From the NCBI RefSeq assembly GCF_900103805.1, contig NZ_FNIB01000004.1, positions 248,001-312,000 of the forward strand: a stretch of DNA of 64,000 nucleotides. Direction: 5' to 3'. Source of the stretch: Cryobacterium flavum. Lineage in GTDB: Bacteria > Actinomycetota > Actinomycetes > Actinomycetales > Microbacteriaceae. The position numbers and the translations under genes are program-made. Below the pieces are notes generated by a model, which ran no database searches, had not been told where the DNA came from, and saw only the letters and a program-made list of their open reading frames with translations. Of the stretch, positions 1 through 64,000 are shown one piece after another. Position 1 is the stretch's first letter. Every line of letters starts with the position of its first letter.

Positions 1-924
1 GACCTCGACGAAACCTACGAGTGGGGCATCGAAGAACTCGCCCGCATGGTCGACGAGCAAGAGAAGGTCGCCGGTGAGATCAAACCCGGCGCGAGCGTAC
101 TCGAAGCCATCGCCTACCTCGACACCGACCCGAGCCGCAAACTGCACGGCACCCAGGCCCTGCAAGAGTGGATGCAGCGCACCAGCGACAAGGCCGTCGC
201 GGACCTCGCCGAGACCCAGTTCGACATCCCCGACGAAATCAAGACCATCGAGTGCATGATCGCCCCCACCCAGGAAGGCGGCATCTACTACACCGGACCC
301 ACCGACGACTTCTCCCGGCCCGGACGAATGTGGTGGTCGGTGCCCGTCGGTGTGACGGAATTCGACACCTGGCGCGAGCTCACCACGGTGTACCACGAGG
401 GTGTCCCCGGTCACCACCTGCAGATCGGCCAGGCCGTCTATAACCGGGCCAAGCTCAACACCTGGCGTCGGCAGCTCGCCGGCACCAGCGGCCACGCCGA
501 GGGCTGGGCCCTCTACGCGGAACGCCTCATGGAACAGCTCGGTTACCTCGACGACCCGGCCGACCGTCTCGGCATGCTCGACGGCCAGCGGATGCGCGCC
601 GCTCGCGTCGTGCTCGACATCGGTGTGCACCTGGGCAAGACCCGGCCCGACGGTTCCGGCCCGTGGACCGCGGACTACGCCTTCGAATTTCTCGGTCAGA
701 ACGTCAATATGAACGAGAGCTTCGTCAAATTCGAGGTCAACCGCTACCTCGGCTGGCCGGGCCAGGCGCCGTCCTACAAAGTCGGACAGCGCATCTGGGA
801 GCAACTCCGCGATGCCGCGAAAGCGCGCCAAGGTGATGCCTTCTCGATCAAGGAATTCCACCGCACTGCCCTGGATTTGGGCGGCGTGGGTCTCGACACC
901 CTGCGGTCGGCCTTGCTGAAGTAG
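1..924 (+). CDS. DUF885 family protein (3' part of gene)
   Basis: The frame is open from base 1, so the N-terminal part lies outside the window; 307 codons are visible. A gluzincin-like H-E-G-V-P-G-H-H motif is encoded at 394-417 and is followed about 30 codons later by E-G-W-A-L-Y-A-E-R, both typical of DUF885 proteins, which are long, peptidase-like proteins thought to bind zinc. The substrate is unknown for most family members. It ends just before the rpsA promoter region and no terminator hairpin is evident after its stop. The family call is secure; enzymatic activity is inference. Confidence 0.9.
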   Translation, partial: DLDETYEWGIEELARMVDEQEKVAGEIKPGASVLEAIAYLDTDPSRKLHGTQALQEWMQRTSDKAVADLAETQFDIPDEIKTIECMIAPTQEGGIYYTGPTDDFSRPGRMWWSVPVGVTEFDTWRELTTVYHEGVPGHHLQIGQAVYNRAKLNTWRRQLAGTSGHAEGWALYAERLMEQLGYLDDPADRLGMLDGQRMRAARVVLDIGVHLGKTRPDGSGPWTADYAFEFLGQNVNMNESFVKFEVNRYLGWPGQAPSYKVGQRIWEQLRDAAKARQGDAFSIKEFHRTALDLGGVGLDTLRSALLK

Positions 925-963
925 GGCATCCGCTGGAGTAGTCAGGCGAGAAGTCTGGTCAAG

Positions 964-993
964 TTGCCTGCGGGGGAGTCTGGTAGCTAGGAT
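964..993 (+). promoter_or_regulatory. Putative rpsA promoter
   Basis: TTGCCT (964-969) and TAGGAT (988-993) are separated by 18 bases, a plausible -35/-10 pair for the housekeeping sigma factor. It would give rpsA a leader of roughly 130 bases. Confidence 0.45.
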
Positions 994-1130
994 AGAGTGT
1001 CACATTTGTGGCGCCCTATCCGCTGCCATGCGCGGAGCGTTCCCCGGGTTTTTGTACCGCGGAACAACTAAAACACCTGAACGAATTTTTGCGTGTGGCC
1101 CGATTATGTCCATCCTGGAGCAACTACTAC

Positions 1131-2585
1131 ATGACAATCGCAACGACCGAACGGGCACCCAAGCAGGTCGCCATCAACGACATTGGATCTGCTGAGGACT
1201 TTCTTGCCGCGGTCGAAAAGACTCTGAAATTCTTCAACGACGGAGACCTCATCGAGGGCACCGTCGTGAAGATCGACCGCGACGAGGTTCTCCTCGACGT
1301 TGGGTACAAGACCGAGGGTGTCATTCCCTCCCGCGAACTTTCCATCAAGCACGACGTTGACCCCTCCGAGGTCGTCAAGGTCGGCGACCTGGTCGAGGCC
1401 CTCGTTCTTCAGAAGGAAGACAAAGAAGGCCGCCTCATCCTGTCCAAGAAGCGCGCTCAGTACGAGCGTGCATGGGGCGACGTTGAGAAGATCAAGGAGT
1501 CCGACGGTGTTGTCACCGGTTCGGTCATCGAGGTCGTCAAGGGTGGACTCATCGTCGACATCGGCCTGCGCGGCTTCCTTCCGGCATCGCTCATCGAACT
1601 TCGTCGCGTTCGCGACCTGACCCCGTACCTGGGCCAGGAAATCGAAGCGAAGATCCTCGAGCTCGACAAGAACCGCAACAACGTTGTGCTGTCGCGTCGC
1701 GCCCTGCTCGAGCAGACGCAAAGCGAAAGTCGCACCACGTTCCTCAACAACCTCCAGAAGGGACAGGTCCGCAAGGGCGTTGTCTCCTCAATCGTCAACT
1801 TCGGTGCGTTCGTCGACCTCGGCGGCGTTGATGGTCTGGTCCACGTTTCCGAGCTCAGCTGGAAGCACATTGAGCACGCCAGCGAGGTCGTCGAAGTTGG
1901 CCAGGAAGTCACCGTCGAGATCCTCGAAGTTGACCTCGACCGCGAGCGTGTCTCCCTGTCGCTCAAGGCAACGCAGGAAGACCCGTGGCAGGTATTCGCC
2001 CGCACCCACGCCATCGGCCAGGTTGCACCGGGTAAGGTCACCAAGCTCGTTCCGTTCGGCGCGTTCGTTCGCGTTGCCGAGGGCATCGAGGGACTCGTGC
2101 ACATCAGCGAGCTGTCCGGCAAGCACGTTGAGCTCGCCGAGCAGGTTGTCTCGGTCGGCGACGAGGTCTTCGTCAAGGTCATCGACATCGACCTCGAGCG
2201 TCGCCGCATCTCGCTCAGCCTCAAGCAGGCCAACGATGGCGTCGACCCCGACGGCACCGAGTTCGACCCGGCGCTCTACGGAATGCTCACCGAGTACGAC
2301 GATAAGGGCCAGTACAAGTACCCCGAAGGCTTCGACTCCGAGACCAACGAGTGGCGCGAAGGCTTTGACGAGCAGCGCGAAAAGTGGGAGCAGGACTACG
2401 CTGCAGCCCAGGCTCGCTGGGAAGCCCACAAGAAGCAGGTTTCGACCGCGAACGACGAAATCGCTGCCCCCAGCGACGTCGCACCGGCCGGCTCTGCCTT
2501 CTCGAGCGAGTCGGCTGGCGCCGGCACGCTCGCCGACGACGAAGCACTCGCGGCCCTCCGCGAGAAGCTCTCCGGCGGCAACTAG
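1131..2585 (+). CDS. rpsA: 30S ribosomal protein S1
   Basis: A 484-residue protein with four S1 (OB-fold) RNA-binding repeats and an acidic, Ala/Glu-rich tail, the usual actinobacterial S1 layout. S1 brings mRNA to the 30S subunit. The start at 1131 (M-T-I-A-T-T-E) is chosen because the S1 family begins here and a GGAG lies at 1117-1120; the frame also runs upstream to 1008, but that extension is Cys/Pro/Trp-rich and unlike S1. An intrinsic terminator follows at 2624. In actinobacteria rpsA commonly lies near coaE and uvrB, as here. Confidence 0.97.
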   Translation: MTIATTERAPKQVAINDIGSAEDFLAAVEKTLKFFNDGDLIEGTVVKIDRDEVLLDVGYKTEGVIPSRELSIKHDVDPSEVVKVGDLVEALVLQKEDKEGRLILSKKRAQYERAWGDVEKIKESDGVVTGSVIEVVKGGLIVDIGLRGFLPASLIELRRVRDLTPYLGQEIEAKILELDKNRNNVVLSRRALLEQTQSESRTTFLNNLQKGQVRKGVVSSIVNFGAFVDLGGVDGLVHVSELSWKHIEHASEVVEVGQEVTVEILEVDLDRERVSLSLKATQEDPWQVFARTHAIGQVAPGKVTKLVPFGAFVRVAEGIEGLVHISELSGKHVELAEQVVSVGDEVFVKVIDIDLERRRISLSLKQANDGVDPDGTEFDPALYGMLTEYDDKGQYKYPEGFDSETNEWREGFDEQREKWEQDYAAAQARWEAHKKQVSTANDEIAAPSDVAPAGSAFSSESAGAGTLADDEALAALREKLSGGN

Positions 2586-2894
2586 CAGCACAGCTTCACA
2601 GTTGCGCAGTAAACGGCGCAGGGCGGGCCGCATCCTTCGGGGTGCGGTCCGTTTTTTCGTACGACGTTCGCAAGCGGATGGCGGTCTCGCGACCGCGCGC
2701 AATATCCGATGGTAATTGGTCAGGATCACGACTCACGGAACTCTTCGTGCTATACCTGATAGTGAGGAAACGTCCTCTTTTTTGTCGGCATCACGACAGT
2801 AACAAAATTGTCGAACGGATGTGGATTTCCCTAGTTACAACCTGTTTCTGGTGGGAACGTGCACGACAGCTTCACAGTCCCATCGGAGAGCCCC
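2586..2894. other. Intergenic region rpsA to hybrid kinase-like gene
   Basis: 309 bases without a gene. It holds the rpsA terminator (2624-2657). The remaining 230 bases are comparatively AT-richer and presumably contain the promoter of the gene at 2895; only weak -35/-10 candidates (TTGTCG at 2808, TAGTTA at 2832) are visible. Confidence 0.5.
2624..2657 (+). terminator. Intrinsic terminator of rpsA
   Basis: A 12-pair GC-rich stem (with G-U pairs) around a TTCG tetraloop, followed by six T residues at 2652-2657. Confidence 0.9.
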
Positions 2895-5192
2895 ATGAAC
2901 ACCTTTCACCCTGCAGACAGCGCTGACAACAGGGGCGAAGACGATTTTCAAACCCCTGTGGCACCGTCGGGAAGTCAGAGCTTCACCGACGGTTCTGGTG
3001 CATCGTTGTCGGTTGAAGTGCTCAACGAAAGGTTACGTGACCAGCAGTTTTACACTCGATCGCTGATCGAATCAAACATTGATGCGCTCATGACCACCGA
3101 TACCAAGGGCGTCATCACCGACGTCAATCACCAGATGGTGGCCCTGACCGGGCGCACCCGGGACGAACTCATCGGTGCTCCGTGCCGCAACTTCTTCACC
3201 AATCCGACGCGCGCCGACACCGCCATCGCCCGAGTGTTGAAGGAGGACCGGATCACTGATTACGAGCTGACGGTGCGATCCTTTGACGGCACGGAAACCG
3301 TCGTCTCGTACAACGCGGCCACTCTGCGGGATCGTGAGCGCAGAGTCCAGGGCGTTTTCGCGGCAGCCAGAGACGTGACCGAGAGCAAAAAGTTCGAGCG
3401 CGCCCTCCTCGAGAAGAATTTCGCCATGGAGCAGGCGAATGTTGCTCGGGCCGAGTATCTGACTCGCGCCAAGGTCGAGGTGCTGACACCGCTGCAGGCG
3501 ATCGTTTCTTCGGCCAAGGCGCTGAGCAGTGGGGTTGACGGTACGTTGAACGAGGTGCAGCAACGCAGAGTCGACGGCATCTGCGCTGACACCGCCCACC
3601 TGCTGTCCTTGCTCAAAGAACTCATCAGCATGTCCACGGTTGAAACCGGCAACGTCGACTTCTACTATGAACTCGTCGCCGTGCACGGCCTGCTGGTCGC
3701 CAGCGCCGCGTTGGTCGATCAGAGCGGAGACCCCGCAGTTTCGGTCGCTGTCAACGGTACTGAGCAGGTGGGGGACTTTCCGCTCGACACCGACACCACC
3801 GGACAGATTCTGGCGGTCCTGCTGGGCAATGCCGTTATTGCCAGCAAGGGCGAGGACGTATCCGTGCAGGCGCGGATTGTGCCGCGCAGTTCCGTCGGCT
3901 TCCTCGACGGACATCGCCCACACTGGTCGTCACCTTTACCAGAGTTCGGTTTTGCGGAGTTTCTGGAAATTCGAGTGACGGACTCCGGGGTCGGAATCTC
4001 CGAGGCGGATCTGCCTGCCTTGTTCCTTCCCCTGCGACACGGGGAATTCGACGCCGCGTGGAAGTCAAGCGGCAACGGCGTAGGCCTGGCCATGGTGAAA
4101 TTGCTGGCCGAGCTGCAAGAGGGCAGGGTCGGTGTGGAGGGATCTCTGAACGAAGGCGCAACCTTCGGCGTCTGGTTGCCGCGCCATGATCTGTCCGCAG
4201 CGACGGCCCAACCGTCACTGACCGCGGAAAGCAATACTGAGCGAGCAGAGATCCGCGCGGAGAACTCCGATGCATCATTCGAACCAGAACGGGCAGAGTC
4301 CGACGCCGGCCGCGAGCCCGAGAACGACAATGGCGACGCGCTGCTTCAACACGCCACGCAGGATCTGATCGCGGCGGCCAATGCTGACTCGAATGTCGAC
4401 CGTCAGGGTTTCTCGCAGACAGTCGCGGGTTCGACTGTCCCGAGCGGAAGCCCGACGGCTTTGGTGGTTGAGGACGACGCCAAATCCGCCAAGCTCGTTC
4501 GGTTGCTCCTGGAAGCAGAAGGCTTCCAGGTGATTGCAGCGGCAAGCGGCGAGGAAGCGCTCGATCTCGCACAGGGAGTGCCGCTAAGCCTGATCACCCT
4601 CGACGTGCAGCTGCCGGGAATGGACGGCTGGAAGTTTCTACTGAAGCTCCACGATTCTCCGGAACTGGCCTCCATCCCCGTCGTGGTCATTGCCGGATTG
4701 GCCGACATGAGTATGGCATTAAGTCGCGGTGCCGCGGCTGTGCTCGAAAAGCCGCTGCAGCGGGTCGAATTGCAGAACTCGCTCACCCTGCTTGGGTTAC
4801 GCCCTGACCGGGCACATACACGGTGCATCCTCATTGTCGATGAAGACCGCCAAACCGTCGACCAGGTCACTTCGTATTTGGAAGAGCCGGCCTACCGCGT
4901 CGAATCCTCGTCGTCGGGCGAGGCCGCCATCTCTGATGCGCTCAAGTTGACGCCCGACCTGATTCTGATCAATCTCATGATGGAGCACCTCGGCGGGTTC
5001 AAGATTGTGCGGGCGCTGCAGGACCATGCCAGTACTCAGTACATTCCGGTGCTGGTCCTGTCGGCGGGAAAGATCACCGACGATGAACAGGACACGATCG
5101 ACAGCGACCCGGCCCAGCCCGTCGTGACAATGAACAAACCCGACTTCAATCGGGACGCGCTCCTGGCAGAGATCAAACGGGCTCTCGACTGA
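2895..5192 (+). CDS. PAS / degenerate histidine kinase / double receiver protein
   Basis: 765 residues. Order: PAS domain (about 47-161); HisKA-like helices; HATPase_c with an N-box Asn312, the D-S-G-V-G-I box (Asp363) and a G-N-G-V-G-L lid (393); a variable linker; receiver 1 (about 521-635, Asp570 and Lys619 present); receiver 2 (about 644-765). The H-box that should read His-Glu-x-x-Thr-Pro reads V-E-V-L-T-P, with Val194 at the phospho-acceptor position, and receiver 2 has Asn693 in place of the phospho-Asp. The ATP-binding half looks intact. Start 2895 is preferred over GTG 2859 because GGAGAG precedes it. It probably senses a signal through PAS and acts in a phosphorelay or as a pseudokinase scaffold; the partner is unknown and no response regulator gene is adjacent. 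Confidence 0.88.
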   Translation: MNTFHPADSADNRGEDDFQTPVAPSGSQSFTDGSGASLSVEVLNERLRDQQFYTRSLIESNIDALMTTDTKGVITDVNHQMVALTGRTRDELIGAPCRNFFTNPTRADTAIARVLKEDRITDYELTVRSFDGTETVVSYNAATLRDRERRVQGVFAAARDVTESKKFERALLEKNFAMEQANVARAEYLTRAKVEVLTPLQAIVSSAKALSSGVDGTLNEVQQRRVDGICADTAHLLSLLKELISMSTVETGNVDFYYELVAVHGLLVASAALVDQSGDPAVSVAVNGTEQVGDFPLDTDTTGQILAVLLGNAVIASKGEDVSVQARIVPRSSVGFLDGHRPHWSSPLPEFGFAEFLEIRVTDSGVGISEADLPALFLPLRHGEFDAAWKSSGNGVGLAMVKLLAELQEGRVGVEGSLNEGATFGVWLPRHDLSAATAQPSLTAESNTERAEIRAENSDASFEPERAESDAGREPENDNGDALLQHATQDLIAAANADSNVDRQGFSQTVAGSTVPSGSPTALVVEDDAKSAKLVRLLLEAEGFQVIAAASGEEALDLAQGVPLSLITLDVQLPGMDGWKFLLKLHDSPELASIPVVVIAGLADMSMALSRGAAAVLEKPLQRVELQNSLTLLGLRPDRAHTRCILIVDEDRQTVDQVTSYLEEPAYRVESSSSGEAAISDALKLTPDLILINLMMEHLGGFKIVRALQDHASTQYIPVLVLSAGKITDDEQDTIDSDPAQPVVTMNKPDFNRDALLAEIKRALD

Positions 5193-5228
5193 GTGGATGC
5201 TCCCTGTGCCGTCCGCGGGCGAAACAGA

Positions 5229-5234
5229 TAGTCT
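5229..5234 (+). promoter_or_regulatory. -10 hexamer for leaderless coaE
   Basis: TAGTCT ends 6 bases before the coaE ATG at 5241, so transcription should start at or next to the A of the start codon. No Shine-Dalgarno sequence is present and the -35 is poor. Confidence 0.45.
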
Positions 5235-5240
5235 GACGGG

Positions 5241-5906
5241 ATGTATCTGATTGGGCTGACCGGCGGAATCGCCTCGGGCAAGAGCACCGTAGCACAGCGT
5301 CTCAGTGAGCTGGGCGCCGTCGGGATCGACGCCGACCGTCTCGCCCGCGAAGTTGTTGAACGCGGCACCCCGGCACTGGCGGCGATTGCTGAAGAGTTCG
5401 GCTCCGACCTGTTGCTGCCCGACGGCAGCCTGAACCGGCGGGCGCTTGGCGCCATCATCTTTACCGACCCGGTGCGGCGAGAACGGCTGAATGCCATCAC
5501 GCATCCGGCGGTGCGACAGCTCACCCGCGACCGGGTGGCCGAAGCCGCTGCGGCTGACCCGCACGCCATCGTCGTCTACGACGTTCCGCTGCTGGCCGAA
5601 GCCAAGGCCGGCGGCCTGGTCACGTTTGACGTGATCGTCGTCGTGCACGCGGATGCTGCCACCAGAATCCAGCGCATGGTGGACCTGCGCGGCCTGACCC
5701 GCGAGGACGCGACCCATCGCATCTCGGCGCAGGCCAGTGACGCAGAACGTCTGGCTCTGGCCGACGTCGTGATCGACAACACGGGTGGCCTCGACGCGAC
5801 ACTGATTCAGGTTGACGCGCTCTGGGAGGGCGTGCTCACTGCCGAGGCCGACAAGAGTGCGGCGAGCGCCGGCATTCGCTCGCAGGGGTCGAGCGCGCAA
5901 AGCTGA
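5241..5906 (+). CDS. coaE: Dephospho-CoA kinase
   Basis: 221 residues; catalyses the last step of coenzyme A synthesis, phosphorylating the 3'-OH of dephospho-CoA with ATP in the cytosol. The P-loop G-G-I-A-S-G-K-S-T is at residues 8-16, and the family motifs D-A-D and I-T-H-P follow. The Ala/Ser-rich C-terminus is about 15 residues longer than the minimal enzyme. It lies 29 bases upstream of uvrB, but each gene has its own potential -10, so they need not be one operon. Confidence 0.96.
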   Translation: MYLIGLTGGIASGKSTVAQRLSELGAVGIDADRLAREVVERGTPALAAIAEEFGSDLLLPDGSLNRRALGAIIFTDPVRRERLNAITHPAVRQLTRDRVAEAAAADPHAIVVYDVPLLAEAKAGGLVTFDVIVVVHADAATRIQRMVDLRGLTREDATHRISAQASDAERLALADVVIDNTGGLDATLIQVDALWEGVLTAEADKSAASAGIRSQGSSAQS

Positions 5907-5923
5907 GTGTCAGACCCCCTTTG

Positions 5924-5929
5924 TAGAAT
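5924..5929 (+). promoter_or_regulatory. -10 hexamer for leaderless uvrB
   Basis: TAGAAT ends 6 bases upstream of the uvrB ATG (5936). No LexA-type SOS box (TCGAAC-N4-GTTCGA) is visible between coaE and uvrB. Confidence 0.5.
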
Positions 5930-5935
5930 GGAAGC

Positions 5936-7999
5936 ATGGAACCCACGCGCTCTGTGAATCCGTTTGAAGTGGTCAGTGAGTACACGCCGAGCGGCGACCA
6001 GCCGGCGGCGATCGCCGACCTGGCTGCCCGAATCAATGCCGGCGAAACCGACATCGTGCTGCTTGGTGCTACCGGTACCGGTAAGTCCGCCACGACGGCC
6101 TGGCTGATCGAGCAGGTGCAACGCCCGACGCTCGTTCTGGCCCACAACAAGACCCTCGCGGCGCAGCTGGTCAATGAGTTCCGCGACCTCATGCCCAACA
6201 ACGCGGTCGAGTACTTCGTTTCGTATTACGACTACTATCAGCCCGAGGCCTACGTTCCGCAGACCGACACTTTTATCGAGAAGGACTCTTCGATCAACGA
6301 GGAAGTCGAACGATTGCGGCATTCCACCACCAACTCGTTGCTGAGCCGCCGGGACGTGATCGTGGTGTCGACGGTGTCGTGCATCTACGGTCTCGGTACG
6401 CCGCAGGGCTATCTCGATGCCATGATCGCCCTGCAGGTCGGTCAGAAGGTCAGCCGCGACTGGTTGGTGCGCAAATTTGTGGCCATGCAGTACAAGCGCA
6501 ACGATGTCGATTTCTCGCGGGGCAATTTCCGGGTGCGCGGCGACACCATCGAGATCATCCCGATGTACGAAGAGCTCGCTATTCGCATCGAGATGTTCGG
6601 CGACGAGATCGAAGGCCTGTACAGCCTGCATCCGCTCACCGGCGATATCGTCAAGAAGCTCGACTCGGTCTCGGTGTTTCCTGGCTCGCACTACGTTGCG
6701 AGCGATGACGTTATGCGTCGGGCGATCGGTACCATCGAGATCGAACTGGCCGAACGCCTCGAAGTGCTCGAACGTGAAGGCAAGCTGCTCGAAGCCCAGC
6801 GACTGCGTATGCGCACCACCTTCGACCTCGAGATGATGGAGCAGATCGGATTCTGCTCCGGCATTGAGAACTACTCCCGCCACATCGATGCGCGCGAACC
6901 GGGGGAGGCCCCGCACTGCCTGCTGGACTATTTTCCCGACGACTTTCTCATGGTCATCGACGAGTCGCACGTGACCGTGCCGCAGATCGGTGCCATGTAT
7001 GAGGGCGACTCCTCGCGCAAGCGCACCCTGGTCGACCACGGCTTTCGCCTGCCGAGCGCGCTCGATAACCGTCCGCTCAAGTTCAACGAGTTCAAGAATC
7101 GGGTCGGCCAGACGGTGTACCTGTCGGCGACGCCCGGCAAGTACGAGATGGGCATTGCGGATGGCATTGTCGAGCAGATCATCCGCCCGACCGGCCTGAT
7201 CGACCCGCAGATCATCGTGAAGCCGAGCAAGGGCCAGATCGACGACCTGCTCGAAGAGATCAAGAAGCGCACCGAACGCAACGAGCGGGTGCTGGTCACA
7301 ACGCTCACCAAGAAGATGGCCGAGAACCTTACCGACTTTCTCACTGAGGCCGGCGTGCGGGTACGTTACCTGCACTCCGATGTCGACACCTTGCGCCGGG
7401 TCGAGTTGCTCACCGAACTGCGCGCCGGCATTTACGACGTACTCGTCGGCATCAACCTGCTGCGTGAGGGCCTCGACCTGCCCGAGGTGTCGCTCGTCGC
7501 CATTCTCGACGCCGACAAGGAGGGTTTCCTGCGCTCGGCGACGTCCCTTATTCAGACGATCGGGCGTGCCGCCCGTAACGTGTCCGGCGAGGTGCACATG
7601 TACGCCGACCGGCTCACCGCCTCGATGGAGAAGGCGATCGACGAGACCGACCGTCGGCGAGAGAAGCAGGTTGCGTACAACACCCTGCACGGCATCGACC
7701 CGACCCCGCTGCGCAAACGCATTGGCGACATCACCGAAGCGCTCGCTCGCGAGGAGGCCGACACCGCCGAGCTCCTGGCCGGCCGCGATGCCCGGCGCAA
7801 GACGTCGACGCCCAACCGTCGGGTCGGCCTAGCCGCCAACGGTGCCAACGATCTGGAGTCGATCATCGCCGACCTTAACAGACAGATGCTCGAGGCCGCC
7901 GGAGAGCTCAAGTTCGAGCTCGCCGCCCGTCTGCGCGATGAGCTCTCTGAACTCAAGCGCGAACTCCGCCAGATGGAGAAGGCCGGCCACCTGCAGTAG
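5936..7999 (+). CDS. uvrB: UvrABC excinuclease subunit B
   Basis: 687 residues, normal length. UvrB is the damage-verification helicase of nucleotide excision repair, loaded by UvrA and bound by UvrC. Visible: N-terminal G-D-Q-P-A-A-I, Walker A G-A-T-G-T-G-K-S, the [10 protein letters not shown] beta-hairpin that clamps DNA, helicase motif V/VI region [10 protein letters not shown] and Q-T-I-G-R-A-A-R, and a C-terminal UVR coiled-coil motif that contacts UvrC. uvrA and uvrC lie 4.5 kb downstream, separated from uvrB by the minus-strand padR-ABC operon. Confidence 0.98.
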
Positions 8000-8016
8000 C
8001 CGCCGGTCGCACACCC

Positions 8017-8086
8017 CTCGTGGCACGTGTTTGGGAAGCTGGCACTGGTTCAAACACGTGCCAACGTCTCAAGCGAGTGCCACGAG
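8017..8086. repeat. Symmetric four-half-site inverted repeat
   Basis: Between the convergent uvrB and ABC permease genes. TGGCAC occurs at 8021-8026 and 8040-8045, and its complement GTGCCA at 8058-8063 and 8077-8082, all symmetric about 8051/8052 and spaced 19 bases on each side. In addition TGGCACGTGTTTG (8021-8033) is perfectly complementary to 8051-8063, allowing an alternative hairpin, and CTCGTGGCA (8017-8025) matches TGCCACGAG (8078-8086). There is no T-run, so it is not a standard terminator. Confidence 0.8.
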
Positions 8087-8106
8087 AGCGGATGCCGCCG
8101 GCCGGG

Positions 8107-10950
8107 TCAGTCGAACGCGGCCCGGTTGCTGAAGCGGGTGCGGTTACTGCCGGCCGTGAGTGCACCGCCGACCGCCACGAGCGCCGGGAGCGCCACCACG
8201 ATCAGGGCAAGTTGCAGCCACGGGGGAGTGAACGGCAGCAGCGAGAGCCCCGCCGTGTCCCGGGTCAGCGACAGCGCGAGTGTCGGCACCAAACCGAGCA
8301 GCACCCCAATGACGCTGCCGAGGCCCACGATCACCACGGCCTGCCAGAACCCGAAGGCCTGGCGCACCCGCGGTGATGCCCCAAGGGAGGTGAGCACGGC
8401 ATTGTCTCGGTGCCCATCGGCGCGGGCGAGTCCGATGGTGATCGACGCCGTGACCAGGGCGATGATCGCCGTCAAGGCGAGCAGGGCCCAGGTCCAGGTC
8501 GCTCCATACGCCTCCGGGCCCGTCTCCGTTTGCAGGTTGAACCCCGGCGAAATGGCGGCGAGTGCACCTTGGGCATGGTCATCTTCTGCCTGGGTCGGGC
8601 TCGCGCCGATGCTGCTGACGACCATTGACGGCCGGTAGTTCAGGTTTGACGCGTCGGCCGTGGACGTCAGCATGAAAACGGCGTAAGGCAGCGGATTCTC
8701 GGGCTCCTGCACGCTCCCGGCCAGTGACACGCTGCGAGCTGGCTCCAGAACGGAGTTGAGCTCCGTGACCCAGTCGATACGGATTTCTCCGTCAACGACG
8801 TACTGCTCATAGGTAGCGACACCTCCACCAGCGGTGAGCGTTGCTCGGGACTCCGCCGACACGGGTCCGCCAAGAATCGCGGCGAAGTCCGCCAGATCGC
8901 CCACCCAGATGTGGTCGTTGATACTCGAGTTCATCATCGTGTCGAGAAAGTACGGAGTAGGGCAGCGGATGTCGGTAGGCGTGTCCTCATGACTGGCATC
9001 CATTCGAGTTGCATCACTCGGGCACACCGTGTCGGCGTCGATCCGTGGGTAGGCGAAGGTGGACGCATCCGCGGTTGTCCCGTCGGCAGCCGCGTCGCCG
9101 AAGCCCATCGGCGGGTCCTCTGTACTTCTTAGCAGTCTGGCCTGAGCGCTCGGAAAACTGCTCTCAACGGCGGCAACGACGTCGGGCCCCGTGGTTTGCA
9201 ACACTCGGCCGTAGGGCGGCTCATTCTGTGTAGTCATGAGACTCACCGATGCTGTGTTCAGCGGGGCGCTGTAGGTGTAGCCACTGGTCGAATTCACCTG
9301 CATCGTTGAAATGAGACTCATCGCAAAGGTCGCCACGAAGACGCAGCTCATGATGGCCGCGAGTGCCGGTACGCTCCGCCCGGGGTTTCGCGCCACATCG
9401 CGGGTCGCAAGCCGTGCGCCTGGTCCGAACCGGGATGCCACGCGGGCAGCCCACCGCAGAATCAGGGGAGCGATGAAGACCGCCCCGATCTGCATGATCA
9501 CAGGGCCGGCGACAATGAGGGCGATCCCGAAGTTGGCCAGTGCTATCTGGTAAACGGGTGCGTAGGCGGCGAGCTCGACCACTCCGCCGGTGACGGCGAT
9601 GACCGCACCGAGGGCCAGTAGAACGAGTCCAGCAACCGGGCGGCGGCGCGTGACCCGCGGCGGGCGCTGGGCACCACGCAGGGCGGCCAAAACGTCGATC
9701 CGGCCGGCAGCCCGGGCCGGAACCGCGGCAGCGCACCAGCCGGCGAGCACAGCGAAGACCGCGATGACGAGCAGCGACACCAGATCGAGGTGAAACCCCG
9801 GATACCGGGCCGCGCTGCCGTTCGCCGAAATCTGCATGAAGATCCAGGCGCCGGCGAGGCCGAGTACGGTTCCCAGTGCCGCTCCGAGGGCGCCGAGGAT
9901 GACGCCGCCGAAGGACATGACGCGAAACAGCATCCGCTTGTCGCCGCCGACGCTCGCGAGGGTCGCGAGAGTGCGCTGCTGGGTGCGGGCGCCGACGGTA
10001 AAGGCGGCGCCCGCGAGCAGGGCCACCTCGAACAGGGCGAATCCGCCGAGCAGGGCGATGAACAAGTTCATGGAGGTGTTCGAGGTATCGCCATAGCTAT
10101 AGCTGTAGCTGCCCACCGGCGGCGGGTCGAGCAGAACGGTGCGCGACAGCACGGTGGCACCGCGCGGGTTGAGCTCGCCGATCTGGCTCCAGGTGAGCGG
10201 GGTGTCGGGCAAGTACCACTCAGTTAGCAGGTCGTCATCGTCGGGCATTACGCCGTCGAAGACTGCGGGCATGCCGTAGAACGATACCGCAGCGTCGTCG
10301 AGACTCGCGGTGTGAATCGTGCCAACAATGGTGAATGATTCGGCGATAGGCGCCGTGATCACGGCCTTCGACCCGATCTTTGCTCCGAGCCGTTCGAGGG
10401 CGGCAGCGGTCACCATGATCTCGTCGTCAGCGGTCGGTCGTGTTCCCGCCGTCACATCCCATTTTCCGACGAAGGACGGGTCCCACGGCTGTCCCTGCAC
10501 GGCCGGAAACGACCCGAGCCCGTCTTTCGTCTCCACCACGACGGCGGTCGATCGAATGGAGAGCAAACGGGTGTCGGCGGTAAACAGCGAAGCAACCGTG
10601 ACGGGCTGCGGCTCGATGGACTGCGCGGCATCGGCACGCGCCGCCTCGTCGCGGTAGCCCCAGTGCCCGTCGTTCAGCGGGTCTTGGGTGAATTTCGCGT
10701 CCGGCGCTGCGACGATTCTGACCCGCGCCTCGGTCGACCCGAGCTCGAGCTTGACACGTTCGGCGGGGGTCGCGACATTGCTCGCGGTTACCGTGGTGAT
10801 TCCGACCATCCCGAGCACCGGAATCGCGACGAGCAGAGCGATCAACGCGCTGCGACCGCGTGATTGCCCGGCCATACGGCGAGCAATCCGAAACGCAATG
10901 AGCGTTCCACCCGAGCGTTTGCCCGCAAGCGACCCCCCGTCACCACTCAT
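8107..10950 (-). CDS. FtsX-like ABC transporter permease
   Basis: 947 residues. N-terminal membrane helix (G-R-S-A-L-I-A-L-L-V-A-I-P-V) followed by a large extracytoplasmic domain, then an FtsX-type bundle of three helices in mid-protein, a second ectodomain and a second three-helix FtsX bundle at the C-terminus: a fused double-FtsX permease as in MacB/BceB-like exporters and peptide-antibiotic detoxification systems. The start at 10950 overlaps the stop of the ATPase gene (ATGA), which fixes it against the longer frame reaching 11043. The pair plausibly exports or expels a lipid or antimicrobial under PadR control; the substrate is unknown. Confidence 0.93.
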   Translation of the reverse strand: MSGDGGSLAGKRSGGTLIAFRIARRMAGQSRGRSALIALLVAIPVLGMVGITTVTASNVATPAERVKLELGSTEARVRIVAAPDAKFTQDPLNDGHWGYRDEAARADAAQSIEPQPVTVASLFTADTRLLSIRSTAVVVETKDGLGSFPAVQGQPWDPSFVGKWDVTAGTRPTADDEIMVTAAALERLGAKIGSKAVITAPIAESFTIVGTIHTASLDDAAVSFYGMPAVFDGVMPDDDDLLTEWYLPDTPLTWSQIGELNPRGATVLSRTVLLDPPPVGSYSYSYGDTSNTSMNLFIALLGGFALFEVALLAGAAFTVGARTQQRTLATLASVGGDKRMLFRVMSFGGVILGALGAALGTVLGLAGAWIFMQISANGSAARYPGFHLDLVSLLVIAVFAVLAGWCAAAVPARAAGRIDVLAALRGAQRPPRVTRRRPVAGLVLLALGAVIAVTGGVVELAAYAPVYQIALANFGIALIVAGPVIMQIGAVFIAPLILRWAARVASRFGPGARLATRDVARNPGRSVPALAAIMSCVFVATFAMSLISTMQVNSTSGYTYSAPLNTASVSLMTTQNEPPYGRVLQTTGPDVVAAVESSFPSAQARLLRSTEDPPMGFGDAAADGTTADASTFAYPRIDADTVCPSDATRMDASHEDTPTDIRCPTPYFLDTMMNSSINDHIWVGDLADFAAILGGPVSAESRATLTAGGGVATYEQYVVDGEIRIDWVTELNSVLEPARSVSLAGSVQEPENPLPYAVFMLTSTADASNLNYRPSMVVSSIGASPTQAEDDHAQGALAAISPGFNLQTETGPEAYGATWTWALLALTAIIALVTASITIGLARADGHRDNAVLTSLGASPRVRQAFGFWQAVVIVGLGSVIGVLLGLVPTLALSLTRDTAGLSLLPFTPPWLQLALIVVALPALVAVGGALTAGSNRTRFSNRAAFD

Positions 10951-11693
10951 GCCTGTAGTCCGGCCAACAGGCTCGATACAGCGGATGCCCGCGACTCGTC
11001 CACGATGCGCCCGTCGCGTAGAAAGACGATCCGGTCCGCCCACGCCGCGTGGCGGGCATCGTGGGTGACCAGAATGCCGCCGGCACCGGCACCGGCGTCG
11101 ACTCGGGAGCGCAGCATCCGCAAGACGAGTTCACCGGTCGTGCTGTCGAGGGCGCCGGTGGGCTCATCGGCGAGAATCAACGACCGACCGCCGACGACCG
11201 CGCGGGCAATGGCGACGCGCTGCTGCTGGCCACCGGACAGGTCAGAGGGAAAATGCCCGGCCCGGTCACCGAGCTCGACGATAGTGAGGGCGTCGAGGGC
11301 CGGGCGGTGCGCCTTCTTCGAAGTCCAGCCGTCGAGTTCGAGCGGCAGGCTCACGTTTTCGAGCGCGGTCAACGAGGGAATCAGGTTGAAGTCCTGAAAG
11401 ACGAAGCCGAGGCTGCGGCGACGCAGCGTCGCGAGCTCGCGGGCCGAGAGCTGGCTGAGCCAGTGCCCTTCCACGACGACCTCGCCCGACGTCGGAGGGG
11501 TGAGTCCGCCGGCCACGGTGAGCAGCGTCGACTTTCCCGAACCGGATGCCCCCATCACCGCCACAAGCTCGCCGCGGCTCACCGACAGGTCGACGCCAGC
11601 CAGGGCCGTGATCGCGGTCTCGCCCCGGCCGTACTGCATCGAGACACCGTCGAGCTGCAGCAGAATGTCGCTGTCAGCGGCGTGGCCGGTCAT
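10947..11693 (-). CDS. ABC transporter ATP-binding protein (MacB/LolD type)
   Basis: 248 residues with Walker A G-A-S-G-S-G-K-S-T, Q-loop, signature L-S-G-G-Q-Q-Q-R-V-A-I-A-R-A, Walker B L-I-L-A-D-E-P-T-G-A-L-D and the switch His. This is the nucleotide-binding partner of the FtsX permease encoded next; the family uses ATP hydrolysis for mechanotransmission or lipid/peptide extrusion. It is coupled at both ends by 4-base ATGA overlaps (with padR at 11690-11693 and with the permease at 10947-10950), so the three genes form one operon. Confidence 0.95.
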   Translation of the reverse strand: MTGHAADSDILLQLDGVSMQYGRGETAITALAGVDLSVSRGELVAVMGASGSGKSTLLTVAGGLTPPTSGEVVVEGHWLSQLSARELATLRRRSLGFVFQDFNLIPSLTALENVSLPLELDGWTSKKAHRPALDALTIVELGDRAGHFPSDLSGGQQQRVAIARAVVGGRSLILADEPTGALDSTTGELVLRMLRSRVDAGAGAGGILVTHDARHAAWADRIVFLRDGRIVDESRASAVSSLLAGLQA

Positions 11694-12298
11694 GCGTTGG
11701 CCTGCACCGTCTTGGCCGGTCGTCCGCGCTTGGGAACGTCTGTGTTGAGCGGCAGGGGATCGGCGAGACCGGCGGCTCGCGCCCGGGTGAGCCGGCTTTC
11801 GGAGTGATCGAGCCAGCGCACCTCGGCCTCGGCCGCGAAGATGAGAGAATCGATCACGAGCAGCCAGGCCAGCTGCTCCGACGATTCCGGGTCAGCGGTA
11901 GCGTTCTTGGTGCGCGTCAGTTCCTGCAGGGTGCGCATTGTCGCGGTGCGCTGCACCTGAATCACCTGGGCAATATCCACGCCGGGCAGCGTGACCGCAA
12001 TCGCAAGCTTGATCGCGAGCTCGTCGCGGGTCGCCATGGTGCGCACCACGGGGGAGCCGAGCCACTCGGCGACCTCCGCGCGGCCGGCATCCGTTATCTC
12101 AACGTAGTTCTGACCATCGGCGTCAATGTCGGCCTTCTGCACCAGGCCGTCCCGCTCGAGCCGGTCGAGGGTGTTGTAGATCTGGCCGACGTTCAGCGGC
12201 CAGGTCGACCCGGTCCGACGGTCGAACTCGGCCCGCAACTGGTAGCCGTAGCACGGCCCCTGGTTCAGGATGGCGAGAAGACTCTGGCGAACGGACAT
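11690..12298 (-). CDS. PadR family transcriptional regulator
   Basis: 202 residues. The N-terminal winged helix begins S-V-R-Q-S-L-L-A-I-L and contains the PadR signature G-Y-Q-L-R-A-E-F and the wing G-Q-I-Y-N-T-L-D-R-L-E-R-D-G-L-V; the C-terminal half is the Vir-like helical dimerisation region. A GGAGG ribosome binding site lies 3-8 bases upstream of the ATG. It is the first gene of the padR-ATPase-permease operon, so it most likely represses its own operon and responds to the transporter's substrate. The C-terminus is Arg/Pro-rich (K-R-G-R-P-A-K-T). Confidence 0.95.
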   Translation of the reverse strand: MSVRQSLLAILNQGPCYGYQLRAEFDRRTGSTWPLNVGQIYNTLDRLERDGLVQKADIDADGQNYVEITDAGRAEVAEWLGSPVVRTMATRDELAIKLAIAVTLPGVDIAQVIQVQRTATMRTLQELTRTKNATADPESSEQLAWLLVIDSLIFAAEAEVRWLDHSESRLTRARAAGLADPLPLNTDVPKRGRPAKTVQANA

Positions 12299-12332
12299 AC
12301 GACCTCCGATAATTCGACGCTGCTAATAATTA

Positions 12333-12365
12333 CCGAGTATATACATACCCGGCAATCCGACGTAA
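12333..12365 (-). promoter_or_regulatory. padR operon promoter with pseudo-palindromic operator
   Basis: On the minus strand a TATACT -10 (12336-12341) lies 18 bases from TTACGT (12360-12365). It is embedded in the imperfect palindrome CCGAGTATATACATACCCGG (12333-12352), a likely PadR dimer site that would block RNA polymerase directly. Confidence 0.45.
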
Positions 12366-12491
12366 GAAATCGTTGCGGGTGTCGCCGAAGTCACGACTCT
12401 GTGCAACGGCCTCGCGGCGGCACAACACATGCCATGAGCGCAATCCGCAGGTGAAAGGCGTCGCCGGTACAAGACTGTCAGCGGCGTTGCA

Positions 12492-12497
12492 TAGACT
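12492..12497 (+). promoter_or_regulatory. -10 hexamer for leaderless uvrA
   Basis: TAGACT ends 6 bases before the GTG start of uvrA at 12504. No ribosome binding site and no recognisable SOS box are present. Confidence 0.45.
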
Positions 12498-12503
12498 CGA
12501 TGT

Positions 12504-15371
12504 GTGTCGATTACCAAGGTAGAAACAGGTCCGAAACTCAGTGTGCGCGGAGCCCGCGTGCACAATCTCCACAACGTGGATCTGGAGATTCCACGCGACT
12601 CGCTCGTGGTCTTCACCGGACTGTCGGGGTCGGGAAAGTCGTCGCTCGCCTTCGACACCATCTTCGCCGAGGGCCAGCGCCGCTACGTCGAGTCACTCTC
12701 GGCCTACGCCCGGCAGTTCCTCGGCCAGGTCGACCGGCCCGACGTCGACTTCATCGAGGGCCTGAGCCCGGCCGTGTCGATCGACCAGAAATCCACCAAC
12801 CGTAACCCGCGGTCCACGGTCGGTACCATCACCGAAATCTATGATTACATGCGCCTGCTCTGGGCCCGCATTGGCGTGCCCCACTGCGCCATCTGCGGCG
12901 AGATCATCCAGTCTCAGACCGTGCAGCAGATCGCCGACCAGCTCATGGAACTGAAGGCTGGCATTCGCTACCAGGTGGTCAGCCCGGTCGTCTCGCAGAA
13001 GAAGGGCGAGTTCGTCGACCTGTTCCAGGAACTGGCTGGCGGCGGCTACTCCCGCGCGATTGTCGATGGCACTCAGATTCAGCTGAGCGAACCGCCGATT
13101 CTCAAGAAGCAACAGAAGCACGATATCGCGGTCATCGTCGACCGGCTCGTCGCCGGCCCTGAGCTGCTTTCCCGCCTCACCGACTCGCTTGAAACAGCCC
13201 TCAAACTCACCGACGGGCTCGTGCAGATCAATTTTCTCGACGAAGAGGGCGACAAGGCCTGGCAGAACTACTCCGAGAAGCTGTCCTGCCCGAATAACCA
13301 CCCGGTTCAGCTCACCGAAATTGAACCGCGCACCTTCTCCTTCAACGCGCCGTTCGGCGCCTGCCCGGAGTGTTCAGGGCTCGGAACCCGCATGTCCGTC
13401 GATGAAGACCTGTTGCTCGGTGACCCCGATCTGAGCATCGCCGAGGGTGTCGTGCTGCCCTGGACCACCCAGGGCAAGGGCCTGTTCCAGTACTACGAGA
13501 AGCTGCTCGACGGCCTCGCCCGCGACCTCGACTTCTCGCTGGACACGCCCTGGGGTGAGCTCACCACCGAGGTACAGAACGCCGTCATGCGCGGCGACAA
13601 CTTTGAGGTGCGGGTCAAGTGGAAAAACCGCTACGGCCGGGAGATGAGCTACACCTCCGGGTTCGAGGGTGTTGTGCCCTACATTGAACGCCAGTACCTG
13701 CAGGCCGACAGCGACACCCAGCGTCAGCGCTGGTCCGAATACCTGCGTGAGGTCGACTGCCACGTCTGCAACGGCACCAGGCTCAAGCCCGAGGTGCTCG
13801 CCGTGCTCGTTCACGAAGCGAGCATCGCGGATGTCTGTGCACTCAGTTTGGCCGACGCTCGCGCGTTCATGGACAAGCTCACCCTCACCGACCGGGAGGC
13901 CGCCATCGCCGCCCAGGTGCTGCGCGAGATTCGGGCACGCCTCGACTTTCTGATTCGGGTGGGCCTGAACTACCTCAACCTGTCCCGGGCCGCGGCGACC
14001 CTCTCGGGCGGTGAGGCGCAGCGCATCCGCTTGGCGACGCAGATCGGCTCAGGGCTCACCGGCGTGCTCTACGTGCTCGATGAACCCAGCATCGGCCTGC
14101 ACCAGCGCGACAACCGGCGCCTGATCGAGACCCTCGTGACCCTGCGCGACCTCGGCAACACGCTCATCGTGGTCGAGCACGACGAAGACACCATTAAGAC
14201 CGCCGACTGGATCGTTGACATCGGCCCTGGCGCCGGCGTTAATGGCGGGCACGTCGTGCACTCCGGCTCCTACGAAGGCCTGCTCGCCAACACCAAGTCC
14301 CTTACCGGCGACTACCTGGCCGGGCGCAAGTCCATCGCCATCCCGAAAACCCGACGCCCGATCGACCCTGAGCGCCTGATCGGCGTCACCGGCGCCGAGG
14401 CCAACAATCTGCAGAAAGTGTCGGTGACCTTCCCGCTCGGCACCTTCACCGCGGTCACCGGGGTGAGTGGCTCCGGCAAATCTTCGCTCGTCAATGACAT
14501 CCTCTACCGGGTGCTCGCCAACCGGCTCAACGGCGCCCGCAAGCTGCCGGGCAAGCACACCAGGGTCACAGGCCTCGAGCAGCTCGACAAGGTCATCCAC
14601 GTCGACCAGGCGCCCATCGGCCGCACGCCACGCTCCAACCCAGCCACCTACACCGGTGTGTTCGACAAGATCCGCACCCTGTTCTCGGAAACCATCGAAT
14701 CGAAGACCCGCGGTTACCTCCCCGGCCGGTTCAGCTTCAACGTCAAGGGCGGGCGCTGCGAAGCCTGCTCGGGGGACGGCACCATCAAGATCGAGATGAA
14801 CTTTCTGCCCGACGTTTACGTCGCGTGCGAGGTGTGCGGGGGAGACCGTTACAACCGCGACACCCTCACCGTGCACTACAAGGGCAAGAACATCGCGGAG
14901 GTACTCGATATGCCGATCAGCGAGGCGGCCGACTTCTTCGAACCGATCTCGTCGATCCATCGCTTCCTCAAGACCCTGGTGGAGGTCGGACTCGGCTACG
15001 TACGCCTCGGTCAGAGCGCCACCACCCTGTCCGGCGGCGAAGCTCAGCGGGTGAAGCTCGCGACCGAGCTGCAGCGGCGTTCCAACGGCCGCAGCGTCTA
15101 CGTGCTCGATGAGCCCACCACCGGGCTGCACTTCGAAGACGTGCGCAAACTGCTGCTCGTGCTCAACAGCCTCGTCGACAAGGGCAACACCGTCATTGTC
15201 ATCGAACACAACCTCGACGTCATCAAGTCTGCCGACTGGGTCATCGACCTCGGCCCGGAGGGCGGTTCCGGCGGCGGTAAGGTACTCGCCATCGGTACGC
15301 CGGAGCACCTCGCCACGGTCAAGACGAGCTTCACCGGTTCCTTCCTGAAGGAGGTCCTGGCTGCCGGCTAG
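12504..15371 (+). CDS. uvrA: UvrABC excinuclease subunit A
   Basis: 955 residues, GTG start. UvrA is the dimeric damage-recognition ATPase of nucleotide excision repair. Two ABC modules are visible: the first with G-L-S-G-S-G-K-S-S and [10 protein letters not shown], the second with G-V-S-G-S-G-K-S-S and [10 protein letters not shown]. Zinc-binding Cys pairs occur at C-A-I-C, C-P-E-C, C-H-V-C and C-E-A-C/C-E-V-C. The gene is followed after 14 bases by uvrC and is divergent from padR. Confidence 0.98.
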
Positions 15372-15385
15372 GCGGCCTCACGGCC

Positions 15386-17278
15386 ATGTCTGATGCCCTG
15401 AGCTATCGCCCGAAAACGGGCGAGATTCCCACGACCCCCGGGGTCTACCGTTTTCGCGACGCGACCGGGCGTATCCTTTATGTCGGTAAGGCCAAGAACC
15501 TGCGGGCTCGGCTGAGCAACTATTTCGCCCCCCTCCACAGCCTGCACGAACGCACCCGCCGCATGGTCACCACGGCCACCGGCGTCGAGTGGACTGTCGT
15601 CGGCACCGAGGTCGAGGCCCTGCAACTCGAATGGATGTGGATCAACGAGTTCGATCCGCCGTTTAACGTGCAGTTCAAGGACGACAAGTCCTACCCGTAC
15701 CTCGCGGTCACCCTCGCCGACGAGGCGCCGCGGGCCTTGGTCACCCGCACCGAGGGCATCAAGGGTGCCCGCTATTTCGGGCCGTACCCCAAGGTCTGGG
15801 CCGTTCACGAGACCATCGAGCTCATGCTCAAGGCCTTCCCCATCCGTACCTGCAACAACGCCAATTACAAGCGGGCCATGCAGAGCGGCAAGCCGTGCTT
15901 CGCCGGCCAGATCGGGCGGTGCTTTGGCCCCTGCTCCGGACTGGTATCGATCGAGGACCACCGCACGATCGTCAACGAGTTCGTCAGCTTCATGGGCAGC
16001 CACGACAAGAAGCTCATCAACGAACTCACCCAGCAGATGAAGGACGCCGCCTTGGCGCAGAAGTATGAGATCGCTGCGAAACGACGCGACCAGGTGCGAG
16101 CGCTCAACGCCGTGCTCGAGAAGAGCGCCGTCGTGCTGCGCGACAACGTCGACATCGACCTGTTCGCGGTCGAGCAGGACGAACTCGCAGCCGCCGTGCA
16201 GCTGTTCATCGTGCGCGGCGGGCGCATCCGTGGTGTGCGCGGCTGGATGGTCGACAAAGAACTCGACGTCACCAGGAGCGAACTCATCGATTCCATGATG
16301 CAGACCGCCTACAACCACGACGCCCTGCCGCCGCGCGAAATCGTACTCCCCGAACTGCCCGACGATGCCGAAGCCCTCGAAACCTGGCTGGCCGACCTCG
16401 CCGGTCGCAAGGTGCGCCTCGTGGCAGCGCAGCGCGGGGAGAAGGCTGCCCTGCTGGTCACAGCCGGCAACAACGCCAAGCAGGCGCTCATGCTCTACAA
16501 AACCCGTCGCAGCTCGGACTTCGTGGCACGCTCCAAAGCGCTCGAAGACATCCAGGACGCTCTCGAAATGCCAGCCGCCCCGCTGCGAATGGAATGCTAC
16601 GACGTATCGCACCTCAGCGGCACCAACATCGTCGCGTCCATGGTCGTCTTCGAAGACGGGCTTCCCCGCAAAGACGAATACCGCCGCTTCAACATTCCCG
16701 AATCAACCGACGACACCGACTCGATCTACCAGATCCTCACCAGAAGACTGGCCTACCTGAAGCCCGAAACATTGGCAGCGGATGCCGTGGTCGTTGACGC
16801 CACTACGACCGACATCATTCAGGTCGAACAGAAGCGTGCCAAATTCAAATACCAGCCAAACCTGCTCATCGTCGACGGAGGCCAGCCGCAGGTTGCCGCC
16901 GCCAAACGGGCCCTCGCCGAATCGGGCGTCACCGGAATTCAACTGTGCGGAATCGCCAAACGGCTTGAAGAAATCTGGCTCCCCGATTCCGACTACCCGG
17001 TAATCCTGCCGCGCAACAGCGACGCGCTGTTTCTGATCCAGCGCATTCGTGATGAAGCCCACCGGTTCGCAATCACCCACCAGCGCATTCGGCGCAAGAA
17101 AGACATCAGCTCGATTCTCGGCGAAATCGCGGGGCTCGGGCCGGCCCGGGTGAAAGTTCTGTTGCAACATTTCGGCTCGGTGGCGCGCCTCAAGGTCGCT
17201 TCGGCGGCCGAAATAGCGGATGTCCGCGGCATCGGCCGCGTGCTGGCCGAGTCCATCCACGCGCACCTGCGCTCCTAA
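15386..17278 (+). CDS. uvrC: UvrABC excinuclease subunit C
   Basis: 630 residues. UvrC makes both incisions flanking the lesion. Order: GIY-YIG nuclease (G-V-Y-R-F ... L-Y-V-G-K-A-K-N-L) at the N-terminus for the 3' cut, a Cys-rich region with C-F-G-P-C, a UVR motif that binds UvrB, the RNase H-like UvrC domain (E-C-Y-D-V-S-H and V-D-G-G-Q-P-Q) for the 5' cut, and tandem helix-hairpin-helix motifs at the C-terminus. It sits 14 bases after uvrA and is very likely co-transcribed with it. Confidence 0.98.
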
Positions 17279-17366
17279 ACACCTGAACGCCTGAACGCAA
17301 CCGAAACCGTCCGGCGCTGGGTAGGCTTGACTATCCACCAACTTCTCATTAAGGCGATTTCCACGA

Positions 17367-18242
17367 ATGACTACGGACCCCGACAAGCAGGAAGTGCTGA
17401 TCGTCACGGGAATGTCCGGGGCGGGACGCTCCACCGTAGCCAACGCGTTGGAAGACCTGGACTGGTACGTCGTCGACAATCTTCCGCCGCAAATGCTGCG
17501 GCCCCTGGTTGATCTGGTCGAACGGGCTGGTACGAATCTGCCCAAAATCGCCGCAGTCGTCGACATCCGCGGCCGCGATTTGTTCGGCGATTTCCTCGAA
17601 ACCGTGCAACAACTCCGCAGCAACACCCAGGTCCAGGTCATCTTTCTGGAAGCCAGGGACGACGCGCTGGTGCGCCGGTTTGAATCCGTGCGCCGCCCGC
17701 ATCCGCTGCAGGGCGATGGCACCCTGCTCGACGGCATTGCTGCCGAGCGCTCCCGGCTGCTCGCCGTTCGGGAGTCGAGTGACCTCGTCATTGACACCTC
17801 CGATCTCAACGTGCACCAGCTCGCGACGACGATCACCGAACGGTTTGCGGCCGAGGGGCGAGCGGGTGTGCAGCTGACCATTTTGAGCTTCGGCTTCAAG
17901 TACGGGCTGCCGACCGACGTCGATCTGGTGGCGGATGCCCGATTCCTGCCGAACCCCTTCTGGATCCCCGAGTTGCGCGCGCACACCGGCATTGACCCGG
18001 AGGTGAGAGACTTTGTACTTGCCCAAATTGGTGCCCTCGATTTCATCGACCACTACGCCGCCGCCATGGCGCCGGTGCTGGCGGGATACCAGCGGGAAAA
18101 TAAACGTCACGCCACTATCGGCATCGGCTGCACAGGGGGCAAGCACCGCTCCGTTGCCATGGCTAGAGAACTGGCTTCTCGACTCGAACAACTTCCCGGA
18201 GTCGCGGTCAATATCAAGCACCGCGACCTCGGACGCGAATAA
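17367..18242 (+). CDS. rapZ: RapZ/YvcJ family nucleotide-binding protein
   Basis: 291 residues. Walker A G-M-S-G-A-G-R-S-T near residue 15, the family motif V-V-D-N-L-P, and the C-terminal G-C-T-G-G-K-H-R-S-V region. In E. coli RapZ is an RNase adaptor for GlmZ and binds amino-sugar phosphates; in actinobacteria the gene is conserved next to whiA, as here, and its role is less clear. TTGACT at 17327 may be the -35 of its promoter. It is transcribed towards whiA with a weak hairpin between them. Confidence 0.94.
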   Translation: MTTDPDKQEVLIVTGMSGAGRSTVANALEDLDWYVVDNLPPQMLRPLVDLVERAGTNLPKIAAVVDIRGRDLFGDFLETVQQLRSNTQVQVIFLEARDDALVRRFESVRRPHPLQGDGTLLDGIAAERSRLLAVRESSDLVIDTSDLNVHQLATTITERFAAEGRAGVQLTILSFGFKYGLPTDVDLVADARFLPNPFWIPELRAHTGIDPEVRDFVLAQIGALDFIDHYAAAMAPVLAGYQRENKRHATIGIGCTGGKHRSVAMARELASRLEQLPGVAVNIKHRDLGRE

Positions 18243-18246
18243 GCGA

Positions 18247-18281
18247 GCCCGGGCGCAGCATCCGGCTCCCCGGGCTTTTAT
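18247..18281 (+). terminator. Hairpin after rapZ, weak terminator
   Basis: AGCCCGGG (18247-18254) pairs with CCCGGGCT (18270-18277) and is followed by TTTAT. The short T-run suggests partial termination before whiA. Confidence 0.55.
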
Positions 18282-18323
18282 CACTCAGACGTAACGCAAC
18301 TGATCAACAGAATGGAAAAGCGA

Positions 18324-19313
18324 TTGGCACTCACCGCCGACGTTAAAGAAGAACTTTCGCGCGTGGAGGTCTCCAAGACCACCGTGCGCGCGGCCGAATT
18401 GGCCACGATTCTCCGATTCTCCGGCGGATTGCACATGATCAGCAGCCGCATCGCGATCGAGTCCGAACTCGATACCGCCATTCTGGCTCGCCGGGTTCGC
18501 AAAGATCTTGCCGAGTTGTACGGGGTGCGCAGCGCCCTGCAGGTCATTGCCGCCACCGGCATCCGTCATTCCAGCCACTACCTCGTGCAGGTGATCGAGG
18601 GCGGGGAGACGCTCGCACGCCAGACCGGCCTGCTGGATGCCCGTCGCCGACCGATTCGCGGTCTGCCGAACCGGCTGACCACGGGCTCGCGAGAAGAGAT
18701 CGCAGCCGTCTGGCGCGGAGCCTTTCTCGCCCACGGCACCTTGACCGACCCGGGGCGCTCTGCGGCCCTCGAGGTGATCTGCCCTGGCAACGAGGCGGCC
18801 ATGGCACTGGTTGGAGCGGCCGGCCGGCTGGGTGTCGCGGCCAAGGCACGGGAAGTGCGCGGAGTGCACCGCGTCGTGATCCGCGACGGTGACGCCATTG
18901 GCGCCATGCTCGTGCACATGGGCGCCACCAACACGGTACTCAACTGGGAAACCCTGCGTCAGCGTCGCGAAGTGCGCGCCACCGCCAACCGCCTGGTCAA
19001 CTTCGACGACGCCAACCTGCGTCGTTCCGCCGAGGCGGCCGTCGCCGCCTGCGCTCGGGTGCAGCGTGCCATGGACATTCTCGGCGAAGATATTCCCAAG
19101 CACCTGCGCTACGCCGGAGACCTGCGCCTCAACTTTCGCGACTCCAGCCTCGACGAGCTCGGCCATCACGCCGACCCGCCCATGACCAAAGATGCCGTCG
19201 CCGGTCGAATTCGTCGCCTGCTGGCCATGGCCGACAAGAAAGCGGTCGAGCTCGGCGTCGAAGGAACCGACGTTGACTACCCGGTTCACCCCGATGACGT
19301 TTCGCCCCGGTAA
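18324..19313 (+). CDS. whiA: DNA-binding protein WhiA
   Basis: About 329 residues. WhiA has an N-terminal degenerate LAGLIDADG homing-endonuclease fold and a C-terminal helix-turn-helix; in Streptomyces it acts with WhiB on sporulation and division genes, and it is conserved in non-sporulating actinobacteria. Residues matching the family begin with [12 protein letters not shown], so the TTG at 18324 is the preferred start, with GGAAAAG at 18314-18320 as ribosome binding site; an in-frame ATG at 18312 would add four residues. The C-terminus contains S-S-L-D-E-L-G and V-A-G-R-I-R-R-L within the HTH. Confidence 0.94.
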
Positions 19314-19437
19314 ATCGTGCGATCCCGACGCGCGAGGTGACGAATTCTGTGCCGCGCAGGCCTCGCGGGTAGACTGAATCGTCGCTTACAACGCTGCCGC
19401 ACCCGGTGCGGTGGCACAACTCACAAGGAGATAAGTA

Positions 19438-20064
19438 ATGGCCGAATACACCCTGCCCACCCTTGACTATGACTATGCGGCTCTCGAGCCCAGCATCAGC
19501 GGCATCATCATGGAACTTCACCACGGCAAGCACCACCAGGCGTATGTCACCGGCGCAAACACCGCGCTGACCCAGCTCGCCGAGGCCCGCGACAGCGGCA
19601 GCCTCGCCAACGTGAACAAGCTGGAGAAGGACCTCGCCTTCAACCTCGGCGGCCACGTCAACCACTCCATCTTCTGGACCAACCTCTCCCCGAACGGCGG
19701 AGACAAGCCGGTTGGCGAGCTCGCCGCAGCTATCGATGACAACTTCGGTTCCTTCGACAAGTTCCAGGCGCACTTCACCGCTGCCGCCCTGGGCGTGCAG
19801 GGTTCCGGCTGGGCAGTTCTGGCCTGGGACTCCATCGGCCAGCGCCTCATCATCCAGCAGTTCTTCGACCAGCAGTCCAACTTCGCTGCTGGTACCGTTC
19901 CGGTACTCATGCTCGATGTCTGGGAGCACGCCTACTACCTCGACTACCGCAATGTGCGGGCGGACTACGTCAAGGCATTCTGGAACATCGCCAACTGGGC
20001 GAACGTTCAGGAGCGTTTCACCGTGGCACGCGAGAAGACCAACGGCCTGCTGCTACTCTCATAG
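19438..20064 (+). CDS. sodA: Superoxide dismutase, Mn-type
   Basis: 208 residues of the Fe/Mn SOD family, which dismutes superoxide to peroxide and oxygen. Metal ligands are His28 (M-E-L-H-H-G-K-H-H), His76 (G-G-H-V-N-H), Asp160 and His164 ([11 protein letters not shown]). The G-G-H-V-N-H-S form favours manganese over iron. A strong AAGGAGAT ribosome binding site precedes the ATG and a terminator follows directly, so it is probably monocistronic. No signal peptide, hence cytosolic. Confidence 0.97.
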
Positions 20065-20071
20065 CCTGCCG

Positions 20072-20117
20072 GTGCCCCACCCCCGCATTTCGGTGCGCGG
20101 GCGGGGCACTGCTGTTT
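20072..20117 (+). terminator. Intrinsic terminator of sodA
   Basis: GTGCCCC (20072-20078) pairs with GGGGCAC (20102-20108), with further GC pairing inside, followed by a T-rich stretch at 20114-20117. Confidence 0.75.
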
Positions 20118-20163
20118 TCCTCCAGTACTATTTTTCATCGCGCCACTCGGCGCCCTTTTCTAA

Positions 20164-21183
<1,020 letters not shown>

Positions 21184-21193
21184 CGGCCGCGCG

Positions 21194-22408
21194 GTGACGT
21201 TACGCACGATTGACTCGCTAGGTTCGCTTACCGGCAAGCGGGTTATTGTCCGCTTCGACCTGAATGTCCCGCTAAAAAGCGGGCAGATCACCGACGACGG
21301 ACGAGTGCGGGCGTCACTGCCCACCCTCAACGCCCTCGTCGCTCAGGGCGCCCGCGTGGTGATTGTCTCTCACCTCGGGCGCCCCGACGGGACCGTTGAT
21401 CCTCAGTACAGCCTCGGGCCGGTGGCCTCCCGGCTGAGCGAACTGGTCAACCTCCCGGTTGCCTTCGCCACCGACACCGTTGGCGCCTCAGCCACCGCGG
21501 CTGTCGCAGCACTGGAAAACGGCGAAATCGTCGTGCTGGAAAACCTGCGCTTCAACGCCGGTGAAACCAGCAAAGTGGATGCCGACCGCGTCGCGTTCGC
21601 CCAGCAGCTCGCGCTGCTCGGTGACGCCCTTGTTTCGGATGGCTTCGGCGTAGTCCACCGCAAGCAGGCCAGCGTCTTCGATCTGGCCTCGCTGCTGCCG
21701 AGCGCGGCTGGCCTCCTCATGGCGGCCGAGCTCGACGTGCTTGATCGTCTTACCGAGAAGCCGGAAGCGCCGTACACCGTCATCCTCGGCGGTTCCAAGG
21801 TCAGCGACAAGCTCGGCGTCATCGGACACCTGCTTCCGCGCGTGAATTCTCTGCTGGTCGGCGGCGGCATGCTTTTCACCTTCCTCGCCGCCCAGGGCCA
21901 CAAGGTTGGCGCAAGCCTGCTGGAAAGCGATCAGATCGAGACGGTGCGCGGATATCTGGCCGAGGCCGATCGCCTCGGCGTCAAGATCGTGCTCCCCACG
22001 GACGTCGTCGTGGCCTCGAAGTTCGGTGCAGATGCCGAACACGTGATCACCCCGGCCGACGGCATCGAGAACACCCCGTTCGGTGCTTCCGGTCTCGGCC
22101 TGGATATCGGGCCAGACACGGCGGCGGCTTTTGCTGAAATCATTCGTGCGTCCCACACCGTGTTCTGGAACGGCCCAATGGGCGTATTTGAACTCGCACC
22201 GTTCGCGGAGGGCACCCGCACGGTAGCCGCCGCTCTCACCGAGGTCACCGGCCTCAGCGTGGTTGGTGGCGGCGACTCGGCTGCTGCCGTGCGTATCCTC
22301 GGTTTCAACGACGACCAATTCGGTCATATTTCTACCGGCGGTGGCGCGAGCCTCGAGTTCCTCGAGGGCAAGCGTCTACCAGGACTGGAGGTCCTCGGAT
22401 GGCAGTGA
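21194..22408 (+). CDS. pgk: Phosphoglycerate kinase
   Basis: 404 residues, GTG start. Transfers the acyl phosphate of 1,3-bisphosphoglycerate to ADP. The substrate-binding motif R-F-D-L-N-V-P-L is near the N-terminus, G-R-P follows, and the nucleotide-binding G-G-G-D-S-A-A-A is at the C-terminus. Its 3' end overlaps the tpiA start by 10 bases, indicating translational coupling. Confidence 0.98.
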   Translation: MTLRTIDSLGSLTGKRVIVRFDLNVPLKSGQITDDGRVRASLPTLNALVAQGARVVIVSHLGRPDGTVDPQYSLGPVASRLSELVNLPVAFATDTVGASATAAVAALENGEIVVLENLRFNAGETSKVDADRVAFAQQLALLGDALVSDGFGVVHRKQASVFDLASLLPSAAGLLMAAELDVLDRLTEKPEAPYTVILGGSKVSDKLGVIGHLLPRVNSLLVGGGMLFTFLAAQGHKVGASLLESDQIETVRGYLAEADRLGVKIVLPTDVVVASKFGADAEHVITPADGIENTPFGASGLGLDIGPDTAAAFAEIIRASHTVFWNGPMGVFELAPFAEGTRTVAAALTEVTGLSVVGGGDSAAAVRILGFNDDQFGHISTGGGASLEFLEGKRLPGLEVLGWQ

Positions 22409-23199
22409 ACATTAACCCTCGGCGTACTCCGCTGATTGCGGGCAACTGGAAGATGAATCTGGACCACCTTCAGGCCATCGCTTTCGTGCAGAAACTCGCC
22501 TGGAACCTCAAAGACGCCAACCACGACTTTGCCGCGGTCGAGGTGGCAGTTTTTCCCCCGTTCACCGATCTGCGCAGCGTGCAGACTCTGGTATCGGCCG
22601 ACAAACTTCCGCTGGCCTTTGGCGCGCAGGACGTGTCCGCCCAGGATTCCGGTGCGTATACCGGCGAGATCTCGGGTGCTTTCCTGGCCCAGCTGGAATG
22701 CCAGTACGTCATCATCGGGCATTCCGAACGCCGTACCCTGCACAATGAGACCGATGAGCAGGTCGCCGCAAAGGTGACCGCCGCGCTCAAGCACAACCTT
22801 GTGCCGCTGATCTGCGTTGGCGAGAGTGCCGAAGACCTCGCGACGCACGGTCCGAGCGCCGTTCCGGTCGCCCAGCTGCGGGCCGCCCTCGCGGGTGTCA
22901 CCAACGCGGCGGACATCGTCGTCGCGTATGAGCCGGTGTGGGCCATCGGGTCTGGGCAGGCCGCCACGCCGGAGCAGGCCGAACAGGTCGCCGCGGCGCT
23001 GCGTGGCGTTCTCACCGAGACTCTCGGCCAGGACGTAGCCGACAAGACCCGCATCCTCTATGGCGGTTCGGTCAAGAGCGGTAACATTGCCGCGTTCATG
23101 CGGGAACCCAACGTGGACGGTGCCCTGGTTGGCGGTGCCAGTTTGGATATTCCGGAGTTCTCCAGCATCATTCGGTATCACAAGCACGTCGGCGTCTAA
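22399..23199 (+). CDS. tpiA: Triosephosphate isomerase
   Basis: 266 residues, TIM barrel interconverting dihydroxyacetone phosphate and glyceraldehyde 3-phosphate. N-W-K-M-N carries the active-site Lys, His108 lies in G-H-S-E-R-R, and the general base Glu178 lies in A-Y-E-P-V-W-A-I-G. Overlaps pgk by 10 bases. A long perfect inverted repeat follows the gene. Confidence 0.98.
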   Translation: MAVNINPRRTPLIAGNWKMNLDHLQAIAFVQKLAWNLKDANHDFAAVEVAVFPPFTDLRSVQTLVSADKLPLAFGAQDVSAQDSGAYTGEISGAFLAQLECQYVIIGHSERRTLHNETDEQVAAKVTAALKHNLVPLICVGESAEDLATHGPSAVPVAQLRAALAGVTNAADIVVAYEPVWAIGSGQAATPEQAEQVAAALRGVLTETLGQDVADKTRILYGGSVKSGNIAAFMREPNVDGALVGGASLDIPEFSSIIRYHKHVGV

Positions 23200-23218
23200 A
23201 CCGACGCGTTCCTGACAT

Positions 23219-23263
23219 CGCCGGAGCGAGGTGGTTGCCGCTGGCAACCGCCTCGCTCCGGCG
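23219..23263. repeat. 21-bp perfect inverted repeat between tpiA and secG
   Basis: Arms 23219-23239 and 23243-23263 (one internal G-T wobble) with a GCT loop. It could terminate the tpiA transcript, but the following bases (TGAAGGTATAAT) contain no T-run. It ends 6 bases before a consensus -10 for secG and so covers the place a -35 would occupy. Confidence 0.8.
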
Positions 23264-23269
23264 TGAAGG

Positions 23270-23275
23270 TATAAT
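23270..23275 (+). promoter_or_regulatory. Consensus -10 upstream of secG
   Basis: TATAAT, the only perfect -10 noticed in the window, 51 bases upstream of the secG start; the expected -35 position falls within the 21-bp inverted repeat and is not TTGACA-like. Confidence 0.5.
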
Positions 23276-23326
23276 TACGTTGTCTAGGCGCCAGAGTTGC
23301 GCCCACCGTGTTTTGAAAGGTTTCGT

Positions 23327-23578
23327 GTGGAGATTCTCCAGGTCGTCATGCAGGTGCTCGTCGGTATAACGAGCCTCCTGCTCACCATGCTCATTTTGCT
23401 GCACAAGGGGCGGGGCGGTGGGTTGTCGGACATGTTCGGTGGCGGCGTAACCTCCAACCTCGGCGCATCGGGAGTTGCCGAGCGCAACCTCAACCGCATC
23501 ACTGTCATTCTGGGACTGCTGTGGATCTCCTGCATTGTCGTTCTTGGATTGATCACCAAGTTTGATACAGGGGCTTAA
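23327..23578 (+). CDS. secG: Protein translocase subunit SecG
   Basis: 83 residues. Two transmembrane helices (about 3-22 and 55-76) flank the conserved loop H-K-G-R-G-G-G-L-S-D-M-F-G-G-G, the SecG hallmark. SecG supports SecYE in preprotein export. The GTG at 23327 with GAAAGG 6 bases upstream is preferred to the upstream TTG at 23297. In actinobacteria secG regularly follows gap-pgk-tpiA. Confidence 0.95.
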   Translation: MEILQVVMQVLVGITSLLLTMLILLHKGRGGGLSDMFGGGVTSNLGASGVAERNLNRITVILGLLWISCIVVLGLITKFDTGA

Positions 23579-23720
23579 CTTTCCGCCCTGTGCGGAGTTA
23601 CCCTGAAGCGAAGCCAACCAGAATTCTGGGCACAGTTATTCACCAGCACATCTCAGCACCAGCAGCAGCAATAAGAGCTCGACTGCAGCACACAACTGCA
23701 CGGATATACGGAGGAACAAG

Positions 23721-24089
23721 ATGGCATCAGGCGGAAGCGCAATTCGTGGCTCGCGTGTCGGCGCAGGCCCCATGGGCGAGCAGGACCGCGGTTTTCACGC
23801 GGATCGCATCAAGGTTTCCTACTGGGACGCACTCGGCAATGAGACCGTACGGTACTTTGCCGCGAGCCTTCCCGACGAGGAAATCCCGGTCACCATCGAT
23901 TGCCCATCGTCCGGGCTTCCCGCCGGCCGCGATAAGGAGAATCCTCCGTCCGTGGTGAAGCTTGAGCCCTACAAGACGCACTTGGCCTATGTCAAGGAAC
24001 GTCGAACCGAGGAGGAAGCAGAGTCGCTCCTCGAAGAGGCCCTCAACCAGCTGCGCGTTCGTCGTGGCAAGTTGTCACCCACGAACTGA
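23721..24089 (+). CDS. rbpA: RNA polymerase-binding protein RbpA
   Basis: 122 residues, actinobacteria-specific RNA polymerase and sigma-factor binding protein that stabilises the open complex of housekeeping promoters. Visible: N-terminal I-R-G-S-R-V-G-A tail that enters the polymerase, the core domain around I-D-C-P-S-S-G-L-P-A-G-R, a basic linker (V-K-L-E-P-Y-K-T-H) and a C-terminal sigma-interacting helix (R-R-T-E-E-E-A-E-S-L-L-E-E-A-L). Only one Cys remains, so the zinc site seen in Streptomyces RbpA is absent. Good GGAGG ribosome binding site. Confidence 0.95.
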   Translation: MASGGSAIRGSRVGAGPMGEQDRGFHADRIKVSYWDALGNETVRYFAASLPDEEIPVTIDCPSSGLPAGRDKENPPSVVKLEPYKTHLAYVKERRTEEEAESLLEEALNQLRVRRGKLSPTN

Positions 24090-24102
24090 CGTGTAACACA
24101 GC

Positions 24103-24141
24103 AAGGACCAGCCCTCGAGAGATCGAGGGCCGGTCCTTTTT
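24103..24141. terminator. Bidirectional terminator rbpA / pgl
   Basis: A 16-pair stem (24103-24118 with 24123-24138), GAGA loop and T-run to 24141; the A-rich left flank is limited, so it is strongest for rbpA. The two genes converge here. Confidence 0.88.
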
Positions 24142-24152
24142 CGTCGGGTCGC

Positions 24153-24950
24153 CTAGTACGTGGGCGCGATGAGGTTTTCAGGAACCTGGGCGGCAGCGTC
24201 ACTGTCGACGAAGAACATCGTTCGGTACCGACCCTTGATGCCGGCAGCGGGGACCTCGTCACGGCTCGCGCCCGCCAGCGCCAGCCCGAGCGCTGAGGCT
24301 TTGTCTGAGCCGGCCAGAACAAGCCAAACCCGGTCAGAGGAGTTGAGTACCGGTCTCGTGAGCGACAAGCGGTCAGCGGGCGGCTTGGGGGAGTCGTGCA
24401 CGGTGATGACACTCGCCTCACGCTCCCGAATACCTGAGCGGTGGGGGAACAGCGACGCAATGTGGCCATCCGGGCCAACCCCGAGAAACGTCACGTCGAA
24501 ACGCGGATAATGGGCACCCTCCGGTGCGTGGGAGAGTAATTCTGCCGTGTACCGGGCCGCCGCTGCTTCCAGGGCGTCGTTACCGGCACCGACATCGATC
24601 GGGTCGTCCGAAGCACCGAACGCGTGGATGTTTTCCTTCGGAACGTCGATATGGTCAAGGAGAGCATCCCGGGCCTGCAATTCGTTACGCTCGGGATCGG
24701 CGCGGGGCACCCACCGTTCATCTCCCCACCAAAAATTAACCCGGGACCAGTCAATGGTGTCGCGTGCGGCCGACTCATTGATGGCGGCCAACACGGCAAT
24801 ACCAACGGAACCACCGGTCAGAACAACATTGGCCTCGTCCTGCTCCTGCAGAACATCGACCATGTTCGTCAGGAAACGTGCAGCGACCGACCCGGCCAGC
24901 GCCTGCTTGTTCTGGTGCACCAGCACGCGTCGATCATTTGTCACGGTCAC
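24153..24950 (-). CDS. pgl: 6-phosphogluconolactonase
   Basis: 265 residues of the NagB/DevB fold. Hydrolyses 6-phosphogluconolactone in the oxidative pentose phosphate pathway. Conserved L-T-G-G-S near residue 45, W-W-G-D-E-R-W-V-P and the active-site G-P-D-G-H-I-A-S-L-F-P. GTG start at 24950 overlaps the opcA stop (GTGA). Last gene of the zwf-opcA-pgl unit. Confidence 0.96.
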   Translation of the reverse strand: MTVTNDRRVLVHQNKQALAGSVAARFLTNMVDVLQEQDEANVVLTGGSVGIAVLAAINESAARDTIDWSRVNFWWGDERWVPRADPERNELQARDALLDHIDVPKENIHAFGASDDPIDVGAGNDALEAAAARYTAELLSHAPEGAHYPRFDVTFLGVGPDGHIASLFPHRSGIREREASVITVHDSPKPPADRLSLTRPVLNSSDRVWLVLAGSDKASALGLALAGASRDEVPAAGIKGRYRTMFFVDSDAAAQVPENLIAPTY

Positions 24951-25909
24951 ACTCCGGTTCCTTGGGACACCACGTCATCGAGTTGCGGCAGTCCGCGCGT
25001 GATGACCTCACCATACAGGTCGTCGGGATCCAGCCGGCGCAGTTCGTCGGCCAGACAGTCGCGCAGGCTGCGACGCTTGAGCGTCAGATCCTGCACCGGT
25101 TGCCCCGGCTGGCTGAGCGTGGCGATGTCGGGCACTTCACGCTCGAGCGAGATCGTTCCCGATGCGCGGGTGAGATGAACCCCGTGCACACCATGGGCGA
25201 GAGGTCCGGTGGTCAGCTCGCAGTCCACGGGCACCTGGAGCTGCATCTGCAGCCAGGCAGCCAACAGCGTGGTCGACGGCGAAGCGGCAGCACCGGCGAC
25301 CCGAATCCCGACGATCGGTTCAAAGGGGGGCTGGTCCAGCACGGCCGCCAGCTGGGCGCGCCAAAGGGTCAGACGGGTCCAGGCGAAGTCGGTGTCGCCG
25401 GGGCGGTAGCTTCCGCACAGGTGATGCAGGGCTGCCTGCGGATCCGGCTGCGCCGACGCATCCGTTATTCTGCGGTAGGCGATGCGTCCGAGCGGTGAGT
25501 CGCCGGGAACGGCCGGAGCGGTACCCGGCCACCAGGCGACGACGGGAGCATCGGAGAGCAGCAGGCCGGTGACCAGGCTCTCCGGGTCGTTGGCAGCAGC
25601 GCCGTACACACGCAGAACGATGACCTCGCTCGCACCGGCATCACCGCCCACGCGAATTTCTGCGTCCACGCGTGCGTCGGGTGTGGCCGCGGTGGAGCCG
25701 GGCTCCTGGGTCGACACGACGATGACGCGCATCGGATGCTCGCGGGAGGCATCGTTGGCGGCCTCGATGGCCTCCTCCTCGTGCCCGAGAGTCGAGGCAA
25801 TGATCAGGGTGAGCACACGGCCGAGGGCGACAGCGCCACCCTCTTCCCGAATACGCACGAGCGCCTTCGAGATCTTCGCGGTCGTGGTGTTGGGCAGATC
25901 GACGATCAT
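24947..25909 (-). CDS. opcA: Glucose-6-phosphate dehydrogenase assembly protein OpcA
   Basis: 320 residues; OpcA is needed for assembly and redox activation of G6PDH in cyanobacteria and actinobacteria. Family features: start M-I-V-D-L-P-N-T-T-T-A-K-I, the V-A-W-W-P-G motif mid-protein, and a C-terminal D-L-Y-G-E-V segment. It overlaps zwf by 4 bases (ATGA, 25906-25909) and pgl by 4 bases, so the three are translationally coupled. Confidence 0.96.
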   Translation of the reverse strand: MIVDLPNTTTAKISKALVRIREEGGAVALGRVLTLIIASTLGHEEEAIEAANDASREHPMRVIVVSTQEPGSTAATPDARVDAEIRVGGDAGASEVIVLRVYGAAANDPESLVTGLLLSDAPVVAWWPGTAPAVPGDSPLGRIAYRRITDASAQPDPQAALHHLCGSYRPGDTDFAWTRLTLWRAQLAAVLDQPPFEPIVGIRVAGAAASPSTTLLAAWLQMQLQVPVDCELTTGPLAHGVHGVHLTRASGTISLEREVPDIATLSQPGQPVQDLTLKRRSLRDCLADELRRLDPDDLYGEVITRGLPQLDDVVSQGTGV

Positions 25910-27447
25910 GGACGCCTCCAGGTGCGGCCATCGCGGGCCAGTAGATCATCAGCGGATGTGGGGCCCCACGTTCCAGGGCGGTATTGCTCCGGCTGCCCCT
26001 GCGTGGCCCAGTACTCCTCGATCGGGTCGAGAATCTTCCAGGACAGTTCGACTTCTTCGTGACGGGGGAACAGCGGCGGGTCGCCGAGCAGCACGTCGAG
26101 GATGAGCCGCTCATATGCCTCAGGGCTGGCCTCGGTGAATGCGTGGCCGTAACCGAAGTCCATGGTCACATCCCGTACTTGCATAACCACGCCGGGCACT
26201 TTCGATCCGAACCGGATCGTAACACCCTCGTCGGGCTGCACCCGAATCACCAGGGCATTGTGGCCCAGTTCGGCCGTCTGGCCGGGGGCAAAGAGGTACT
26301 GCGGGGCGCGTTTGAACACCACGGCGATTTCGGTGACGCGACGGCCGAGACGCTTGCCGGCGCGCAGGTAGAACGGCACGCCCGCCCAGCGGCGCGTGTC
26401 GATGGTCAGGCGCATCGCGGCGTAGGTCTCGGTGACCGATTCCGGGTTCATGCCGTCTTCTTCGAGAAAACCGGCAACCTTTTCACCGCCCTGCCAACCG
26501 CCGGCGTACTGGCCGCGCGCGGTTCCCAGACCGAGGTCGGCGGGCAGCCGAACCGAAGCGAGCACCTTTTCCTTCTCGGCGCGCAGGTCGGCGGCGTCGA
26601 ACGAGATCGGTTCTTCCATTGCCGTCAGGGCTAGAAGCTGCAGAAGGTGGTTCTGAATAACGTCGCGCGCGGCACCGATGCCGTCGTAGTAGCCGGCGCG
26701 GCCGCCAACACCGATGTCCTCGGCCATGGTGATCTGCACGTGCTCGACGTGGTTGGCGTTCCACAGCGGTTCGAACATTTCGTTGGCGAAGCGCAGCGCC
26801 AGAATATTCTGCACCGTCTCTTTGCCGAGGTAGTGGTCGATCCGAAAGACGGAGTCGGGCGGAAAGACCGACTCGACGACGTCGTTGAGCTGCCGCGCTG
26901 TCTTCAGGTCGCTGCCGAACGGCTTCTCGATGACCACGCGACGCCATTGACCGTTTTTTTGCTCGGCCAAGCCGGATCGGCGCAGCTGCTCGGTGACCTG
27001 GGGGAAGGCCTTCGGCGGAATCGCCAGGTAGAACGCATGGTTGCCCATCGTTCCGCGTTCCCGGTCAAGCTCGTCGATCGTCTGGGTGAGGCGGGTGAAC
27101 GCCTCATCGTCGTCAAAGGTGCCCGACACGAAGCGGATGCCCTCAGCCAGCTGCGCCCAAACGTCCTCGTTGAACTCGGTGCGGGCGTGTTCCTTGACGG
27201 CGTCATGCACAACCTGCATGAAGTCCTCGTTGTCCCAGTCTCGGCGAGCGAAGCCGACGAGGGCGAAACCGGGGGGCAGCAGCCCTCGGTTAGCGAGGTC
27301 GTAAACCGCGGGCATGAGTTTCTTGCGCGCCAGGTCACCGGTGACGCCGAAGATCACGAGGCTGGACGGCCCGGCGATTCGATTCAGACGATAATCGGAC
27401 GGCGACCTGAGCGGATTAAACTCCGGGGTAATTTCCACCGGGGACAT
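25906..27447 (-). CDS. zwf: Glucose-6-phosphate 1-dehydrogenase
   Basis: 513 residues, normal length. Oxidises glucose 6-phosphate to the lactone with NADP reduction. Nucleotide-binding G-V-T-G-D-L-A-R-K-K-L near residue 34 and the catalytic R-I-D-H-Y-L-G-K-E. AAGGAG precedes the ATG by about 6 bases. A hairpin without T-run separates it from pgi, so it may be transcribed from its own promoter or by read-through from tkt-tal-pgi. Confidence 0.97.
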   Translation of the reverse strand: MSPVEITPEFNPLRSPSDYRLNRIAGPSSLVIFGVTGDLARKKLMPAVYDLANRGLLPPGFALVGFARRDWDNEDFMQVVHDAVKEHARTEFNEDVWAQLAEGIRFVSGTFDDDEAFTRLTQTIDELDRERGTMGNHAFYLAIPPKAFPQVTEQLRRSGLAEQKNGQWRRVVIEKPFGSDLKTARQLNDVVESVFPPDSVFRIDHYLGKETVQNILALRFANEMFEPLWNANHVEHVQITMAEDIGVGGRAGYYDGIGAARDVIQNHLLQLLALTAMEEPISFDAADLRAEKEKVLASVRLPADLGLGTARGQYAGGWQGGEKVAGFLEEDGMNPESVTETYAAMRLTIDTRRWAGVPFYLRAGKRLGRRVTEIAVVFKRAPQYLFAPGQTAELGHNALVIRVQPDEGVTIRFGSKVPGVVMQVRDVTMDFGYGHAFTEASPEAYERLILDVLLGDPPLFPRHEEVELSWKILDPIEEYWATQGQPEQYRPGTWGPTSADDLLARDGRTWRRP

Positions 27448-27515
27448 GCAGCTCCTTTGACGGGACAGTGCAGAAAATTGAGGACACGAAAAACGCAGGT
27501 GGTGCAGAAGCGGGT

Positions 27516-27550
27516 GGGGTTCCTCGCGGCCGGTGGCCGAGAGGAACCCC
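27516..27550 (-). terminator. Hairpin between pgi and zwf
   Basis: GGGGTTCCTC (27516-27525) and GAGGAACCCC (27541-27550) form a perfect 10-pair stem, with CGGCC/GGCCG possible inside. No T-run follows on the minus strand; it may attenuate or stabilise mRNA ends rather than terminate fully. Confidence 0.5.
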
Positions 27551-27556
27551 GGTTGG

Positions 27557-29158
27557 TTAGCCTAGGGCGTCGAACAGCGTGCTGATGTTCTGCTTGGGCT
27601 GGGTCAGGGTCAACGCCAGCACCGGACGCCCGTGCTCGGCGAGCACGCTCGCGTCGCCACTGGCCTGCGCCTGGATGAGTTCGCCGAAGGTGAACGGGCG
27701 CTCGGGAATGTCGAGATCCTCGGCCGGCGTGGCCAGAATTTGCAGGTAGACGGCCGTTGCCGGTCCGCCCTTGTGGAACTGCCCGGTGGAGTGCAGAAAG
27801 CGCGGTCCCCAACCGAAGGTGACCGGACGCTTCGACAGGGTGGCGAGCTTGGTGCGAATCTCGGCCAGTTCCGGCAGCGCGAGACGGTCGACGTAAGCCT
27901 GGACGGCGACGTAGCCGTCGGGGCCGAGCTCTTCGAGCAGGGCGTCTATCGCCGAGGCGAGGTCGCTTGCCGCTCCGATGACGTGCGGCGTGCCGCGCAC
28001 TTCGATGCCGTCCGCGATGAACGCGGCCGGCTCCGGTGCGGGGCGAGCGTTGAGCAGACCACGCGTGGCGATCTTCGCCGACTCCACGTCGGGCTGGTCG
28101 AACGGGTTGATCCCCAGCAGACGGCCGGCAACGACCGTGGCGTATTCCCAGACCAGAAATTGCGCGCCGAGGGTTCCGCTGACGCGAATCTCGTCGCCCG
28201 TTTCGCTAAACAGCTCGGTGCCGGCGTCAGCCACAACCCGCACGAGCTGCAGGTCGGGCAGCGCTTCGGTCAGTTCCGGAGCACCCAGCTCCAGCACCAC
28301 CGGCAGGATGCCGGTGCCGAGCTTGCCGGTGGATTCCGCGATCAGCTGTTCGACCCAATCAGCGAAGCCCACAATGTGCGTGCCGTCCGAGACGATCGCG
28401 AGCTTGTCGCGGCGCGGAATGGTGGCGGCGATCGCCGCCCCGAGCACGAGTCCCGGGTTCTCCGGCGAGTCAACGGCCAGAGCCAGCGCGACGGACTCGG
28501 CCTCGTCGAGAAGCGCACCGACGTCAACACCGGCCAGGCCCGATGGCACCAGGCCGAAGGCGGTCAGCGCGGAGTAACGTCCGCCGACGGTGGGGTCGGC
28601 GTTGAAGACGCGGTAGCCGGCTTCACGAGCGGATGCCTCGAGCGGCGACCCCGGATCGGTCACCACGATGATGCGTTCAGCCGGGTCGATGCCGATGGCG
28701 CGGAACGCACGCTCGAACACGCGGCGCTGGCTGTCGGTCTCGACGGTCGAACCACTCTTGGACGAGACGACCAGGGCCGTTTCGGCCAGGTTGTCGTTCA
28801 GCGCGGACAACACCTGACCGGGGTCAGTCGCGTCGAGCACGGTGAGGTTCACGCCGGCCGTGCGGGTGATGACCTCGGGCGCGAGCGACGAGCCCCCCAT
28901 GCCGGCGAGGGCAATCTGGGTGACGCCGCGAGCCTGCAGAGTTGCCCGCAGCTCCACGATCTCGGCCACGAGGGGGCGGGACACCGCGACGGACTCCGTC
29001 CAGCCGAGACGCAACGCGGCCTCAGCTTCGGCTTCCGGTCCCCAGAGGGCGGGGTCGAGTGCGGTGATGCCGGAGGCAACCAGGTCTGTGACCAGGGTGG
29101 GCACGGTGACGCGAACGGCGTCAGCTGCAGCGCCACTCACCGAGATGCGAAAGCTCAT
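27557..29158 (-). CDS. pgi: Glucose-6-phosphate isomerase
   Basis: 533 residues with two SIS domains; this is the divergent actinobacterial PGI that sits in transaldolase/transketolase clusters. Visible: A-G-M-G-G-S-S-L-A-P, S-S-K-S-G-S-T-V-E-T (phosphate binding) and G-G-R-Y-S-A-L-T-A-F-G. The ATG shares its A with the TAA stop of tal (TAATG at 29156-29160), so translation is coupled. Interconverts glucose 6-phosphate and fructose 6-phosphate, joining glycolysis to the pentose phosphate genes around it. Confidence 0.94.
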   Translation of the reverse strand: MSFRISVSGAAADAVRVTVPTLVTDLVASGITALDPALWGPEAEAEAALRLGWTESVAVSRPLVAEIVELRATLQARGVTQIALAGMGGSSLAPEVITRTAGVNLTVLDATDPGQVLSALNDNLAETALVVSSKSGSTVETDSQRRVFERAFRAIGIDPAERIIVVTDPGSPLEASAREAGYRVFNADPTVGGRYSALTAFGLVPSGLAGVDVGALLDEAESVALALAVDSPENPGLVLGAAIAATIPRRDKLAIVSDGTHIVGFADWVEQLIAESTGKLGTGILPVVLELGAPELTEALPDLQLVRVVADAGTELFSETGDEIRVSGTLGAQFLVWEYATVVAGRLLGINPFDQPDVESAKIATRGLLNARPAPEPAAFIADGIEVRGTPHVIGAASDLASAIDALLEELGPDGYVAVQAYVDRLALPELAEIRTKLATLSKRPVTFGWGPRFLHSTGQFHKGGPATAVYLQILATPAEDLDIPERPFTFGELIQAQASGDASVLAEHGRPVLALTLTQPKQNISTLFDALG

Positions 29159-30288
29159 TAGACTGCCGAGCTGGTCGGGACCGCGGCGGTGAGGGCGGTC
29201 TGCACGGTGTCCAGCAGTTCGTTCCAGGACACCTCGAACTTGGACAGGCCTTCTTCTTCGAGCAGACGGGTGACGTCGTCGTAGGAGACGCCCTGGGCCG
29301 CCAGCGCGTCGAGGACGGCGTTCGCGGCGGCGTAGGAGCCGGTGACCGAGTCGGCCGGGATGACGCCGTGGTCGGCGGCGGCCTGCATGGTCTTCTCCGG
29401 CATGGTGTTGACAACCTCGGGGGCGACCAGCTCGGTCACGTAGAGGGTGTCGGGCAGGCTGGCATCCTTGACGCCGGTCGACGCCCAGAGCGGGCGCTGC
29501 TTGGTGGCGCCGGCCTTGATCAGGCCCAGCGCACGCTCGCTGCAGAATGCCTGCTCGTAGACCTGGTAGGCGAGCTGGGCGTTGGCGACGCCGGCCTTGC
29601 TCTTCAGGGCGAGGGCTTCGGGGGTGCCGATCGCCTCCAGGCGGGCGTTGATCTCGGAGTCGACGCGCGACACGAAGAACGACGCAACCGAGTGAATCGT
29701 GGAGAGGTCGATGCCGGCCGCCTTGGCCTGCTCGAGTCCGGCCAGATAGGCGTTGATGACCTGGCGGTGACGCTCCAGGCTGAAGATCAGGGTGACGTTG
29801 ACGCTGATGCCGAGAGCGATGGTCGCCGTGATGGCTTCCAGTCCTTCAACCGTCGCGGGGATCTTGATCATCGCGTTGGGGCGGTTGACCTTCTTCCAAA
29901 GCTGTTGGGCTTCAGCAACCGTGCCGGTAGCGTCCCGGGCGAGGCTTGGCTCGACCTCGATCGAGACGCGGCCATCCTGGCCGTTGGTCGAGTCGTAGAC
30001 CGGGCGGAAGATGTCGCACGCGGCGGCAACGTCGTCCGTGGTGATGGCGAAGACCGCGTCGGTCACGTTCGTCCCGGCAGCGGCCAGGGTCGCAACCTGC
30101 TCCGTGTACGCCTCACCCTTGGCGAGGGCGCCGGCAAAGATAGTCGGGTTCGTGGTGACACCGACGACGTTGCTGTTCTTGATCAGGTCCTGCAGCCCGC
30201 CGGAGTTGATGCGCTCACGGGAGAGGTCGTCGAGCCAGATGCTGACGCCGGCGGCGGACAACTGGGCGAGGGGGGAGGGGTTAGTCAT
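29158..30288 (-). CDS. tal: Transaldolase
   Basis: 376 residues, actinobacterial class. Moves a dihydroxyacetone unit between sugar phosphates. [11 protein letters not shown] and G-V-T-T-N-P-T-I-F at the N-terminus; the Schiff-base Lys lies in A-M-I-K-I-P-A-T. The ATG at 30288 is chosen over TTG 30294 because AGGAGA lies at a proper distance. Coupled to pgi downstream and 75 bases after tkt. Confidence 0.97.
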
Positions 30289-30362
30289 TGTCAAATTCTC
30301 CTAATACTGCTGCTTTTAGGCAGCGATGCTGTAGCGGTTTAGTGGAGACGTAAGGGGCAACA

Positions 30363-32456
30363 TCAGGCCGCGCTGATTGATTCCTTGGCGGCGGCGACGA
30401 CGGCTTCGGTAGTGATGCCGAATTCGCGGAACAGCGTCTGGTAGTCAGCGGATGCCCCAAAGTGCTCGATCGAGATGCTGCGACCGGCGTCGCCGACATA
30501 GCCACGCCAGGTCAGCGCGAGGCCGGCTTCGACCGACACGCGGGCGGTGATCGCGGCGGGCAGTACCGATTCGCGGTATTCGCTGCTCTGCTCTTCGAAC
30601 CATTCCAGGCACGGGGCGCTGACGACGCGGGCGTTGATGCCCTCGGCGGCGAGCTGGGCCCGGGCGTCCACCGCGAGCTGCACCTCGGACCCGGTACCGA
30701 TCAGGATCACGTCGGGGCTGCCGCCGGCCGCTTCGGCCAGCACGTACGCGCCCCGGGCGACGTTCTTCGCGGAGGCGAAGATTTCAGCGGATGCATCGCC
30801 CTCACCACGCTCGTAGACGGGAATGTTCTGGCGGGTCAGGGCGATGCCGGCCGGGCCGCCCCGGCGTTCCAGGATGGTCTTCCAGGCCCAGGCGGTCTCG
30901 TTGGCGTCGCCGGGGCGCACCACGTCGAGTCCCGGAATAGCACGCAGGGTCGCGAGCTGTTCGATCGGCTGGTGGGTGGGGCCGTCCTCGCCGAGCGCGA
31001 CGGAGTCGTGGGTCCAGACGAAGATCGACGGCGCCTTCATGAGAGCGGCCAGACGAACGGCCGGGCGCATATAGTCGCTGAAGATGAGGAACGTGCCGCC
31101 GAACGGGCGGGTGTTTCCGTGCAGCACGATGCCGTTGAGAATCGCGGCCATGGCGTGCTCGCGAATGCCGAAGTGCAGCACCCGACCGTAGGAGTTTCCG
31201 GTCCATTCACCGGTGGAGTGCTCGCTCGGAATGAACGAGGCTGCGCCGCCGATGGTGGTGTTGTTCGATTCGGCGAGGTCGGCCGAGCCGCCCCACAGCT
31301 CGGGGATGACGCCGCCGAGGGCGGTGAGCACCTTGCCCGACGCCGCGCGGGTGGAGACCGCGGTGCCACCGGGGAAGACCGGGAGGGCGTCGTCGACGCC
31401 ATCGGGCAGGTCGCCGGAGAGTACTCGGTCGAGCAGAACCTTGCGCTCCGGGTTGGCGGCGGCCCAGGCGTCGAACTGCACGGTCCACTCCGCGTGTGCA
31501 GCAATACCGCGCTCCAGGGCCAGGCGAGTGTGGGCGATGACCTCGGGGGCCACGTCGAAGGTCTTTTCCGGGTCGAAGCCGAGAACGGCCTTGACGCCGG
31601 CGAGTTCTTCGGCGCCGAGGGCTGAACCGTGGATCTTGCCGGTGTTCTGCTTCTTCGGGCTCGGCCAGCCGATGATGGTCTTGAGGATAATCAGGCTGGG
31701 CTTGCCCGTTTCGTTCTGGGCGGCTTCAATGGCCGCATTCAACTCGGCAACGTCTTCGACGTAGGAGCCGGTCTTCTTCCAGTCCACCGTCTGCACGTGC
31801 CAGTCGTAGGCGGCGTAACGAGCGGCGACATCCTCGGTGAAAGCGATGTTCGTGTCGTCCTCGATCGAGATCTGGTTGCTGTCGTAGATGGCAATCAGGT
31901 TGCCGAGCTGCTGGTGGCCGGCGAGAGAGGATGCCTCGCTCGTGATGCCTTCCTGCAGGTCGCCATCACCGGCGATGACGTAGACGAAGTGGTCGAACGG
32001 GCTGGCGCCGGTGGCGGCATCCGGGTCGAACAGACCGCGTTCGAATCGCGACGCGTAGGCGAAACCGACAGCGGATGCCAGCCCCTGGCCGAGCGGGCCG
32101 GTCGTGATCTCGACACCGTCGGTGTGGCCGTATTCCGGGTGGCCGGGGGTTTTCGAACCCCAGGTGCGCAGGGCTTTGAGGTCCTCCAACTCGAGGCCGT
32201 AGCCGCCGAGGTATAACTGCACGTACTGCGTCAGCGAGCTGTGGCCGACCGAGAGAATGAACCGGTCACGACCGATCCACTCGTTGTCGGCCGGGTCGCG
32301 GCGCATGATCTTCTGAAACAAAAGGTAGGCAGCGGGAGCGAGACTCATCGCGGTGCCCGGATGCCCATTCCCAACCTTCTCCACGGCGTCGGCCGCCAGA
32401 ATGCGTGCGGTGTTAACCGCCTGATCGTCAACGGAATCCCATTGGAAAGCTGCCAC
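30363..32456 (-). CDS. tkt: Transketolase
   Basis: 697 residues, thiamine-diphosphate enzyme of the pentose phosphate pathway. G-N-G-H-P-G-T-A near residue 28, the ThDP motif G-D-G-D-L-Q-E-G ... N-L-I-A-I-Y-D-S-N, and the C-terminal E-D-G-P-T-H-Q-P signature. The GTG at 32456 (V-A-A-F-Q-W-D-S) matches the family N-terminus; a longer frame to 32858 would add 134 unrelated residues. First gene of the tkt-tal-pgi(-zwf-opcA-pgl) series. Confidence 0.97.
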
Positions 32457-32796
32457 GTCACGTAACCCTTCATTGAAGCGAAGGCGGGTTGAGCTCAACC
32501 CATCCTTTGATAGTTGTGCAAGTGTCGGCAGTCGTGTCACCGGCCGGTCGCGCCATCTGAAGCGGACTGCAGGCGAAACATCACCCCCAGCGAGTTGGCC
32601 TACTGGTGCAGCCATCTCCCACCCGGGGGCTCGCCGAACTACTGATTCACTGTGGGGAGCACTACAAGTATACGGACGAATGTCAGGGGACGCTCGAAAT
32701 GACGTGACATGACGACACATTCCGGATTGGTCCTCGGTGGAGCGTTGCTCAGGGCGTGTCCTAGAATAAGAAGACTTGCCTAGCGTTAGAGGATTA
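32457..32796. other. Divergent tkt / ctaB intergenic region
   Basis: 340 bases without a gene. It contains the 16-base palindrome GGGTTGAGCTCAACCC at 32486-32501 (30 bases upstream of tkt), a minus-strand TATACT at 32667-32672 as a candidate tkt -10 (implying a leader of about 200 bases), and TAGAAT at 32762-32767 as a candidate ctaB -10. No conserved riboswitch was recognised. Confidence 0.5.
32486..32501. repeat. 16-base perfect palindrome upstream of tkt
   Basis: GGGTTGAGCTCAACCC, self-complementary over its full length; candidate operator. The core TTGAGCTCAACC recurs at 63549-63560, upstream of the TrmH-type methyltransferase. Confidence 0.6.
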
Positions 32797-33717
32797 ATGG
32801 ACGTCGCCCTGAAGACCCCGGTCCGGAGCGGACCGCGCACACTGAACCGCACCCTCAAGGCCTACATCTCTCTCACCAAACCGCGAGTGGTCGAGTTGCT
32901 TCTGGTGGTGACGGCGCCCACGATGCTGCTCGCCGAGCGCGGTATCCCCAGTCTCTGGCTGATTCTCGCGACGCTCGTCGGTGGGTCGCTCAGCGCTGGG
33001 TCCGCTGGTGCCTTCAACTGTTACCTCGATCGCGATATCGACCGTCTCATGAAGCGCACCAAGAATCGCCCCCTGGTCACTGGAGAACTCAGCGACCGCG
33101 AGGCGTTGATCTTTGCGTGGGCGTTGGGCGCGGCATCCATTTTGTGGCTGGGTCTGCTGACCAACTGGCTGGCCGCTTCGCTGTCGTTCGGCGCGATTCT
33201 GCTCTATGTCGTGTTCTACACGATCATTCTCAAGCGTCGTACCCCGCAGAACATCGTCTGGGGCGGTGTGGCCGGTTGTATGCCCGTGCTCATCGGCTGG
33301 GCGGCGGTGACCGGCGAACTGTCCTGGCCCCCGGTCATTCTGTTCATGATCATCTTCCTGTGGACACCGCCGCACTACTGGCCGCTATCTATGAAATACC
33401 GAGCCGACTACCAGGCCGCTGGCGTTCCGATGCTCTCCGTCGTGCGTGGTCGGGCTCAGGTGGGCCTGCAGGTCATCCTGTACGCGTGGGCCACGGTCGC
33501 CTGCTCGCTTCTGCTGATTCCGATCGGCGACATGGGCCTGCTCTACAGCTTTACGGCCCTGGTCACGGGTGGCTGGTTCATCTACGAGACGCATCGCCTG
33601 TACAGCCTCGCGATTCGGCACGAGCATGTGTCACCGATGCGTGTCTTCCACGGATCCATCGCCTACCTGACGCTGCTGTTCGTGGCCGTCGGAGTGGATC
33701 CGCTGCTTCCGTTCTAG
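32797..33717 (+). CDS. ctaB: Heme O synthase (protoheme IX farnesyltransferase)
   Basis: 306 residues, UbiA-type prenyltransferase with eight to nine membrane helices. Family motifs: K-P-R-V-V-E-L-L, and [15 protein letters not shown] binding farnesyl diphosphate with Mg. It farnesylates heme B to heme O for cytochrome oxidase. The ATG at 32797 follows AGAGGA; the frame upstream to 32776 is unlikely. Divergent from tkt and convergent, 6 bases apart, with the unknown gene that follows. ctaA is encoded 0.8 kb away on the other strand. Confidence 0.96.
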
Positions 33718-33723
33718 GTGGCG

Positions 33724-34311
33724 CTAGACCCTGCGGGTGAGTCGGGTATCGATCTTGCCGACGTCGGCCGAATGGATCACAACCGTGACCACCCGTCCGG
33801 TGAGGGCCATCGCCGTTGCCGTGAAGTCGAAAGCCGTCACGGTGATAGCTGCCAGCGCCGTGTCGTCGATGACCAGGTTCGACCGGTGTGCCAGCGCGAG
33901 TTCAATCTCCGACTGCTGATGCGTGTGCCGTTCGGCCCACAACTGCGACCCGAATTCGTACGGGTTCTTGGCGTAGTTCATCACAATGTACTGCAGGTGC
34001 TGGTTGAGTGCGTCTCGGATGGGGTCGCCGCCGCGATTGGTGGAGCCCGGCACATCGGTGAAGACGAAGCCGCGCAGTTCGGCGATGCCAACCGGACCGG
34101 CCGGGGAATCCTCGAACCAGAAATTGCCAGAGGGGTCAGCGAGCCAGTAGTGTGCCTGCGCTTCGAGGGTGCGGCCGTGGTTGCCGTACCAGCTCCAGCC
34201 GCGTTCCTGCAGGCGCGGCTGACGCACAAAACCGAATACCGGAGGGCCGTACAGGGCAAGGTGCGCCGCGTCGTCTGGCGGCTTCGATTTGGCTCCCGGT
34301 GCGACATGCAT
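33724..34311 (-). CDS. Unrecognised protein between ctaB and ctaA
   Basis: 195 residues; I do not recognise the family. It is rich in aromatic residues (G-W-S-W-Y-G-N-H-G, H-Y-W-L-A-D, N-F-W-F-E-D) and His (E-R-H-T-H-Q-Q), lacks a signal peptide and any clear membrane helix, and is predicted to be mostly beta structure in its first half. The ATG at 34311 is supported by a TACTCT -10 exactly 6 bases upstream (leaderless), preferred to GTG 34326. It lies downstream of ctaA on the same strand, separated by 217 bases with a repeated motif. A role in heme or oxidase biogenesis is only suggested by position. Confidence 0.65.
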   Translation of the reverse strand: MHVAPGAKSKPPDDAAHLALYGPPVFGFVRQPRLQERGWSWYGNHGRTLEAQAHYWLADPSGNFWFEDSPAGPVGIAELRGFVFTDVPGSTNRGGDPIRDALNQHLQYIVMNYAKNPYEFGSQLWAERHTHQQSEIELALAHRSNLVIDDTALAAITVTAFDFTATAMALTGRVVTVVIHSADVGKIDTRLTRRV

Positions 34312-34317
34312 GTCTGG

Positions 34318-34323
34318 AGAGTA
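34318..34323 (-). promoter_or_regulatory. -10 hexamer for leaderless gene at 34311
   Basis: TACTCT on the minus strand ends 6 bases before the ATG at 34311; the same hexamer and spacing precede glgC. Confidence 0.4.
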
Positions 34324-34396
34324 CACCGGCGGCCCTCGTCCGGGGAGTGCCGCGCGGCAATTGCTAATTGGAGGTCTAGGCCCTACGAGTTGCCAC

Positions 34397-34504
34397 CTTC
34401 GGCCCCATCAGCCGCGCGAGACGACACGCTCGCCCCCATCAAAGCAGTTGAAGGGGCCGAAGCTGTCTTCTCACCCCTGCAGAGTCATATTCATGGGGCT
34501 GAAG
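34397..34504. repeat. Three-copy CTTCGGCCCC motif downstream of ctaA
   Basis: CTTCGGCCCC on the plus strand (34397-34406) and its complement at 34453-34462, with a variant complement GGGGCTGAAG at 34495-34504. Flanks are also related (CAACTT or CACCTT before, CATCA or CATGA after). The first two copies can form a 10-pair stem with a 46-base loop. Confidence 0.6.
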
Positions 34505-34528
34505 TTGTCGTTTCGGGGTCATGATCTG

Positions 34529-35467
34529 TTAGCTACGAACCTGCTCGTGTGCCGTTTCCGGAACCTCGGCCGTGACTTCTCTGGGAGCCTTGAGGTTCAG
34601 CACAACCAGGGTCATGGCGGCCGCGAGCACGCAGGCCAGAACCATGTGCAGGCCGACCAACAGCGGCGGTAGTCCCAGGTTGGCCTGCAGGAGCCCGACC
34701 ACAATCTGCACGAGCTCGATCATCAGGAGCGTGACGACGAATGAGCGCACCGGCAGCTTGCCGCGAACGGACGCCACGAGCAGCACGACCGTCAAAACCA
34801 GCGTCGCGTAGCCCGGCCAGGCGTGCAGGTGTTCGAGCAACTCGGCGTTGAAGCCGGTACGTCCGGCGTCCGCATCGCCGGAATGCGGTCCGGAGGCTGT
34901 GGTCAGTACCCCCATCAGCACGGTGAGTGCGACGACGAAACTCGTAGCGTGGGCGAGCCTGGCAAAACCAGCGGGAACAACACGGGCACGCGGCCCCGGA
35001 GCAAGGTAGACCCGGTGCACGAGAACGGTGGCAATACACACCATGATCAGCGACACCGTGAAGTGGAAACCGACGATGAACGGGTTCAGCCCGGTCAGCA
35101 CGGTGACCCCGCCGACGAGTGCCTGGGCGAGAACGCCGGCGGCGAGAATCACTGCGAGAGCGAACAGATCCTTGCGCTGGGTGCGCAAGCGCCAGAGCAG
35201 AATAACGGCCGCGATGGCGATAATGCCGATCAGACCGGTCATCAAACGGTTAGCGAACTCGATGACCCCGTGTATCCCCATTTCCTCTGTCGGCACGATC
35301 GAGCGGGCTACGCAGGTCGGCCAGGTGGGGCAGCCGAGCCCGGAGCCGGTGAGACGAACGGCCCCGCCGGTTCCCACAATCAAAATCTCCGTCACGAGCG
35401 ACAGCCAGGCGACCACCCGAATCCGTCCGTCGATAACACTGGGTAGCCGTAGGTACTTCGGATTCAC
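34529..35467 (-). CDS. ctaA: Heme A synthase
   Basis: 312 residues, polytopic membrane protein (about eight helices) that oxidises the heme O methyl group to give heme A for aa3-type oxidase. G-G-A-V-R-L-T-G-S-G-L-G-C-P-T-W-P-T-C contains the conserved loop with the Cys pair, E-F-A-N-R-L-M-T carries the first catalytic Glu/His region, and H-x-H-type helices follow (V-G-F-H-F-T, H-L-H-A-W). The GTG at 35467 is chosen because the preceding 40 residues of open frame are unlike the family. Divergent from sufB. Confidence 0.94.
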   Translation of the reverse strand: MNPKYLRLPSVIDGRIRVVAWLSLVTEILIVGTGGAVRLTGSGLGCPTWPTCVARSIVPTEEMGIHGVIEFANRLMTGLIGIIAIAAVILLWRLRTQRKDLFALAVILAAGVLAQALVGGVTVLTGLNPFIVGFHFTVSLIMVCIATVLVHRVYLAPGPRARVVPAGFARLAHATSFVVALTVLMGVLTTASGPHSGDADAGRTGFNAELLEHLHAWPGYATLVLTVVLLVASVRGKLPVRSFVVTLLMIELVQIVVGLLQANLGLPPLLVGLHMVLACVLAAAMTLVVLNLKAPREVTAEVPETAHEQVRS

Positions 35468-35758
35468 CGGTTCTGCTCTCTCTGTCAAACTTATGAACGC
35501 GCACCCTCTGATCGTGCCCTGTACAAATGTGAATCGACCGCAAGAACTCGTATGTTGCTGATCAACCTGTAGAATTGGGAACTCCATGGAGATCCATCTT
35601 TAGTTCCATGAATATTCTAGGTACGCAACGTAGCTGTCCACACAACCCGTTCCTCGTGGTCTCCACTGAATTCAGCTCCATCGAGTTGATCAGTACGGCG
35701 GCCGTGCGGGAATGACCGGACTAATATCCGGGTTGTGATGGGTAGAGAAGAGGTAATA

Positions 35759-37177
35759 ATGTCGGATGTCCTGCTAGACCGTCCCGACCTTGAGGGGATT
35801 GGCACCTACGAATTCGGGTGGGCCGATTCAGACAAGGCCGGAGCATCCGCTCGCCGTGGTATTTCCCCCGAGGTTGTCACTGACATCTCGAACCTGAAAT
35901 CCGAGCCGGACTGGATGCTGCAGCGACGGCTCAAGGCTCTGCAGCTGTTCGAACGCAAGCCCATGCCCACCTGGGGCGCCGATCTTTCCGAGATCGATTT
36001 CGACAACATCAAGTACTTCGTGCGCTCAACGGAGAAGCAGGCCCAGACCTGGGAAGACCTGCCCGACGACATCAAGAACACCTACGAGAAGCTCGGAATT
36101 CCAGAAGCTGAGCGTCAGCGCCTCGTCTCCGGCGTTGCAGCCCAGTACGAGTCTGAAGTGGTCTACCACCAGATCAACGAGGAGCTCGAAGCCCAGGGCG
36201 TCATCTTCATGGACACCGACACGGCGCTCAAGGAGCACCCGGAGTTCTTCGAAGAGTATTTCGGCACCATCATCCCCTCCGGCGACAACAAGTTCGCCGC
36301 GCTCAACACGGCCGTCTGGTCAGGGGGATCGTTCGTCTACGTGCCTCCCGGCGTGCACGTCGAGATTCCGCTGCAGGCCTACTTCCGCATCAACACGGAG
36401 AACATGGGTCAGTTCGAGCGCACGCTCATCATTGCCGACGAGGGCAGTTACGTGCACTACATCGAGGGCTGCACCGCCCCGATCTACAAGTCTGACTCGC
36501 TGCACTCCGCCGTGGTCGAGATCGTCGTGAAGAAGAACGCTCGCGTTCGCTACACGACCATCCAGAACTGGTCGAACAACGTCTACAACCTCGTCACCAA
36601 GCGGGCCACGGCCGGCGAAGGCGCCACGATGGAATGGATCGACGGCAACATCGGTTCCAAGGTCACCATGAAGTACCCGTCCATCTACCTGATGGGCGAG
36701 CACGCCAAGGGCGAGACGCTCTCGGTGGCCTTCGCCGGTCCCGGCCAGCACCAGGATGCCGGCGCGAAGATGATCCACATGGCTCCGTACACGCAGTCGT
36801 CGATCGTCTCCAAGTCCATCGCCCGTGGCGGCGGGCGCAGCGGGTACCGCGGTGAGGTTCGAGTGGATGCCTCCGCGCACCACTCCGCCAACACCGTGCG
36901 CTGCGACGCTCTCTTGGTCGACACCCAGTCGCGTTCCGACACCTACCCGTCCATCGACATCCGTGTAGATGACGTGCAGCTCGGCCACGAGGCCACCGTC
37001 TCCCGCGTCAGCGAAGAGCAGCTGTTCTACCTGATGAGCCGTGGTATGCCCGAAGACGAGGCCATGGCCATGATCGTTCGCGGATTTATCGAACCGATCG
37101 CCCGGGAGCTCCCGATGGAGTACGCCCTCGAACTCAACAAGCTCATTGAAATGGGCATGGAAGGATCCGTCGGCTAA
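35759..37177 (+). CDS. sufB: Fe-S cluster assembly protein SufB
   Basis: 472 residues, scaffold subunit of the SufBCD complex that builds Fe-S clusters and hands them to apoproteins. The SufBD beta-helix core is clear, with [21 protein letters not shown] and the C-terminal [17 protein letters not shown] lies 5-12 bases before the ATG at 35759. There is no sufR regulator gene upstream, unlike many actinobacteria; the short palindrome CCGGA-N6-TCCGG (35716-35731) near a TAATAT could be an operator. sufD starts on the base after its stop. Confidence 0.97.
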
Positions 37178-38425
37178 ATGTCCGCCGCTTCAGCGCTTTC
37201 GAAGAGCGCTTCAAAAACTGTGCCCGAACCATCCACACCCGCTACAAGCGCGTCGACTCTTCCGGTCGGCCAGCACGGAATCAAAGAACACTCCGACGGA
37301 CGTTTCGGCTACGTGCCGGTGCAAACCCGTTCCGACCGTTTCAAAAGCGTCAACGTTGCCGACTTCCAGGCCGTCACCGGCCGCGAAGCCGTCTGGAAGC
37401 ACTCGCCCGTCGCCAAATTCACCGACCTCACCGCCGGCGATCTCGACGGCTCGCGTTACCTCATCGAGTTAACCCCGTCGGCCGCTATCTCGGTTGAGTG
37501 GGTGCCCAGAACGGATGCCCGCATCGGGACTGCCGGTCTGCCGGAAGAACGCGCCGCAGCCAACGCCTGGGGCGTCTTCGACGACGCCCTCGCCATCACG
37601 GTCAGCGGCGAGGAAGCCAAGGAGATCACGGTCACCCGATCGGCCCTCGGTAACACTGCCCGCGGCGCCCACACGATCATCGAGGCCAAGCCGTTCAGCC
37701 AGGCCACGGTCATCCTGGCGAACACGGGTGACGCCCGGCTCAGCGAAAACGTTGAGATCATCCTCGGCGAGTCCGCGAACCTCACGGTCGTTTCCCTGCA
37801 GGAATGGGACGACTCGGCGGTGCACCTGGCTAACCATTTCGCATCCATCGGTCGTGACGCGCGGCTCAAGCACGTCGTCGTCTCGCTCGGCGGCAGTATC
37901 GTGCGGGTCAACCCGTCGGTACGTCTCGCCGGACCCGGCTCGGACACGTTGCTCCTCGGCCTGTACTTCGCGGATGCCGGCCAGCACCTGGAACAGCAGG
38001 TGTACGTCTTCCACGACGCACCGAAGAGCCGCAGCCGGGTCAACTACAAGGGCGCGTTGCAGGGCCAGGACGCCCGCACAGTCTGGATCGGCGATGTGCT
38101 GATCGGCAACAAAGCTGCCGGCACCGACAGCTACGAGCAGAACCGCAACCTCGTACTCAGCGAGGGCACCCGCGCCGATTCCATCCCCAACCTGGAGATT
38201 GAAACCGGCGACATCGTCGGAGCCGGTCACGCCAGTGCCACCGGACGTTTCGACGACGAGCAGTTGTTCTACCTTCAGTCTCGCGGTATCACCGAGAAAG
38301 AAGCGCGGCGCCTGGTCGTGCGCGGATTCCTCACCGAGGTCGTGCAGCAGATTGGTTCCCCCGAACTTGAAGCTCGGTTGCAGCTCGCAATCGAAGCCGA
38401 ACTTATTGGAACGGACGACAAGTAA
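37178..38425 (+). CDS. sufD: Fe-S cluster assembly protein SufD
   Basis: 415 residues; SufD pairs with SufB and SufC in the scaffold complex. The SufBD core with L-V-L-S-E-G-T-R-A-D-S-I-P-N-L-E-I and D-I-V-G-A-G-H-A-S-A-T-G-R-F-D is diagnostic. It begins immediately after the sufB stop and ends 2 bases before the Rieske ferredoxin gene, so all are co-transcribed. Confidence 0.97.
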   Translation: MSAASALSKSASKTVPEPSTPATSASTLPVGQHGIKEHSDGRFGYVPVQTRSDRFKSVNVADFQAVTGREAVWKHSPVAKFTDLTAGDLDGSRYLIELTPSAAISVEWVPRTDARIGTAGLPEERAAANAWGVFDDALAITVSGEEAKEITVTRSALGNTARGAHTIIEAKPFSQATVILANTGDARLSENVEIILGESANLTVVSLQEWDDSAVHLANHFASIGRDARLKHVVVSLGGSIVRVNPSVRLAGPGSDTLLLGLYFADAGQHLEQQVYVFHDAPKSRSRVNYKGALQGQDARTVWIGDVLIGNKAAGTDSYEQNRNLVLSEGTRADSIPNLEIETGDIVGAGHASATGRFDDEQLFYLQSRGITEKEARRLVVRGFLTEVVQQIGSPELEARLQLAIEAELIGTDDK

Positions 38426-38427
38426 GC

Positions 38428-38754
38428 ATGGCCGCAACGAAGATCTGCGCTCTCGATGAGCTCGAAGTAAACCAGGCTGTCAAGGTCGAAATCGACGGGG
38501 TGGCTATCGCCCTCGTGCGTGACGCCGCCGGCGACGTGTTCGCCATCGGTGATACCTGCACGCACGGTGACATCTCCCTGTCCGAGGGATTCGTGGAAGG
38601 CCAGACGCTCGAATGCTGGGCCCACGGCTCGATGTTCTCCCTGACCACGGGCAAGCCGCTGTCCCTGCCGGCGTATGATCCGGTCCCGGTTTACAACGTT
38701 GAACTCATCGACGGGTTCGTCTTCGTCGATCCGTCCGTCACCGTCGCGGTATAG
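38428..38754 (+). CDS. Rieske [2Fe-2S] ferredoxin
   Basis: 108 residues of the bacterial Rieske ferredoxin type (often named non-heme iron oxygenase ferredoxin subunit). The cluster ligands are Cys44 and His46 (D-T-C-T-H-G) and Cys63 and His66 (E-C-W-A-H-G). No signal peptide, so it is cytosolic. Lodged between sufD and sufC in the suf operon; it may carry electrons for cluster assembly, which is inference from position. Confidence 0.94.
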   Translation: MAATKICALDELEVNQAVKVEIDGVAIALVRDAAGDVFAIGDTCTHGDISLSEGFVEGQTLECWAHGSMFSLTTGKPLSLPAYDPVPVYNVELIDGFVFVDPSVTVAV

Positions 38755-38814
38755 GCCTGCTCAGGCAGTACCGCCCCCACCAACTTAAAGAATTTAGAAA
38801 GGGATTAGACATTC

Positions 38815-39579
38815 ATGTCTGTTCTTGAAATCAAAGACCTGCACGTCAGCGTCGAGACCGACCAGGGCACCAAGCAGATTCTGCGCGGCGTCAACCTCAC
38901 CATCAACGAGGGCGAAATCCACGCCATCATGGGCCCGAACGGCTCCGGCAAGTCCACCCTCGCCTACACGATCGCCGGCCACCCCAAGTATCACGTCGAG
39001 AGCGGCTCCATCCTGCTCGACGGCGCCGAAGTACTCAAAATGACAGTGGATGCCCGCGCCCGTGCCGGTCTCTTCCTCGCCATGCAGTACCCGGTCGAGA
39101 TTCCCGGAGTGACCGTCACGAACTTCCTGCGTACGGCCAAGACGGCCATTGAGGGTGAAGCCCCACCGATCCGCACCTGGATCAAGGATGTTCGCCAGTC
39201 GATGACCAACTTGCGCATGGACAAGACCTTCGCCGAGCGCAACGTCAACGAGGGCTTCTCCGGTGGCGAGAAGAAGCGCAACGAGATTCTGCAGCTCGAA
39301 CTCCTCAAGCCCAAGTTCGCCGTGCTCGACGAGACCGACTCCGGACTCGACGTCGACGCACTCAAGATCGTCTCCGAGGGCGTCAACCGCGCCAAGGCCA
39401 ACACCGGCCTCGGACTTCTGCTCATCACGCACTACACGCGCATCCTGCGCTACATCCACCCCGACTTCGTGCACGTGTTCGTCAACGGACGCATCGCCGA
39501 ACAGGGCGGCTCCGAGCTCGCCGACCGCCTCGAGGACGAGGGCTACGATCGCTTTCTTGTCCCGTCGAACGTAGGCTAG
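38815..39579 (+). CDS. sufC: Fe-S cluster assembly ATPase SufC
   Basis: 254 residues, ABC-type ATPase of SufBCD. Walker A G-P-N-G-S-G-K-S-T near residue 39, signature F-S-G-G-E-K-K-R-N-E-I, and Walker B A-V-L-D-E-T-D-S-G-L-D, where the D-E-T-D form is the SufC hallmark. AAAGGGA ribosome binding site. Four bases separate its stop from the DUF59 gene. Confidence 0.97.
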   Translation: MSVLEIKDLHVSVETDQGTKQILRGVNLTINEGEIHAIMGPNGSGKSTLAYTIAGHPKYHVESGSILLDGAEVLKMTVDARARAGLFLAMQYPVEIPGVTVTNFLRTAKTAIEGEAPPIRTWIKDVRQSMTNLRMDKTFAERNVNEGFSGGEKKRNEILQLELLKPKFAVLDETDSGLDVDALKIVSEGVNRAKANTGLGLLLITHYTRILRYIHPDFVHVFVNGRIAEQGGSELADRLEDEGYDRFLVPSNVG

Positions 39580-39583
39580 TCCT

Positions 39584-39913
39584 ATGGCCTCAACACTCAG
39601 TCCGGCTCGCTTCGACGAAATCGAAGAGGCCCTCAAAGACGTCATGGACCCGGAACTCGGCATCAACGTCGTCGACCTCGGGCTCATTTACGACCTCGGC
39701 TGGGACGACGAGAACAACGCGCTCATCATCCACATGACCCTCACCTCGGCCGGCTGCCCGCTGACCGATGTGCTCGAGGAGCAGACGGCTGAGGCCCTCG
39801 ATGGTGTCGTCGACCAGTTCCGCATCAACTGGGTCTGGATGCCGCCGTGGGGTCCGGAGAAGATCACCGACGACGGTCGCGACATGATGCGAGCCCTCGG
39901 CTTCGCCATGTAG
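39584..39913 (+). CDS. DUF59 / SufT-like metal-sulfur cluster assembly factor
   Basis: 109 residues. MIP18-type fold with D-P-E-L-G-I-N-V-V-D-L-G-L-I-Y and the conserved Cys in T-S-A-G-C-P-L-T-D. Members help Fe-S cluster maturation or transfer. Last gene of the suf operon and followed by a strong terminator. The cysteine desulfurase SufS and the sulfur carrier SufU, usual in this operon, are not in the window. Confidence 0.93.
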   Translation: MASTLSPARFDEIEEALKDVMDPELGINVVDLGLIYDLGWDDENNALIIHMTLTSAGCPLTDVLEEQTAEALDGVVDQFRINWVWMPPWGPEKITDDGRDMMRALGFAM

Positions 39914-39928
39914 CACGTGTTCGTCCTG

Positions 39929-39966
39929 AAGGTCCCGCCAGCACACGCTGGCGGGGCCTTTGGTTT
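39929..39966 (+). terminator. Terminator of the suf operon
   Basis: A 14-pair stem (39929-39942 with 39947-39960), ACAC loop, then TTTGGTTTT. It also lies just past the stop of pnkp and may serve both convergent transcripts. Confidence 0.88.
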
Positions 39967-39970
39967 TGGT

Positions 39971-42526
39971 TTAGAGCCGGGGGTCGACCGGTTCTGATTC
40001 CATAGCAAGCACGCCAAAGACGGCTTGGTGCACCCGCCAGAGCTGCTCATCGGCGACAAAACGTTCGACCGCTTCGACGCCGAGTGCGTACTCGCGGAGC
40101 GCCATTGAGCGTTTGTGCCCGACATCCCGGTCGCGCAGGCGCGCCAGGTTGGTTGGATCGAGGTAATCAGGTCCGTAGATGATCCGCAGGTATTCGTCCC
40201 CGCGCACCTTGATGCCCGGCTGCGCGAGCGATCGCGTTCCGCGAACGAGGCCGGCGACCGGCTTCACCACCATGCCTTCACCACCGGCATTGGTCAGATC
40301 TTCCCACCAGGTCGTGGCCGCGGCCTCCGATTCAGCCGAGGTCAGGTCGACGTCGATGTGCCGGGTGCGACGGATGAACTCCTCGTCTGCGGCGGCGAGA
40401 CGGTCGGCGATGGCGAGGTGCCAGGAGTGATCCTGCCCCAGTTGGCTTGCTCCTTCTGAGGCGAGCAGCTGGAACGGGGCAAGCTGCACGCCGTCCACCC
40501 CAGACACCGGCTGGCTGTAACGCCGGTAGGAGTCTCGGTAGGCCTCGGCGTTAGACGCGCGGTGCTGCGTGCGGGCGAGCAGGTCGGTCACGTCGACACC
40601 CCGGTCGACGGCGGCCTGGAGAACCCGCGACGCGGCCGGCAGGGCGCTCGTTGCCGCGGCTGCGACGCTCGCGTACTGCTCTCGGATCATTGGCCCCGCT
40701 TTGAGCGACCAAGGAAGCAGCTCGGCATCGAAGAGCAACCAGGATGTCTTGAATTCCGACCACAGCCCGGCCGTCTCGGCGGCTCGGTCGAGACGCGAGA
40801 GAAAGTCGTCGGTCGTCGACTCGTCGAAGAACGGCCGGCCCGTGCGGGTGTGGACTGCTCCGCGCCACCCCTCGGGCGCGCCAAAACGGGTGGCGTCTCG
40901 GGTCAGCAGCACGACCGCGCGGGAGCCCATGTGCTTCTCCTCGCAGATCAGACGATCGAGGCCCTCACGGCGGTAAGCCGCGAACGCCTCGGCCGGGTGC
41001 TCCAGGATGCCGTCGCGATCCGACACGTGCGGCGGGCTCATGGTCGGGGGCAGGTAGACGAGGCGCCGGGGGTCGGTGGCGAACCGGCTCATGACCTCGA
41101 GCGCCCCGGCAGCATTATCCTCACGGATTCCGACCTTGCCGAAAACCCGAGTCTCGACGATCTGCTTGCCGAGCACGTCATCTATTCTGAGGAGCCCAGG
41201 ATCACGTGTCACGGCTCCTGCGGCCACTCCGCCGCTGGATTCGCGAGCGCCCATGGGCGCGACCGGCTCATACCAGACGCTTTCGGCCGGTACGTCCACT
41301 ATTTCCTTCTCGGGATAGCGGAGGGCGCTGAGCTTTCCACCGAACACGCAGCCAGTGTCGAGGCACATAGTGCCGTTGACCCACTCCGCTTCGAGGGTGG
41401 GGACGTGGCCGTAAAGCACGGTGGCTTTTCCGCGGTAATCCTCGGCCCAGGGCAGCCGTACCGGCAAGCCATAGTCGTCGGTCTCGCCCGTCGTGTCGCC
41501 AAACAACGAGAATGCTCGCACGCGGCTCGAGGCTCGTCCGTGGTATTTCTCGATCAGACCGGCGTGCGCGACGACTAGACGGCCCTCGTCCAAGACGAGG
41601 TGCGACACCAGATCGCGGCAGAAGTGCAAAACCTCATGGCGAAACTCCTCGGTCTCGCTCGACAGCTGTGCCAGTGTCTCGGCGAGGCCGTGGCTCGTCT
41701 GCACCTTCTTTCCGTCTAGCGCGCGCACGAGCTTCGCCTCGTGGTTGCCCGGCACGGCCAGGGCGTGGCCGGCCGCGACCATGCCCATGGCGAGTCGCAG
41801 TACTCCGGGGGTATCGGGGCCGCGGTCGATGAGGTCGCCCAGGAAGATCGCGCGGCGCCCTTGAGGGTGCACGGCGTCAATGGGGCGATCCTCGTCATCG
41901 CGCATGAGCTCGTAGCCGAGCTTGCCCAATAGCGCCTCGAGCTCACTGCGGCAGCCGTGCACGTCGCCAATGGCGTCGAACGGGCCGCTTTCGTCGGAAC
42001 GGTCGTTGAGAAGGGGTTCCCGAACGAACTCCGCGGCCGCGATTTCGTCCAGCCCGGATAGCATGTGGACCCGCCGGAAGCCCTCCTTGCCGAGCTGTTT
42101 AAGGGAACGTCGAAGCTGATCGTGCTGACGCTTGATGACGGATGCCCCGAACGTGCGGTCGGCGCGCGCGGCGTTGCGCTCGACGCAGACGCTCTGCGGC
42201 ACGTCGAGCACGACGGCGACCGGTAGGACGTCGTGTGCTCGCGCGAGCGCTACGAGTGAGCGGCGAGCATCCGCTTGCACGTTGGTGGCGTCGATAACGG
42301 TCAGGAGCCCAGCGTCGAGGCGTTTTCCCGCGACGAACCGGAGCGCCTCGAACGCTGCGGACGTCGCAACCTGGTCGTTTTCGTCGTTGGAGACGAGCCC
42401 GCGGAAGAAGTCGCTCGATAGTGTCTCGAACTGTCCGAAGTGGGTGGCGGCGAAGGTCGACTTTCCGGAGCCGGAGGCACCGACGAGCACCACGAGCGAC
42501 AGGTTGGGAAGAGGTAGGCGTGTCAT
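39971..42526 (-). CDS. pnkp: Polynucleotide kinase-phosphatase-ligase Pnkp (RNA repair)
   Basis: 851 residues. Three modules of bacterial Pnkp: 5'-OH kinase with P-loop G-A-S-G-S-G-K-S-T (16-24); binuclear metallophosphoesterase removing 2',3'-cyclic phosphate and 3'-phosphate, with G-D-V-H (187-190), G-D-L-I-D-R-G (230-236), G-N-H (260-262), H-A-G (321-323) and G-H-V-P (373-376); and a C-terminal adenylyltransferase (ligase-type) with nucleophile Lys531 in E-E-K-H-M-G-S-R. Length and order agree with Clostridium thermocellum Pnkp (about 870 residues). The ATG overlaps the hen1 stop by 4 bases, the usual pairing of a system that heals, methylates and seals cleaved RNA such as tRNA cut by ribotoxins. 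All key motifs look intact. Confidence 0.95.
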   Translation of the reverse strand: MTRLPLPNLSLVVLVGASGSGKSTFAATHFGQFETLSSDFFRGLVSNDENDQVATSAAFEALRFVAGKRLDAGLLTVIDATNVQADARRSLVALARAHDVLPVAVVLDVPQSVCVERNAARADRTFGASVIKRQHDQLRRSLKQLGKEGFRRVHMLSGLDEIAAAEFVREPLLNDRSDESGPFDAIGDVHGCRSELEALLGKLGYELMRDDEDRPIDAVHPQGRRAIFLGDLIDRGPDTPGVLRLAMGMVAAGHALAVPGNHEAKLVRALDGKKVQTSHGLAETLAQLSSETEEFRHEVLHFCRDLVSHLVLDEGRLVVAHAGLIEKYHGRASSRVRAFSLFGDTTGETDDYGLPVRLPWAEDYRGKATVLYGHVPTLEAEWVNGTMCLDTGCVFGGKLSALRYPEKEIVDVPAESVWYEPVAPMGARESSGGVAAGAVTRDPGLLRIDDVLGKQIVETRVFGKVGIREDNAAGALEVMSRFATDPRRLVYLPPTMSPPHVSDRDGILEHPAEAFAAYRREGLDRLICEEKHMGSRAVVLLTRDATRFGAPEGWRGAVHTRTGRPFFDESTTDDFLSRLDRAAETAGLWSEFKTSWLLFDAELLPWSLKAGPMIREQYASVAAAATSALPAASRVLQAAVDRGVDVTDLLARTQHRASNAEAYRDSYRRYSQPVSGVDGVQLAPFQLLASEGASQLGQDHSWHLAIADRLAAADEEFIRRTRHIDVDLTSAESEAAATTWWEDLTNAGGEGMVVKPVAGLVRGTRSLAQPGIKVRGDEYLRIIYGPDYLDPTNLARLRDRDVGHKRSMALREYALGVEAVERFVADEQLWRVHQAVFGVLAMESEPVDPRL

Positions 42527-43944
42527 AGGTTGGTGGCCTTGCGGAACAGGGCGAGCTGGGTCGGGGAGCCGAGTTCGACGTCGACGTCGCCGACCGTGCG
42601 GTACTCGACCGAGTAGCCGCGGCGAGCCGCGACTTCAGCCGCCCAGGCAGCGAATTCGGCCCTGGACCACTCGAATCGGTGATCGCGGTGCCGGAACGAG
42701 CCGGCGGGCAAGGACTCATACCGGGCATTGAAGTCGGCGTTCGGCGTTGTCACGATAACCGCGCCGGGAGCGGCTGCTCCGAACACGGCCGACTCGAGCG
42801 CCGGGAGCCGCTCCAGGTCGAGGTGCTCGATCACCTCCATCAGCACGATCGCGTCGAGGCCGGCGATGCGGTCGTCCTGGTACGTCACCGACGACTGCGC
42901 GAGGTGCACCCTCTCGTGCTGTCTATCACTGGCCTCACGCAAGTTGAGCGTTCGCGCAGCCTTGACCAGAACGCTCGCCGAGACATCGCAGCCGATGATC
43001 GTCGTGAACGCAGCTTCCGCGCTCAGGCGCTTCAGCAGCGTGCCTTCGCCGCATCCGACATCGGCTACCGTGTGCGCTCCGACGTCGTGCAGGGCCGTGA
43101 GCACGGCCTCGGCGCGCTGCTGGGCCAGCGGTGCCGAGCCGGACTGCTCGCTCGGCTCTGCCAGCTCGGGCGCAGGCAAGTCGTCTAGGTCGTTCAACCG
43201 GGTGTCCGCGGAAAGCCGTGCTGTGGCCTCGTTGACCATCGACGGCTGATGCGCCAGGTAGCGGCGCGTGATGAGTTCGCGCTCGGGGTGGTGAGGCAGC
43301 CAGCCAACGCCTGCGCGCAGGAGCTTGCCGATTTCGTCGTCCGACACCCAATAGTGCTTGGCGTCGTCGAGCACGGGCAGCAGCACATAAAGGTGCCGGA
43401 GCGCGTCGCTGAGCCGGACCTCACCGCGCAGCACGAGGTCAACGTAGACGGAATCGCCCCACTCCGGGAACGCCGGGTCCAGCGGGATCGGCGTCTCAGT
43501 GACGGACCAGCCGAGCGGTTCGAACAGTCGCGTGACGAGGCCGGCGGTGTCGCGGCCCCTGGCCGGCACGGCCGCCACGGTGATCTCGAGGGGTAGCGCG
43601 GATGCTGCGAGCTCGGGAAACGACTCGCTCGTCCCGTTCATGGCCGTGCGGAAGACCTGGCCCAGCGCGACGGCGACCATGGAGGAGGACGCATATGGAC
43701 GGTCGTTCACGTAACGGGCGAGTGTGGCCGCGTCGCTTCCCCGGAAGCGCTTGTCGCGCACCAGACCGATGGGGTCGACTTCGAGGATCAGCGCTACCGT
43801 GCAACGTTCATCGGACACCTCAGGGTAGAAAACGTGCGCTGTTCCGACACTCAGCGGAAATGCCTGCGCTCGATCCGGGTGCTTGCGAAGCAGGTGGCTC
43901 AGATTGGATGCGGCGGGCGCGGTCGAGGTGACGGTGACGAGCAC
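42523..43944 (-). CDS. hen1: 3'-terminal RNA ribose 2'-O-methyltransferase Hen1
   Basis: 473 residues, GTG start with GAAGGAAGG 6-14 bases upstream. The N-terminal half is the bacterial Hen1 domain that contacts Pnkp and activates its ligase; the C-terminal half is an AdoMet methyltransferase with D-V-G-C-G-E-G-T (295-302) and the Mn-binding set Glu370, Glu373, His374 (M-E-V-I-E-H) and His422 (H-R-D-H-R-F-E-W). It 2'-O-methylates the 3' end of a cleaved RNA before sealing, which protects the repaired junction from being cut again. Coupled to pnkp by an ATGA overlap. Confidence 0.95.
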   Translation of the reverse strand: MLVTVTSTAPAASNLSHLLRKHPDRAQAFPLSVGTAHVFYPEVSDERCTVALILEVDPIGLVRDKRFRGSDAATLARYVNDRPYASSSMVAVALGQVFRTAMNGTSESFPELAASALPLEITVAAVPARGRDTAGLVTRLFEPLGWSVTETPIPLDPAFPEWGDSVYVDLVLRGEVRLSDALRHLYVLLPVLDDAKHYWVSDDEIGKLLRAGVGWLPHHPERELITRRYLAHQPSMVNEATARLSADTRLNDLDDLPAPELAEPSEQSGSAPLAQQRAEAVLTALHDVGAHTVADVGCGEGTLLKRLSAEAAFTTIIGCDVSASVLVKAARTLNLREASDRQHERVHLAQSSVTYQDDRIAGLDAIVLMEVIEHLDLERLPALESAVFGAAAPGAVIVTTPNADFNARYESLPAGSFRHRDHRFEWSRAEFAAWAAEVAARRGYSVEYRTVGDVDVELGSPTQLALFRKATNL

Positions 43945-44006
43945 GGGGTCCTTCCTTCAGGCAACGGTAGCCGCCAGTCTATTGATGCCTGTTGCGGCTG
44001 CGTCTC

Positions 44007-44156
44007 ATGCACCCGTGGCTTGGCGCTGATCACAGCGAGGTCGTCGAGGACCGCGGGCTGGCCCTCGGTCTCAGCATTTCGGCACACGTGCTCGCCGCCA
44101 TCGGTGCTGGACTGGGCGCGTTCGCGGCCTTCGGTCGCAAGATCACGCGCCCCTGA
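44007..44156 (+). other. Short open frame with one membrane helix, probable fragment
   Basis: 49 codons from ATG 44007 (frame open from 43986). Residues about 16-40 (L-A-L-G-L-S-I-S-A-H-V-L-A-A-I-G-A-G-L-G-A-F) could form a membrane helix, ending in R-K-I-T-R-P. No ribosome binding site. It overlaps the point where the DUF222/HNH similarity breaks off, so it looks like the tail of a lost membrane-protein gene. Confidence 0.25.
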
Positions 44157-44992
44157 GCATGGCCACCCGGGCCGCTGAATTGTTTGTCGATGGTGTGGTC
44201 GAGGTCGCTGTGCCCGGCGGAGCGGTTGCAGCCGGGGAACCGGCAGGTTCCATCGCGCAGTCGCAGGTACTTCTTCAAGCTGGCCGGCACGCGGAAGGGG
44301 TCTTGGCTGACGTCGAACACGATTCCGGTGTGCGGGTGGGTGAGGATGCGCAGGAAACTCGTCGCCGTGCCAGCCAGGCGGCGGGCGGTCTCCGGGTCGA
44401 TCGGCCCGTACCCTTCAAGCTCGGCGGGTTCTTCGCTTTTGCCCATGAGGGTGAGCACCGGCACGGTGATGTTGACGTTGGCGGTGAGTCCGGCGCCGAG
44501 GCCGCTGCCGGTGACGCCCTGCTGGAGCAGGTCGACGGCGACGTCGGCGCGCAGCTGGCTGAGGGTGCGCTCTTCGCCCGGGCACTGCAGGCTGAGGGCG
44601 GCGTCGGTGACGCGGGTGTAGATGCCCTGCAGGTCATCACCCGCACCGCGCAGCCAGAGGGTGGCCATGCCGTCCTTGTCGGGGAAGAACAGCACCTTGC
44701 GGTCGGAGAGGCACTTGGCACGGCGCACGGTGATGCTGTCGGGGTGGAACCGTTCCCGCACTTTGCGGGCCTTGCCCTCGAACTGCGTGGGAGTGAGGCG
44801 TTTGGCGTGCGGCAGCAGCACCGCCTCCAGCGCGTCGCGGGCGGGCCGCGGCACGGAACCGAGCTGGTCGAGCAGCCGGCGGGCGTGGCGGAGGGAGATG
44901 TCCCCAGTGCGGAGCGCGGTAAGAGTATCGGGCCGCTCCACCATACGACGAATTCCCAACACAGTATCCCTACTGGCAGCTGGATCTAGTGA
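44030..44992 (-). pseudogene. Truncated DUF222/HNH endonuclease-family gene
   Basis: The frame (open from 44992; possible GTG 44962) encodes the middle of a DUF222 protein (I-S-L-R-H-A-R) and the start of its HNH domain, C-R-F-P-G-C-N-R-S-A ... D-L-D-H-T. Family members are usually 400-550 residues; about 90 N-terminal residues are absent, and after D-L-D-H-T (near 44180) the expected N-L ... L-C ... H-H half of HNH is replaced by Ala/Pro/Arg-rich sequence with no similarity. It is therefore truncated at both ends. Such genes are multicopy in actinobacteria and often decay. It separates hen1-pnkp from tetR. Confidence 0.8.
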
Positions 44993-45010
44993 CTAGAACG
45001 GTATGCTAGT
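44992..45010 (+). promoter_or_regulatory. tetR promoter/operator, leaderless start
   Basis: TATGCT (45002-45007) ends 6 bases before the ATG at 45014. It is overlapped by the inverted repeat ACTAG-N9-CTAGT (44992-44996, 45006-45010), a candidate autoregulatory site. Confidence 0.4.
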
Positions 45011-45013
45011 TGT

Positions 45014-45643
45014 ATGAATACAGGGGAAAACGGAGCGATACGGCGGCGCGCGGCCCATGCGGCCAGTACGCGGGCGGAGATCGTCATGGCGGCCGGGCGC
45101 CTCATGCTCGAGCGCGGCTATGTCGGTACGTCTGTGGCGGCGATTGCGGGGGAGGCTGGCGTGGTCGTGCAGACGATCTACAACTCGGTGGGGTCCAAGG
45201 CCGAACTGCTGGCCGCGGTTCTCGACCGGGTCGCCGCTGAGCCGGGGGCGCCGGCGCTGCTGTCGGGAGCGACCCGGGAACGCATGGCCGAAGCGCGTAC
45301 CGCGACCGAGGTCATCCGTATTCTGGCGCGGTCGAGCGCACTCGTGAATGAGCGCACCTCGGGCATTCTGCGCATCGTCAGCGAAGCTGCCGTGGTCGAT
45401 CCGGATGTGGGGGAATTCGAGCAGAAGCGCGATGCTGCACGGCTGCACGGCTTCGGCGAGGTGGCGGCAGCACTGCGCGAGAAGCGCGGCCTGCGAGGAG
45501 GGCTGAGCGATCACGAAGCCGCGGCGACGATGTGGGCGCTGGCCCATCCGCACACTTATCGCTCGCTCGTTCTGTCGCTCGGCTGGTCGACCGAGGCCTA
45601 CCTGAACTGGCTGGAAAAATCGCTCCTGGCTGCCCTGCTGTAG
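45014..45643 (+). CDS. TetR family transcriptional regulator
   Basis: 209 residues. The N-terminal helix-turn-helix is typical: S-T-R-A-E-I-V-M-A-A-G-R-L-M-L-E-R-G-Y followed by T-S-V-A-A-I-A-G-E-A-G-V and Y-N-S-V-G-S-K-A-E-L-L. The ligand domain is not assignable. A leaderless transcript is predicted. The nearest candidate target is the ABC-F gene 108 bases downstream or its own gene; linkage to the RNA-repair genes is not supported by the arrangement. Confidence 0.93.
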   Translation: MNTGENGAIRRRAAHAASTRAEIVMAAGRLMLERGYVGTSVAAIAGEAGVVVQTIYNSVGSKAELLAAVLDRVAAEPGAPALLSGATRERMAEARTATEVIRILARSSALVNERTSGILRIVSEAAVVDPDVGEFEQKRDAARLHGFGEVAAALREKRGLRGGLSDHEAAATMWALAHPHTYRSLVLSLGWSTEAYLNWLEKSLLAALL

Positions 45644-45676
45644 GCGCCCGTGTGCCGAGCACAGCCTGAAGGCAAA

Positions 45677-45711
45677 TATACTAGTGAGTTGGACCGCTTC
45701 GGCCAACTCAC
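45677..45711 (+). promoter_or_regulatory. ABC-F gene promoter with hairpin over the start site
   Basis: TATACT (45677-45682) is followed by a perfect inverted repeat GTGAGTTGG / CCAACTCAC (45684-45692 and 45703-45711) with CCG/CGG pairing inside. The predicted transcription start falls inside the repeat, so it may be an operator or a 5'-end stabilising hairpin. Confidence 0.45.
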
Positions 45712-45750
45712 ACTTCACACCCGTACAAACACTTCGAATGGACTATTGCT

Positions 45751-47349
<1,599 letters not shown>

Positions 47350-47407
47350 CCACCCACACTGATTCGGCATGGGTGGTGCCGGTTCGCCTGAAGAAAAGGA
47401 CCCGTGC

Positions 47408-48649
47408 GTGTTCCCGCTCGAAAAACCATTGCGCATCGCGCTGGTCTGCCTGCACACCTCGCCGGGTACCGATCCGGGCGCGGGCGACGCCGGCGGAATG
47501 AACGTGGTGGTGCGTCACCAGGCCGAGGCTCTCGGAGCGCTCGGTCACACGGTGACTATCCTCACCCGACGGTCGTCCGCCGCGCAGCCCCACCGGCAGC
47601 GGCTTGCGCCGCGCGTGACCCTGCAGTTTCTCGATGCTGGCCCGGCCGTTCCGGTGAGCAAGGGCGAGCACGAAGCGTTCATCGGTGATTTCTCGGCCGA
47701 ACTGGCCGCCCTCGAACCGTACGACATCATCCACTCGCATCACTGGTTCTCCGGCATGGCCGCGCTGCCGGTCGCGCGAACCTGGGGCATTCCGCACGTG
47801 CAAAGCTTTCACAGCATCGCCGCCGAGGACGGTAGCCCGCTGTCGGCCGGCGAACGAGCCGAATCGCCGGGACGGATGCTCGGCGAGGCCTGGCTCGCTC
47901 GCGAATCGGATTCCCTGGTCGCGATCAGTGCGGCCGAGGCCGCTACGATTTCCGTGCGGCTCGGGGGCCGGGCTAACCGAACCAGCACTGTGCTCCCGGG
48001 AGTGGACAGCCGGCTGTTTTCACCAGCGCGTCTTCGCCAGCCACCGGCCAGTGCGACCACCGATGGCTACGTCGTCGTCGCGGCACGGCTACAGCCGCTG
48101 AAAGGCCTTGATCTGGCCATTCACGCCATCGCAGCGCTTCCACAGGACCGCCGACCCGAGCTGGTAATTGCCGGCGATGCCTCGGTCGACTATGCCGGTT
48201 ACGTTGAGGAGCTCCGCCAGCTCGCTGAAGGGGCCGGCCTGTCCGACATTCGATTTGTCGGTGCACAGTCCCACGCGAACCTGGCAGAACTGTTTCGCGG
48301 TGCCCGCCTGGTGCTCGTACCGTCGCACTCGGAGACCTACGGTCTGGTGGCACTGGAAGCGGCCGCGAGCGGCGTACCGGTCGTTGCTTCGGCGGCCGGG
48401 GGATTGCGCGAGGCGGTCGTCGACGGAATCACCGGACTCGTTCTGGACTCCCGCGATCCGCAGGTTTGGGCCGATGCGATGGCGCAGATCCTAACCGACC
48501 CGACGCGGGCGGGCGAACTGGCCCAGGCCGCTCGCGAGCATGCGCTTCGGCTGGACTGGACTCGCTCGGCAGCGTCTCTGGTCCGGGTCTACCGTGCACT
48601 CCTCGATGAGCCGATCGAGGCCCGGCAGCACGACCGTGCAGTCGCCTGA
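47408..48649 (+). CDS. Glycosyltransferase family 4, MshA-like
   Basis: 413 residues, GT-B fold. The N-terminal H-T-S-P-G-T-D-P-G-A-G-D-A-G-G-M-N-V closely resembles MshA, which makes GlcNAc-inositol phosphate in mycothiol synthesis, and H-S-H-H-W-F-S-G and the C-terminal E-T-Y-G-L-V-A-L-E-A donor-site motif agree. It could instead be a sucrose-phosphate-synthase-like GT4. GTG 47408 with AAGGA upstream is preferred; the in-frame ATG 47369 lies inside a small hairpin (47349-47377). Confidence 0.85.
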   Translation: MFPLEKPLRIALVCLHTSPGTDPGAGDAGGMNVVVRHQAEALGALGHTVTILTRRSSAAQPHRQRLAPRVTLQFLDAGPAVPVSKGEHEAFIGDFSAELAALEPYDIIHSHHWFSGMAALPVARTWGIPHVQSFHSIAAEDGSPLSAGERAESPGRMLGEAWLARESDSLVAISAAEAATISVRLGGRANRTSTVLPGVDSRLFSPARLRQPPASATTDGYVVVAARLQPLKGLDLAIHAIAALPQDRRPELVIAGDASVDYAGYVEELRQLAEGAGLSDIRFVGAQSHANLAELFRGARLVLVPSHSETYGLVALEAAASGVPVVASAAGGLREAVVDGITGLVLDSRDPQVWADAMAQILTDPTRAGELAQAAREHALRLDWTRSAASLVRVYRALLDEPIEARQHDRAVA

Positions 48650-48655
48650 AGTGCT

Positions 48656-49504
48656 CTAGGTCAGCTGCCGGTCGAGCAGCTCATCCTCGATCTCGGCGTC
48701 ATTGCGCGGTTTCGCCGCCCGTTTGCGGGCACGCTCATCGGCGCGTTCGCGTTCGTCGGGATCTTCGGCGTTCACACTGCGATATTCCTCGCGCAGCGCC
48801 CAACCGAGGCCGATGAAGGCGAGGAGGCCGAAAACGAACCACTGGAACGCATACGAGAGGTGCGGGCCTTCGTCGCGGATCGGCTTCACGACGGCGGCCG
48901 GGCGCTTCTCGGTAGCGGCCGGGCTCTCGGTGTCCATCAGGCCATAAGCGCCGGTATAGGTGGGCTGGTCGAGCCGCGCGGCAATGGTGGTGAGATTGAT
49001 CGTCGCGACCTGGTCGCCGTTGGCGGTACGGCCTGGGAGGTCGGGTTCGCTGGCCTTGAGCCGGGCGACAACGGTCACCGTTCCGCTCGGCGGAGCCGAC
49101 ACCGTGTCGGGTGCGTCCTGTTCCTGCCCGGTGGGCAGCCAGCCGCGGTCGACGATGAAGATGGTGCCGTCGGTGAGCAGCAGCGGGGTCAGCACCTCAA
49201 AGCCCGGATTGACGTTGAGCGGGCGGTTGCGCGCGAGCATCTCGTCGGCGGTGAGGTAAATGCCTTTCAGTTCCACCGGCATCCACTTTTGGGATTCGTC
49301 AAAGGCGGTCAGGTCGGGCAGCGCCTCGGTGACTGGGACCGGGTTTGAGTCGAAGTTGGAGTCGATCTTGAACAGTTCGGTGAGGGCCTCGTCGCGCCGG
49401 GCAAGCTGCCACGCGCCGAGGCCGGAACACACCGCCGCAAAGAGTATGGTGAGCGCGAGATACCCGGCCCAGCGGCGGCTGAAGGCGAACTTCCAGCCCG
49501 TCAT
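48656..49504 (-). CDS. SURF1 family protein
   Basis: 282 residues. Two membrane helices, near residues 12-32 (W-A-G-Y-L-A-L-T-I-L-F) and 218-238, flank an extracytoplasmic domain, with L-G-A-W-Q-L-A-R-R-D after the first helix and V-D-R-G-W-L-P, the SURF1 signature, in the loop. SURF1 helps insert heme a into cytochrome oxidase subunit I, which fits the ctaA/ctaB genes elsewhere in the window. The charged C-terminal tail is cytoplasmic. Overlaps the upstream gene by 4 bases. Confidence 0.93.
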   Translation of the reverse strand: MTGWKFAFSRRWAGYLALTILFAAVCSGLGAWQLARRDEALTELFKIDSNFDSNPVPVTEALPDLTAFDESQKWMPVELKGIYLTADEMLARNRPLNVNPGFEVLTPLLLTDGTIFIVDRGWLPTGQEQDAPDTVSAPPSGTVTVVARLKASEPDLPGRTANGDQVATINLTTIAARLDQPTYTGAYGLMDTESPAATEKRPAAVVKPIRDEGPHLSYAFQWFVFGLLAFIGLGWALREEYRSVNAEDPDERERADERARKRAAKPRNDAEIEDELLDRQLT

Positions 49505-49740
49505 CGCGCATCTCCGGCGGGCTCTGGTGAGGTGTCAAGCGGGCTCACAGTGAGGGGAAAATCGCGCGCGGCCAGAAATTCCCGCAGGTAGTCGACGTGC
49601 TCATCGCAGGCCAGCCAGGTTTTGACCCGATCGCTCGAGTGGATGCGCGGGTTGCGCCAGTCCAGCCGCCACGTTCCCGTATTGCGACAGTCGGCCCGCG
49701 AGCAGGTTGAGGATTGCAGGGGCGCGCCCAGCCCGATCAT
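49501..49740 (-). CDS. Small conserved zinc-ribbon-like protein
   Basis: 79 residues from ATG 49740. Cys residues in S-T-C-S-R-A-D-C and the later L-A-C-D-E-H form a likely C-x4-C ... C-x2-H metal site. The type is conserved in actinobacteria next to SURF1 and has no established role; some databases label homologues acetone carboxylase without evidence. Its stop overlaps the SURF1 start (ATGA), so the two are co-translated. Confidence 0.8.
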   Translation of the reverse strand: MIGLGAPLQSSTCSRADCRNTGTWRLDWRNPRIHSSDRVKTWLACDEHVDYLREFLAARDFPLTVSPLDTSPEPAGDAR

Positions 49741-49769
49741 GGGGCCGGGTGAAGCAGCCGCGCGAGCAC

Positions 49770-50063
49770 TCACTTGACCTCGTCGTCGGAGGAACGGGTG
49801 TCGGTGCCGGTATAGATCTCGACGCCACCAGGCCGCAATACTTCGGCTCCGCGGGGCGCAATCTTCACGTTCGCGACCACGACGGCGAAGTACGGAAGAA
49901 GAATGGCACCGAGTGCGCAGATCACCAGCCACCAGCCCTGCACAAAAAGCATCAGCACAATGCAAATGACACGCACGCCCATTGCAATGGAATATTTGAT
50001 CATCCGGTTGCGTCGTTCGACCTCCGGGGAGGCGGGGAGCGAGGTGATCGACTGCTGCTTCAT
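49770..50063 (-). CDS. DUF3099 family membrane protein
   Basis: 97 residues. Two membrane helices (about 22-42 and 44-64) followed by a short hydrophilic tail; the R-R-N-R-M-I-K-Y-S-I-A-M-G-V-R entry to the first helix is typical of DUF3099. Function unknown. First of three minus-strand genes with the zinc-ribbon protein and SURF1, so a link to respiratory-chain assembly is possible by context. Confidence 0.85.
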   Translation of the reverse strand: MKQQSITSLPASPEVERRNRMIKYSIAMGVRVICIVLMLFVQGWWLVICALGAILLPYFAVVVANVKIAPRGAEVLRPGGVEIYTGTDTRSSDDEVK

Positions 50064-50232
50064 AGGTCCATCGGGTTCGTCGTCGGTTTCTTCACTGGGG
50101 GAAAATCCACCTCAATAAGCCTACGTCTGTACGGCCGGATTGTCGCACGCCTTAAACTTGAATCTGCCGGGTATTTCGTAGTGTTGCACCCTGCAACCCC
50201 CACATCACAGCAATCAACAGACTTGGAACTTC

Positions 50233-50943
50233 ATGACAACGGCTCGAACAGTGCTCGTCACCGGCGGCAACCGCGGCATCGGATTTGCCATCGCGGAAGA
50301 ATTCCTCGCCCAGGGACACCGCGTGGCCGTCACTTCGCGGTCCGGGCACGGACCGGCCGGCAGCCTCACCGTACGTGCCGACGTAACGGATGCCGCGTCG
50401 ATCGATGCCGCGTTCACCCAGATCGAAGCGACCTACGGCCCGGTCGAGGTCGTCGTGGCCAACGCCGGGATCACCCGCGACACCCTGCTCATGCGCATGT
50501 CGGAGGATGACTTCACCTCGGTCATCGACACCAACCTCAGTGGCGCATTCCGCGTCGTCAAGCGTGCCAGCAAGGGGATGCTGAAGGCTCGCTTCGGACG
50601 CATCGTTCTCATCTCGAGCGTTGTCGGTCTCTATGGCTCTGCCGGGCAGGTGAACTACTCGGCGTCGAAGAGCGGCCTGGTTGGCCTGGCCCGCTCGGTC
50701 ACCCGAGAGCTCGGTGCCCGTGGGATCACGGCCAACGTCGTCGCTCCCGGTTTCATCGAGACCGACATGACCGCCGCCCTGCCCGAAGCACAGCAGGCCG
50801 ACTACAAGCGCAATATTCCGGCCGGCCGTTTTGCCACTCCGTTAGAAGTCGCTCGCGTCGTCACCTGGCTGGCCGGCGATGACGCCGCGTACATTTCGGG
50901 TGCCGTCATTCCTGTGGATGGCGGCCTGGGCATGGGCCACTAG
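50233..50943 (+). CDS. fabG: 3-oxoacyl-ACP reductase (SDR family)
   Basis: 236 residues. NADP-binding T-G-G-N-R-G-I-G, N-A-G motif V-A-N-A-G-I-T, catalytic Ser in I-S-S-V-V-G and the Y-S-A-S-K pair, and the C-terminal D-G-G-L-G-M-G-H. N-terminus and length match FabG-like reductases of fatty acid elongation, such as mycobacterial MabA. GGAA precedes the ATG. No other fatty-acid gene is adjacent, so the in vivo substrate is inferred. Confidence 0.9.
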   Translation: MTTARTVLVTGGNRGIGFAIAEEFLAQGHRVAVTSRSGHGPAGSLTVRADVTDAASIDAAFTQIEATYGPVEVVVANAGITRDTLLMRMSEDDFTSVIDTNLSGAFRVVKRASKGMLKARFGRIVLISSVVGLYGSAGQVNYSASKSGLVGLARSVTRELGARGITANVVAPGFIETDMTAALPEAQQADYKRNIPAGRFATPLEVARVVTWLAGDDAAYISGAVIPVDGGLGMGH

Positions 50944-50971
50944 GCCCAGCCCATGCACGGCGGGGGTCGCG

Positions 50972-51625
50972 TCAGCCGCGCAGACCGAGCAGCGGCAGTA
51001 CCTGGCTGAGATTGCAGTTCTCGATTACGAGGTCGGCCTCACGCTTCACCCGCGGCTTGGCATTGAACGCGACGGCGAGTCCGGCCGCGTCCATCATTCG
51101 CAGGTCGTTCGCGCCGTCGCCGACGGCGATCGTCTGCGACAGAATGATGCGGCGCTGGGCGGCCCATTCACGCAGGGCGACGGCTTTCGCCTCGGCGTCG
51201 ATGATCGGGCCGAGCACCCGTCCGGTCAGGTAGCCGCCTTCCACTTCGAGTCGGTTGGCCCGCCAGTGGTCCAGGCCCAGGTCGGCCGCGAGCGGGTCGA
51301 GCAGCTCATGAAAACCGCCGGAGACCACCCCCACGACGCCCCCGGCGGCGTGAATGCCGGCGATCAGTTCGTGCACTCCCTCGGTCGGGCGGATGCGCCG
51401 CCCCACCTCGGCGAAAACGGTGTCCGGAAGCCCCGCCAGGGTCAAAACCCGTTCGCGTAGGCTGTCGGCGAAGTCGAGTTCGCCGCGCATCGCGCGCTCG
51501 GTGACGTCGGCGACGAGTTCACGTGAGCCGGCGGCATCCGCCAGCAGTTCGATCACTTCGTCCTGGATCAGGGTGGAGTCGGCGTCGAGCACGACCAGAA
51601 AAGTTGATGCGGAGCTAAGGATCAC
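50972..51625 (-). CDS. serB: Phosphoserine phosphatase
   Basis: 217 residues, HAD superfamily. Motif I D-A-D-S-T-L-I-Q, motif II V-S-G-G-F, and motif III/IV K ... [10 protein letters not shown]. Catalyses the last step of serine synthesis. It lacks the N-terminal ACT-like domain of longer SerB proteins. GTG start overlaps the glgC stop (GTGA), so it is translated after glgC, an unusual partner. Confidence 0.93.
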
Positions 51626-52866
51626 GGAGTAACGAGCACGCCCTTACCGACGACGGTGATGCCGGATTCGGTCACGCTGAAGCCGCGTGCCAGGTCACGA
51701 TCGCGATCGACACCGACCGTGGCACCGGGCTCGACGATGACTTCCTTGTCGAGGATTGCCCGGCGCACGATCGCTCCCGGGCGGATCTGCACGCGGTCGA
51801 ACACGATGGAGTCGACGACTTCGCAGGCCGAACCGATCGAGGTCCACGGGCCGAGAACGCTGCGCTCGATGTGTGCGCCCGAGATGACGCAGCCGAGGGA
51901 AACGATCGAGTCGATCATGGTGCCGAGGGCGCCCCGTCCGTCGCGGACGAATTTCGCCGGCGGAGAGTTCAGCTGCATGCTGAAGATCGGCCACTGCTGA
52001 TTATACAGGTTGAATACCGGAAGGGCCGAGATGAGGTCCTGGTGGGCTTCGAAGAACGAATCAATGGTTCCGACATCGCGCCAATAGTACCGGTCGCGAT
52101 CGGTGGAACCGGGGACCTCATTGCGCTGCAGATCGTACACGCCGGCATCCCCGCGAGAAACGAAATCGGGAATGATATCGCCGCCCATGTCGTGACTCGA
52201 GTCGGTACGCTCACCATCGCGCAGCACCGCCTCGATCAAGGCATCGGTGTTGAAGACATAGTTGCCCATCGAAGCGAACACTTCGTGCGGGGCGTCGGCG
52301 AGCCCGACGGCGTCCTTGGGCTTCTCGCGAAAGTCCAGGATGCGATCGGGAGTGGCGGCATTCACTTCGATGACGCCGAACTGGTCGGCCAGGCCGATCG
52401 GCTGGCGAATGGCGGCGACCGTGGCTGCCAATCCCGACGCGATGTGGGCGTCGATCATCTGACTGAAGTCCATGCGGTAGACGTGATCGGCACCGACGAC
52501 GACGACGATGTCGGGTTTTTCATCATGAATGAGGTTCAGGCTCTGCAAAATGGCATCGGCCGATCCGCTGAACCAGCGTTTGCCAAGGCGCTGCTGCGCC
52601 GGCACGGAGGCTATGTACGAGTTGAACAACCCGCCGGAGACGTGCCAGGTCTGGGAGACGTGGCGGTCGAGGCTGTGTGACTTGTACTGGGTCAACACTA
52701 CGATCTGGGTGACGCCGGAATTGATCAGATTGGACAGGGCAAAGTCCACCAGGCGGTAATGCCCGCCAAAGGGGACGGCGGGCTTGGCCCGGTCCTCGGT
52801 CAGCGGCATTAGCCGTTTTCCCTCGCCACCGGCGAGAACGATTCCAAAGATCTTCTTGGCCTTCAT
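51622..52866 (-). CDS. glgC: Glucose-1-phosphate adenylyltransferase
   Basis: 414 residues. Makes ADP-glucose for glycogen and related glucans. Nucleotidyltransferase motif [24 protein letters not shown], and a C-terminal left-handed beta-helix. The ATG at 52866 gives the family length, and a TACTCT -10 lies exactly 6 bases upstream (leaderless). Divergent from glgA with 80 bases between, so synthesis of substrate and use of it are probably co-regulated. Confidence 0.96.
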
Positions 52867-52872
52867 GTGTAC

Positions 52873-52878
52873 AGAGTA
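52873..52878 (-). promoter_or_regulatory. -10 hexamer for leaderless glgC
   Basis: Minus-strand TACTCT, 6 bases before the ATG at 52866. Confidence 0.45.
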
Positions 52879-52934
52879 GGGCCAACCGGGCAGGTCGACT
52901 AGCACCGCGGGGTGTGGGTCGGGCCCGGCTGCGC

Positions 52935-52940
52935 TACCTT
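52935..52940 (+). promoter_or_regulatory. -10 hexamer for leaderless glgA
   Basis: TACCTT, 6 bases before the ATG at 52947. Back-to-back with the glgC promoter, the two hexamers being 56 bases apart. Confidence 0.4.
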
Positions 52941-52946
52941 TGCTCC

Positions 52947-54128
52947 ATGCGAGTGGATCTGATGACCAAGGAATACCCCCCGGAGATCTACGGGGGAGCG
53001 GGCGTGCACGTCACAGAGCTCGTGCGAGCGCTCCGTGAAGACATTGCCGTGTCGGTGCGGTGCTTTGGCGCGCCGCGCTCGGATATCGACACCTTTGCCT
53101 ATGCGGTACCCGCGCAGCTGGTAGACGCCAACGCCACCCTGAGTACCCTCGGCGTCGACCTGCAAATGGCCCAGGACGCCGCTGGAGCCGATCTGGTGCA
53201 CTCTCACACCTGGTACGCCAATGCGGCCGGACACCTCGCGAAGATGCTGCACGGTATTCCGCACGTCGTCACCGCCCACAGTCTTGAACCGCTGCGCCCG
53301 TGGAAAGCGGAGCAACTCGGCGGCGGCTACCGAGTGTCGAGCTGGATCGAAAAAACAGCCTTTGAAGCAGCGGATGCCGTCATCGCCGTCAGCGACGGCA
53401 TGCGTCGCGACATCCTACGTAGCTATCCGGCACTCGATGCGAGACGGGTGCACACCGTCTACAACGGCATCGACCTCGAGCGTTGGAAACCGACCCCGAA
53501 CGAAGATTTTGTGCGGAGCCTGGGGATTGACCCTAACCGGCCATCCGTTGTCTTCGTCGGTCGCATCACCCGGCAGAAAGGGCTGCCCTACCTCTTGCGC
53601 GCCGCCGCCCTGCTGCCGCCCGAGGTGCAGCTCGTGCTGTGCGCCGGTGCGCCCGACACCCCGGGGATCCTGGCTGAAGTGTCGGCTGGTGTCGTGGCCC
53701 TGCAACGCGAGCGGTCCGGTGTGGTCTGGATCAACCGGCTCCTCGCCCAGCCCGAGCTTGCTGCGGTACTCACCCACGGCACGGTCTTCGTTTGCCCGTC
53801 CATCTACGAACCCCTCGGAATCGTCAACCTCGAAGCCATGGCCTGCTCACTCGCAGTCGTCGGTACCGCAACCGGCGGTATCCCCGAGGTCGTCGCCGAC
53901 GGCCAGACCGGGCGGCTGGTACCGATCGAGCAGCTCACCGACGGCACCGGCACCCCGCTGCACCCCGATCAGTTCGTCGCCGACCTCGCCCGAACACTCA
54001 CCGAAGTTGTGAGCGACCCGGCCCGCGCCGCCGAAATGGGACGCGCCGGTCGTCTGCGCGCCGAGCGGGAATTTGGCTGGAGCCAGATCGCCACCCGCAC
54101 TCGGGAGATCTACGCCTCGCTGCTCTGA
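52947..54128 (+). CDS. glgA: Glycogen synthase / maltose-1-phosphate synthase, actinobacterial type
   Basis: 393 residues, GT-B fold. Starts [22 protein letters not shown], the signature of the short actinobacterial GlgA, whose mycobacterial member (GlgM, Rv1212c) adds glucose 1-phosphate to ADP-glucose to give maltose 1-phosphate. The C-terminal [12 protein letters not shown] binds the donor. GlgC facing it supplies ADP-glucose. glgE and glgB are not in the window. Confidence 0.94.
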
Positions 54129-54142
54129 CGGGCCGTAGGGGG

Positions 54143-54176
54143 GTCGGGCTCGCCATTGGGGCGGGCCCGACGTCTT
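54143..54176 (+). terminator. Terminator of glgA
   Basis: A 12-pair stem (54143-54154 with 54160-54171, one wobble), five-base loop, followed by GTCTTT. Confidence 0.7.
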
Positions 54177-54196
54177 TCTGCACTGGCCCCGCCCGA

Positions 54197-54202
54197 TAAC
54201 AT
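54197..54202 (+). promoter_or_regulatory. -10 hexamer for leaderless ABC gene
   Basis: TAACAT, 6 bases before the ATG at 54209. Confidence 0.4.
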
Positions 54203-54208
54203 GGCTGT

Positions 54209-54991
54209 ATGGTCAACGTTCTGCATTTCACCGACGTCTCGGTCGTCCGGGGTGGCACCATCATCCTCGACTCAGTGAATTGGAGCGTCGATGACGACCA
54301 ACGGTGGGTCATTCTCGGCCCGAACGGAGCCGGCAAGACCACGTTGCTGCAGATCGCCGCGGCTTTCATGCACCCGTCGACCGGTCAGGCCGAAGTGCTC
54401 GATGAGACGCTCGGTGGAACGGATGTCTTCGAGTTGCGGCCCCGCATCGGGTTCGCCTCGACCGCCATGGCGCGCAAGGTCCCGGTCCAAGAAAAGGTCC
54501 TCGACGTTGTCATGACGGCGGCCTATTCGGTCACCGGCCGGTGGAACGAGGAATACGAAACCATCGACGAGCGACGTGCCCAGCGCGTGCTGCAGGAGTG
54601 GAATCTCGACCACCTCGCTGACCGCAAGTTCGGCACGCTGAGTGACGGCGAACAGAAGCGGGTGCAGATTGCCCGCTCGGTCATGACCGACCCCGAAATT
54701 CTTTTGCTGGACGAGCCCGCTGCGAGCCTCGATCTCGGCGCCCGGGAATCGCTTCTTCAGCTGCTCAGCGGTTTTGCCCAGGAACCCAACTCCCCGGCCA
54801 TCATCATGGTCACCCACCACGTCGAAGAGATTCCGCTCGGATTTACCCACGTGCTGTTGCTGTCGGGCGGCAAGGTCGTCTCAGCCGGGCCTATTGCCGA
54901 AGCGCTGACCGCCGAAGCCCTGACCGAGACTTTCGGCCTCGCGGTCGAACTGTCCGAGACCGACGGCCGCTACTCTGCGCGTGCGGTCTGA
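54209..54991 (+). CDS. ABC transporter ATP-binding protein (YlmA/ModF-like)
   Basis: 260 residues, a single ABC domain: Walker A G-P-N-G-A-G-K-T-T near residue 36, degenerate signature L-S-D-G-E-Q-K-R-V-Q-I-A-R-S, Walker B L-L-L-D-E-P-A-A-S-L-D, switch T-H-H-V-E-E-I. No permease gene is adjacent; homologues of this kind often occur alone and their partner is unknown. Co-location with glgA and rpmE2 gives no clue. Confidence 0.92.
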   Translation: MVNVLHFTDVSVVRGGTIILDSVNWSVDDDQRWVILGPNGAGKTTLLQIAAAFMHPSTGQAEVLDETLGGTDVFELRPRIGFASTAMARKVPVQEKVLDVVMTAAYSVTGRWNEEYETIDERRAQRVLQEWNLDHLADRKFGTLSDGEQKRVQIARSVMTDPEILLLDEPAASLDLGARESLLQLLSGFAQEPNSPAIIMVTHHVEEIPLGFTHVLLLSGGKVVSAGPIAEALTAEALTETFGLAVELSETDGRYSARAV

Positions 54992-55045
54992 GCTCAGACT
55001 CCCGGCAAAGGCGGTCGATCACGCGCTCTTTCTGCTAAAGTAAGT

Positions 55046-55065
55046 GGCTGGCCATCTGGCCAACC
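55046..55065 (+). promoter_or_regulatory. Hairpin in the rpmE2 leader
   Basis: GGCTGGCCA (55046-55054) and TGGCCAACC (55057-55065) pair over nine positions with one wobble, downstream of a possible TAAAGT -10 (55036-55041). It could be a repressor site (for example zinc-dependent) or an RNA hairpin. Confidence 0.35.
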
Positions 55066-55159
55066 AGCTTGTCGTCGTCCCAGACGGCGGGGCCCAACAA
55101 TCGAACAGCACTGTGACCAGTTACAAGTCTGTTCACCAGAAGTGCAAAAGGAAATCTTC

Positions 55160-55411
55160 ATGAAGTCTGACATCCACCCCGAGTACGCTGCGGTCGTGTT
55201 CCGCGACCTCGCCTCCGGCGCGACCTTCCTGACCCGTTCGACGGTCTCCAGCAAGAAGACCATCGAGTGGGAAGACGGAACCACGTACCCGGTCATCGAC
55301 GTGGAAATCTCCTCCGAGTCTCACCCGTTCTACACGGGCAAGCAGCGCATCATGGACTCCGCCGGCCGCGTGGAGAAGTTCAACTCGCGCTACAAGGGCT
55401 TCGGCAAATAG
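55160..55411 (+). CDS. rpmE2: 50S ribosomal protein L31, type B
   Basis: 83 residues. M-K-S-D-I-H-P-E-Y and [10 protein letters not shown] are typical of type B L31, and the Cys residues of the zinc-binding type A form are absent. Bacteria usually express it under zinc shortage in place of the type A paralogue. AAAAGGA lies 8 bases before the ATG; an in-frame start 18 bases upstream is less likely. A strong terminator follows. Confidence 0.96.
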
Positions 55412-55443
55412 CACCAGGTACTGCAAGCACTAGGTACTGCAAG

Positions 55444-55475
55444 AAAAGCGACCAGCCCAGGCTGGTCGCTTTTTT
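55444..55475. terminator. Terminator of rpmE2, possibly bidirectional
   Basis: A 10-pair stem AGCGACCAGC / GCTGGTCGCT with CCAG loop, flanked by AAAA and T6. Also suits the convergent exonuclease gene. Confidence 0.92.
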
Positions 55476-55494
55476 GTGTCTGTTCCGATCTGCG

Positions 55495-56181
55495 TCAGCG
55501 CTGGGGCCAGGCGGTGTCCGCTAGAAATTCGGGGTCGCGACCGCGCCGCATGTACTCCTGAAAACTTTCGGCCTGCTGGCGGTACCAAGTGACCTGCAGC
55601 GCGTGCATCTCGTCGAGAGTGGCGGGCAGAGCACCCTCGTGGGCCCGGTGAATGGCCTGGGCGACACGACCGGCGGCGATCGCATCGGCTCCGGCATCAT
55701 GGGCATCGTCCAGTGAGACACCATAGAACGCGCTGGTGACCTCGAGGGTGCGCTTGCCCTTGCGATACTTATCGACGGCCTTGTCGATGACCAGGGGATC
55801 GACGACGGGACTGGGGGAGTCCAGCGGGACGATGCCGTAGCGCAGGGCTTCACGATCGAGCAGGGTGAGGTCGTAGGGGGCGTTGTAGGCCACGATGGGC
55901 AGGCCGTCGCTCAGATGCCCGCGCAGGGCTGTGACGATCTCGGCTACAGCCTCCGCGGCGACCCGACCGTGCTCTACGGCCTGCTCTGTCGTGATGCCGT
56001 GAACGCTGGTCGCTCCGGCCGGAATGTCAATGCCCGGATCGACCAGCCAATCGATGCGTTCCACGGCGGTACCGCTCGCGTCGAGAACGGCGACGGTGGC
56101 CGACACGATGCGGCAGGTTTCCACGTCGATTCCGGTGGTTTCAAGGTCGAATACGGCGAGGTGATCGCTCCAGGTGCTCAT
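55495..56181 (-). CDS. DnaQ-like 3'-5' exonuclease (DEDDh)
   Basis: 228 residues. ExoI F-D-L-E-T-T-G near residue 11, ExoII N-A-P-Y-D-L-T-L-L and ExoIII with H and D in L-D-D-A-H-D-A-G-A-D-A: a complete DEDDh set, with S-V-H-G-I-T between. Similar stand-alone proteins are annotated as DNA polymerase III epsilon-like exonucleases. The substrate (DNA proofreading or RNA trimming) is not known. Leaderless start predicted. Confidence 0.93.
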   Translation of the reverse strand: MSTWSDHLAVFDLETTGIDVETCRIVSATVAVLDASGTAVERIDWLVDPGIDIPAGATSVHGITTEQAVEHGRVAAEAVAEIVTALRGHLSDGLPIVAYNAPYDLTLLDREALRYGIVPLDSPSPVVDPLVIDKAVDKYRKGKRTLEVTSAFYGVSLDDAHDAGADAIAAGRVAQAIHRAHEGALPATLDEMHALQVTWYRQQAESFQEYMRRGRDPEFLADTAWPQR

Positions 56182-56187
56182 ACTTCC

Positions 56188-56193
56188 ACCCTA
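56188..56193 (-). promoter_or_regulatory. -10 hexamer for leaderless exonuclease gene
   Basis: Minus-strand TAGGGT, 6 bases before the ATG at 56181. Confidence 0.4.
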
Positions 56194-56273
56194 GGGGCGA
56201 CCACCGACACTCTTCCGCGCCACCCAACGGTGCGGGCCGTGCTGTGAGGAACGGCGGGGTCCCGCGCGCGAAA

Positions 56274-56987
56274 TCAGAGTTGAATACGCCGATTGATGAC
56301 GTTCTCAGCGCTCTCACGCATTGTCTGGTTGCGGGCCCGAGCATCCGCTCGGAGACGCTTGAAGGCTTCGTCCATGTCAACCGTGCTGATCTGCGCGATG
56401 ACGCCCTTGGCCTGCTCAATCAAAATGCGACTGTTTAGCGCCCCCATCAATTGCTCGTTGACGACGGCGTCCTCGCGCACCGTGCGTTCCTGCAGGATGC
56501 TGATGGTCGCGACATCGGCCATGGCCTGCCCGATCGCGGCGTCCTCGGGGGTGACGTCGCCGGTGACCTCGCGGAACAGGTTGAGGGCGCCGATGGTCCG
56601 GTTTCGTACCCGCATCGGAATGGCATGCACCGAATGAAACCCCTGCGACAGCGCGGCAGCCACGAAATCCGGGTACGTCTTGCTGAAGGCGGCGATGTCA
56701 CCGAGGGTGACGACCTTGCCGGTGAGATAGCAGTCCACACAGGGACCGGCGCCAGCTTGCTGTTGGAGAACCTCGACGAGATAGCTTTCCTCGCTCGTGG
56801 AGGCAACGACTTGGAGTTCCCCGCTCGGATCGGCGAGCAGGAGCCCGGCCGCGGTCGCGTCGAGCAGTTCTACGCACTCCTCGACCAGTGTGTGCAGTAC
56901 TTCGAGAACGTCATATTCGCCCACGAGGGTGTCCGTCAACTTCACGAAGGCGGCGCTCACCAGTGAGGCGCGATTCATAGTGACCAT
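56274..56987 (-). CDS. GAF and ANTAR domain regulator 1
   Basis: 237 residues. GAF domain (about 25-165, with G-P-C-V-D-C-Y-L-T-G-K-V-V and V-H-A-I-P-M-R-V-R), then an ANTAR three-helix bundle (about 170-235, S-R-I-L-I-E-Q-A-K-G-V-I-A). ANTAR domains bind paired RNA hairpins with hexanucleotide loops and usually prevent premature termination. The GAF domain probably senses a small ligand or redox state. A second, divergent GAF-ANTAR gene lies just upstream. The two Cys in C-V-D-C could be redox sensitive. Confidence 0.93.
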   Translation of the reverse strand: MVTMNRASLVSAAFVKLTDTLVGEYDVLEVLHTLVEECVELLDATAAGLLLADPSGELQVVASTSEESYLVEVLQQQAGAGPCVDCYLTGKVVTLGDIAAFSKTYPDFVAAALSQGFHSVHAIPMRVRNRTIGALNLFREVTGDVTPEDAAIGQAMADVATISILQERTVREDAVVNEQLMGALNSRILIEQAKGVIAQISTVDMDEAFKRLRADARARNQTMRESAENVINRRIQL

Positions 56988-56993
56988 GAAGAA

Positions 56994-57023
56994 ATCCTAT
57001 GACCTTTTGTGGTATGTCGTCAG
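56994..57023 (-). promoter_or_regulatory. Promoter of GAF-ANTAR gene 1, leaderless
   Basis: Minus-strand CTGACG (57018-57023), 18-base spacer, TAGGAT (56994-56999), then 6 bases to the ATG at 56987. This is the best-formed promoter among the predicted leaderless genes. Confidence 0.55.
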
Positions 57024-57030
57024 TTTTTAC

Positions 57031-57735
57031 CTAGTCAGATTCCTGGCTGAATTGCAACCGCCTTGCGACCACGTCTCCCGCGACGGCGCGCACCGTTGTT
57101 CCGTGGGCGAAGGCGTGCGCGCGAAGCAGCAACAGGGCATCCGTCGGTGTGACGTTCATCTGCACCAGCACCATGCCGGTGGCCTGATGAATTTCCCGTC
57201 GCGACAGGGGCGACCCCGTGGAGGCCTGGGATGCCGTTGACGTCACGGAAGTTTCGCCTGCTTCGGCCGACTGCACCCGCAGCAAGTGGTCGAGCAGGTT
57301 CCAGGCGGTCTCGGTGGCCAGGACCAGCGCCTTGGCGCGGTCCGCGCGATCCAGTACTCCTGCTGTCGTGCTGTACAGCTCGACGATACCGACGTTGAGC
57401 GCTCCGAGAGTGAGCGGGAAAACGTACAGGGCCTCGACCGTCGTCTCCATCAGCGCGGTGTGAAAAACCGGCCACAGCGGATGCTCCGCCTCACGTACTC
57501 GAGGCTCCAAAACGGGCAGCCGGGTGCGAGCCGCCTCCCAACGGGGACCTTCCCCGAGATCGAACTGCAGCTCGTCGAGGCGAGCAGCGAGGCGATCGGT
57601 GGCACACACGATCGATTCGGGCACCGCACCGCCGAAAACAGAGACAGCAGCACCATTCACGGGTAAAAGGTCAAGAAAATGGGCGCACAGGGCTCTGTCC
57701 TCGACTCCGCCTTCTGAACTAGACCATTCAGCCAC
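57031..57735 (-). CDS. GAF and ANTAR domain regulator 2
   Basis: 234 residues. GAF domain (F-D-L-G-E-G-P-R-W-E-A ... L-Y-V-F-P-L), then a Ser/Thr-rich linker and ANTAR helices (S-R-R-E-I-H-Q-A-T-G-M-V-L-V-Q-M). The GTG at 57735 is chosen because GGAGG lies 6 bases upstream; a longer Arg-rich frame reaches 57804. It is followed by gene 1, which has its own promoter. Confidence 0.9.
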   Translation of the reverse strand: MAEWSSSEGGVEDRALCAHFLDLLPVNGAAVSVFGGAVPESIVCATDRLAARLDELQFDLGEGPRWEAARTRLPVLEPRVREAEHPLWPVFHTALMETTVEALYVFPLTLGALNVGIVELYSTTAGVLDRADRAKALVLATETAWNLLDHLLRVQSAEAGETSVTSTASQASTGSPLSRREIHQATGMVLVQMNVTPTDALLLLRAHAFAHGTTVRAVAGDVVARRLQFSQESD

Positions 57736-57850
57736 GACCGGCCTCCAGAGCGTTTGCGACAGATTGCTTATACCAAGCCTACGTCGCGCGCGCGAGCGCG
57801 ACAATGACAGTTCACGCGAAGTTCGTCACGATGCCGAATGACCCACGCCC

Positions 57851-59548
<1,698 letters not shown>

Positions 59549-59651
59549 GGCTTTCCTTCCGTCCCGGCAAAGGGCTCTCTCGATGCAAGTGGTGGCTAGA
59601 GTCTAGATCGACCATCCCGGTGCACGTCCAGCCTTGCGTAAGTCACGCGCC

Positions 59652-59657
59652 TAAACT
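59652..59657 (+). promoter_or_regulatory. -10 hexamer for near-leaderless hydrolase gene
   Basis: TAAACT, 7 bases before the ATG at 59665; no ribosome binding site. Confidence 0.4.
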
Positions 59658-59664
59658 AGGGCCG

Positions 59665-60600
59665 ATGATCGTTTCTTCTCCCTACGACAAGCGTCTGCAG
59701 AGCCTCCCGGTACTCGCGCGCACCGCATCCGTTCCCGGCACCGACGGGCAGAGCAGTGACACGCGGTACTGGGACTACGGCGACCCCACCGCGCCCACAA
59801 CGCTCGTGCTGGTGCATGGCTTTCGTGGCGACCACCACGGTCTGCAGCTGGTCGTGGCCGAGTTGCTCAGCGGCGACCCACACTCGCCGGCGCTGCGCAT
59901 CCTGGCACCCGACCTGCCGGGTTTCGGCGACTCGGCCCCGCTCCACGACGGGGTTCATTCCCTCGCGGCGTATGCCCGCTGGCTCGAGGAATTCCTCGGC
60001 GTGCTCGCCCCGACCGGGCGGCTAGTGGTACTGGGCCATTCTTTCGGTTCGATTGTGGTCGCGGCGGCAGCCGCAGCGGGGCTGACCGCCGACGAGATCA
60101 TCCTGGTCAATCCGATCGCCGCGCCGGCCCTGTCGGGGCCGCGCGGAGTGCTGACCCGGCTTGCTGTGTTCTACTACTGGGCAGCGGCGAAATTGCCGGA
60201 GCGCTGGGGCTACGCGCTCTTGCAGAACCGTGCCATCGTGCGCATCATGAGTGTCAGCATGGCCAAGACGCACGATCCGGCTCTGCGTCGCTGGATCCAC
60301 AATCAGCACGACCGCTATTTCAGTGCCTTTGCCAACCGCCGGGTCGTCATGAATGCGTTCACGGCCTCGGTCAGTCACGACGTGAGCGAGTTCGCTGCCC
60401 GCATCCTTCAGCCGACTCTGCTGATCGCGGCCGACAAGGACGACATCACGCCACTCGCGGCGCAATATCGACTGCAGACGCTCTTTCCCAATGCCAGGTT
60501 GCGGGTTATCAACAACGTCGGGCACCTCATCCACTACGAACAGCCACAACCGGCCGCACTGTTCATCCGGAAATTCATGGCTGAGGAGCTGGCGCTATGA
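59665..60600 (+). CDS. Alpha/beta fold hydrolase
   Basis: 311 residues. Oxyanion-hole motif V-H-G-F-R-G-D, nucleophile elbow G-H-S-F-G-S, acid D-K-D-D and a late catalytic His in N-V-G-H-L-I-H-Y-E. No signal peptide. Substrate unknown. Its stop overlaps the start of the glycosyltransferase gene (ATGA at 60597-60600), so the two products probably act in one pathway, perhaps on a cell-envelope glycolipid (inference). Confidence 0.92.
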   Translation: MIVSSPYDKRLQSLPVLARTASVPGTDGQSSDTRYWDYGDPTAPTTLVLVHGFRGDHHGLQLVVAELLSGDPHSPALRILAPDLPGFGDSAPLHDGVHSLAAYARWLEEFLGVLAPTGRLVVLGHSFGSIVVAAAAAAGLTADEIILVNPIAAPALSGPRGVLTRLAVFYYWAAAKLPERWGYALLQNRAIVRIMSVSMAKTHDPALRRWIHNQHDRYFSAFANRRVVMNAFTASVSHDVSEFAARILQPTLLIAADKDDITPLAAQYRLQTLFPNARLRVINNVGHLIHYEQPQPAALFIRKFMAEELAL

Positions 60601-61670
60601 GAATTGTCGTCGACTGCCGTTACGTTCGCTTCGACCACCACGACGGCATCAGCCGCTACACGGCGGGGCTTGTGACCGAACTGGGCCGCCTGCATCCGCT
60701 CATGATGCTCATCAGCGACCATCGTCAACTCGACATGTTGCCTGCGCTGCCGTGGCAGCTGGTGCGCGCCCCGACCAGCCTGCTCGAACCACTCGTCGCG
60801 CTGTCGGTCAACCGGCTGAAGCCCGACGTCGTGTTCAGCCCGATGCAGACTATGGGTTCCTGGGGCCGCAAGTACCGGTTATTCCTGACCGTGCACGACC
60901 TTATCTACTATCGCAATCGCACGCCCCCGCGTGACCTGTCGCCGTTTATCAGGCTGCTCTGGCGGGTCTACCACCTCTCCTGGTGGCCACAACGGATGCT
61001 GCTGAACGGCGCCGACGGCATCGTGACGGTGTCCGAGACCACCCGTTCACTGATCAATGAGCACCATCTCACCCGGCGTCCGGTCACCGTGGTGCCGAAC
61101 GCCGCCGACACCGTTCCGGGCATCCCGAGTCATCGGAGCATCGCGGAAACCACCCGCCTGATCTATATGGGCTCCTTCATGCCGTACAAGAACCTCGACA
61201 CTCTCGTGCTGGCCCTGGCCGACCTGCCCGAGTACGAACTGCACCTGCTCAGCCGGGTGTCGGCGACCGAGCGAAACCGGCTGACCCGCCTGGCTCCGCA
61301 AGCCCGGCTGCTCTTTCACGACGGGGTGACCGATGAGGATTACCACGCCCTGGTGCGCTCGGCTACCGCCCTCGTCACCGCGTCGCTCGATGAGGGCTTC
61401 GGTATTCCCCTGGTCGAGGCGATGAGTTTGGGTATCCCCGTCGTGGTCAGTGACATTCCGATCTTTCGCGAGATCGGCGGCGACGCGGCGCTGTACTTCG
61501 ACCCGCGCAGTGCCGATGCCATTACTGCGGCCGTTCGGAATCTCGCGGAGCCGGGGGAGTGGGCAACGCGCTCCGCGCTGTCGATCGAACAGGCGGCCCG
61601 CTTTACCTGGGCGGCGTCGGCCCGTACCCTGCTCGACGTGCTCGAGGGAACCGTTCCGACTACTCCGTAG
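60597..61670 (+). CDS. Glycosyltransferase family 4
   Basis: 357 residues, GT-B fold. N-terminal D-G-I-S-R-Y-T-A-G-L acceptor-side motif, T-V-H-D-L-I-Y-Y, and the donor-site E-G-F-G-I-P-L-V-E-A-M with S-D-I-P-I-F-R-E-I-G-G-D-A-A. Similar to mannosyl- or rhamnosyltransferases of envelope polysaccharides. Translationally coupled to the upstream hydrolase. Sugar and acceptor cannot be assigned. Confidence 0.92.
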   Translation: MRIVVDCRYVRFDHHDGISRYTAGLVTELGRLHPLMMLISDHRQLDMLPALPWQLVRAPTSLLEPLVALSVNRLKPDVVFSPMQTMGSWGRKYRLFLTVHDLIYYRNRTPPRDLSPFIRLLWRVYHLSWWPQRMLLNGADGIVTVSETTRSLINEHHLTRRPVTVVPNAADTVPGIPSHRSIAETTRLIYMGSFMPYKNLDTLVLALADLPEYELHLLSRVSATERNRLTRLAPQARLLFHDGVTDEDYHALVRSATALVTASLDEGFGIPLVEAMSLGIPVVVSDIPIFREIGGDAALYFDPRSADAITAAVRNLAEPGEWATRSALSIEQAARFTWAASARTLLDVLEGTVPTTP

Positions 61671-61675
61671 CTGCA

Positions 61676-61815
61676 TTTCACGCCGCACGGGAGCTGCGCA
61701 GTTGCGCGGGAGGCGCAACCCGCGCGCAGCGGCGCAGGTCGAGCGTCTCGCGTAGCGCTGGAGTTGTGGCCAGACCTGTTCTCCCGCGCACTGGCGCAAG
61801 TCCAGCGTGACACGT
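61676..61815. repeat. Imperfect direct repeats and hairpin after GT4 gene
   Basis: Two related units of about 31 bases, at roughly 61725-61755 and 61786-61816, share GGCGCA-G-TC-AGCGT; just upstream GTTGCGC / GCGCAAC form a 7-pair hairpin (about 61701-61720). No gene is present between 61671 and 61839. No T-run, so not a simple terminator; possibly a dispersed intergenic element. Confidence 0.55.
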
Positions 61816-61839
61816 GGCATCCGTGCGGTTAGGAACAGG

Positions 61840-62493
61840 TCAGAGCACCGGGGAGGCTGCGGCCTCACCGCGGTCGCCGGGAGACCGGGTGGTCGCGTCG
61901 AAGTGGGTCAGCAGCAGCTGGTCGTTCTGCCACCGAAAATCGTGCACGGACCCGTTCGCGATGAATTCGCCGTGCCGGGGTCGCTCACCCTCGGTGACAT
62001 GGCGCAACAGCGTGCCGATGATGCCGCCGTGGCTGAGCACGAGCACACGCTGCCCGGCTCGCCCGGCCGCCAGGGTCGCGAGGGCGGCGAGCACCCGATC
62101 AACGACATCGCGCCGAGTCTCTAATCCCGGAACAACGACACCATCGGGAAAGCGATGCTGACGCTCGGCGAAGGTGAGCCCTTCGATGGCCCCGTGGTGG
62201 CGTTCGGTGAGGGCGGGAACGATGAGTGGTTCGCTCAGTCCGAGCTCGGCCGCGATGATGTGGGCGGACTCAGAAGCGCGAAGGAGCGGGCTGCTCACGA
62301 TGGCGTCCCAGCGCCGCGACTGCAACCGCTCGGCAGCAGCAGCGGCCTCGGCTCGCCCGGTCGCGTTGAGGGGGATATCCGTGCTGCCCTGGATGCGGTG
62401 ATGCAGGTTCCAGTCCGTCTGGCCATGCCGCACGATCGAGAACGTGGTCGTCGCGGATTCACCCGACGGATCGGGACTTCGCTGGGCAGACAC
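61840..62493 (-). CDS. Histidine phosphatase family protein
   Basis: 217 residues, phosphoglycerate-mutase-like fold. V-R-H-G-Q-T-D-W-N carries the phospho-His, S-S-P-L-L-R-A the second Arg, and S-H-G-G-I-I the second His. The acid Glu lies in L-T-E-R-H-H-G. Substrate unknown; members include broad phosphatases. GTG start, 7 bases after the sir2 stop, hence probably one operon. Confidence 0.92.
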   Translation of the reverse strand: MSAQRSPDPSGESATTTFSIVRHGQTDWNLHHRIQGSTDIPLNATGRAEAAAAAERLQSRRWDAIVSSPLLRASESAHIIAAELGLSEPLIVPALTERHHGAIEGLTFAERQHRFPDGVVVPGLETRRDVVDRVLAALATLAAGRAGQRVLVLSHGGIIGTLLRHVTEGERPRHGEFIANGSVHDFRWQNDQLLLTHFDATTRSPGDRGEAAASPVL

Positions 62494-62499
62494 GCGCGG

Positions 62500-63453
62500 T
62501 CAGCCCAGCAGACGTTCGGCGAGTGCGGCGAGGGTTTCCGAGGTACCGGCCTCGAGCTTGTGCAGGGCACGCCCGTCACCCTTGGTCACGCCACGGTTGA
62601 TGACGATGATCGGCAGCTTGCGCCGGCGTGCCTGTTCGACCAAGCGGATGCCGGAATTCACCGCCAGCGAGGACCCGGCCACGATGAGGGCGTCAGCGCT
62701 CTGGATCAAAGCGGATGCCTCCAGAAACGTTTCCGTCGGAACGAGTTCGCCGAAGAACACGACGTTCGGCTTGAGCATTCCCCCGCAAACCGTGCACGCC
62801 GGAACCACGAAGTCGTCGATATTCCCCACATCGGCATCGCCGTCGGGAGCGATCCGAATGCTCTCCGGGTCGCGGAGTACGGGGTTGTCCTTTTCCAGCC
62901 GCGCCGCGATGCTGTCACGGCCGAAGGCCTGACCGCAGGCCAGACAGATCACCCGGTCGAGGGAACCGTGCAACTCGACCACATGGCGTGAACCGGCGCG
63001 GGTGTGCAGGCCGTCGACATTCTGGGTGATCACTCCGGCAATGGCGCCGGCGCTCTCAAGCTGAACGAGCGAGCGGTGTCCCAGGTTCGGTTCGGCCTGG
63101 TGAAACACCCTCCAGCCCAGGTGGCTGCCGGCCCAGTAGCGTTTGCGGGACCGTTCATTGGCGACGAAGGTCTGAAAGTTCATCGGGGTTCGCGTCGGTG
63201 CGCCCGCGCCGCGATAGTCCGGAATTCCGGAATCGGTACTGAGGCCGGCGCCGGTGAGAACGGCGGCGCGTTTGCCGCGCAGCAGAGCGGCGACAGCATC
63301 CACTGCCCGTTCCGAATCGAGCGCGAGAGCGGAGGCCAGCGCTGCGGCGGTGTCGGGGGCGTCAGCGGGCTCAAGCGCGTCGACCAACACCGTGCCGTCC
63401 GCTGCTGTGCCGTGCGCAGCCGTGTCGCTGGGCTGGGCCGAATCGGCGGTCAT
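62500..63453 (-). CDS. NAD-dependent protein deacylase, Sir2 family
   Basis: 317 residues. NAD-binding [23 protein letters not shown], catalytic His in V-E-L-H-G-S, and a zinc ribbon of C-L-A-C and C-T-V-C. Removes acyl groups from lysine with NAD. The 50-residue Ala/Asp-rich N-terminus is variable. AGGAG precedes the ATG. Shares an operon with the histidine phosphatase. Confidence 0.94.
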
Positions 63454-63584
63454 CGGCGCTCCTTTCGTACCAGGGCGAGCAGAAACAGCTGCCCGTCCCT
63501 TGAGTCTAAACTCGTCTGTTTTCCGGTTTGACTACCCACCTGTCAGGCTTGAGCTCAACCACTCATCTCGGAAGGCACTTCTTC

Positions 63585-64000
63585 GTGCAGATCACCCGCA
63601 TCACCGACCTGTCCAGCCCGGGTCTCGCCGACTATTCGCGTTTGACCGATGTCGCCCTCCGGCGTGTTCTCGAACCGGCCGGCGGCCTGTATATCGCTGA
63701 GTCACCCAAGGTGATCGCCCGGGCGTTGAACGCCGGACACCGACCACGGTCGTTGCTGATTCAGGAACAGTGGATGCCCGACGCCGAGCGGCTTCTGGCC
63801 GACTGGCCTGACGTGCCCGTCTACGTGGGTGAGGCCAGCGTGCTCGAGCAGCTCACCGGCTACAACCTGCACCGCGGAGCCCTCGCCGCCATGCACCGGC
63901 CGGCACTGCAACCGGTCGAAGCACTGATCAAGACGGCCCGCCGAATCGTGATTCTCGAGGACATCGTCGACCACACCAACGTCGGTGCCATCTTTCGTTC
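63585..64000 (+). CDS. TrmH/SpoU family RNA methyltransferase (5' part)
   Basis: 138 codons to the right edge, open at the end. GTG start with GGAAGG about 9 bases upstream. The N-terminal substrate-binding domain and the beginning of the SPOUT domain are visible: F-I-A-E-S-like Y-I-A-E-S-P-K-V, G-Y-N-L-H-R-G-A-L-A, and V-I-L-E-D-I-V-D-H-T-N-V-G-A-I-F-R-S, the SPOUT signature. It would 2'-O-methylate a ribose in rRNA or tRNA. TTGAGCTCAACC lies upstream at 63549-63560. Confidence 0.9.
   Translation, partial: MQITRITDLSSPGLADYSRLTDVALRRVLEPAGGLYIAESPKVIARALNAGHRPRSLLIQEQWMPDAERLLADWPDVPVYVGEASVLEQLTGYNLHRGALAAMHRPALQPVEALIKTARRIVILEDIVDHTNVGAIFR

Follow-up and report, generated by a model that had tools for sequence, protein, structure and literature searches.

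Gene and domain organization between rpsA and coaE

The window, the whole 64,000-nucleotide stretch of Cryobacterium flavum DNA analyzed here, carries at positions 2895–5192 a gene flanked by rpsA and coaE, with uvrB after coaE, all named from NCBIfam models scoring over cut-off. C. flavum is a cold-living bacterium. Translation of the gene from the ATG at 2895 gives a protein of 765 aa, and a GGAGA lying 5 nt ahead of this start codon supports it; the ATG follows the same CCATCGGAG-type sequence in each of the 15 orthologous copies of the gene, as judged from pattern matches and assigned starts. The rpsA ORF begins at GTG 1008, and its 480-aa form served as query. A possible rpsA terminator hairpin, if real, would imply that the gene at 2895–5192 is transcribed separately. 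The features of the locus are the following.

1143–2585, + strand: rpsA (30S ribosomal protein S1), bordering the insertion site on the left (NCBIfam)
2625–2657, + strand: possible rpsA terminator hairpin and T run (by eye; absent from scan output)
2885–2889, + strand: Shine-Dalgarno-like GGAGA, 5 nt 5' of the ATG at 2895 (sequence)
2895–5192, + strand: whole gene, a putative pseudo-hybrid histidine kinase labeled A type, with the order PAS, degenerate HisKA/DHp, HATPase (CA), REC1, REC2 (translation, Pfam, orthologues)
3081–3383, + strand: PAS domain, residues 63–163 (Pfam, constraint analysis)
3423–3659, + strand: DHp (HisKA-like) helices, residues 177–255, His lost (Pfam, predicted fold, alignment)
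3474–3476, + strand: Val194 codon, at the position of the phospho-acceptor His (alignment)
3483–3485, + strand: Leu197 codon, at the position of the usual H-box Arg; Leu in 6/6 orthologues (alignment)
3792–4184, + strand: HATPase_c/CA domain, residues 300–430 (Pfam, predicted fold)
3828–3830, + strand: Asn312, the N-box Asn, kept in 6/6 orthologues (alignment)
3981–3995, + strand: G1 box DSGVG, residues 363–367; His replaces Asp363 in G006, the nearest orthologue (alignment)
4071–4085, + strand: G2 box GNGVG, residues 393–397; three Gly kept in 6/6 (alignment)
4461–4784, + strand: REC1, residues 523–630, present in 15/15 orthologous copies (Pfam, copy comparison)
4602–4604, + strand: Asp570, REC1 phospho-acceptor; Asp in 14/15 copies, Glu in G053 (alignment)
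4821–5189, + strand: REC2, residues 643–765, predicted pseudo-receiver (Pfam, alignment)
4971–4973, + strand: Asn693, at the REC2 phospho-acceptor position, common to His-bearing B1 paralogues (alignment)
5241–5906, + strand: coaE (dephospho-CoA kinase), bordering the insertion site on the right (NCBIfam)

In the 765-aa protein, HATPase_c was matched by Pfam at 46.3 bits (cut-off 26.4), together with PAS and two Response_reg stretches, and HisKA scored 20.7 bits, under its cut-off of 26.9. Membership in a named curated kinase family was considered and rejected, as the best 25 of 142 NCBIfam families (E<=0.1) all fell below their cut-offs. Rfam at gathering cut-offs returned zero matches on the window. 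A structure predicted by AlphaFold2 from an alignment of 38 sequences contained a PAS domain, a pair of long DHp helices, a CA domain with its sheet and two receivers, with low confidence in the CA lid (residues 381–394); mean pLDDT was 70.5 and pTM 0.40, values at which the arrangement of the domains is unreliable. Histidine kinases led the best 50 listed Foldseek matches to this model; plant phytochromes ranked high as well, full-length ShkA (6qrj) came second, and DivL (4q20_B) was 49th among those 50. A DHp/CA fold is recognizable in the predicted A-type protein.

A search of 57 Cryobacterium genomes for relatives recovered full-length copies at the rpsA–coaE site, the gene referred to here as A type, in six: the genome of the window (G000), G006, G047, G014, G019, and G049. 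The nearest named relative found was that of C. aureum (G006), with 85% identity over the protein. A family-wide draw of 299 Microbacteriaceae genomes gave four matches at E<=1e-60, all in Cryobacterium; two of the six Cryobacterium genomes within that draw were without a match at this threshold, and tblastn against 72,556 plasmid records likewise gave no match at E<=1e-60. In a gene tree built with a quick tree search, the six A copies grouped together (support 85; 100 including an extra G047 copy), and when rooted on non-Cryobacterium rows the tree placed a second His-less type (C type, from G011 and G021) beside A (support 95). The C-type branch is very long, so one loss of His shared by the A and C types is treated here as a possibility.

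Catalytic residues, paralogue and selective constraint

Residue assignments follow the usual functions of the kinase boxes and the usual active-site positions of receivers, which are taken here as background. The H box of the A-type protein contains Lys193, Val194 in the His column, Glu195, Leu197 in the Arg column and Thr198. Alignment of orthologues, the check proposed by the initial annotation, found the H-box His in none of the six full-length copies (Val in five, Arg in G049) and the Arg of its column lost in all six, and REC2 had Asn693 in all six; translation and alignment also bore out the residues that the initial annotation had read at 194, 197, 570, and 693. His occupied the same column in 61/61 non-Cryobacterium rows and in 24/24 rows of Cryobacterium paralogues whose H box was aligned, the latter being from numbered genomes only and counting G034 three times (one gene fetched twice). 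The replacements Arg191, Ala192, and Leu197 are identical in 6/6 orthologues. Since six genomes agree in lacking His, sequencing error or isolated decay is ruled out as its cause. A phosphorylated His elsewhere in the dimerization helices, the other observation that would have spoken against a pseudokinase, was also sought: the alignment of six orthologues contains no conserved alternative His in the DHp helices, which rules out a conserved phospho-acceptor of this kind, with His235 present in only three of the six and no His at all between residues 160 and 255 of G006.

The ATP-binding boxes had been described as intact, which holds for G1, G2, and Asn312 of the N box but not for the canonical N-box positions Asn308, Lys315, and Phe316, which are Val, Ile, and Ala in the window protein and are gone in all six full-length orthologues. 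N312, G365, G367, G393, G395, and G397 are kept in 6/6. The [E/D]xxT motif is kept in four of the six (EVLT, EILT, DLLT, DLLT) and is broken in G006 (Thr198 to Arg) and G049 (Glu195 to His). E526, D527, D570, and K619 of REC1 are present in all six full-length copies, with Ala600 at the Thr/Ser position. Most Cryobacterium paralogues also have Ala there, and non-Cryobacterium homologues mostly have Ser (in 61 rows: 31 Ser, 11 Ala, 4 Thr, 1 Gly, and 14 unaligned).

The genome of the window encodes a His-bearing paralogue (G000:C27:162180-164402; 47% identity) with an intact H box (SHELRTPLNA) and N box. The two proteins share the order PAS-DHp-CA-REC-REC and Asn in REC2, and they differ in that the paralogue has an N-terminal region approximately 150 aa longer, precedes a gene encoding a REC-REC protein, and is under tighter constraint in every domain. 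Mean identity between the A type and the paralogue is 73% in PAS (residues 40–176), 63% in REC1, 47% in REC2, 39% in CA, and 34% in DHp; identity calculated per secondary-structure element of REC1, as a test of its docking face, gave no contrast worth using. At the REC2 acceptor position, Asn is found in Cryobacterium paralogue group B1, and Asp is found in the B2 paralogues (G011, G021, G012, G025, G046, and G032) and in 32/32 non-Cryobacterium rows with an aligned REC2, one of these rows (L091 1840) being from a more distantly related kinase. The initial annotation had treated the losses of His and of the REC2 Asp as one combination; because Asn693 is common to paralogues with an intact SHELRTPLN, the two are instead separate events, of which Asn693 is the older. 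Most simply, the change from Asp to Asn would have arisen in an ancestor that still had His, with His lost later in the rpsA–coaE copy. With Asn at this position, A-type REC2 counts as a pseudo-receiver, and it would come from the ancestor that the A type shares with the paralogue.

A His-bearing paralogue occurs in 14 of the 15 genomes with an A-derived gene versus 9 of the remaining 42, its H box having been read in 22 of those 23 genomes (G036 the one unread); seven of the nine paralogue-bearing genomes without A carry a more distant kind of paralogue, and the co-occurrence is confounded by phylogeny. G013 has a REC1-REC2 copy and no paralogue match, so the paralogue cannot be the sole partner of A-derived proteins.

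Pooled over the 15 pairs among the six full-length species, dN/dS for the A type was 0.09 in PAS, 0.21 in DHp, 0.26 in CA, 0.10 in REC1, and 0.14 in REC2; the corresponding values for the paralogue, taken from the same six species, were 0.03, 0.03, 0.07, 0.03, and 0.06. All A-type domains are thus less constrained than their paralogue counterparts, PAS and REC1 are the best-conserved parts of the A type, and DHp, which with PAS and REC1 is among the most constrained parts of the paralogue, joins CA among the least constrained parts of the A type. Many dS values in these comparisons are near saturation. The G000/G006 pair is unsaturated, and tests of nonsynonymous against synonymous change in this pair were significant for each domain (DHp, p=2.6e-5; CA, p=1.8e-7; PAS, p=4.8e-10; REC1, p=4.3e-4; REC2, p=0.022). 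With dN/dS well below 1 in every A-type domain, simple decay is not the account of this gene. The consistent absence of His, the lack of another conserved DHp His, and purifying selection agree with the earlier reading of a pseudokinase, and by sequence the A-type protein is a conserved pseudo-histidine kinase.

Truncated copies at the rpsA–coaE site

In 55 genomes, hits to rpsA and coaE lie on a single contig (G045 was without a coaE hit, and G029 had the two genes on different contigs), and an A-derived gene lies between them in 15 of the 55. Among the other 40, six intervals of approximately 690–1650 bp were fetched and contained no A match, and the remaining A-free intervals are approximately 90–270 bp, with lengths obtained by subtraction; in G034, which falls within the clade, the site is empty and the interval measures 209 bp. 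Truncation has removed PAS and kinase from nine of the 15 copies. In G050, G026, G036, G013, and G018, REC1 is kept together with some or all of REC2 (with an internal REC2 deletion in G018), and REC1 is kept with only scraps of REC2 in G033, G037, G053, and G028. Truncated and full-length copies have a common start region (15/15), and the frame runs without a stop from the shared ATG to REC1 in 14/15 copies, including eight of the nine truncated ones, the exception being G026, where it is broken 70 aa past the shared start. G033 has a frameshift near its 3' end. In G047, an additional tandem copy consists of PAS and kinase only and is likewise without His.

Three sets of breakpoints differ from one another (G050; G036/G018; and G013/G033/G037/G053/G028), and in a tree of rpsA, uvrB, and coaE, some deep branches of which are weak, these sets are parted by the full-length species G049 and G014, so that at least three separate deletions of PAS and kinase are likely. 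G026 resembles G036/G018 at its breakpoint and is placed elsewhere on the tree with weak support. REC2 was cut three further times (G018; G033/G037; G053/G028), although the G053/G028 cut may be an extension of that in G033/G037. As first read, six deletions are in frame, with a chance expectation of (1/3)^6, or about 0.0014; this figure uses breakpoints judged from protein alignment and copies found via REC1, which favors readable ones, and it stands beside G026 being out of frame and G033 being frameshifted near its end.

REC1 of three truncated sister pairs gave a pooled omega of 0.25 (p=5.4e-10), and the G033/G037 pair alone gave 0.59. The second acidic residue of REC1 is altered in five of the nine truncated copies (E, N, N, N, T), these being all five members of the G013/G033/G037/G053/G028 clade, and Asp570 is Glu in one of them, G053. 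REC1 of this clade is therefore changing at active-site positions, an observation that counts against the explanation favored below. At the REC2 acceptor position, Asn is found in three of the four truncated copies that retain it (G026 has Asp). The damaged copies G026 and G033, the empty site in G034, and the omega of 0.59 in G033/G037 suggest that gradual loss of the locus may be under way in part of the clade.

Candidate roles and known systems

The explanation that we favor, with moderate confidence, is that a duplicated hybrid histidine kinase has lost its autokinase chemistry and has been kept as a signaling adaptor whose REC1 works in trans. PAS would serve as input and would sense the same cue as the paralogue, given 73% identity; the dead DHp/CA core would mainly hold a dimer or act as scaffold; and REC1 would be the working output, acting in trans on a genuine kinase. 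The paralogue is the most likely partner, based on the PAS sequence common to both and their co-occurrence. Two modes of action could be envisaged. REC1 may take phosphate from the His of the partner kinase, as a phosphate sink, and it could accept phosphate in the full-length copies, none of the six having lost Asp570, Lys619, or either residue of the acidic pair; a route from another kinase to receiver 1 could thus exist in the sense of the initial annotation. Alternatively, REC1 may dock on the partner kinase and block it, and docking with little or no phosphorylation appears more likely in the G013 clade, where the change of the second acidic residue in 5/5 copies fits docking better than phosphotransfer. 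REC1 is kept everywhere and PAS wherever the full protein remains, which makes phosphate received, or a kinase blocked, via REC1 the simplest account. More tentatively, and on balance doubtful, the copies could record a route from kinase to inhibitor, by duplication, loss of His, at least three independent in-frame excisions of PAS and kinase, and stand-alone receivers that would dock independently of phosphate.

Other explanations account for parts of these data. The initial annotation had proposed that ATP on the CA domain moves REC1 and REC2 without phosphorylation, and the conserved Asn312 and G1/G2 glycines, the HATPase_c score above the Pfam cut-off and the predicted CA fold are consistent with such a conformational switch. 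Loss of Asp363 in the nearest orthologue weakens this idea, as do the loss of Asn308, Lys315, and Phe316 in all six copies, the position of CA as the least constrained domain and its absence from 9/15 copies, and DivL is reported to bind an ATP analogue weakly (PMC4211667); ATP binding as the central conserved function is accordingly not upheld by the comparison, and we regard a nucleotide switch as improbable. A phosphatase-only kinase, in which the dead core dephosphorylates REC1 or a receiver of the paralogue via [E/D]xxT with ATP as cofactor (mechanism 2 of RetS), is consistent with the same conserved ATP-box residues and with the motif kept in 4/6 orthologues; His is reported to contribute to, yet be non-essential for, HisKA phosphatase activity (PMC12632262), and RetS is reported to require the Thr of HExxT (PMC5992135). 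However, the motif is broken in G006, which also has Asp363 changed to His, and in G049; constraint is weakest in DHp and CA, the core is absent from nine of the 15 copies, and DivL is described as having no phosphatase activity on DivK~P (PMC4211667). We consider this reading unlikely.

Slow pseudogenization is likewise unlikely in our estimation, and would involve a redundant duplicate that lost kinase activity first and then underwent piecemeal deletion, its conservation being a residue of recent function. Constraint that is weaker than in the paralogue throughout the A domains, progressive truncation, the damaged and missing copies, and the REC1 changes and high omega within the G013 clade are all compatible with it. 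Against it are the readable frame from the shared ATG through REC1 in every copy except G026, the pooled dN/dS of truncated sister pairs, which is significantly less than 1, and the retention of Arg191, Ala192, and Leu197 in 6/6 despite near-saturated synonymous sites. Very improbable is a still-active kinase with an unconventional phospho-acceptor elsewhere in the dimerization helices: RcsD, which is without the conserved His, is reported to autophosphorylate (PMC3762810), and the window protein has His235, but that residue is shared by only half of the orthologues, G006 has no His in the region, and the core is missing from nine copies.

The pseudo-histidine kinase itself is of a known kind, and the new part is the domain-shedding series, in which an active paralogue, a full pseudokinase, and several cut-down descendants coexist in close species. 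These natural variants make the retained purpose of the pseudokinase, and its key part, directly testable, and the series suggests in-frame loss of a kinase as a possible origin for single-domain receivers. Among titles and abstract openings, in coverage that mostly leaves out subscription journals, no published work on this gene family was found; by the same fields, literature naming Cryobacterium together with histidine kinase contained nothing about such a kinase, and no publication on an EnvZ H243V change was found in the literature covered, again mostly outside subscription journals. Of the systems considered for comparison, DivL reportedly lacks receiver domains.

Pseudo-histidine kinases are uncommon, with His missing from 0.9% of HisKA domains (722 of 76,471) and Asp missing from 2.0% of receivers (3,111 of 152,269) in one reported survey (PMC12632262). 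The adaptor role favored here has precedents in RetS, DivL, and Osp. RetS of Pseudomonas aeruginosa is a hybrid kinase with two receivers that is described as lacking autokinase activity and that takes phosphate from, dephosphorylates, and inhibits another kinase, GacS, with one receiver as phosphate sink, as is proposed for the A type (PMC5992135). RetS keeps the H-box His and has a degenerate ATPase domain (PMC5992135), whereas the A type has lost His and mostly kept the ATP boxes, nearly the reverse pattern; the sink receiver of RetS is REC2 (PMC5992135), and the Asp-bearing receiver of the A type is REC1. ShkA of Caulobacter (PDB 6qrj) resembles the A type in its DHp-CA-REC-REC order with one pseudo-receiver, but it is an active kinase and its pseudo-receiver is REC1 (PMC7010744), that of the A type being REC2. 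The ChrS pseudokinase of Corynebacterium glutamicum is also actinobacterial and beneficial beside a paralogous kinase, although it arose by a CA frameshift in laboratory evolution (PMC9491836). Native ChrS and HrrS heterodimerize, and truncated ChrS is reported to show no significant heterodimerization (PMC9491836), so a heterodimer model for the A type is not helped. DivL of Caulobacter combines PAS with DHp/CA, has its His replaced, and is described as a non-enzymatic signaling hub; unlike the A type, it has Tyr at the His position and reads an external receiver, DivK~P (PMC4211667). Comparable with the truncated copies are Osp and the shortened DivL of Rhodobacterales, a lineage that lost a degenerate kinase core and has a receiver-only protein; Osp inhibits CckA, is active unphosphorylated and is described as being without the acidic pair (PMC9430884). 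Osp and DivL come from two different genes, and PAS is still present in the shortened DivL (PMC9430884), whereas at the rpsA–coaE site one gene at one locus sheds PAS and kinase and retains the receiver.

Distribution and origin of the parent kinase

Genera such as Polaromonas, Variovorax, Massilia, and Pseudomonas often carry His-bearing relatives (L058–L130, from named genomes), but among the Microbacteriaceae sampled, matches were detected in Cryobacterium only, a distribution which suggests that the parent kinase was transferred horizontally.

Further family members and a candidate phosphorelay link

Relatives in other Cryobacterium genomes are as follows.
L049 3651-5003 (G047): tandem copy, PAS-kinase only, adjoining the full-length gene
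L046 3139-4476 (G025): 445-aa ORF, at a locus other than that of the main gene
L047 2265-4742 (G011): C type
L048 2131-4986 (G021): C type

The tandem copy also lacks the His and has evolved very fast. The match of the G025 ORF to the family is limited to the REC1–REC2 half (49% identity), with Asn in REC2, and this ORF is a further relative without the kinase part. The C type, a second hybrid kinase paralogue lacking the His, occurs in two Cryobacterium genomes at a locus different from that of the main gene; its H box reads ARDLG/ARELG (G011, G021), and REC2 of the G011 copy is interrupted.

A single Hpt Pfam match at E ≤ 0.001 was obtained in the source genome (G000:C22:107527-107748), on a contig differing from those of both the main gene and its His-bearing paralogue (C27), and represents a possible phosphorelay link.

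Other genes in the window

5936-17278: uvrB, uvrA, and uvrC, together in one ∼12 kb stretch downstream of the main gene
39971-43944 (−): Pnkp (kinase-phosphatase-ligase) and Hen1, neighbouring genes

Pnkp and Hen1 constitute a bacterial RNA-repair pair.
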